Assembly: GCA_014526335.1 (NCBI GenBank) | Contig: JACTAT010000149.1 | Span: 589,614-653,613 of the forward strand | DNA length: 64,000 nucleotides | DNA from: Chrysaora quinquecirrha | Taxonomy: Eukaryota; Cnidaria; Scyphozoa; Semaeostomeae; Pelagiidae | Direction: 5' to 3' | Shown here: positions 1-64,000 of the stretch, one piece after another | Layout: every line of letters begins with the position of its first letter | Numbering within the stretch: position 1 is the first letter of the stretch | Notes under the pieces: generated by a model | What the model saw: only the letters and a program-made list of their open reading frames with translations | Database searches by the model: none | What the model was told of the DNA's origin: nothing | Made by a program: the position numbers and the translations under genes

Positions 1-1562
1 CATTTGATTGGCTTGTTACAGTCTTGTGCTTAGTGAGGACAAAGGCAAGTGCCACAGACACGTCACCGACAGCTGGGCCATATGTTTCCATTAAGATCCT
101 CTCGGATCTTTTAGTAGCAAAAACGTCATAAGAGCCGGGAAAGTTGAACCAAATTCGACTTTTTATGCCGGCATTACCGCGGCAAAGCAACTGTCCAGGA
201 ACGGCAGAGCCACCATAAGGAAGTGTTTCTATTAGAACTAAAAATGTCACAGCCATGTCACAGCACTAGAAAGGCCACTTTTGGCTATATGGAAATCAGG
301 CTTTTGGAAGACGGCTAGAATAATAGAACCTCCGAATAGGGTTAAAACAAAAATTGCACAAGCAAAAAAGTGATTGACGGGCAGGGGGAAAATAAAGAGG
401 TTGCTGAGTTGATCTTTTTAAGCACGGCATGCCAAAGTGGACTAAATAGATAGGGAAAAGATATTGATCTTTTCAAACAGCACTCGCATAAACACACATT
501 GTTCATTTGCTTGATAAATTTTCAATGTTCAGTCTGGACATAACGGACACCGTGTAATCCGGCACTATTTGGCAAACCTGTCTAGACTTACTACATGAGC
601 CGTAGTTATCGCTATTGAATTGAATTGCTGGACGCTCAAACTAACATCCTGACTGAAGCGAACGACAACAACATCAATTCAATTCAATGTGAGTGAAAGT
701 TAGGGACATGGGAAGCAAGTCTAAAACCTGTCTTGCTATAGTCTAGGAGTCTCTAATAAGCAAAATAAGCGTCAAAGAATTTTGTTAACAAATTTACACG
801 CCTTTCTATAGAGAACCTAGCTCAAGGCCTAGTTCTTAAAGTTTCATATTTTTTTACCTCTTGGTCTTATTTTAGTACCAAAAACTTCTTAAGTGTCTTG
901 ATTTCATATGTACATTTAATGCCATAAGATTAGCACAGACGAACGAAAAAATTCGAAATTTCTAATCGAAATTTAAATTGTGGCTAGAAAACAAGGCCAA
1001 AAACACGAAGACGGCAAGAGAGAAGTTTATATATGTATAAAATTGCAATGTGTAGGAAGTAGCTACCATGTCTATTCCATTGATATCGTCTGATTTGATG
1101 GTATCTTTACTGGTATCTTCGTATAGGAATCGGAATTCCCCAAACTTTGAACCACATCACATGTCCTCTGTGCTATTCATCGTAGAAGGTACAAAATTGA
1201 AAAGTTCCTTGGGGATTTTGTCTTTAACAGTACTGTATGAGTTCTTCTAATATTTCGCTCAGCGGTGTAGCGGAGGCCTGTGGGGCCCTTAGTGACGTAG
1301 TAGGACTGGGGCCCCTTGTAACCATGTCTAATCAGGAACTAGGAAGCTGAAATACGAAATCTAGAATATAGGGACCACGCACAAGGAAATAGGGACCAGG
1401 AAACTGCAAGTATTATGGAAAGCTTTTTGGACGTTCGAATATTTTTGTGGTTGCAACAACCACTTAACTCATTACACAAAGGAGGGTCAGATTTTCAAAA
1501 CTTCAGATAATGATAAGCTAGCCCTGCTCTAAAGCATCAACTTTGCAATATTTTATGACTTA
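1..1562. other. Intergenic sequence, no gene seen
   Basis: No open frame here has splice sites or a recognisable protein. About 793-905 resembles a dispersed element seen again near 45087-45190: both pass through CAAGGCCTAGTTCTTAAAG or a near match and continue with similar T-rich text. I see nothing else supportable. The signal-peptide exon of the EMI/WAP/EGF gene could lie here, but I could not identify it. Confidence 0.5.
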
Positions 1563-2044
1563 CATTAGTTCCGAAAATAATCGGACCCATATATTTCGGA
1601 CAAAATATTTTCGGACCAAAAAATTTCGGACGATATTTTACCTATTTCGGACGATATGCCATTCCGATTTCGGACGACAGAAAAGGCTAGGTGTTTAGAA
1701 TTTTTCCTTGTAAAATTAACGAAACTAACCGAATTAAAATAGACTTAATCACATTCTTTCCACGAATCGATTCTTGGGTAACTTATAATGAGCATACAAG
1801 GACTCAAACTATCGCTTTTGAAACTGATTTGCAAATGCGTCAAAATTTTAGGTCTAACGATTGAAAATGATTTGTTGGATTTGAAGGAAGAAGTTCGAGG
1901 CCTCCTTTCTAATTAAGAGAAAAAAGGGTGAAAATAAAATTTGGACGTTAAAAATTTCGGACTACTTAAAATTTTGGACACTAATATTTTTGGACAAACA
2001 AATTGTCCGAAATTAAAAGTGTCCGAAAACTTTCGGAACTAATG
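1563..2044. mobile_element. MITE (TA target site) built of repeated TTCGGAC motifs
   Basis: The ends are inverted repeats of about 25 bp: the left begins CATTAGTTCCGAAA, the right ends TTTCGGAACTAATG. The element is flanked by TA on both sides (1561-1562 and 2045-2046), as in Tc1/mariner-type insertions. The interior repeats TTCGGAC or its complement many times, so it could fold extensively. No transposase frame is present, so it would be non-autonomous. Confidence 0.75.
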
Positions 2045-2282
2045 TATTCACTTGCAAGCAGTTTTCTTTCCTATAAGAAAACAACCTTATTTCATCAAGA
2101 AAGATCACTTCATAAAGACATAATTTTAAGTTCGGGGGCCCAATGGAGCCTCTTATCAGCAGGGGCCCTTAGTGGTATTCCCTAAAGGTAGCCACGCTCG
2201 GCTACGCCACTGCTTTCGCCCGTCTACATGTAGGTTCCTAAAAACTTTATTCTTTGAAAATACGTGTATTCTTTTTCTATAG

Positions 2283-5200
2283 TCTAGATGCACTTGATGA
2301 AAATTTAGAACTGCAGCAGCCAGATACAAATGATGTAGGGGAAATCAACAATGGGAAGTTCTGCATATATCGTAAGCCATTTAAGAGAGAAGGAATACAG
2401 CTGAATGGAGATGCATCTGATAGGGAATTAGAAGATCCTTGTTTTGGTCTAAATGAGGAAAAAAGAGAGCTCTGTATCAAGAAAAGGTTAAATTTAGTTA
2501 GACTTATTAATTTTTTTTTCTGTCCGACCTTTTTACTTAGCTATAAGGTAACAACTGAAGCTTTTCTCAACCCTTTTTTACGAGCTTGAATTGTTTGGCT
2601 GTTTTTTGTAGTTGCTGTGTTGCAGCTTCAACCAGTGTTGCGTGGAGTGACAATATTCAGTGACATGACATCATGGTCAGCTAATTGTGAAAAGAAGTTG
2701 CTAATGTTGTTGTTGTTGTTGTTGTTGCTGCTGTTGCTGTCAGTGTTAGACATTAAGGGCGTGTTTTTCTGAACCCCCAAATCTTTCCAAAAGCTTCCAT
2801 AAACAGAAGCCATGATTTTCAAAAAACAGGATTTCTGAAAATCCGAGACTTTCGAAATTCCGAAGGTTTTGGAGGTTCAACAGAACACACGCTGAATTTC
2901 TTAAATGAATGTTTTTCTTTACAATTTCCTCTATTAGCTGTATTCACTATGTATTCACTTTACAATTTCCTCTATTCACTATGGTTAACTGCTGATTTGT
3001 AGACATTTAGAACATAGAGATAATACTGTGTAGGTAAGAAGTAGTATTAGAGTGGAAAGGACGAAAATCATGCAGAATAGAAGAAAATATTGTTTTCAAA
3101 AGTGGAAGCACTGGTTTTGCCTCCTCTTCATTATTTTCTGACTAATAGATATTTTGATTTGATTTGCAATACTCATTACTAATCTTTTATACTTTTACTG
3201 CACTACACAGAAGAGCAGCTAAACACAGAAGGAAAAGGGTGACGAATGTAAGATTTTTCTATGTGGTTGGATGTTGTAAAGGATGGACAGGAATCGCATG
3301 CAATGAAGGTATAGTAAACAATTTTAATCATGTTAATGATTATAATAATAATAATCATCATCACTATGATCATCATCCTGTTCATCATAATCATCAATTT
3401 TGTCATGGCCATCATCATCATCATTATCATCATAATCATCATCATCATCGTCATCATCATCATTATCATCATGATCATCTTCAGCATCACCATCATCTTC
3501 ATCATCGTCATCGTCTTCATCATCATCATAATCTTCATCATCGTCATCGTCTTCATTATAATCATAATAATCATCATCATCGTCATCATCATCGTCATCA
3601 TCATGATCATCATCAGCATCATCATCATCTTCATCATCGTCATCGTCTTCATCATCATCATAACCTTCATCATCGTCATTGTCTTCATCATCGTCATCTT
3701 TATCATCATCATCCTCGTCATCCTCGCCATCGTAATCATCCTCATCATCACCACAACCATCATAACCATCAGAGCCACCAAAATCATCATCATCTTCATC
3801 ATCAGTATCATCGTCATGATCATCGTCATGATCATCATCATCATCATCACCATCATCGCAATCATCCATATCATAAGCATCATCGTCTTCGTCGTTGTCA
3901 CTATCCTTATCCTTGTCAACAAGACGATTGATAAGCTAAATTCCATGTAGATTGAAAGTTAATTATCATTGCCATAACCAGTTGTATTTTTTTGCAGCAA
4001 AAGAGCCATATGAACCAGATAACATTTCAAATGACATTCAAGATTATTCACCAGAGACTGAATACCATGACGTTGATGTCAAAAGACAAATTAGTAAGTT
4101 AACAAACAGTATATCTATATGAAAACTTTTAGTTTTTATTTATGCTGTCGGTCTGTGTTATTATCATAACATTTCATGACAGAAAAGACGCCTTTTTGTA
4201 AGACATGTTTCGAACAAAACACTGCTAATCTCAGCTACATATAACTGTTAATTGATACAGCAGAAATTTAAATCATACTACCTACAAGATCAATGTTCAG
4301 TAAATGCTTAACAGCTGGTTCACTAAGATAAGTGCTTATAATACTAACCAAAACTATCATCTTCATGCATTAGTTTTCTACAATTTTTGATAGCTTTTCT
4401 TTCTGGAAAAGTCGTTCCTTTCTTGTATCCCTGTTTCCAGCAGACGCACGCTAGCGAATCTATAATCACTACTGTGGTACATCACCACGGTAGTGATTAT
4501 CCACCACAGTACTCAAAAGCTACCACCACAACAGGCACAGTAACCCACCACATCAAGCATAATAATCCACCACAGTAGTGGTTATCCACCACACTACTCA
4601 AAAGCTACCACCACAACAAGCATAGTAACCCACCACATCTAGCATAATAACCCACCACAGTATTGATTATCCACCACAGTACGCCAAAACTGCTACCACG
4701 GAAAGTATAGTAACCCACCACAGCAAGCAAAGTAACCCACCAAAAGTAGTGATTATCCACCACAGTACGCCAAAACTGCCACCTCCGCAAGCACAGTAAC
4801 GCACCACATCAGGCATTATAACCCATCACAGTAATAATTATCACCCATAGTAAGCAGAAATTACCACCACAGTACGCAAATGAGACCACCACAGTAGTGA
4901 CTATTTACCACGGTAGTGATTATAGATCCGCTAGCATGAAACAGTTGCTCCTTCTATCTGTGTGAAATCTAAGCGTTGTTGACATTGAAGCACAGTTTTC
5001 TCTTGTTCTATTTCTCTTCCTTCAATATGGTTACCGAGATACAAGATTTGCTAATGCTTGTATAGAATGTAAAGGCAGCCAAAGATCCTATACGGACTGC
5101 TATCTTGGACAAAATATATTGGAACAGCCTAAATATTTCTGAATTTTGTTTTTGATTAGTTACAAAGCCTGGAAACTGTCCATACACGAACGCAACGCAA

Positions 5201-8200
5201 CTCTCATCGAGAGACTGCCCCTGGGCTTGCACAGATGATTCTACTTGTCGTGATGCAAAGAAATGCTGCCCTGGAGATAGTGGATGCAATGAGTGTGTTG
5301 ATCCGATTACAGCGAGCATTGCATGTGATAAACCATGTCTTAATAATGGCGTATGTTCTAATGGAAGCTGTTCATGTCCTTCAGGCTACAGCGGTTCATC
5401 TTGTGAGACAGGTAATTATATAAACAGTTTGTAGAATTATGCGCCCCCCCAATCAAAGACTTATTGTTTTGTGCTTAAATCTCACAAAATTTGATATAAT
5501 CATAAAACTGCATGTTCTGCATTTTCTGAGATTAGAATGGGGTCACAGGGCCAGTTTTGCTGAGATAAACAATTTTTGACGTCATACGTAAAAGTGGCAA
5601 ATCTTTACGACACTGAGTCAGGGATCGTCTCTGCTCCGATCCAGATCACAGCCAGTTTTGGCTCGAAAACGCCTTCCGTTTACTCGAGATCTCCTGGTTC
5701 CGTATACCGTTTTCACGCTCTGTTCAGAGCTAGTGCCGGATCGTTTCAGAAATAGAGCCATCTCGTGTCTGGCTCTTTAGATCCGTAAACACTTACGTTC
5801 GGACCCACTTGGTAAGGAAACGTGACTTGACTAAAATTGAATAAATAGAGCCGAAAAGAACACACCATTTTTTAAAGTGAAATCGAGTTTCTGTTAGCCC
5901 ACCACAAGATGCTGCTGTTATAAAAAGAAATTTCAAGCAGTTTAGTTTTGTAGCCAGGAGTGTTGGTAGCCCGCTGGTAGCGCGTGCGTCAACTAAAAAA
6001 AACGGTAGTTAAACATTTCTGGAATGGATTGGAGACGAACCGGTGTTTCTGTAAATGCGTTGGAAAGAGCAAAAGAGCCCCACAGTTCCTCCAGTTTTCG
6101 TAAAAATTGTTCTCCAATATTTTGGCCTCGATTTCAACCTACGAATTCTCTGTAAAATTTTTGGCGGGAAAGCAGACGTCAGCACTTCGCAGTAGCGTCA
6201 ACACATTTGATTTGATAGGCCTGTTTCCAGCTAGATCCAGATAAGAACAGAGTAAAATTACTCAGGTAAGGAAATGAGAATATTTGAAGCCTTTTGAGAT
6301 TTTGAATCTTCCGGACTGACCCCAGATTTTGGCACTTCTTGCCGATGTACACTCCTATAGGCACATCAGGGCTAAATAGAGTCAAGTCATTGATTGGGCA
6401 CAGCACAACATATGAAAGCAGAGCAGTCTGTGTTTTCCTTAATCAACAATAAGGGCTTATTGTAGAGTAATAACAGCTACTGTATATACCTTGTAATACC
6501 TCCATGTATTTTTCTTTTCTAATACAAAGAATTCTTTTTCCATAGCAATCTGCTCATTCTCTTGTTATAATGGAGGTAACTGCACTGCCCCGGATGTATG
6601 CACTTGCACTGCAGGTTTCAGAGGCTACATGTGCCATAAACGTAAGAAATTTTGTGTGTTGAGTTGATCTTTGTCCTCTCTCGAAACTGATGATATCTAC
6701 TTTGATATTTTATAATCTAGTAATCTAACAATCTTAAAATGCCTAAAATATTGAAGTGTTGCTATTATTTATTTGAATTCAATAAAACTGTACCTAACTG
6801 TGTAAAACATATATTCTTGAAAGGGAGAAGCCCAAGTTTACATTTTCCAAAAAGTCCCATATCAAGATTGAGTGTCTTAACTATACAGCCCAATGAAATT
6901 GGGAGCCATTGNNNNNNNNNNNNNNNNNNNNNNNNNNNNNNNNNNNNNNNNNNNNNNNNNNNNNNNNNNNNNNNNNNNNNNNNNNNNNNNNNNNNNNNNN
7001 NNNNNNNNNNNNNNNNNNNNNNNNNNNNNNNNNNNNNNNNNNNNNNNNNNNNNNNNNNNNNNNNNNNNNNNNNNNNNNNNNNNNNNNNNNNNNNNNNNNN
7101 NNNNNNNNNNNNNNNNNNNNNNNNNNNNNNNNNNNNNNNNNNNNNNNNNNNNNNNNNNNNNNNNNNNNNNNNNNNNNNNNNNNNNNNNNNNNNNNNNNNN
7201 NNNNNNNNNNNNNNNNNNNNNNNNNNNNNNNNNNNNNNNNNNNNNNNNNNNNNNNNNNNNNNNNNNNNNNNNNNNNNNNNNNNNNNNNNNNNNNNNNNNN
7301 NNNNNNNNNNNNNNNNNNNNNNNNNNNNNNNNNNNNNNNNNNNNNNNNNNNNNNNNNNNNNNNNNNNNNNNNNNNNNNNNNNNNNNNNNNNNNNNNNNNN
7401 NNNNNNNNNNNTTTTATTTTGTTGTGGACAGATTCAAAAACTCCTAAATGGAACAAAGATCTTGCTTTGCCAATTATTTGAAAACAATACTTGCTGTAAA
7501 GTTCTTCAAAACCAAAAGGCCGGTTCTGTGTAGACAGGACATCACTACGCACCAATTAAAATCGAACGGAAGATTTTTGCGCTACTATAGTTCATATGGC
7601 CCTGGTCAAGCGATCTAACATTTGAAATTTTCGTCTCAACGAAATGTTTGACCTCTCTGTCACATTGTAGAACATTGCTCTTCAAACTTTTTCCTTGATC
7701 ATAAAAGCATAAGACTATAAGGTTTTTGTAGCTGGAACGTGTTTTTGAAAATGATGTTTTTGCAACGTGGCCAAATGGTGAAACATTACATGTTAAGCAA
7801 ATCTCAAATCTCGGACCAACAATGTTTGGTCTTTATGCCAAGGCCTAAGCATCCAAAGTTTAGGAGTATCGGGGGAGTATCGCCTCTCCACATGATACAC
7901 TTTTGAATGTGCCTTTACAGCTAAACCCAAGTTTTCAACGAAAATATCATGAATAAGAACAGGTCAGGTCGCCAGGCCAAGCCGTAGAGTCTTGTAAGGC
8001 AAAATTTCTGGAAACTGCCTGTTTTTAATAACTCGTTTCATGCAGGCTAATAGTTAACCTCTTAGAAGGTTGTTTCGTTGTAAAATGGCATATCACCTTT
8101 TAGGCAAAAAGCCCGGGGAAATTGTCTTCGATTGATAGCTGTAACCGATAGCTGAAAACATTATTGTTACTCCAACCCCTATAGGTCAGCTGAAGATGAG

Positions 8201-8341
8201 TACACACCGCCTGATCAAGTTGAATTCATACAAGAAAAGGTAATAAAAACGCTTGAATTATTATATAACGATATAAATATTATCAAAGACTATGAAAAAG
8301 AAACAGATACTAATGATATAAAACAACAAGATGCATCTTAG
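2283..8341 (+). CDS. Secreted EMI-WAP-EGF-EGF protein, partial model (interrupted by assembly gap)
   Basis: Inferred exons: 2283-2486, 3211-3308, 3998-4093, 5160-5411, 6546-6641, and a tentative last exon 8185-8341 ending in TAG. The first five junctions agree in phase. Exons 1-2 end in VVGCCKGWTGIAC, the closing signature of an EMI domain. Exon 4 holds a WAP four-disulfide core (KPGNCP...KKCCPGDSGCNECVDP) followed directly by an EGF module (CLNNGVCSNGSCSC). Exon 5 is a second EGF (CYNGGNCTAPDVCTC). The last exon encodes an acidic helical, coiled-coil-like tail, and its phase needs at least one exon lost in the 6912-7411 gap. EMI, EGFs and a helical tail recall the EGFL7/8 layout with a WAP domain inserted, so an extracellular-matrix or secreted role is likely. 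The signal-peptide exon was not found. Membership of the last exon is inference. Confidence 0.68.
3325..3905. repeat. (CAT)n / (ATG)n microsatellite in an intron
   Basis: Nearly pure trinucleotide CAT/CGT repeat filling the intron between the EMI exon (ending 3308) and the next exon (3998). It leaves several frames open on both strands (poly-His, poly-Ile, poly-Asp, poly-Met), which are artefacts of the repeat. Confidence 0.92.
4450..4935. mobile_element. Foldback-type element with CCACCACAG repeats
   Basis: Terminal inverted repeats begin GCTAGCGAATCTATAATCAC and close with the complement ending in GATCCGCTAGC, with one mismatch. The interior is a degenerate array of CCACCACAG(T)AGTG and related units alternating with AGCATAGTAACCCACC. 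It lies in the intron 4094-5159 of the EMI gene. The array in 43936-44405 has the same core unit. Confidence 0.75.
5412..6545. other. Intron without recognisable genes
   Basis: Intron between the WAP-EGF exon and the second EGF exon. It starts GTAATT and ends in a T-rich tract with CATAG. I see no gene; parts (about 5620-5800) look like degraded dispersed repeat but I could not pair the ends. Confidence 0.5.
6912..7411. other. Assembly gap, exactly 500 N
   Basis: A run of N from 6912 to 7411. A round length of 500 usually means a placeholder of unknown true size. It probably hides at least one exon of the EMI/WAP/EGF gene, because the exon ending 6641 and the candidate terminal exon at 8185 do not match in phase directly. 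Confidence 0.98.
7412..8184. other. Post-gap intronic sequence with degraded repeat
   Basis: No exon with paired splice sites seen. Around 7600-7870 are fragments (GGTCAAGCGATCTAACATTTG, GCCAAGGCCTAAGC) resembling the dispersed element family found at 26290-26412 and 27296-27860. Confidence 0.4.
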
Positions 8342-8498
8342 AGACGTAGCTATAAAGCAAATAGTATAAACAGACTGTTCTGCTAATATTGTATTGAATA
8401 GCAAGATAAACTACTGAAACACTAATTCAAATGAACAAGATTGATATTTCAAGTTCCCAGCGTATCTTCACTGTTGAAGATTTTCACGTTTTCTTCTA

Positions 8499-9108
8499 CA
8501 GGGTGGCCCAAAAAAAGGGACCCCCTAACTAAATTATTTATAAATAATTTATTCTTAAGTTGGAATTTCATGAAATTTATACTACATGATATTCAACTCA
8601 AGTGAGACATATCTTGTAAATATCATGATGATATGGGTTAGTATCTCGGAATAAATTGACTTTAAAACTTTACAATCCAAAAACGTACTGTAACAAAATA
8701 TGCAACTTTATACCCTTAAGTAATCCTTACTCAACAAAACAGAAAAATCAATAACTCATTCTTTCAGTCAAATGATATTCAAAATGTCCTCAATCCTATT
8801 CAATACACTTCTCTAATATGACTGACCATACATTAATGGTCGTGACAATTTTACTCTTGGATAATGATGCTCCTTCACGCACGATTGCAGTACAGTACAC
8901 AATGATGGAATATTAACAGCTAGTTTTTGGACATCATGAATCTAATGTCACATTGCGCCGAGATGGAAGCTCTTATCGCCAACACATTTCTACACGATAG
9001 CGCACTTGACTTGAATATTACCTGGTATAAATTTGACAAAATTCCTCCTTGAGAAAATTTATTCAAAAATTATTTACCTAAGGAGGTCCCTTTTTTTGGG
9101 CCACCCTG
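8499..9108. mobile_element. Mariner-type MITE with 24-bp perfect terminal inverted repeats
   Basis: The left end begins CAGGGTGGCCCAAAAAAAGG; the right end is its exact complement, ending CCTTTTTTTGGGCCACCCTG shifted by the last few bases. 24 bp match perfectly and TA dinucleotides flank both ends (8497-8498, 9109-9110). The 610-bp interior has no transposase frame. Perfect ends suggest recent insertion. A fragment of a related left end (GGACCCCTAACTAAATAATT) sits at about 25911-25945. Confidence 0.88.
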
Positions 9109-9339
9109 TATAATGAAATTTTCTTTGAGATTTAGCTTACCTTTATCCAAAAATCCACTTTCTCGAACTGTTTTGGAACGTTATTTCGTCGCGAAAGTTC
9201 ACAATCTCCGAGAAGAGGAGTACTTTCTAACATTTTAACAACCAAAAAATGTTATTGACAGACTATTCATCTTTGTTTACATTCAAATTCTTATTTTTGG
9301 ATTTGGTCGTGATTTTCAGGAAAAGGGAATTTTTCTCTT

Positions 9340-9990
9340 TTCGAGATAAAATATTGTTTTTTGTTTGTCTTTTGTATTTGTCTGTTTTCATTTTCTTTGT
9401 TTATCACTTTAGTCTTAGTCTTAGTTTTAATTTTTATTTATCTTTGTCTTCATTTCTATTTCTATTTCTGTTTTTATTTTTACTTCTTTTTGTTTATTTT
9501 GTTATTTTTATTTTTGCTCGAGTTGCACCTTAGTTCCTATTCCTATTACTATATTTACTTTTATCGTTTTCTATTATTTTTATTTTTATATTTATTTTTA
9601 ATTTTTTATTTCATTTTAATTTTTTTAAATTTATTTTTATTTCTATTTCTATTTTTATTTATTTTTTTTTTTTCATTTTCATTTTTATTTTTATTTTCAT
9701 TTTTATTTTTATTTTTATTTATTTTTATTTTTCATTTTTTATTTTATTTTTATTTTCGTTTTTATTTTTCATTTTTATTTTTCTTTTTCTTTTTCTTTTC
9801 ATTTTTAAATAGTTCTATAATTTTTACTTTTAACTTTCTTCTTATTTTTGTTTCCATTTGGATTTCTTCTTAAGCATTTCAATTTTGATTATATCTTTTT
9901 TACTTTTATTTCTTTTACTTTTATCTCATTCTTTATTTCATTTACTTCTTTTTTTATTATTACAATCTGTTCAGTACTTTTGCACCCCTT
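9340..9990. repeat. T-rich low-complexity block (TTTTTA/TTTTTC)n
   Basis: Long T-rich tract of degenerate TTTTTATTTC units just downstream (on the minus strand) of the BBS10 stop codon. Phe/Leu-rich open frames across it (9249-9873) are repeat artefacts. It may hold the BBS10 3' UTR, since the complementary strand is A-rich. Confidence 0.85.
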
Positions 9991-10028
9991 GGGTTCTTAA
10001 ACAATCTCCTCTCTCTGATGTCCTTTAT

Positions 10029-11714
10029 CTATTGATCCGATTGCTTTATTTTTGATGGAATAATTTGATCAATTTTGAATATTTGTTGTGCTGCTTGTAA
10101 TACATGACCAACCAACAGTACTTTGGATGAAAATGGTTCAATAATATCAAACTCAGTTGGATTGATCAACGCACCGCTATCTCCATCAATTCCATACAAA
10201 TCATTTCCATGTGCAATCCCTCTGTCATCAAGAAGTCTTCTTAAATCATTTTCAACATCAATGAATCTTGAAACCCCAGTTTGGTTTGAGTTGCTGTGCA
10301 GAGCTCTTGGTATAGACATCATTGCTTGACTTAGAGACTTGGCAACTAGCTTCAAATCCTCATCACCAGCTTTGAAAGAAACACCTTCAAAATGGCTTGC
10401 AAGGAGAGCCTCTGAAGCACCAGCCCCTGGTAGACTGACCATGCCATCTTTATCAATTTTATGTTGACCATAACACTCAAAAAAGGACATTTTGATTGCT
10501 TTCAAAGCATTAAGTATCTCCTTCTCATATTGCTGGCAAATTCCTGAAGATGGTGCACAGAGAATTAGCTGAAAATGTGGCTTGCTACTTTGGAATTCTT
10601 TCTCAGGCACAATCCTAAAAAACTTCTGTGTCCCAATTATCATGCTTTCTGCTTTGGATAAGGTTCCTATATGCAGTGATAAATCATCCTGAATAATTTC
10701 CTCCAAGCTCTCAACTGGGAGGATTTTGAAAAATGTGCAGATTCTCTCCTGGTCTCTCTCCTCAACATTCTGCAAAACACAGAAGTTTTTATTCAGAATT
10801 GACAGTGCGTAATCAGGCAAACTTGAAGTGCAGAGCAAAATTCTGATACCTAAATCCTGCAGTTTTCTACTCATTCTACTTAAAATCTGCACCCTTGTCC
10901 AGGTGTATGTTTGCGTATTCTGCAAATCAAATGAAAATTGCACTCTTCCAAATTCTATTTTCTCAAAGTCAAAGCCACAGTTTAAACACAAAAACTTTTT
11001 TCTGCCACTTAGAAACTGCTCATCACATCTTCCAGAAGGTTCCCGTTGAAAGATAAACCCTTCTTTGACGGTAGAGTTTTGCATGCTGATACCATGAGCT
11101 TGTATACACACATCGGAAAATTCCTCAATCAGATACTGCAGGCAAAATAGTAGATCAGAGCTTTTTGAGTAGATAGACTTTAAAACTTCAGATATCTGTT
11201 CAGTCAAGACTTTTACAACTTGTGGGGAGAATTTACCCCTCAAAGCTGTATTTGCAAGTCCTCTTACACATCTATCCAACTCACTAGAAGAACAAGCCAC
11301 TATTTTTGAACAGTATGGTCTTAAAACTGAACTCAAATTTTCGTTTGTTGTATTACTACCAAGAATTCCACAGGCATTCGAGAGCCCTGCTAGTTTTGAA
11401 GTCACGCTTCGAGCTTGAGATCGCATCAATGTATCCTGGGAAACATTTCTAAGAAGCTCGATCAGGATCATGATAAACATCTTCGAATTATCGCCTGTAA
11501 CTTTGACATGGTTAGATACCATTTGTAGAATTAGTCGACCAGTTTGATGCGATAATGCAAGGGAATCCAAGATTGTCTGCCCAGAATTCGTTACGATAAT
11601 ACACCCAGTTTCTGTTTTTAAAACAATGTCTTGTCCATTTGGACCGAACGATCGCGAAATAATGCCTTCCAATGCTTCCAGACTGGACAATGCAGCTTCC
11701 AAACATCCCGCCAT
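10029..11714 (-). CDS. BBS10: BBS10, chaperonin-like Bardet-Biedl syndrome protein
   Basis: Single open frame of 561 residues. I chose ATG at 11714 (context CAAAATGG), not the longer in-frame extension to 11870, because family similarity starts at MAGCLEAAL. The N-terminus follows BBS10: EALEGIISRSFGPNG (residues 13-27), TGCIIVTNSGQ, and VTGDNSKMFIM (72-82), where the chaperonin GDGTT motif is GDNSK. It ends with group II chaperonin equatorial signatures: LPGAGASE (about 428-435) and YGIDGDSGALI...IIEP...IFKIDQII. BBS10 acts with MKKS/BBS6, BBS12 and CCT to assemble the BBSome for ciliary trafficking. Human BBS10 is longer (about 720 residues), so the variable middle is shorter here. No introns are seen. 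It is head to head with the RUN/DEF8-like gene about 230 bp away. Confidence 0.88.
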   Translation of the reverse strand: MAGCLEAALSSLEALEGIISRSFGPNGQDIVLKTETGCIIVTNSGQTILDSLALSHQTGRLILQMVSNHVKVTGDNSKMFIMILIELLRNVSQDTLMRSQARSVTSKLAGLSNACGILGSNTTNENLSSVLRPYCSKIVACSSSELDRCVRGLANTALRGKFSPQVVKVLTEQISEVLKSIYSKSSDLLFCLQYLIEEFSDVCIQAHGISMQNSTVKEGFIFQREPSGRCDEQFLSGRKKFLCLNCGFDFEKIEFGRVQFSFDLQNTQTYTWTRVQILSRMSRKLQDLGIRILLCTSSLPDYALSILNKNFCVLQNVEERDQERICTFFKILPVESLEEIIQDDLSLHIGTLSKAESMIIGTQKFFRIVPEKEFQSSKPHFQLILCAPSSGICQQYEKEILNALKAIKMSFFECYGQHKIDKDGMVSLPGAGASEALLASHFEGVSFKAGDEDLKLVAKSLSQAMMSIPRALHSNSNQTGVSRFIDVENDLRRLLDDRGIAHGNDLYGIDGDSGALINPTEFDIIEPFSSKVLLVGHVLQAAQQIFKIDQIIPSKIKQSDQ

Positions 11715-11946
11715 TTTGATGTCAATAAACAACACGCGAAACCAAAATAAAAGAGCCACGTGGAGGATTGTCTGAGAAAGAGGTTTTGGAATGTGAGAGA
11801 GGCTGGCAGAAAAAATCTCATGATCGCCATCGAAGTTTAATTGCTTGCCAACTTTTTTTGTTTTGTTCAAATTCCTCTGATAAAACTAAAAAATTTAGAA
11901 AAATAAGAAGGCAGATGAAGTTGGGAATGGTGTCAGGAAATGGGTA
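11715..11946. promoter_or_regulatory. Short head-to-head intergenic region, probable bidirectional promoter
   Basis: Only about 230 bp separate the chosen BBS10 start (11714, minus strand) from the first possible start of the RUN/DEF8-like gene (11947, plus strand). Both promoters and 5' UTRs must lie here or overlap the first exons. I see no clear TATA box. Function is inferred from geometry only. Confidence 0.5.
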
Positions 11947-30403
<18,457 letters not shown>

Positions 30404-33340
30404 TACCTAAATAATATTTAATTCATTTTTCTTATTTTCATTTTCATTTGTTTTTTAATTTGCAATTCTAATATATTTTCAATGCAATCTTTATTTGTAA
30501 ATTTTTTAAATTTATAGCTGTTATATTTCTATAAAGAAATGAGTAGATGCAAAATGCATGGTATGGTAGATACCAGAGAATGAAATTTCCTAAACGAAGT
30601 TGCTGGAAATTTGATGTTTTTTTGTTATTTTGTTAGCCAGAACCTAAACTAGTTTTGGGTTCCTGGTTTGAAGTCTGGCTTTGAATTTTGAAAATGATTT
30701 GACCATGTATCGCTACTTGGCACGTTAAAGCGAAAAAATAAGGCAAATGTGCACAAAAAGCAGTCGTTGCTTCAAGGGGCACCGACCCCATCTTCATTAG
30801 AGGCAAACTCCATTTCGGTCTTTCACAAGCACCCAATTAGCGCCGAAATAAGGGCTTTTACCGTGCAAAGTGACTGGGGTGGGGGTGAAACTTTTCTCTC
30901 CAATTGGTCTGAACCCTTATAAAATCGTTAACTTTGAATGCTTATAAAATTTATAATACAAGCGCGAAGATAGTAACACTTCGCATCTAAACTTAATTTT
31001 GACTGCTTTTTCCACAAGTGGCATACCACAATTGGTAGTTACTCGGCGATTTCATTGAAATGGGATGAGAGCCTTGGGCTGTATGCCTTGATTTTGACTG
31101 CTTTAGTATTGGTATCGAAAAAACTCAATTTCGAAAAGATGTATAGGCCTTTTAAGCCAGTTTCATGATAAACTGCCTGTTGTAATTCGAATGATACATG
31201 TTATACTGAACACAAATGTCTACTGATATTCCAGTGATATATGCCATGTGGATATCATTGGATAAATGCGCCACAGCATGGCAAACCTCAATATAATATT
31301 TCTATGTAGGTTATGCCCAGTTCACAGTGATTTGTCCCGTCTCAAGCTGGACCAGAAATACGAGTTTGGCTGATAAATTAGGAAACTCCAAATTTCACTT
31401 CCAGAAAGTTTGGTTTTGCAGGTTTTGCTAAAATGATGTTTGGCATACACCTCACCGTTTCATAGGAGTATAGCTAGGGTTTAGTTGTTCTTAAGACTAT
31501 TAGGCTTATTATACATAGTAGTTTTCTCTCATAGATAGGTCGCTCAAAGCTACAACTCCTCAACTTCCTTAATGATAACGTGGACAGAATTTGAATGCAG
31601 ATTGTGAATGTTATTGATGGATTTTCATTTAGGACTAAGTTTAGTGATAGCATTAATGTTGATATCAGGGTTAGGGAACGGATTAGGGCCAGGGCTACGG
31701 TGTGTATTAAATACCCTGACGTCATGATCTAGTCCAGCTAACTCATTTTGTCAGGAGCTTGATTAAGCATTGGTATGCGAGCCCCACACGGTAGCGTCAC
31801 AGCCATCGCCCAGGTCTTAAATCTACTTGTGCGTTCCTAAATACAACATCTCAGCTTGACTTGTCGAGTTTGCGTTAGTCCTAGGTTGAGGATAGCTTTC
31901 TGGTTAGTGTTAGGAGTAGCGTTAGGGTTGTTATTAGAGTTAGGTAAGGGTCATGGTTGGCGTGAGTATTTGGTGCTGTGGCGAACTCGTGGTGTCAGGA
32001 GCTTGATTATGTTGGAGTTCGGGCCCAGAATGCGGTTGCGTCACAGCAAGCCTCTAGCTCTCGTTAGTTCATCTAACTACTTCTATGGTCTTGGCGACTG
32101 GCATTCAATGCTGGCGCTCGAAATTCACCATTTCACCTTTCATCTATTATGGTTAGCGTTTAGGCCTGGCTAAACTAAGAGACATGTCGCGCGCGACATT
32201 ATGGTGTCCCCTCGGTGTCTCCCAGTTTGGCTATCTTGAAAACTTTGTAGCGTGCGACAAATTTGTAGCAAGAGACAGGCTTATGTTTCTGGGAGACAGC
32301 AGAAACATTTCTTGACTCCGCGACATGCAAATGACTCGGGAGACATGTTGCTCGCTTGTTTAGCTACCCTGGGAGATACACCGAATACACAATTGCGCGC
32401 GACAAGTCTCTCAGTTCAGCTATAGCTTTAGGATTGGTGTTAAGATTACGTTACCGTGAACGAATGAATGAAATGATAGTTTTGACGTTACGACTAGAAA
32501 AAAGAGAACGTTATGTCAATGCCGTTGTATTTTGCTTTGAAACGTTGAAGTGCCGTTTAGTCGGTAGCTTTGCTGGGTTAGCAAGAGATGTAATTTACGG
32601 CTTAAAAACCAGTTAGGTATTGAATGTGGATTCAGAATGAATGAATGTGTTAATAAGCGTTAAACCAGCATCTTTTTTCAATAGCAACCTCAATACCACA
32701 GAAATGGTTAGCCAGATGGCCTTAAACGAGAAAATAAATTATTCTGGGATACTCAAGATTGTTTTACTATTGATACGAAAGCTTTGGGGATCTATTTGGA
32801 TTATTTTCAGATTCACGGGTCTTTGGATCCTATAGGGAATGCGTTTTGAACTAATGCTTTGGTCAACCTTGTAATCTTCGTATAGATAACCTGAAATCCC
32901 AGTCAAAAGCGTGTGAGGTAACTTGTTGGCAGCGCCCCCCCTTCCAATGCCATAAGGGGAGGGGGGAGTTCCGGATATTATGTCTGTAGGCTTATTGTCT
33001 TAATAAGTTTGGCCATAATTTTAGCTTGCTTTATCAGATCTCGGTTAATTTTTCATACGAATGGTGTAGCTACACTGTCAGGCTATGCATGCCTTCAACT
33101 ACTGGTGAGGCAGAGAAGGGTGCTGTTGCGCAAGAAATTTTACTGATTGTCTCTCAGTTGGTTGTGGATATTTTTGTCGTAAGAATGTATTTGGGACTAA
33201 CCTTTATCTAGATCTTCCTTCCAGGAACCGGTAAACTAACTCAATGTAGCTCTGGCTGGGGCCAGGCAGTTCACGTCCTGGGACTGCCTATTATATTCAG
33301 AACCGAAGGAAGTTCGAATCAAAGCTAGGGTATTCTTGCT
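30404..33340. other. Intergenic region with degraded repeats
   Basis: No gene recognised. It holds a chimeric SINE fragment at 31009-31090 and degenerate TTAGGG/TTAGTG runs at about 31620-31700 and 31885-31955. A MITE copy at 32163-32425 is listed separately. Open frames at 31856-32616 cross repeats and have no family signature. Confidence 0.5.
32163..32425. mobile_element. MITE, second copy of the GGCTAAACTA family
   Basis: Starts GGCCTGGCTAAACTAAGAGA and ends GCGCGCGACAAGTCTCTCAG followed by TTCAGC. It matches 16659-16925 along most of its length, including GTGTCTCCCAGTTT and GCAAATGACT. Confidence 0.78.
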
Positions 33341-33354
33341 GTTAGCAGTTGACG

Positions 33355-33720
33355 GTGTTTGAGATTTGGGAGGGAGTTTTTGTGGTGATCAGAATTAAGG
33401 GAATTAGAGAGTTCTTTGAGTTTTCAAGGTTTTGAGTTATCGATGGAGTTTTCTATAGCGATCAGAATCAAGGGAAGTAAACAGCTGTTTGAGTCAAGAA
33501 GGTTTTGAGTTATCGAAGGAGTTTTCAATGTTCATCAGAATCAAGGGAAGTAGACAGTTGTTTAAGTTAACAAGGTTTTGAGTTATGGATGGAATTTCCA
33601 TGGTGGCCAGAATCAAGGGAAGTAGACTGCTGTTTAAGTTAACGAAGTTTTGAGTTATCTGGAAGCTATCTGTATTGGCAAAAGTCGAACGAAGTAGACA
33701 GTTACTCGACTTATTCAAGC
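33355..33720. repeat. Tandem repeat, about five units of roughly 73 bp
   Basis: Units read GAGTTATCGATGGAGTTTTC, then GATCAGAATCAAGGGAAGTA and AACAGCTGTTTGAGT. Copies begin near 33362 (degraded), 33431, 33505, 33579 and 33651. Divergence increases towards both edges. Confidence 0.8.
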
Positions 33721-33804
33721 TAATTTTGCTGGCATACGGAGTGGATCAGGAGCCACGCCTACTAGAGTACTGGCACCTTGAAAACTTCAATCTTTAAACC
33801 CTGA

Positions 33805-34025
33805 CGGACAGCAAAGCTATTGGAGGATAAGCTCACTGTGCACACTGCAAGTCAGCCAAAAACTTGTTAAAACCACGTGATTGATCGCATAGCTTTGATT
33901 GGAGGAACGTCTCCTTGCGCACTGCAAGTCAGACGAAGAACTCCAATTGTTGAAATTGAAACCACGTGATTGATAGCACAGCTTTGATTGGTGGAAAGTC
34001 TCCCTGCGCATTGCAAGTCAGGCGA
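33805..34025 (+). promoter_or_regulatory. Tandem upstream repeats with E-box and inverted CCAAT, 5' of DSL gene 1
   Basis: About 87-bp units, two full and one partial, lie directly upstream of the first DSL gene's ATG (34150). Each full unit carries CCACGTGATTGAT (E-box CACGTG at 33874-33879 and 33963-33968), CTTTGATTGG (inverted CCAAT at 33897-33902 and 33986-33991) and TGCGCACTGCAAGTCAG. Repeated binding-site-like motifs at this distance suggest a promoter or proximal enhancer. Binding is inferred, not shown. Confidence 0.5.
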
Positions 34026-34149
34026 CAGCCACATGCTTTAAGTAGATTCATTCAATGAAAATGAAAGGTCAGAGATGATCAAACAGAACGCTGAAATACT
34101 TTGCAAAACTCAAGAATTCAGTTTTTAAATTTGGTACTTAATTGACAAA

Positions 34150-37100
34150 ATGGCTCTGAGACATGGATTCGTGTTCCTGGTTTATTTATTTGCAACATTA
34201 AAGGTAAATCGTATTCATATTATTACAAATTATATTATTCATTCAAATTTATTTCTGTTCTTCTAAACAGGAGTAGTTTCCTTAATATCATTCGTACAAG
34301 TTTTGTAGTCCTTAAATTTTGAAAGAATACCTTGAGTGTGCTGTATATCCGACAATGTCAATTAAGAAACTTTCTGTACTGGGGGGCCAATTTTTTTACT
34401 TTCTTGTGAAAAACAAGTATAGACTATAAGTCTATAAGATTTCACTTATAAAGCCTGAAAACCGTTTCAGGTACTTTTTTCTGCGATAGGAACCTCTAAA
34501 ACCCCAATAACAGGCTAACAACCTCCTAACGACAAAAGCCCAAAATTAACACCAGAAAAGGAGTCCCTACGATAGAGCTGGATATCATTTGAAAAATATT
34601 GCCTAGTTCCTTTGTATATATTTTGTGCTCTGGGATTATTTTCTGATATATCTCTGTGTGTTCTTATTCACACGCCACGCTTTTCCGTTTACGAATGGTC
34701 TTTTCAAATCTTTCACTACAGGCCTTGTCTAAATCCAAAGCTTATGGTTTCTTATTCCAGATTAATTGATCATATTGACCCAGCATGAAGGAGCGTCGTC
34801 GTAACTTGTGGTATCATGGCCTGTTTACTGAGTTATGATAGAGAGACTGTATGGTCGCGCGATAGGCGATTTCTACAGTAGCGCCGGAACTATAGCGCAT
34901 TTAACCCAAATTCGCGTCTCTAACTGTTCTGTTGTAAATTTGAAAGATGTAATAGCCCTAGAAATTAGGATACAGTGGGGCGGGGGAGTTGTTTCACATT
35001 CAGTGGCGTAAGCCACCAGGCGCTGGGCGGTATCCCCAACTATCCTACCAGCATTTGGCTTTGCCGTTGCCTTTCTCTCCTCGGAAAACGGCTCCAGGAA
35101 AAGTGCTCTGTGGTATTTTTAACACGAAGACCACAAACTGCCGGTGAAAATTAATTTGAAATGAACTTTCCTATCAAGTTCAAAAGATGGCGCAATAGCG
35201 GATGACCTATCTCGGGACAAAGATATTTAACGTTTCTCCCCCTAATCCCCCATCTGGGGTTCACCTTTATCGCGATTTCCACGAATGGCCCTTTTTTGTG
35301 CCCTCTACTATTAGGTGCGCTTCTAGTGGCTTTCTTAGTTTCTTGTGAGGTTATGATCTCTTGCCAACCGTTTTTTTGGATTAATTTCACGAAAGTTTGA
35401 TCTCCTATGACATATGAATTGTCAAATGTGACTGACCAACTCAGCTGCAGGCTGAGTGCTCAATACATTTTGAAAAGCTCTTTGGTTTTGTTGATGCAAG
35501 ATAACCGAGAAAAAACCATTCACAGAAGATAATGTTTCAGTGCGATTGGGAAATATAGAAAGCCTGTCAATGTCACATACACCTTTTTTAATAAGCAACT
35601 GGACTTTTGGTCCAGCCCCTCAAAGTTGCTTAAAATATCTAGTATTTCAGCCCTCACAGAATGATTGGGTACCCCTTAAAAACTCTTATTTTGGCTCTTT
35701 TCTTGCTTTCCAATGTAATTGACAAGTTTGCAACGATGTATTGTACAAGGAAAGCTTTCTTAACCAACAAGTTTAGCACAATTTCAGCCCTAGTTCCTTA
35801 TTGACCCGTTTCTTATTAAATAAAAAAGTTTAGTCTTGGTTACGAGACCGTGTGCCATTTGCTAGCAGATTTGCATTAAAAAAAGTTCGTTTCGGCTTCC
35901 GCGGGCATGTTGAATTTCCAGCCTCTATGAGGGGGTTAAAAGGGTAGAGAGCGCATTAGAGAAGGGGGCTTGTTTAAAAACCCAGTATCAGATATCGGAA
36001 ATTTTTGCTATTGCATTGCACTATATGAACTTATAAGAGAGGGGGCATAAAATGAGCTTTTGTGGTAGTTCGACTATTCTTGCCCCTGGGCTTTCTGTTA
36101 TAAATTTCGACCAAGCCCAACTAGACTCTATACACTTGAGTTTTTTCGCCTTGAGAATCAGTCTTTTAACTTCACCTTTCAATCGCGTTTCTTTTATCTT
36201 TAGATAGCTCAATGTGGAGGTCGATTATCACTAAAGTTTATCAGCTTCGAAAACCCTGGACATCGTTTAAATAATGGCCGATGCTGCGATAATATGGGAC
36301 TCTGTATTGGTAATTGTGATGTTTTCCTTCGTCTTTGCATGGGATGGCGTAGTCATGGATTATGCTCTCTTCTGAATATCGAAACAGCTACTCTTGGCGA
36401 TGATTCATTCACGTTTGGCCCGTCTCTAGGCAATGGTCATTCGAATCCCATTGTATATAAATTCAGTCAATGGACGGTAAGAACTCAGTTTTATTATCTT
36501 GATTTAGCTTGAGTGTGTCTTGCTTTCTTTGCCTACTTAACAATGGTCTACTTCACACTACTCTATTTCAGTTAGCTTAACTTTACTTTCCTTGACTTTA
36601 TCTTACGTCACTTTACTTTAATTTAATTTACTTAACCTTGTCTTCCCTTACTGTGCTTACCTTAACTTAATTTACCTCACTTTTTGTTGCGCCGTCGTGC
36701 TACGTTACGTCTCTTAACTTTACTTTACCAAACTTAAATTTACTTCATTTTCCACCCTCCTTTTTCTTTTCTTCATTCAGCTTTACTTAACCCTCATTTT
36801 TCTTTACTTTACTTTGCTTAACTTAACTTTACTTAACTTTACTTAACTTTACTTAACTTTACTTTACTTTTCTTCACTTTGCTTAACTTAACTTAACTTT
36901 ACTTGACTTGACTTTACTTTTCTTCACTTTGCTTAACTTTACTTAACTTTACTTAACTTTACTTTACTTTTCTTCACTTTGCTTAACTTAACTTTACTTA
37001 ACTTTGCTTAACTTTACTTTACTTTTCTTCACTTTGCTTTACTTAACTTAACTTTACTTGACTTGACTTGACTTTTCTTCACTTTGCTTAACTTAACTTA

Positions 37101-40100
37101 ACTTGACTTGACTTGACTTGACTTTTCTTCACTTTGCTTAACTTAACTTAACTTTAGTTGACTTGACTTTACTTTTCTTTACTTTGCTTAACTTAACTTT
37201 ACTTAAATTTACTTAGCTTTACTTTACTTTTCTTCACTTTGCTTAACTTAACTTTACTTGACTTTACTTGACTTTACTTAACTTGACTTTTCTTTACTTA
37301 ACTATTTGCTTTTCGTATGCTTTTCTATTTTTTCATTTCTTTACTTTATTTACTCTACTTTTCTTTCTTTACTTTACTGTGCTTTTCTTTTCTTTACTTT
37401 ACTTTACCTTTCTTTGCTTTACTTTACTTTTCTCTTCTCTTATCTTTAATTTACTTTGCGTTACTTCAGTTTGACTGTTAAAAAGCGTGATAAGTTTAAG
37501 CACTTTTTTTTCGTTTCCAGGAGCCATTTAGATTACGAGTAACATCCCTTGATGACGACGGAGGGAGTATCGTAGGTCGTGGTGCAGATTTAATCAGTAC
37601 TAACGACTTTGACATTACGCGTGCTCCAGAAATTAATGCTGACTCAGCAGTTACTCAATCTAAAACTCTTCGTGGTTACCGCTCTGTTTTAAAACTTAAT
37701 TACAAGTGAGTAATTTTTTCTTGCAATTTCAGATCCTTAATCGTTTTTCAAAATTTGTATATGCTGATTTTTTTTCACTTCTTTTCAGGATTTATTGTGA
37801 CGCGGGCTACTTCAAGCCTTCATGTAACGAGTATTGTGAGACGACCGATGATAGCAGTGGTCATTACACATGTGACTTCGACAACAGCAGGAGAATCTGC
37901 ATGAAAAATTGGTATGGACCCTCGTGTACACATTTTTGCAGAGCTCAAAACTGCAATGTATCTGGGCACTATATATGCAGCACTAATGGCACTAAGATAT
38001 GCCTGCCTAGGTGGTATGGAGTTGTATGCAACAGATATTGCATTGCAAGGGACAATGCAACTGGGCATTATACGTGCAATAGTGAAGGCGATAAAATTTG
38101 CATGACGAACTGGTATGGGAAAGATTGCACGAAATATTGCGACATTAAAGTTACAGAGCATTTTAAATGCTTGGACAGTGGAAGGAAAGTGTGTAGAGAT
38201 GACTGGTTTGGAACGAATTGTACTCGGTACTGTAAACCGGTTCATGGACCAGAAGCAAATTACACTTGTTCCGAAAATGGAACAAAAATTTGTGGAGCGA
38301 ATTGGTTTGCAACAAACTGTACTCGGTATTGTAAACCGGTTGGTGGGCCTAAAGAAAATTACTTGTGCTCAAAGAATGGGACAAAAATTTGCAGTGAAAA
38401 TTGGTATGGCGAAAACTGCAACGTTTATTGCATTGTAAATGCCTCTACAAACTTTTCCTGTGATTCCTCTGGAAGAAAGATTTGCTATGCTGGCTGGTAT
38501 GGTATTAACTGCTCTGATTATACAGGATGCGTAGAGAATACCTCCGTCCAGAGCAGGTATTTCTGTGATAATTCAACTGGAAAGATGGTTTGCAAAGATG
38601 GCTGGACGGGGGATCAGTGTCAAATGAGGAATGGTAAGTTTTCATTGGTTGGTTTTAATTCATTGCTATTGTATTCATTGGCGCAAGCGAAAACGGTCAA
38701 AACATTTAATTTCACAAGCAAATTTAAGATGCTTGGGAAACGATGTTTGATCGTTTGGGCAGGGCCTAAACCTTTCAAGCGTAGCGTTTTCGGAGTTGTT
38801 GAATTGATCAAACGCACATCTAAGCTACTGTCGTCAGAATTTGTTCAGCCAAACGCACCCTGCACGATTTGTTTATTTTGAGTGATTGGCCAAGTGGCAT
38901 AGTCGGTGTCCGTTAGACAATTGAAGTTAAGCTTGATCATCTGAAGTCAGTATCTTGATGGGTAACTTTCTGGATGGATAACTAAACAACTCACTTCCCC
39001 GCCGTCTTTCGGAAGGGACGCTAAAGTTGGGTTCCCATGCCTGCATGCAAAGTCGGCCTTAATAAGCTGAAAAAGCTAGAAATAACAGCCTACTCAAATG
39101 AAGTTACAACAAATTTTCGTTTTTTCTGATTCTCCATATTCAGATGATAAAACCTGCTAAGAGCGTCAAATTCCTTCAAAATCGTCTTCCCTTTTGTTTT
39201 ACTCTTCTGTCTTATGTTTTGCGTTCAACTGATGTTTTAAAAATTGTTTTGCAGATTCATCTCAGACTAGCATCAACACAAGTCTAATCAAGCCAAGCAC
39301 TTCAAAACAAATTATTGAAGTGCTTTCCACTACGTCAGGCCTAAATCAAGAGGTTGTCGCATCTACCCGTACAACAACTCTGTCAGCTCCAATATCCACA
39401 CATATCATACCAAACACCAAAAAACACACTAAAACTTCTTCCGATTTACCTAAAGGACAACGCAATACCATTATAGCATCAGAGGATAGATCAAGCGTTG
39501 TCAGGCAACTTGGCTCTGTAACCATGATAGCAGCTATGGTTTCCACTAAAATGACGTCGAGGCTTTTCAAAGATGGAGTTCAAAGCGCTATTTCAGGTGG
39601 TAGCCAAGGAACTGTTAGCTCGCGTTTACATATACTGGAAAAGTCGTTAACAGCAACTTTAGTTGCCACAAAAATTCACAGACCAGCACAAAAGACTGTT
39701 TCTTCGCATACGATTTCAGAAAAACGGTCGAAATTTGTTTCATTCGCTTCCAAGATTCACAGGCACAATACATCAATTCCTGAAAACACAGAAAGAAAAG
39801 AAACTTCCAAACTTCGGATAATGGCTTACATTAGTGGACCGTTCCTACTCTGCCTGGCACTTCTGTTTACCATAGTTGGCATCAAAAAACTCCTTATGTA
39901 AGTTTCATTCGACCGTTTTTATTAAACGCTGAGGGGGTTAATTCAAAATTTTAATAATAACCAGGCGATCGTTAAATGGAGCAAATTTTAATGGACCAGC
40001 TTGTGGGATACAGCGGATTGACCAATGAATTAGTCATTCTGATTGGTATTCAACTAAACTCAAAACCAATACTACTGGTATTGTGTTTATTTCTAATACA

Positions 40101-40467
40101 GCTTCACTTTTCTGATTAGTGCGCTCCTATCCGTATTGGAGTTTTTCGGTATATTGTGCTTTTGTCAATTGTTTTGTTCTGTCTCTGACGTTTATGCTCT
40201 GAGGAGTGTCGGACGCCGTATTGCCGATGTATTCATTTGTGGAAATTAATTAAGATTCGTAGATTAATCTTTCAACTTCGTGCTGTCCTTTATTTTAGGA
40301 GAAGGTCAACAAAAGTGAAACAGATAAAATTGGAACCAGAATTATCGAGGCCTTTGATGATCGGTTCTTTACAAAGCACTAGAATACAGAGTGAAGAGTT
40401 CAACTTGTCGGCCATTATTGAAGAGCCTCGGCCTCAAGACAGCCTTTTGGGTTATCGAGACGTTTGA
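34150..40467 (+). CDS. EGF-less Notch-ligand-like membrane protein with eight tandem DSL modules
   Basis: Exons 34150-34203, 36204-36476, 37521-37705, 37789-38633, 39255-39897 and 40299-40467. They sum to 2169 nt, in frame, 722 residues. Exon 1 is a signal peptide (MALRHGFVFLVYLFATLK). Exon 2 is an MNNL domain (CGGRLSLKFISFENPGH, CCDNMGLC, GDDSFTFGPS). Exon 3 completes the C2-like fold (FRLRVTSLDDDGG). Exon 4 encodes eight consecutive DSL-like Cys modules (see 37789-38633). Exon 5 is a Ser/Thr-rich stalk ending in a transmembrane helix (GPFLLCLALLFTIVGI). Exon 6 is a cytoplasmic tail of about 55 residues ending LLGYRDV. DSL proteins such as Delta and Jagged bind Notch through MNNL/C2 and DSL. 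Here no EGF repeats follow, and the DSL count is far above the usual one. A polyadenylation signal follows at 40784. Confidence 0.88.
36500..37460. repeat. (ACTTT)/(ACTTA) pentanucleotide array in an intron
   Basis: Nearly 1 kb of ACTTTACTTAACTTTACTT-type repeat with higher-order blocks (TTTTCTTCACTTTGCTTAAC recurs every 60-80 bp). It fills the intron between the MNNL exon and the C2-like exon of DSL gene 1. Pyrimidine-rich on the coding strand. Confidence 0.92.
37789..38633 (+). other. Single exon of eight tandem DSL-like modules
   Basis: Modules of about 30-45 residues end in similar W-x-G/A-x-x-C motifs: WYGPSC, WYGVVC, WYGKDC, WFGTNC, WFATNC, WYGENC, WYGINC and WTGDQC. Most contain GHYTC, NYTC or a variant, followed by NGTKIC or SGRKIC. 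The first is the most canonical (CDAGYFKPSC...DDSSGHYTC). Units 5 and 6 are nearly identical (NCTRYCKPV), pointing to recent unequal crossing-over; unit 8 is the most diverged. All eight lie in one exon with no internal introns. Confidence 0.9.
38886..39113 (+). mobile_element. 5S rRNA-derived SINE (SINE3-like)
   Basis: Contains GAAGTTAAGC and ATCTTGATGGGTAAC, spaced like the Pol III internal control elements of 5S rRNA genes (AAGTTAAGC; CTTGGATGGGTGACC). The non-5S body reads CGCCGTCTTTCGGAAGGGAC and continues to GCCTACT and an A-rich tail. A second, better copy is at 61555-61798. Intronic, in DSL gene 1. Confidence 0.75.
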
Positions 40468-40783
40468 GTCATAAGGCAAGTGTGCGTTTCAATACAACCC
40501 TGACCAATATGAGGTCCAGTGTTCAATTTTATGTTTTCCCACAGAGAATCCCTGCTAAAAAAGTTGCGAAGCAGCGCAACCTTTTTGCTGTCCAAGGTTA
40601 TTGAAAGATATAACGGTAGAGGACAGGACCATAAAAGTTGTCATTGCAAAGAAAGTTTATAGTCAATTATTTGTAAAAAAAATTATCCTGTAAAGCTGGC
40701 CGAGAAATTATTAAATAGTAATCAAAATCATTTGATAAATAAGCAAAATTCATTTGTAAATAGTGTAAATAAGTTGTTTTTAT

Positions 40784-40789
40784 AATAAA
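40784..40789 (+). terminator. Polyadenylation signal AATAAA, DSL gene 1
   Basis: AATAAA about 317 bp after the stop codon at 40467, within AT-rich sequence. It is the first canonical hexamer clearly downstream of the gene, so it is a likely 3' processing signal. Confidence 0.5.
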
Positions 40790-41045
40790 GATTTATCCAT
40801 TCCGTTGTAAATCAATTATAAATCACTTCAATTGAGAAATTACTTGGAAAACAACATCAGGACAATTAATATGACTGAAGAAGTGGAAAAATTTATTGTT
40901 CCTGGCCTAGGCCTTCGGTTCCAGTTCTTGGATTCTTGGGCACATAAATGTTCGTTTGAGAAGGTAAGCTGGAAATTTGAGCTTGAGAAAAACCTGCCAA
41001 TTTGAGGGTATGAAGGTTTGAATTTGAAATATAGAGGAATGGACC

Positions 41046-41494
41046 TTTTTAAAGAGGTCTGGGTCGGCGGGACATTTTCTGGAAGATGGCGGACATAAGG
41101 GAATCCTCTTCGCGTGTAACGGCCAAAATTGCGGTCGCTTTTGGAGACGTAGCAAAGCAACTTTGCCTTCAAATTTGCAGCTAATGGGTGACAAATAGTG
41201 AATAGGAATCTGGGACAATAAATATTGAAAATATCTGTAGAAAATCAGGTAACAAGTTGCAAGTAACTCACAAAAAGGGAAATACTTGGGTCAGTTCCTC
41301 ATTGAGCCAAGCTGGGACTTGAATCCTTTCTCTCGCTTTAACTCAAATAAAACGTGAATTTGAAGCAAACTTTGTTGCAATAGCTCTTCTGAAATGACCA
41401 CAGTAAAGATCGTTGCACGCGGAGAGGATTCCCTTACTTAAGATGTCCGCCATCTTCCAGAAAAATGTTGCACCCACCCAGACCTCTTTAAAAA
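41046..41494. mobile_element. MITE with AAAGAGGTCTGGGT ends, copy 1
   Basis: Long inverted ends: left AAAGAGGTCTGGGTCGGCGG, then TTTCTGGAAGATGGCGGACA; right is the complement (TGTCCGCCATCTTCCAGAAA, then ACCCAGACCTCTTT). The subterminal AGGGAATCCTCT also pairs. No open frame with a family signature. Two more copies are in this window. Confidence 0.82.
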
Positions 41495-42420
41495 TTTGTT
41501 TCGTGTATCATTCATATTTCTATTATTAGAAGAGGAAAATAGAAAAAGATAGGGTGGCCAGTCAGTTTTAACAAAGTTTGAATTTCAATATAGTATAGGC
41601 AGAAACACCGCGGCGCAAGACACAAAAGACAACTACGCTTTTTTAGTTGCTAATATTTCGCCCTGCCAAGCAAGTCTTCTTCAGAGTGTGTCTGCCTATA
41701 CTATATTTCTTCAACTGTTCGCCGCAAGAAGCTCTCTAGCTGAAAGCAAGCAGTAAGCTAAGTGGTCTTTTCTTCTTTCTTCTGTTATTTTGAATTTCAA
41801 GCCTTGTGACACCAAAGATACACCGCGTGGTTTTTTTCTAGGCTAGGCCAGTCTACCTCAAACCATTCCAGAGACAATTTTAAAACTTGATTTCTCCTCA
41901 CAAGATTTGAGAAAAATTATCAGGTAGGTGAATATTGTAGTTTCCGTATTTCCAATTAATGTTTTCATATAACGCTGTCATTCTGCTTGAAAACGCAAAA
42001 TTTATAGGTCGCAACTCTACCAGTACAGAGATTCCGTGTCCTAAGCGCTGGCCTAAACCAGACCAAAACTTCCCATAACACTAGCCTAGAACGCTAACAT
42101 TTTCGTTAACCCAAACTCTTCTCCGGACGCTTAAGCTGATAGAAACCCTAGCGACTAGCGTTGACCCAACAGCGTTAACCCAACTAACGACCCCATTCAT
42201 AGTGCTGAATGTAACACTGACATCGACCGTAACGGTAAGACAAATCTATCAAACATTGCCTGTCAAACTTTTGAGATTGCTTTACAAGCCATGTTTAACC
42301 GTTTGCTCACGTCACAAACAATTGTTTTTGACAACCGGAATTCTCTGGGTACTTAATGCTTTTAGGAACTTTCAAAACATATTTGTTTGTCACAAGAAAA
42401 ACTAGTTGACAAGCACTAGA

Positions 42421-42872
42421 CTTTATCAAAGAGGCTGGGTCGGGCGCGAAATTTTTCTGGAAAATGGTAGACATTTCCAGTAAGGGAATCCTCTCCGTGT
42501 GCAACGACTGGAATTACGGTCGCTTTAGGAGAGTTAGTTCAGCAAATTTTGCTCCAAACTCTCAAATAATGGAAGAAAAAGAGGGTAAATGAATCTGCAA
42601 CAATAAATGTTGCAAATAAGTGCAGAAATTCAGGAAACAAGATACAAGCAACTCACAAACAGGAAAATACTTCATTAAATGCCTCCTTGAGCAGATATGG
42701 TGGGATTTGAAGCTTCTCTTTCACTTTTATTCGAATCAAACGTGAATTTGAAGTAAAAGTTGATCACCAACATCTTCTGACCGTTGTTGCTTGCGGAGAG
42801 GATTCCCTTACTTGAAATGTCTACCATTTTTCAGAAAATGTTGCACCCGACCCAGGCCTCTATAAAAAGGTC
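42421..42872. mobile_element. MITE with GAGGTCTGGGT-type ends, copy 2
   Basis: Starts CTTTATCAAAGAGGCTGGGT and ends CACCCGACCCAGGCCTCTAT. It shares AAGGGAATCCTCTCCG and the complementary CGGAGAGGATTCCCTTACTT with the other copies. It is inserted next to a GCAATGTTTGACAA-type element (about 42245-42420). Confidence 0.78.
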
Positions 42873-43095
42873 TATTCTGTTGGGGATTCTTTACGACCTA
42901 GTCAAACGGTCAATCATTTTGTCGATCAAAAGCAAATTTCACATGTTCGATAAAGCTTGATCTTTTGGCCAGGACCTTGCCGTAACTCCCGTTCTTCTGG
43001 GAGTGGCCCCTTTGAATGTATGTAATCTCCCGTTCGTCCCATTGGTACGTCCTCCCTTACCTCCGCGCACTGTAGTAAAGACGCCTTAGGCTTTA

Positions 43096-43231
43096 CACAT
43101 TTTTTTTATAAGAATATCCTAATCTTTGCCGAGGCTCGAACTTTTCCATTATTATTCTTAAATTTCCATTGTTCTTTGGCAATTTTGAGCCTGAATATTC
43201 TTATAGACTGTATTCTTATAAAAAAAGTGTG
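43096..43231. mobile_element. Short MITE of the TTTTTTATAAGAA family
   Basis: About 136 bp. The left end ACACATTTTTTTTATAAGAA pairs with the right end TTCTTATAAAAAAAGTGTGT. It is the most compact complete member seen in the window. Confidence 0.7.
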
Positions 43232-43935
43232 TAGACCAAAATAGTTTTCCAAAGTGGCAAAAATATTGATTTTAGAAATTTAAACAGTAAAGCAATAACA
43301 CACAGGCAAAGGTTAAGAGATTAGCTTATTAATGCTGTTTATATTTGATTTTATTTTCATTTCATCAAACTTCTCGAGTATTTTATTTGCTAAGGCATAT
43401 GAAAATTGTGATTTGAGAATTTGAAGTTGTGGCTCAGAGACAAGGAAACATTTAGATTTGGAAATCACTGTCTTAGTCTGTGTTTACTGGTGAACAGTTG
43501 GCAATTTCTCACGCTAAATCCTTCCGAGTGCTCGACAAACATTGCCTTATACCTTCTATATAATTCCTACTTGTTCTTCCAAAATAGCTTTCAAAGCTAC
43601 TTGGTCTTCTGCTTGTTTAAGAAAGTTAATATTTTCCCTGCCTTATTGCTGTTTTTTGCCTGAAATAATTTCTATGACGCTAAGTAACTTCGTTGAAGAA
43701 CTTCTGTAGAGTCCAAGTAAGGAAGCGAACTCGTTCTGTCTACGCAAACTGTACTACTACCGCTATTGTTTATCTTGCTGTATCCCATGAGCTGATTGGT
43801 GTTCAAAAAACAATACCTATTCAGCTTCACCTTTCTGATTGGTTATTTTTATCCATACCAAGGAATAAATTTCGTATTAGTAGCTACTGTTTTTATGGTG
43901 CCACTCAAAAGACATTTTGTCCTGTGAGGGGGCAC

Positions 43936-44405
43936 TCGTACCACCACAGTAGTGCGTATCCACCACAGCACTACATAGCGTAGTCATGCCAGCGATCCAC
44001 CACTGTGGTGGATACGCACTACTATCATGGGTTTTCCTTGTGGTGGATATAAACGAGCGTGGTGGGCTATTATGCTTGATATGAGGGGTTATTATTCTTG
44101 GTGTTGTAGTATTTTTTGCTTACTCTCGGGGATACCCAGTACTGTGCTGGCCTATTATGCTTGATGTGATGGGTTATTATGTTTGATGTGGTAGCATTTT
44201 TTGCGTACTGTGGTGGATACGCCCTACTGTAGTGGGTTATTATGCTTGATGTGGTGGTATTTTTTGCTTGATGTGGTGGATATCTTGCTTGATGTTGTGG
44301 GTTATTATGCTTGATGTGGTGGGCGTTTTTGGTTGATGTGTGGTGCTGTGGTGCCAAAAATCCACCACAGTAGTGCGTATCGCCGTATCCCCCAACAGTC
44401 GTGCG
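43936..44405. mobile_element. CCACCACAG foldback-type element between DSL genes 1 and 2
   Basis: Repeated CCACCACAGTAGTGCGTATC and its complement, plus TTATTATGCTTGATGTGGTG units. The core CCACCACAGTAGTG unit matches the element at 4450-4935, so the same family is present 39 kb away. No coding capacity. Confidence 0.7.
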
Positions 44406-44739
44406 TGCCGGTTCACTATTATGTGTGTACTGTCCCGGCAAGCGAAGCGAGAGCAAGCGAAGCGACCCTCCTCCGAGGCCCCCAATAGCGCGACGACACA
44501 AAGAATTATCCTCTAAGCATGTCTCTAGGTCAACATAGTCATAGCAAAGTTTGTTGAGCTCTTAATATTACAAATGCTCACGAAATTGCGTCTGGTTTAT
44601 TTAAGAAATCCCGAAACTTTGTGTGATTACTCAACAAGTCACGAATTGGAATGCGTCAGTTCTTATCCAGGATGATCACTCACAACCACCGTGTTGATTT
44701 GCTTCCACCGATGTCTGAACTTGCTCTTGAGAATCAAAA

Positions 44740-47700
44740 ATGATGCAGTTTTCTTATGTTATTGTAACTGTTTTCCTTCTGGCTTTTATTGCAAAGGTAA
44801 GGGTATTGATTATTTGGATTTTAATTGCAGATATATTGAATCTCGTTACAGTTAAGAGCGAACCTTGAAGGGAACAACAAAAAGATCTAGTTCCTAAAAT
44901 TCCTTATTTTTCAAATCTTTTTTATTGAATGGTAGTAATTGTTTGTAGTACCAAAAGTTCCTAAATAATTCCTTGATTTTAACTGCGTATTTAGTGACTA
45001 TTATAAGGCGACGCTTGTGTTATGTGCGAGCAAAGCTGGAAACTTCTAAAGGAAACATTTGATACATGCATAACAATGAATTTACACGCTTTTTTATAAG
45101 AAACCTACCCCACGGCCTAGTTCTTAAAGTTCCTTATTTTTGGGCCTATTTTGAGGCTATTGTAGCTCCAAAAGTTCCTTAATAGTTCCTTGATTTTAAC
45201 TGCACATACAGTGGTCTTAACAATAAAAGATAGACGTTTGCATGTGAGCAAAGCTCGGGACTACTCAAAGAAACATTGGATACATGCTAACGTACAATTT
45301 ATGTGATTTTCGACTGCAAATGAATGGAACCGGCTTTCTAATTCTTGATCATTTGCAGCGATAAAAGCATTCAACATTGAAAAGTTCCTTAATGATTTTC
45401 TCTTTAGTGTATAATCACCCCATGTAATGTCTGTGCAGTACGGTGGGGATGTGCAGTACGGTGGCGGATGTTCAGTACGGTGGGGATACCATGATTGCCG
45501 TGGGGAGGCATCTTGCAGTACGGTGGGGATGTTCAGTACGGTGGGGGATACCATGATTGCCGTGGCGGATGTTCAGTACGGTGGGGGATACCATGATGAC
45601 TGTGGGGATACCATGATTGCCGTGGGGAGGCATCATGATTGCCGTGGCGGATATTCAGTACGGTGGGGGATACCATGATGACTGTGGGGATACCATGATT
45701 GCCGTGGGGAGGCATCTCGGAGTACGGTGGGGATGTTCAGTACGGTGGGGGATACCATGATTGCCGTGGCGGATATTCAGTACGGTGGGGGATACCATGA
45801 TGCCTGTGGGGATACCATGATAGCCGTGGGGAGGCATCATGATTGCCGTGGCGGATATTCAGTACGGTGGGGGATACCATGATGACTGTGGGGATACCAT
45901 GATTGCCGTGGGAGGCATCTCGGAGTACGGTGGCGGATGTTCAGTACGGTGGGGGGATACCATGATTGCCGTGGCGGATATTCAGTACGGTGGGGGGATA
46001 CCATGATGCCTGTGGGGGGATACCAAGATTGCCGTGGGGAGGCATCATGATTGCCGTGGCGGATATTCAGTACGGTGGGGGGATATCTCTGAGTACGGTG
46101 GGGATGTTCAGTACGGTGGGGTAAAATATGATCTAATCAACTAAGTCATGGTAAATCAGAGACGGGGGCTAAATATTTCTGCTTCAGCAACAATCGTCGA
46201 GCCTCTTCAAGCGATATCTTAGCTTCTCAAAGCTCAACGGGATACAAATGGGATACAAGTACTTCGTTTCGCAAATTTTGGTTGATTTCAGTACTCAAAC
46301 GTTCTTGTTTCATTTTTTTTATTACCAAATTGCTAAAGAGCTACTTTGCAGATTGACGAAAATATCAAAATTTAAAATTTCTTTTCCATAGTTTGTTAGT
46401 GTTTCTTAATAGTAAACGGATCTCATGGAATAAAGGCGAATATGTGAAAGAGATGTTTTCACTGTTTAAAAGTACAGCATTTCATGCACAATTTTGCTGT
46501 GGCAAATGCAATTTTAACGAGTATTTGCTGGCAAGCTTTTGAAAACTTTAAAACGAAACAAGATCGTGTACCTTGAGGCTTACGAAAGACGTTGTTTGAA
46601 GTGTAACGTAACCTCTCCAATTGTGGCTCCAATAACAATCACACAATTTGTCTTCTTTGAAGAGCTTTACATTGTGGGATGCGTTTATAAGTTGCAAATA
46701 CTTGTAATATTCATCTTACCAGATTTCAACTAAATACTAAATGAAACCTCCTTCGAAAACAGAGACATTTTCATAAATGTTGATGTCGCTCGTTGCAAAC
46801 TTTATCATTCAAGTTACAATGAATTGTCCAGAGTTTCAGCAATATTTTTGGGTTTTGAGTATCATTCTAATTGTGTAACAAATGGACCGCCAATTCAAGC
46901 AATACTTGCTCAATGCACCAAGTAAGGCTAGCAGTTTGAGTATTGAAATCAACCAAAATTTGCGAAACGAAGTACTTGTATCCCATTTGTATCCCGTTGA
47001 GCTTTGAGAAGCTAAGATATCGCTTGAAGAGGCTCGACGATTGTTGCTGAAGCAGAAATATTTAGCCCCCGTCTCTGATTTACCATGATTTAGTTGATTA
47101 GATCATATTTTACCCCCACCGTACTGAACATCCCCCACCGTACTCAAAGATATCCCCCCACCGTACTGAATATCCGCCACGGCAATCATGATGCCTCCCA
47201 CGGCAATCTTGGTATCCCCCACAGGCATCATGGTATCCCCCACCGTACTGAATATCCGCCACGGCAATCATGGTATCCCCCACCGTACTGAACATCCCCA
47301 CCGTACTCCGAGATGCCTCCCACGGCAATCATGGTATCCCCCACAGTCATCATGGTATCCCCCACCGTACTGAATATCCGCCACGGCAATCATGATGCCT
47401 CCCACGGCTATCATGGTATCCCCACAGGCATCATGGTATCCCCCACCGTACTGAATATCCGCCACGGCAATCATGGTATCCCCCACCGTACTGAACATCC
47501 CCACCGTACTCCAAGATGCCTCCCCACGGCAATCATGGTATCCCCACAGTCATCATGGTATCCCCCACCGTACTGAATATCCGCCACGGCAATCATGATG
47601 CCTCCCACGGCAATCATGGTATCCCCCACAGTCATCATGGTATCCCCCACCGTACTGAACATCCGCCACGGCAATCATGGTATCCCCCACCGTACTGAAC

Positions 47701-49079
47701 ATCCCCACCGTACTGCAAGATGCCTCCCACGGCAATCATGGTATCCCCACCGTACTGAACATCCGCCACCGTACTGCACATCCCCACCGTACTGCACAGA
47801 CATTACATGGGGTGCTTTTGACTGTTATCGTCGTTTATCTGGTTGGTCAATTGAGGCCAATTACCATTGCAAGCGATTCTTGGCGATCTGTTCGCGTGAT
47901 CTTTAAGGCCCACATCCACTGCGTTCGCATTTGCCGTTCGCTGTTCAGGCCGTTCCTTTGCCGTTCGCCTTTCGCTACCGATCAGCGAAAGGCGAACGTG
48001 AGGGGATTTTTGTTTTATACTGAAGGTGAACTTCAAGCTTTGGCTAAAATTCGTTGATTAATTCTGATCCTTCGCTCGGCAAATTCACTCAAAATTAAAA
48101 CTGAGCGAACTCTCCAAATTTACTCATTGAAGACCGTTTTTAAGACCGTGAAAGGTAATTTCTATTCGGCATTGAACTGCGAACAGGAAATTCGCGGAAC
48201 ACCGAATGCGAACGAAGTGGAAATGGGCCTTTAAGGTGCACAAGAATGGGGCTTTAAAGTCGATCCATTCTTTTTCGCACAGGATCTAGAATGTATAAAA
48301 ATCATTTTTTTTCCTTTTTCTGTAGGACTCCTATGGTACAGGCATCTTGTCACTCAAGCTACTGACTTACGAAAACCCATCGCACAAACTAATGAATGGA
48401 AATTGCTGTGATTCTGGTTGTCAACCTTGTGATAACTATTTTAGATTTTGCCTGTCACATGTCGCGTCTACCGACTGCTCCATTGGTTCCCTGTGGACTG
48501 ATTTAGAAGGTGGTGATTCCTTCACTTTTGGAAGCACTATATGGAGAGCAATGGATAGTTATAATTCAGTGGGAAACCCTCTGCTTTTTTCCTTCGATTC
48601 TTGGAACGTAAGTATGAGTGTCGAATTTAGTTTTCATAAGCCGTAACGATCGTACGGTTGTCGCACCACTGTATTAGACAATTTCTGCGATTAATGGAGA
48701 AAGATAGAAACGAAATCGTAGGAATCATGAAAGATGAATCCTATTCTGTCTCAACGATTCTGCAATCAGTTAGTTAGTTAGCTTATTTATTTGTTAGTTT
48801 TTTATTTATTTATTTTGTTAGTTAATTATCTTGTTAGTTAGTTGGTTTATTAGTTAGTTGTTAATTTTCTTGCAGTTGGTTTGTTAGTCAGTTAGTTTTT
48901 TTAGTTAATAACCTAGTAAGTCAGTTAGTTAGTTAATTAATTACTTCATAAATAAGTTAGTTAGTCAGTTAGTTAGTTAGTTAGTTAGTTAGTTAGCTAG
49001 TTAGTTAGGTAGTTAGTTAGTTAGTAAGTTAATTAGTTAGTTATTTAGTTAGTTAGTTAGTTAGCTAGTTAGTTATTTT

Positions 49080-49111
<32 letters not shown>

Positions 49112-49166
49112 TTTACTTAGTAAGTTAATTAGTTACTTATTTAGTTAGTTAGTTAGATAGTTTATG

Positions 49167-49222
<56 letters not shown>

Positions 49223-49355
49223 GGTTAGTTAGCTAGTTAGTTATTTAGTTAGTTAGTTAGTTAGTTAGTTTGTTAGTTAGTTAGTTAGTTACTTACTTAG
49301 TAAGTTAATTAGTTACTTATTTAGTTAGTTAGTTAGTTAGTTAGTTAGTGAGTTT

Positions 49356-49399
<44 letters not shown>

Positions 49400-49416
49400 A
49401 TTTAGTTAGTTATTTG

Positions 49417-49452
<36 letters not shown>

Positions 49453-52059
49453 TTTAGTTATTTAGTTAATTAGTTAATTGTTAGGCCTACATACCAAAAT
49501 TCCCTTGCTGTCCTGTTGTTTTGCAGCTGCTTATTTGGTTGATTACGCTTATCAATTTTAACCTATTTTCAGGGAACTTTTAATTTAAAGATTGAAGTCT
49601 ATGACGCGGATCATAGTATTGATGTAATGAATCACCCTTCAAATGACCATGTTGATACCCTGTCATTAAACGTGACGTACGAAGCAGCACTGAGTCTTGG
49701 CACTGCACAGGCGCAAAGAATCACGCTGCTTGGAAAGCCTAGAGGTCTATTATCTGGACCTAAGCTAGTTGGGGAATTGAGGTAAGACCGATAGCTAGTT
49801 GTTCCTAAAAGTTTTTGGTTCTGGCCTAGGTATTCGATATTTAGGAATGAAGTCATGAAGCTATAATGACCATTCAGTGAAAATTTTTGCAAAAATTTGC
49901 AAGTGTCTATGCCTACACCGAGCTTTATAAATTTGGTTGCTATGGCAAAAGCAACCGAGTAATCAATTTAAGTAAGCAACCGAGTTATTTTTTAATCAAT
50001 GAGAAAATTCCCAGATAACTATTTGGGAAAAGCAAGAAGCGCTAGGCATTCAGCTTTAGTTGATTATTTTTATAGCTGTATAACATAATCTTTGAAAGGA
50101 CCAACCTTACGACTTGGTCCAAATAAGGTTACCGTACCGCAAGTAGGTTCTTTGGACATCAACACCATTACCTTTTTTTCTATTGCAGTGTCTACTGCAA
50201 TACCAACTACATGCTTCCATCATGCGCAGAGTTCTGCATTGATACTGATGATTCTACCGGACATTATCACTGCAACTACACTGCTGGGAAAAAGGAATGC
50301 CTTGTTGGTTGGTATGGGTTAAACTGCAATTTAAAAGTTCCATTTTGTGAGCCAAGAAATGATTCGCTTGGACATTATCGATGTCATGAAAATGGCACAA
50401 AGCAGTGTTTGCCAGGATGGATAAAACCTGAAGAAAATTGCACTGAAGGTATAATTTACATTTATCTTTTTCTTCTTCTGCTTCGTCTTCTTCATCAAAT
50501 TCTTCTTCTACCTTTCCATCTTTCCCTTTATCTTCTTCTCCTTTTTTTTCTTGTTCTCTTCTTCCTTGATCTTCTTCTCCTTGTTATTCATCTTTTTCAT
50601 CATCATCTTCCTCCTCCATCTCCTGTTCTTCATTCTTCTTCTGAGTTCTGCTTCTTCTTCCTTTTCTATTGCGTCTTTGTCCTTTCCTTCCTTTTCTACT
50701 TCCCTTTCTTAATATTCTTTGTTAATATTTGTTAATATAATATTCTCTTTATCATTTTCTTCCTCCTCCTTCTCCTCTTCTTTCTCCAATTCTTGACTGT
50801 GCTCCTCGACCCCCTCTTCTCCTTTTTCTTATCTTCTTCTTATTATTCGACTTTGTCGTCGTTTTCCTCGACCTCCTCCCCGCCTTTTCTTTTCTTCCTC
50901 CATCTTCTTTCTTATGCTTTTCTTCTTCTTCTTCTTCTTCTTCTTCTTCTTCTTCTTCTTCTTCTTCTTCTTCTTCTTTGTCCTTCCTTTCTTTTTCTCT
51001 GTGTCTTTCTCTTCTTCTTCTCTTTGTTCTTCCTTCATCTTTGTCCCCTTATTATTCTTCTTAGTCATCATTATCTTCCTCTTCAATCTCCTTTTCACTT
51101 ATTATCGTCTTCCCCGCCTTGTTATTCATCTGCGTTGCCATCTTTCTTCCCCCTCCTTCTTCTCCTCTTTTTCTTTCACTTCTCTTCTTTTTTTGTTGTA
51201 TTCTTTGTTGATATCTCTCATCATCATTATCAACTTCATTTTCTTAGCGTTTCCTTTTCTTTCGATAGCTGTCGCGAAAACAGAGTCATCGAGTCCAACC
51301 TACAGCAGTATTGTGATCTCTAGCACTCGAAGAGCAACAATGGCGAGTATACACACACAACCATTGACTAGAAGTACCAATCTACGATTATCTCACTCAG
51401 CTACAACTACAGCTATATCTATATCTGCAGCTATATCTATGTCTGTATTGTCATTTGCAACTATATTTGCCGACCCTTCAAAGACAATTGAGTCAAAATA
51501 CTTTTCGATATCTACTGAGAGTGCAAACTCATCGCTTGCCAGCAAAAAAGCATCTTTAAAAAGTCCAGAGACATTATCAACAAACTTGGAGTATCGTATT
51601 AGCTTAACGAGGACTTCGAATCAGAAAATAATGTCGTCTTACGCTTCTGAATGGACAAAAAGGCACACTTCTATTAGCTCAACGTTCCCAGTTCGTGCAG
51701 TAAATACAAGCAACAACGATAGGCCTTTAAATGGGTTGCCAATTGTTGCAACTACTCCGTCAGGTATCGATGGTAATACTACTGCTCCGTATGCCAAAAC
51801 AGCATCAAAATTTGCATCAATATCAGCATCACTTCACACCACTACTGATACAAGTCCTGTTACTTCAAATTCGCTGTCTTCTTCAACTCAACCGTCATCT
51901 ATGTTTAGTCAATCTGTTACGCCAAGGACAAACATAAAATCTGGAAAGGGACAAGGTCGACATGAAGGTCTTCTTTGGCTAATCCTATTGGCTGTTCCAG
52001 TTATATTTTTCACTTTTGCTATTGTCTACCTGTACCAAACTAATCACCGCAAAAGGTAG
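44740..52059 (+). CDS. EGF-less Notch-ligand-like membrane protein with two DSL modules
   Basis: Exons 44740-44796, 48326-48607, 49573-49781, 50189-50448 and 51269-52059. They sum to 1599 nt, in frame, 532 residues. Exon 1 is a signal peptide (MMQFSYVIVTVFLLAFIAK); ATG at 44740 and 44743 are both possible. Exon 2 is a good MNNL domain (GILSLKLLTYENPSHK, NCCDSGC, CDNYFRFCL, DSFTFGST). Exon 3 is C2-like (FNLKIEVYDADH). Exon 4 has a canonical DSL (VYCNTNYMLPSC...GHYHC...WYGLNC) and a second module (CEPRNDSLGHYRC). Exon 5 is a Ser/Thr-rich stalk, a transmembrane helix (LLWLILLAVPVIFFTFAIVY) and a very short tail ending HRKR before TAG. A donor-like AAAAG/GTAGGA overlaps the stop, so a spliced cytoplasmic exon as in the paralogues is possible. 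Intron phases match DSL genes 1 and 3. Confidence 0.86.
45417..47813. mobile_element. 2.4-kb foldback element with GTACGGTGGGGGAT tandem arms
   Basis: The arms are inverted copies: left about 45417-46301, right about 46930-47813. The outermost sequence ACCCCATGTAATGTCTGTGC pairs with its complement ending CATTACATGGGGT. Outer arm parts are tandem units of TTCAGTACGGTGGGGGATAC and CATGATTGCCGTGG. Inner parts are non-repetitive but still pair (CAGAGACGGGGGCTAAATAT and AACGGGATACAAATGGGATA with their complements). The loop is about 630 bp. It sits in intron 1 of DSL gene 2. Repeat-derived open frames are artefacts. Structure recalls foldback/TU-type elements. Confidence 0.88.
48770..49485. repeat. 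(TTAG)n tetranucleotide array in an intron
   Basis: More than 650 bp of TTAGTTAGTTAG with interspersed TTATT, TTAAT and TTACT variants, filling the intron between the MNNL and C2-like exons of DSL gene 2. It is the same intron that carries the ACTTT array in DSL gene 1. Confidence 0.93.
50455..51230. repeat. Pyrimidine-rich (TTC)n tract in an intron
   Basis: CT-rich low-complexity DNA with a pure (TTC)n run at about 50920-50977. It fills the intron between the DSL exon and the stalk exon of DSL gene 2. It leaves Phe/Ser/Leu-rich frames open, one of which runs into the stalk exon; the acceptor CGATAG at 51268 marks the real exon start. Confidence 0.9.
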
Positions 52060-52216
52060 GATTTTGAGTGACTTTTCGAACAGAAAATATTTAACAAATT
52101 TAAATAATATTTTCATCCCATTCTTACCCGCTCCTAATACCGATACTTAGAGAAACTGTTCCTACCCTTCTTGACTGTCAATCTAAGCCTTGAAAAATAA
52201 GAGAATATTTGAAATA

Positions 52217-52836
52217 GACCTTTTCAAAGAGGTCTGGGTTTAGTGCGACATTTTTCTGGAAAATGGTGGACATCTCGAGTAAGGGAATCCTCTCCACGTG
52301 CAACGACCGGGACTGCGGTCGCTTTAGGAGAGGTGGTGCAGCGAGTTTTGCTTCACATTCACGAATAATGAAAGACAAAGTGAGAAAAGGAATCTGTGAC
52401 AGTAGATATTGAAAATATCTGCAGAAATCACCCATGATAAAAGAAAATTCTTTATTATATGCCTCCTTGAGCAGATGCGCTAGGCCCGGGGGGTATCACC
52501 CATATCTATGGGTACGGGGTGTGCCATTTTTGAAGTACCTTTTTAAGGCTGGTAAATACTTTTTAGAATTTTCATAAATTTTTGGGTCAAATTTTCATTA
52601 CAAAAATGGAACACCCCCGTTACTGATGTATTGAAGTTAACCCCCCCCGGGCGCTAAGACTTGAATCATTTCTTTCACTTTTCCTCCAATGAAACTTGAA
52701 TTTGAAGAAGAACCTGCTGCACTACCTCTCTCGAAGCGAATGCAACAGAAATTGTTGCGCATGGAGAGGATCCCCTTACTCAAGATGACCGGCATCTTCC
52801 ATAAAAGGTAGCATTTATCCAGACCGCTATGAAAAG
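52217..52836. mobile_element. MITE with AAAGAGGTCTGGGT ends, copy 3, carrying a nested insertion
   Basis: Starts CCTTTTCAAAGAGGTCTGGG and ends near CATTTATCCAGACCGCTATG. It shares GGAATCCTCTCCACGTGC and the inner complement with copies 1 and 2. It is longer because another sequence is inserted at about 52480-52662, bounded by CCCGGGGGG and CCCCCCCGGG. Confidence 0.75.
52480..52662. mobile_element. Small element nested in a MITE
   Basis: GCGCTAGGCCCGGGGGGTAT at one side and CCCCCCCCGGGCGCTAAG at the other form an inverted pair. Sequence homologous to the other MITE copies resumes on both sides, so this is a later insertion. Confidence 0.55.
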
Positions 52837-53376
52837 CCTCCGTCTATTTTAGGCACTTTTGACAATATTTCTGCTTTGCTTTTTTATTTTTGTATCCAAA
52901 TTATTGCTTGTCCTCTTCTGTGAAGACATCGAAAAATTTCCCAGCCCTTTCCATTCAGAATCTTTGACAATAACTTTTTCAATATTTTCCCACCCAATCC
53001 TGGCTATTCCTATTCCCTACAACAGAGCATCACGTAGCCTTCTTGATTTATCGAAATTTTCTACAATTTTTCTAGAATTTCAAGAGTACATTCAGAAATC
53101 ATGCACCCGCGTTCTGTTCGTTTGACACTCGTCAATGTGAAACCAACAACAACAACGAAGTCATCATTAACAACAACAACAACATTGATGGCAACCTGAA
53201 CAGCAACAACAACACTGAGGACAGCAGTAGCAGCAAAACATACTGAAAATTTCTAATCAGATAAGACTAATTGCTCTCCGGTAAGTCCTCTTACATATTC
53301 CCAAATATCTTTCATTTCTCAAAAACGAAATTCATAACCTCACAAGCAATACTACGATTTTTTTCCGTAAATTGTT

Positions 53377-53722
53377 CATATAGGCCGAATACGAATTTGT
53401 GCTCATGCGATATGAGCCTAACTGCATGCGTTTCGGTACCTTAGGCCAGGTACCAACCTTACATAGTAATATGCAAGACTTCGGTACTCGTGTGATACGA
53501 GTCTAAAACTCACGCAGTTACTCACTAGTCAGCCCAGCTCCGGTGGTCGTGTGATTAGCACTTGTGCTTCTCACGCAATAAACCCCGGTTCGATTCTCAC
53601 ACATGTCACTGATGAGCTCCAATAAGAGCGAAACGCGTCTGGCATTTGAGAATGGGGCGGCTGGTGAAATTCTTCATATAGGCCGAATACGAATTTGTGC
53701 TCATGCGATATGAGCCTAACCT
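53377..53722. repeat. Two direct 48-bp repeats flanking a tRNA-like Pol III promoter
   Basis: TTCATATAGGCCGAATACGA and the next 28 bases occur at about 53375-53423 and 53673-53720, nearly identical. Between them GGTGGTCGTGTGATTAGCAC and GGTTCGATTC resemble tRNA A and B boxes. It may be a tandem or partial SINE. It lies just outside the 3' end of DSL gene 3. Confidence 0.55.
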
Positions 53723-53804
53723 ATCTCTGGATCGGACCAGAGCCGATCCAGTTAACCTCATGTCAACCGGGTCTTAGTTTCTGTTCGAAGTATTAAGATA
53801 CCCA

Positions 53805-56800
53805 CTATAAAGCAACTGCCTTTTTTCTGATATACTCTATAGGCGGTGGCCTAAAATTGTCTTGATAGTTGAGTTTGTTGGGCCTAACCTCTGCTACATT
53901 GCTTTCAAATTTAGTCTCTAACAACCGATTGTCTTCTGCTGCTTCCAGATCATCCGGAGGGCGAGTAAGACTTGTCTGCGGTAAGGTTAGGTAGTCCGAA
54001 TCTTGCAGTTTGATTTCTGGAAGGGCTTGTTTTTGTATGACTTCTCTCATTGACTGTATTGATCTAAGAGAGTTCCTCGATGAGAATATCTGGTCTGCGT
54101 TCGCGTTCTGTGTTCTTATCTGCTTGAAAGGTTGCACTCTTCGTGATCTGATTAGAAATAAGAAAGTCATGTCAAAATACATAATAATGTGAACTGCTTT
54201 TAGGAAAGGAAAAGATGGTTTGGATCCCTTTGCACAGAAATGGGTCTGAGTGGATCCCTTCCCAAAAGGCCAGGATAAGCTTTCCGTTTATATACTTTTG
54301 GATCCGTTCCCGATCCGATCTCGATCCGTTCCCGATCCGGTCCCGATCCGTTCCCTTGCAAACACAATGAAATCGTTCTCATATCGTACTCACAATGTAC
54401 GGACTTTTTTGATCCGTCTCATCTCTCCTGTTCGTGTTCGTGTGAGCCCTTATGGCCTTTCGTCCTATGGTTGGGCTACTTAATATATTTTGGGTACTGG
54501 GCACGTGCCGCCCAATATCGGTATCGGTATCGTTTTTCATGATTTTGGTATAAACATGGGTCTTAATTTTCTGAAAATTGGTATAGATAAGGATAGTGAT
54601 TTTCGATAATCGGTACAAACTTAATGAAGAATGGTCTTATTAAACTTTCGTTTGTTTTCACTTTTCCTGGTGAAGTTTGATTCGAACTCACATGTTATAG
54701 TACATTTTAGCATATGTATATAGTAGCGTACGAGTTAATTTTTGGCATCATTTTGGGTATACAGAAGAATTTGGTATAAATATGGGTAGGCATTTTGTGT
54801 CTTGGGCGGCACGTCCTTATCCAAAACTAAGTCACGTACCCCCTCCCTGTGCCTATTGCCAACATCACCAAGCAAGAGAACACAGTCTACTTATGCTATT
54901 TTTTAGCCTCTCGCATCTCTGGCAAAATGTGCAGTCAGAAATCGTGTGCCTACTCACTTATTCTTTCTTGTAACAACCATTGTGATAGCAGCCGCTAGAA
55001 TTACCAAGACAACCAGCGCGACGAATAAACCTCCAAATCGCGTAACATCAAACGAGGCTTTCTTCTTTGACTCTTCATTTATATCTTGCAAATAAATGCT
55101 TGAGCTTGGTGTAAAACTTCCAGTTGCATGAATCATGACTGAACTCTTGGGAAATGAGTTCGTGTCTGCTACGACTTGGGCCATTTCCAATTTTGTTTTG
55201 GATGCGATTCTGTCTTTAGCAGCCCATATCGCTTTCTCCATGGAAGCTTTCGTGTCTGTAGTAACGTAGAAAACATTTCAAGATTTCGTAGAATAATAAG
55301 GAAAAATTGGTACAAAAGCGTGTCGTGACACTGAAAAACTTTTTCGTCTGACACTGCTTAGTGTATGAAACGTCAACTCTCAGAAATAGACCGAGACAAT
55401 TGACTAAGGCAGAATTTATGCCCAGAAGTGAATCGAAACGCGACAAACAGAAAAGTGAAACTGAATGGCTGGATTGGCATTGTGCTCGAACACCAATCAG
55501 CTTGAAGAATATAGCGAGATAACCAATGGAAATTAGCTACAAAGTCCAAGTGAGAAAACTAACTTTCTGTATACATACATATATGTAGGGAAATTAATGG
55601 TTCCTCTTACTTTTGTCGTGGATCTTCTTGTCAGAAACTGTCACCTCCATTTTGAAAACATCGGTAGCTTGATCCGCCATTTTGAAGAATACAAACTGAC
55701 TGGTCTTTGGTGGCCCAACACTGCTAGAAACGAAGAGAATATTTGTAGTTGACTTTTCAGAAAGAAGTCATCATTAAAGCAGTATACAATCTGTTCTCAG
55801 TAATCTAATTTCAGATCAAATCCAGGTATACAGTATAATATTTTAGTCACCTTGAGTCTGAAAAAATGCAGGGGACATCAGCGTAGAAATAGTGTTGTCG
55901 TAATGACTGGCAGATTTCATCCTCTGCTACAGAAGCTGACGAGTTTCTTCCCTGAAAAGACAAAATTTTAGAAAAGACTACTTATTATGGCCAATGAATA
56001 CGCGAAGAAAATTATTCTTCTTTACAAGCTGGTCTTTCTCTCTGTCCCTTATTGATATATCTGCTTGAATGCTTGCCCTAATGTCTGTTACTGTGTGTTT
56101 TCTTATCATTTTCAAACTCTGCCTGATTTTGTGTGCACCTCTTTCTCTCTTTTAAATCTATTGTCTGCCTGTTCAGCGTCGGTCTGCCTATCTGTATGTC
56201 TGTCGTATTTCTGTATGTCTGTCCGAGGGACATTTCACTCCTCGAAGAATCGTACGAGATTCGTATTGAAACAAAAGGATTCTTACAAAATTCTTGCAAA
56301 ACAATAGAGATTCCAACTGAGGGTGTACGAGATTCCAAGGAGTGAATTGCCCCACGTGTCTGTCCGTCTGTTTTTCCGTTTGTCTGTCTATATATTTGTC
56401 TGTCTGTCTGTTTGAGTCTGCCCGTCCTTATATCTACTGTTTTTCTCTGTCTGCCTATACATATGTCTGTTACGTATACATGTCTGTATGTCTGTCCGTT
56501 TGTCTGTCCGTCTGTCCGCCAGTGTTTCTATCTGTTTGTCTGTCTGTCCGTCTGTCTGTCTGTATTTATGTCCGTTTAATTTTCGTTTTTCTTTCCAATT
56601 TGTCTGTCTAATTCCCTAAGTCTCTCCGTTCTTATTTCTACAACTTTTTAGATTTATCAACGAAATATTTTATACCTTGCCACTGTTTCCTTTGAAGGTA
56701 ACTGTAAACCTTTGTTTAAGACCAGCTTCCATAGTAACTGTGGAAGAAACGGTAAAAGCGATTGTAGAGTGCAGCTTTTCTGTATGATGCCTCGATGCTG

Positions 56801-59800
56801 CCGTAATTGTAATTGAAGACGCTCTGTAGTCAGCAATTATCGTATGAGTGCTTCTCAACGGTTCTTGTAATGCAGTTGACAAGAGCTGTTGTACCTTGCT
56901 GCTAGATGGCTGTGGTTCCTTGCTAATGTTACTGCTTGGTTGTGGCACTTTACTGCTGTGTGTATATTGTACGTTGCTGCTACTTGGTATTGGCATTATG
57001 CTGCTGCTGCGTGCTTGTGGTATCTTGCTGCTGCTTTGTTTTGGTATAACGCTACTGCTTTGCCGATGTATTTTGCTGCTACTTTGAATTCCTGCAGACG
57101 AGACTTTTGTCGAGGTCGCTGAAGGCAGGACAATGATGCTGGTCTGTTTTCTACTCTGAGATATTTTGCTGCTCGATTCAGGCGTCTTCTGCGAGGGCGC
57201 TTGTGACGTGATTACAATCGCTGAAAAAAAAGATGACAAATTTTCAGACGTTTTTGTGAGACAGTTCGTTGCTGATTCGCATACTGATGTATTGCAACCT
57301 CAATTTATCGGAAACTTGTGGGACAATGCAATTGTCCGTTGTAGAGAGGTGTGCGTTATATGGAGGTTTGCTTTACAAAGGAGTGACCTTTAGGAGCAAG
57401 AATATTTGCCCGCGGTTTCCGTTCGTTGTATGGGGGTATGTATGGGAATGTATGTCAGCGACGGACGAAATTCGTCAGGGCCTAGCCAAACAAGCGAAAC
57501 AAGACAACATTGCTTATATAACAGATTTTCGCACTATCGGCATACCAAAATAGATGGAATTTGAACCTAGACTGCATGACCAGAGAACCTTCCACTGAGC
57601 TATAGAGCTCAATGAAATCGCTGATTAACTCTCCAAGTAATTCTGCTTATTGCTCTCCTCCCGTTGATTTTTGTTTGTTTGGGCTATGTTGAGCCTTCTT
57701 CAGCACGTTACATATATGTAGTAGTTGCTTACAATGTTTCGCTGAGTCCTCAAATTTTTGAAGGTTTATTTTATGTGATCCAAAAGCCGGTTGCTGATCA
57801 AAATTTTTCTCACCACAAAGAGTGTAGCCTAACCCAAGACAGCCAAATGCAAAAAGTATCTCGATTCAGTACTTTTTCGGAACTCACCTTTTGTACAATC
57901 GCTTGAAACATCCGTCCATCCTTGCAAACAAATCTTCTCGCCTGTTGATGGGTCGCATGAATAATGTCCTAGGTCATCATCCCTTGGGACGCATGTCAGC
58001 TTCCGTTGTAGGCATCGGTCGCCATACCAACCAGGTAAACAATCTCTTGTGCCATTTTTGAAATTGCATGTGTAATGTCCGGTATCGTCGTCTTTATCAA
58101 CACAATAGTCAGTGCAATGAGGGATTAGATAGCGATTGTTACATGTCACACTAAAAGGAAAAGGAAATATTGTACGGCGTTCAAGAAATGGTTCGACTAG
58201 CAAGGGATAGACTGAAATAGATAAGATAGCTCAACACAGAAACGGCCTGTGTGTCGGAGTGCACTATGCCTTAAGGCGAGCGCAAACCGTGCCAACTGTG
58301 TTGGCCAACGTGTTGGCTGAGAATTGGCCAACATTTTAGTACGGTTTTTCATACCATCACCATATCTGAGGGGACTCCGAACTAACAACCGAAATTGAAC
58401 ATGTTGTGCCAAACCGTACCAGCACATTAATTTTGATCAAATCGATTAAAATGTTGGCCAACAATTTTTCTTCAAGAACATGTTATTTATAACAAACCGT
58501 GCCATAATGTTGGCCAACAATTGTTGGCGGCGACGGCGATGTTGTGCAACATGTTGGCACAGTTTGCCCCGGGCTTTGGGAAGGAGATACTATCTACTCT
58601 CAAGGTACACATAAAAATAAAACGACCCGAAACCAGCTTTGTCCCCAAATTGGCCATTATTGACCCTATCCTTCCTTAAAATTCCTTAAATTTTAGGAAC
58701 ATGCTGTATTATAACTGATTTATTGTCAGTGTTCGACTACATCTCTTAATTGTTCCTGAGGCCAAAAAAGGTCGCTCCTAAATCGTCCCGAAATTGTGTC
58801 GAAATGTTATATTCCTTTTAGACATTACATTTCTACCTAAGACGTGGAAAGAGAAATGATTCGGGGAATGGGTCAAATGGAACATTTTTTTCATTTTTCA
58901 TTTTAAAATTATTTATACACAAAAATCCCTTCAGCATACAAAAGTCTAAGTTAATTAAAGATCCTAAATACAACCTGTGCCAGGGTGTATTTAGGTTTGA
59001 TTCTCCCTGGTTTTATTCTCCCTAATGGAATTGACCAGAATTTGTTTCGGGCCTGCGCCCCGTGCTTTAGAAACCTACCCGTTTTTTATACTAATTTTGC
59101 CAAGTACTAGTAGAACCGTATATCCCACCTTATCTCCATGGTAATCTTTGGAAAAACACCAGCTCGAGGCTGTCCAAGAAGAAGCAGCCTCTTTTTGACA
59201 ACATGTGCTTCGCTGTATGCAGGAACAGTAAGATTCTTCCCCATTTCTGTCACGAAGTCAGCCGTTCCTCCGTTGTCAGCATCGAAAACACTTACCTTCA
59301 ATGAAAGAACTTCCTAAAAAAAGGATGGCTTTGTTAGACAAAGTTTTGGTCAACTTCCTGACAAAATATCGAAGCGCAAAGACCCTTCCATGCTATCCTA
59401 TTTCACCTTAAAGTGCTAAGAAGTCCTTTTCGAGCCAAAATTCTTGCTTGCCTCGTCTCCCCAGGCCCATCCGTCGAATGTATCATGACATCTGAAGATG
59501 GTGATCGTTAAGGGTCATCGAAATATAACGAGTCAAAAGCGGATAGTTATTATTAGAGGCTGCAAAATGGGATACGTCAATCCGGCAACAGTTTTTGACC
59601 TATTCCATATCCCATCGCCCTTATGTTTTCCAATTTCGATTCGTCCGTCCACTTGCCATACCGTATCCCCCGAAAAAGAGCCTTGTATCTCGCATCCCGT
59701 CAAGCAAGATAGGCTTATCTTGTGACCCCGCCAAATTTACTGTTGACGCTCGTATTAGGCCCAATACGATATTGTATTGGCTCTTTAGGTCCGGTATTAA

Positions 59801-60360
59801 TCTAACATGGTACACATAGGTGCAATTTTACCAATTGCCAGGATTGCATTTTAGAATATTAAAAAACGTCAATTTGGCTAACATTAATCAGAAAAATTTT
59901 CTGAGGTATAAAAACGTTTCGCCGGCCTCTTTCACTTTAACACTGTTTTGAAACAAACAAATTTATCAAATAGCAAACGTGAAAGTGGGGAAGAATAACA
60001 TGATTGAAAATATAGCTAATAGAAAATAACATATAGAAACAACGAAAATCAAAACGCACTCACTTGCCATCGGTAGAATAAGAACTTCAATGGATTTGAC
60101 ATCTCATCACCACTTGCGGTATAAAACACAGAATCAAAAACAAAATAATTACTGAAGCCCAGCTCTTCAGTCCGTATTTTCTTTATTGAGCACGGACCAC
60201 CAGACGGACCAGAGATACAGATAATGAAGTAGTATTCGCAGCCATTACACGTGTTTGTTCCCGTATTTAGACCATCACAGCAAGCACCATTCGGCAACCT
60301 TCCTTGCTGGTTTTCAAAGTGGAGCAGTTTGATGGATAATTTTCCAAAACATGAAGCAAA
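53805..60360 (-). CDS. EGF-less Notch-ligand-like membrane protein, third paralogue (signal exon not found)
   Basis: Minus-strand exons in order: 60360-60064, 59313-59129, 58150-57888, 57220-56676, 55951-55851, 55723-55611, 55255-54958 and 54147-53805. They sum to 2145 nt, in frame, 714 residues without the signal peptide. Exon 1 is MNNL-like (LSIKLLHFENQQGRLPNGACC). Exon 2 is C2-like (LSLKVSVFDADNGGTADF). Exon 3 has two DSL modules (CNNRYLIPHC...GHYTC...WYGDRC; CVPRDDDLGHYSC). Exon 4 is a Ser/Pro/Lys-rich stalk with repeated SSSKI(P/H) motifs. Exons 5-6 add a membrane-proximal segment of unknown fold absent from its paralogues. Exon 7 has the transmembrane helix (FVALVVLVILAAAITMVV). Exon 8 is a tail of about 114 residues. 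The donor AATAA/GTGAGT overlaps an in-frame TGA, so splicing decides whether the long tail is made. Confidence 0.85.
54298..54358. repeat. GATCCGTTCCC minisatellite
   Basis: Five or so units of GATCCGTTCCC with variants (GATCCGATCTC, GATCCGGTCCC), in the last intron of DSL gene 3. Confidence 0.75.
54503..54813. mobile_element. MITE with ACGTGCCGCCCAA ends
   Basis: The left end ACGTGCCGCCCAA pairs exactly with the right end TTGGGCGGCACGT. 311 bp with no coding capacity. It sits in the intron between the transmembrane exon and the tail exon of DSL gene 3. Confidence 0.78.
56030..56660. repeat. (TCTG)n-rich low-complexity tract in an intron
   Basis: TGTCTGTCTGTCCGTCTGTC-type repeat, densest at about 56340-56620. 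It lies in the intron of DSL gene 3 between the stalk exon (56676-57220) and the next exon (55851-55951). Cys-rich open frames across it are artefacts. Confidence 0.9.
57548..57712 (-). mobile_element. tRNA-derived SINE, copy in DSL gene 3
   Basis: Complement of the family described at 22791: AATGAAATCGCTGATTAACT, TTCTTCAGCAC and GCATGACCAGAGAACC are recognisable. The A box region is diverged, so it is an older copy. Confidence 0.72.
58271..58577. mobile_element. MITE with GCAAACCGTGCCAAC ends
   Basis: The left end GCGCAAACCGTGCCAAC pairs with the right end GTTGGCACAGTTTGCCCC. TTGGCCAACA motifs repeat in the interior (GTGTTGGCCAACGTGTTGGC). About 300 bp, in the intron between the C2-like and DSL exons of DSL gene 3. 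Confidence 0.75.
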
Positions 60361-60462
60361 CTACAAGAAATAAAGAGAATGTTGCCTTTGAAACTGGAGC
60401 TAATTTCAGTCTACGTTTTTTATTCGTCCCCCTTTGTAAAAGTGTGCCAGTTCAATGGAATA

Positions 60463-60705
60463 CGGGACTTAGGCCCATATTTCAGACGTCTTGGCTGGCA
60501 CGGCACTGGCCCGATTCATTACACGACTGTAGGTGCAGACTTCAGAAGTCGTGACGTGCCCATTTACCCTTATTCTCTTGGTCCCATTTGCCCACTTCCT
60601 CTTGGCCAAAGTACGGGACTTAAGCCCTGTTACCGAAGTCGTGCCGTGCAAGCAATAATCTGGCACGGCACTGGCCCGACCCATCACACGACTATATGTT
60701 CAGTC
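60463..60705. repeat. Imperfect direct repeat of about 80 bp
   Basis: ACGGGACTTAGGCCC...CTGGCACGGCACTGGCCCGA with TCACACGACT-type continuation appears at about 60463-60540 and again at 60613-60705. Further TCGTGCCGTGC motifs continue to about 60855. No gene seen; it lies upstream (minus strand) of the DSL gene 3 MNNL exon. Confidence 0.6.
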
Positions 60706-61554
60706 GTCGTGTCGTGCCCATTTTCTCTGATTCTTTTATCCTCAGTTGCAAATTCTATCCATCGGGCTTGGAACGAGACTAGGAGCTCTAGTGTCAGTGC
60801 TCTGTTATAGCCAAGCCACGGCCGTGCGGCACGGCAAAGTGGGTCGTGCCAAGATTTTATCCCCTAAAGTCATTGAACTGATTTATCGATGTCGTATTTT
60901 TGCCTTGGCAGAGGCAATAGTGAGAAAATATTTTCCCGCCAAAACCGAAACCCTGTTTCCTTGTGATTCAGATAAGAATATTGGCTCACGTTATCACGAC
61001 TTTTGCGTACGACGCGACAAGGGCGCGACAACTCAACATTTGCGTAAGATTTTAGGTAATCGCTGTTGCTGCTTTGGGACGGTGCGAATCTATACCACGA
61101 AGTCTGACCTAGCCCTAAATAGAATAGCGTGTACAATTTCGCCATCTTTTCCGGCCTTCCATTTTCCCTTTTTCATACATTTCGACCACACGCAATGGAA
61201 ATCTTCCATGTTTTAGTTGGCATGACTGAGCGACAGTAACCTGAAGCATTTAAGATTATATTTTCTAAAATAACTTCAACAGAGATGCGAAGGATCAGGG
61301 GGGTCCGGTAGCGACCCAAAGTAGAAAAGAACATAAGAAGCTCTGTAGAAAGCCTAAGTTTCATGTCCGTACTTTTCCGCGCCACATCCAATAACTCATT
61401 CAAGCGTGGAGGAAAGCGGCGTTCTGTTTCGTTTTTCAAGCTATGCTATGCTCGAACGAACTTGAAAAATTGCGGGTTTAAACTTGGACATCGCATTTTT
61501 GTGCTGAACTATGTAAACGTAGGCTAATGCAAATGTCGTTCCATTGGAGTAGAG

Positions 61555-61798
61555 TGCGTGGCCAAGCTTCTCAGTCAGCTCTCGTTAGACAGCTGAAGTT
61601 AAGCTTGGTCGTGTGAGGTCAGCATCTGGATGGGTGACTTTCCAGATGGATGACAAAACTCACTACGCCGTCTTTCGGAAGGGACGTTAAACTAGGGGTC
61701 CCGTGTCTGGATGCGGCATGCATAGTAGGCCTAAATTTACTGAAAAGCTAGAAATACCAGCCTACTAAAAATAAAGTAACAACAACAACAATTGTCTA
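61555..61798 (+). mobile_element. 5S rRNA-derived SINE (SINE3-like), better copy
   Basis: GCTGAAGTTAAGCTTGGTCG and CATCTGGATGGGTGACTT correspond to the internal promoter elements of 5S rRNA. The body matches 38886-39113 (CGCCGTCTTTCGGAAGGGAC, then AGCTAGAAATACCAGCCTAC). It ends in an (AAC)n tail, typical of SINE 3' ends. Confidence 0.78.
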
Positions 61799-61867
61799 AT
61801 ACGTTCCCGCGTACGTTTCTGTAATGTTCTTGGGAGCCGTGATTGTTAATTGCATAAGGACTTTGTA

Positions 61868-61965
61868 GTCTCGGTGACGCAATAGGTAGCGTGCAGGACT
61901 CACAACGAAAATGTTGTGGGTTCGAGCTACGGTCTTTCCACCTGTGATTGCGAAGCTGAAAACCT
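61868..61965 (+). mobile_element. Short tRNA-like segment, possible second SINE family
   Basis: CGGTGACGCAATAGGTAGCG (A-box-like) is followed by GGGTTCGAGCTACGG (B-box-like), with an anticodon-like arm ACTCACAACGAAAATGTTGT between. The stems do not pair as a full tRNA, so I call it tRNA-derived. Confidence 0.5.
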
Positions 61966-62538
61966 TGGCAAGTTGTTAACACAAATTTGCTTCTCTCTGC
62001 CCATGTGTATAAATGGCCACCTGGTCGGTAATTATGAGCGGCGTGTATGGCTGCACCCTGCTATATGCTACAGTAGATGCACCCAGATCAGTTAAAGAGT
62101 AAAGTCAGTTGAGTAGCCCTATAGGCTTAAAGTAAGACTTGAAATTACAACCGAACTTTAAAGGTCCTCCCTAAAGAATCGGGCACTCAAATTGCCCAAA
62201 AAATTAAGAAACTCTGATAATTGGAAACATTTTCTTAAGAATTAAGAAACCTTTTTCATGTGTCTAACAAGTGACTGTATGTTCAATTTCCTTGCTGCAT
62301 CTACAATTGCTCTTTTCGACGTCTGAGTCCGAATGTGATGAGGTTGCGAAGAAAACTTTGAGACTCAATTTGAGAACTTCATTGGCTTGGCTCTGCTTAC
62401 AAGGTAAGTGGATTTTACAATTATTTTATCTTTATTATTATTGCATTGGTTTTATTCTTTGTTTATTTTTAGAAGATTTAGTTTGTTGTTTGATATTTTG
62501 AATTGTTTGAGTTGTTTAAATTTTGTTCTCCACTTTAG

Positions 62539-63091
62539 CGAAATTGCAAAGATTTACTTCCTAAGCGAGCCAGTGAGGATTCTTAGAGTAGGCCTAAACA
62601 GCTCATCAAGAGTTTCCACACAGTCCACACAGTTTTTCAAAACTAGGAAGGTAAGCAAATGTAAAAAGCATTTTCGATACTTTAAATTGCTTACACGAGA
62701 ATTATCATGGAGAACGTATCAATATCTATGATTTTAAAATGTTGTTCATCGTTCAAAGCCGAAGTTATTTGATTTATTTAGGCCACTTTTTGCGGGACAG
62801 AGTTTCAACCTGTAAACAGCTATACAAACTGCATAAGAAGCTTTAGTATAAAATTTACAGGAGGTTCAAATGTTTGGGCTAAATTTTTTGAATTTTCAAG
62901 GAAACAAGAGAGATTTATACCACCACTAGGTAATTTCAGGACTAATTTCGTCGGCAGGCCTACTCTTGGCAACAGAAACCTTAGAAACAGCAACAACCAT
63001 TTACATAGCAAAATTGAATTGAATTGCCTAACTACCCAGAGTAGTTTTTTTCTGGGCACCGCTCCAGTTGCAGAGCCAGTATTCTCCGAAG
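62539..63091 (+). CDS. Possible partial gene: two candidate exons, product unknown
   Basis: Candidate exons 62539-62650 (acceptor CTTTAG, donor GGAAG/GTAAGC) and 62782-63091 (acceptor TTTAG, donor GAAG/GTGTGT) join in phase. The second is open for 310 nt. The peptide (EIAKIYFLSEPVRILRV..., then ATFCGTEFQPVNSYTNC..., ending VAEPVFSEG) matches no family I recognise. A possible earlier exon ending 62403 (LAWLCLQG, donor GGTAAGTG) does not agree in phase. It may continue beyond 64000. Confidence 0.35.
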
Positions 63092-63469
63092 GTGTGTTTT
63101 AATTGTATTAGTCCATGGGGACTGCATAGACTCGAGTTCCTCAACTAAACGACTCTATATTGCTCTGTTAACTTGGTCTCAGAAGCAAAGTCCGTGACCT
63201 GTGTATAGTATCAATTTTAATTTCGCTTTTTGGGACGATTTTTTCCGTGCTTAAGTTAATTTTTCGTGCAAGCTCAATGTCAATCCAAAAATTCCTTTAT
63301 TAATCTTTTAAAAACAGTTATTGCTCCGTGAATCCTTTCTATTGTGGTTTTAATCTAGTCTTTGCTCAAAAGGTTAGAAGTTGGAAACCTGAAAAACATC
63401 CAAAACGGAAAACAACTAAAGTTGAGCCCTCCTGAAATTTAGAAATGAAGAGAAGCAACGATTTTTCAG

Positions 63470-64000
63470 AGAGTTGTTTAACTATAAAAATGTTTTGAAT
63501 TATTTTCAAACGAAAAACGTTCGAAATTCTTGGTAACGTTGAGTACTGTTTAAACGCAGAAATGTTTTGAAACTTTTTGAAGCTCAGAACTTTGAAATTC
63601 AGAAACATGTCTAAACTTTGTGAAACTTTTTGATTTGTTCAAACGCAGAAACGTTATGAAACATTTTTAAATTTCTTAAAGACTTTGAAATACTTAGAAA
63701 CAATAAAACGCGGAAAATATTTGGAAAATTTCGAAATACAGAACGTTAAAACACATATAAGTTTTGAAATGTTTAAAAAACTTGTCGAAACGTTTCAAAC
63801 ATTTTGAGCTTTTAGAAACTTTTGAAACGTTTTGAAACATTTAGAAACCTGCAAACACAGAAGTATTTGATACGCAGAACTTTAAAACAATGATAAGTTT
63901 TGAAATATTTTGAAACATTTAGAAGCTTTCAAACACAGAAATGTTTTGAAACGTTTTGCAACACAGAATTATAAAAACTTGGCAACTATTCGAAACATTT
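63470..64000. repeat. Degenerate GAAACGTTTTGAAAC-rich tract
   Basis: Repeated GAAAC(G/A)TTTTGAAAC, AACGCAGAAATGTTTTGAAA and CATTTAGAAACC units, irregularly spaced, continuing to the window edge. No gene seen. Confidence 0.75.

Follow-up and report, generated by a model that had tools for sequence, protein, structure and literature searches.

The window, that is, the whole 64,000-nucleotide stretch of Chrysaora quinquecirrha DNA analyzed here, contains a gene (gene A) whose fourth exon (37789-38633, + strand) encodes eight tandem DSL units chained by shared loops. The frame of this exon is uninterrupted, with canonical splice sites at both exact ends, and its 281-residue product matches the Pfam DSL family (PF01414) with 189.7 bits (E = 8.1e-57) in eight passing stretches, a match for which chance is no concern. 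The initial annotation had described eight tandem DSL-like modules with WYGxxC-type ends in one intronless exon, and the description largely holds: the eight stretches lie within one open frame and eight W-x-[G/A]-x-x-C ends can be counted (WYG five times; WFG, WFA and WTG once each).

Unit 1, with its own four-cysteine part at 37823-37924 and its first loop at 37796-37825, scores 40.0 bits against the DSL profile, and is followed on the + strand by unit 2 with an extra cysteine (37925-38026, 45.2 bits), unit 3 (38027-38125, 52.7 bits), unit 4 (38126-38218, 39.0 bits), unit 5 (38219-38317, 37.6 bits), unit 6 (38318-38416, 37.2 bits), unit 7 (38417-38509, 42.4 bits) and unit 8, which includes the closing cysteine (38510-38620, 30.6 bits). 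When scored singly, with each piece taking in the 10-residue loop that it has in common with its neighbor, all eight thus exceed the curated cut-off of 24.2 bits (range 30.6-52.7 bits), and each matches positions 1-43 of the 46 in the profile. Units 2-8 are therefore DSL units and not truncated EGF or laminin-EGF modules. The latter identity is rejected, as none of the EGF and laminin-EGF models reaches its own cut-off on any of units 1-8 scored unit by unit, the nearest being unit 8 (EGF_2 18.4 against a cut-off of 22.1; laminin EGF 17.2 against 21). A teneurin-EGF identity is likewise rejected, with the whole exon scoring 49.3, under the cut-off of 65.

Cysteine pattern and predicted structure

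Neighboring DSL matches in exon 4 overlap by ten residues, such that the C5-x8-C6 segment of one unit is the C1-x8-C2 segment of the next, and the true repeat period is 31-36 residues (~33) with four cysteines. Because neighboring units have one loop in common, 34 of the 35 cysteines fit a 2 + 8 x 4 arrangement, and the extra one is residue 55 of the exon, in unit 2. The spacing in units 1-7 is C-x8-C-x3-C-x(9-12)-C-x(7-8)-C-x8-C, with the additional cysteine in unit 2, and unit 8 has x5 between C2 and C3. According to a review (PMC3415683), DSL disulfides link consecutive cysteines, and the C1-C2 loop of the domain superimposes on its C5-C6 loop; this internal likeness makes the overlap structurally natural and allows units to be chained without linkers. 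Pairing of this kind along the array would give 17 bonds and leave residue 55 free.

The predicted structure of the exon 4 product is a repeating beta-rich array, in which residues 71-118 (unit 3) superpose on the DSL domain of Drosophila Delta with 0.6 A over 48 residues, and by this model the exon 4 units have the DSL fold. The initial annotation had also asked whether the modules stack like a rod, and a rod is borne out in part: the model repeats regularly and unit 3 fits the Delta domain, but the pTM of 0.45 means that the local fold is confident while the overall shape of the array is not fixed.

Gene models and their surroundings in the window

Six exons of gene A join in frame to encode 722 residues, modelled in the order signal peptide, MNNL/C2 domain, eight DSL units, Ser/Thr-rich stalk, membrane helix and short tail, all on the + strand. 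Exon 1 (34150-34203, modelled) provides the start codon and the putative signal peptide, with an ATG, the hydrophobic stretch MALRHGFVFLVYLFATLK, a gtaaat donor and a frame that joins exon 2. The first and second parts of the MNNL/C2 domain are encoded by exons 2 (36204-36476) and 3 (37521-37705), as supported by splice sites, frame and the PF07657 match, which reaches 59.5 bits on exons 1-3 against a cut-off of 22.5; furthermore, residues 24-217 can be aligned with the solved structures of Jagged1 and Delta. Downstream of the DSL exon, exon 5 (39255-39897; frame and splice sites) carries the stalk and the membrane helix, and exon 6 (40299-40467; frame) encodes the cytoplasmic tail to the stop codon, in which 14 of 38 aligned positions agree with those of a relative, P0004. 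An AATAAA motif lies 3' of the gene at 40784-40789. The signal peptide and the membrane helix were judged by eye, and a C-terminal helix is predicted in another relative, P0003. Exon 5 matches no Pfam family above its own cut-off, and within exon 4, the stalk and the tail there is neither an EGF family at cut-off nor a Pfam match to the von Willebrand C domain.

The window has three MNNL-DSL genes, namely gene A, gene B on the + strand and gene C on the - strand, the latter two each with two DSL units in one exon. In gene B, two MNNL exons (48326-48607 and 49573-49781; splice sites, PF07657 63.1 bits for the gene) precede the DSL exon (50189-50448; PF01414 71.8 bits in two stretches) and a modelled stalk with membrane helix (51269-52056; open frame, acceptor), whereas its first exon and tail were not found. 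Gene C comprises two modelled MNNL exons (60064-60360 and 59129-59313; frame and splice sites, with a joint PF07657 score of 51.6 bits), the DSL exon (57888-58150; PF01414 74.4 bits in two stretches), and a stalk, membrane helix and tail in five modelled exons, each translated singly (53805-57220). When all six frames of the window were searched with a family unit profile, which was built including the units of genes A, B and C and hence tests for further units rather than for theirs, DSL units were detected only in the ORFs of these three genes. A widened C2-C3 spacing, as in unit 8 of gene A, is present in the second unit of both gene B and gene C, which suggests an older pair of first and last units between which further units would have been inserted later.

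Long microsatellites with TTTAC and AGTT units occupy the introns between the two MNNL exons in gene A (36576-37466) and gene B (48768-49484). Just 5' of gene B, at 45432-47798, minisatellite arrays of the GGTGGGGATACCATGATTGCC type form a large inverted repeat, with arms that are fully complementary at 45625-45830/47401-47606 and 99% complementary at 46118-46300/46934-47116; this arrangement looks like a mobile or palindromic element. Elsewhere in the window, arrays of a ~160-bp satellite are present at 20988-21960 and 23074-24307, with consensus units that by eye look like mutual reverse complements, and an open frame of 827 codons (18304-20787, + strand) has no Pfam match at E up to 1. An intronless chaperonin-like ORF of 618 residues lies at 10029-11885 on the - strand (PF00118, 174.1 bits). 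Its best match is EukProt gene18739, one of two proteins at E up to 1e-30 among the 7994 candidates scored, namely those sharing most words with the ORF. This protein belongs to the naming series of the gene A relatives P0003 and P0004 (gene18737 and gene18738) and is numbered next to them, and the consecutive numbers suggest a possibly conserved neighborhood.

Doubt about such genes is not new, as Gazave et al. 2009 (PMC2770060) were unsure whether multi-DSL genes are real or misassembled. An artefact of assembly or gene modelling, or a pseudogene in decay, would be in keeping with the microsatellite arrays in the introns and the minisatellites around the genes, but this explanation is largely refuted and now extremely unlikely for gene A: the frame is open and all splice sites are present, the gene numbers of P0003 and P0004 adjoin that of the best match of the chaperonin ORF, and units 5 and 6 differ at 25 of 99 bases with a dN/dS of ~0.2, and are therefore not one stretch assembled twice. 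The intact six-exon model, the two paralogs and the occurrence of relatives in one stony coral, one soft coral and other records argue that multi-DSL genes are real and old within Cnidaria.

Relatives and the growth of the array

The protein collection yielded 8 proteins in one search and 15 in another, with all of the 8 among the 15. In the eight relatives scanned with Pfam, the number of DSL stretches is 15 in P0002, 10 in P0005, 9 in P0006, 7 in P0007, 6 in both P0010 and P0011, 4 in P0003 and 2 in P0004, and MNNL is called in two of the eight, P0003 and P0004, so that a C2 head is established for these two only. The named relatives with a DSL array are cnidarian, namely the stony coral Oculina patagonica (P0002) and the soft coral Dendronephthya gigantea (P0006, annotated as 'jagged-1b-like'); P0005, a EukProt record, we take to be probably from Aurelia, going by its Seg/GoldUCD label. 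Like gene A, these three proteins have an N-terminal region aligned with MNNL and, after the DSL array, a stretch close to the C terminus that by eye is hydrophobic, but they differ from it in having 15, 10 and 9 DSL stretches, respectively, and no Pfam MNNL call, and are 32-38% identical to it. P0002, with a DSL score of 375.1, also exceeds the Pfam teneurin-EGF cut-off (78.5 against 65). P0003 and P0004 resemble gene A in combining MNNL, a DSL array and a putative membrane helix, and P0004 also has the tail in common with it. P0003 is 53% identical over 51% of gene A, but has five complete units by pattern (four Pfam stretches), with one unit in place of units 5 and 6. A single DSL unit by pattern is found in P0012 and in P0013, a fish Delta. 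In P0008, P0009, P0014, P0015 and P0016, DSL-like units lie amid other cysteine-rich stretches, with laminin-EGF in P0008, P0009 and P0016, and these proteins possibly represent another multi-DSL architecture.

The initial annotation knew of no described ligand with this count of DSL modules, a claim that does not stand, as cnidarian genes with 1-11 DSL repeats, and one with MNLL and three DSL, were already reported by Gazave et al. 2009 (PMC2770060). Compared by description rather than by sequence, gene A belongs with these multi-DSL genes, having several DSL domains and no other ectodomain module named. They have tandem DSL, with MNLL in one case, and are described as consisting of DSL domains only, whereas gene A adds a whole model with signal peptide, MNNL, stalk, membrane helix and tail. 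Canonical Delta and Jagged/Serrate likewise have a C2 (MNNL) domain, DSL and the type I membrane topology modelled for gene A; unlike gene A, they have one DSL followed by EGF repeats, the contact Phe is present in Jagged1, and the von Willebrand C domain of Jagged/Serrate was not found in gene A. More than one DSL (two) is also found in a Capsaspora receptor kinase, which differs in its tandem EGF repeats and kinase (PMC4810162). A Hydra gland-cell gene is, like gene A, cnidarian with DSL, and has a signal peptide such as is modelled for gene A, but has one DSL in 332 residues and is likened to a soluble ligand, with no EGF mentioned (PMC3180645). In addition, genes with more than one DSL domain are mentioned in the methods of a 2021 survey (PMC8166818). 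No dedicated paper on multi-DSL ligands was found in the literature after 2009, in a search restricted largely to open-access papers without their supplements. The multi-DSL kind is thus already known but hardly studied, and what is new here is the whole gene model, the loop sharing, the missing contact Phe, the paralogs and the relatives.

Units 5 and 6, which had been called nearly identical, are indeed the closest pair in exon 4, but are only 70% identical (23 of 33 residues; 74 of 99 bases), with a dN of ~0.20 and a dS of ~0.97, both rough over 33 codons. Tandem Repeats Finder lists the pair as a 99-bp repeat with 1.9 copies. Across the 28 unit pairs of gene A, dS has no value in 19 (saturated), and falls below 1 only for units 5/6 (0.97) and units 7/8 (0.72). 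The latter have 11 of 31 residues in common and a dN of 0.56, yet a lower dS than units 5/6 despite far lower identity; over 31-33 codons, dS is therefore an unreliable clock, and dating of unit gain by dS was rejected because of saturation and this anomaly.

The best match of a unit lies within its own protein for 8 of 10 units in P0005, 8 of 14 in P0002, where extraction by pattern misses some units (14 against 15 by Pfam), 5 of 9 in P0006, 3 of 8 in gene A and 2 of 5 in P0011, and for none in genes B and C, P0003, P0007 and P0010. This unevenness indicates that lineage-specific gain of units is visible in some relatives and not in all. Two units of Dendronephthya P0006 are 90% identical. 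The proposed expansion by unequal crossing-over is therefore plausible as far as tandem duplication is concerned, considering the 99-bp pair of units 5/6, the P0006 pair and the 8 of 10 units in P0005, although crossing-over and slippage are not distinguishable. When gene A is compared with P0003, conservation is highest in unit 1 (25 of 34 residues), against 20/34, 16/33, 12/29, 20/33 and 10/27 in units 2-6, and units 7 and 8 have little counterpart in P0003.

A tree of units was built from 69 units of 11 proteins over 36 columns (P0008, P0012, P0013 and P0014 were dropped, and P0009, P0015 and P0016 were not extracted). In this tree 41 of the 65 inner branches are open and six are starred, with the bootstrap not settled. 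The starred branches unite unit 1 of gene A with unit 1 of P0003 and P0004 (99/95), unit 1 of gene B with unit 1 of gene C (98/86), units 6 and 7 of P0006 (96/96), unit 4 of gene A with unit 4 of P0003 and units 3 and 4 of P0011 (96/89), units 1 and 2 of P0006 with unit 1 of P0011 (98/88), and five units of P0005 (99/82). The tree is compatible with a split of units 5 and 6 either before or after the separation from P0003 (84/15).

Contact residues and possible roles in Notch signaling

The Notch face of Jagged1 consists of F199, R201, R203 and F207 (PMC3415683), and the F207A mutation abolishes binding to Notch1 (PMC3888931). The equivalent of Phe207 is absent in all eight units of gene A (S, S, T, T, E, K, S and Q in units 1-8) as well as in the four units that genes B and C have together, and the position is aromatic in 2 of the 69 units from 11 proteins. 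At the F199 position seven of the eight gene A units have Tyr or Phe, the equivalents of R201 and R203 are basic in three and two of the eight, respectively, and GHY is kept in units 1-3 only. The lack of the contact Phe in all eight units makes it doubtful that the protein activates strongly in the canonical manner. The bilaterian contact residues are missing from the Deltas of Amphimedon, too, which their authors treat as Notch ligands (PMC3482393), and missing sites are therefore compatible with a Notch role. The first three EGF repeats of canonical ligands are said to be necessary for receptor binding (PMC4810162).

The reading that we prefer, and to which we would give an even chance judging from the sequence, is that gene A encodes a Notch-ligand-like surface protein with a head on a DSL rod. 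The C2 domain and unit 1 would make up a head far from the membrane, which would contact a partner on the adjacent cell in the manner of C2-DSL in Delta and Jagged, while units 2-8 would replace the EGF repeats as a disulfide-pinned rod in which successive units have one small loop in common. The length of the chain would be set by tandem gain and loss of units, and the stalk would raise the rod off the membrane. Based on domain homology only, the partner would most likely be a Notch-family EGF array, and with the Jagged1-type contact Phe missing, a weak, modulating or cis-acting ligand would be likelier than a strong activator. The points against this reading are the missing Phe, the mostly non-basic R201 and R203 positions, the absence of EGF repeats, the Pfam call of MNNL in just two of the eight relatives scanned and the pTM of 0.45.

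In known complexes (4xlw, 5uk5), the C2 domain and the DSL domain contact the receptor together, and only unit 1 of gene A adjoins the C2 domain. This counts against the suggestion in the initial annotation of a multivalent ligand, in which several or all eight units would each bind a receptor and thereby cluster Notch, and which we consider distinctly improbable. The DSL signature kept in 8/8 units and the regular repetition of the predicted array would suit such a ligand, but the residues of the Notch face differ between units, with the Phe absent in all and GHY in units 1-3 only, and in the comparison of gene A with P0003 conservation is lower in units 2-6 than in unit 1.

The exon 4 product contains 13 N-glycosylation sequons in 281 residues (window 37790-38632) compared to 3.9 in shuffles that ignore the common descent of the units, and none of the 2000 shuffles reaches 13; an excess is also found in P0002 (19 against 4.8), P0006 and P0011. 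Together with the loss of the contact Phe across the family, the variable number of units among relatives and the short tail, these sequons might point to a surface adhesion or recognition protein that is no longer in Notch signaling, with the DSL array as a changeable glycosylated scaffold. We consider this rather unlikely, since P0007 and P0010 show no such excess of sequons and P0005 has a weak one (its count is reached by 111 of 2000 shuffles), the shuffles disregard the kinship of units, the order of MNNL and then DSL is conserved in genes A, B and C as well as in P0003 and P0004, and Deltas without contact residues are still treated as Notch ligands in Amphimedon (PMC3482393).

A broader proposal, which is possible but doubtful, is that multi-DSL proteins form a third class of Notch-ligand-like receptors or modulators in cnidarians, one that does without EGF repeats. 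Their ectodomain would be a shared-loop DSL solenoid with a two-disulfide unit of ~33 residues as its repeat block, and the single DSL of animals would be the shortest array, consisting of one block and a closing loop, which, if true, would account for the internal likeness of the C1-C2 and C5-C6 loops. Without the contact Phe, members of this class may modulate or inhibit Notch, or have another EGF-array protein as their partner.

To conclude, shared loops provide a simple structural rule by which the DSL domain can be multiplied without linkers, and gene A offers a natural test of how far the action of Notch ligands needs EGF repeats and the contact Phe.
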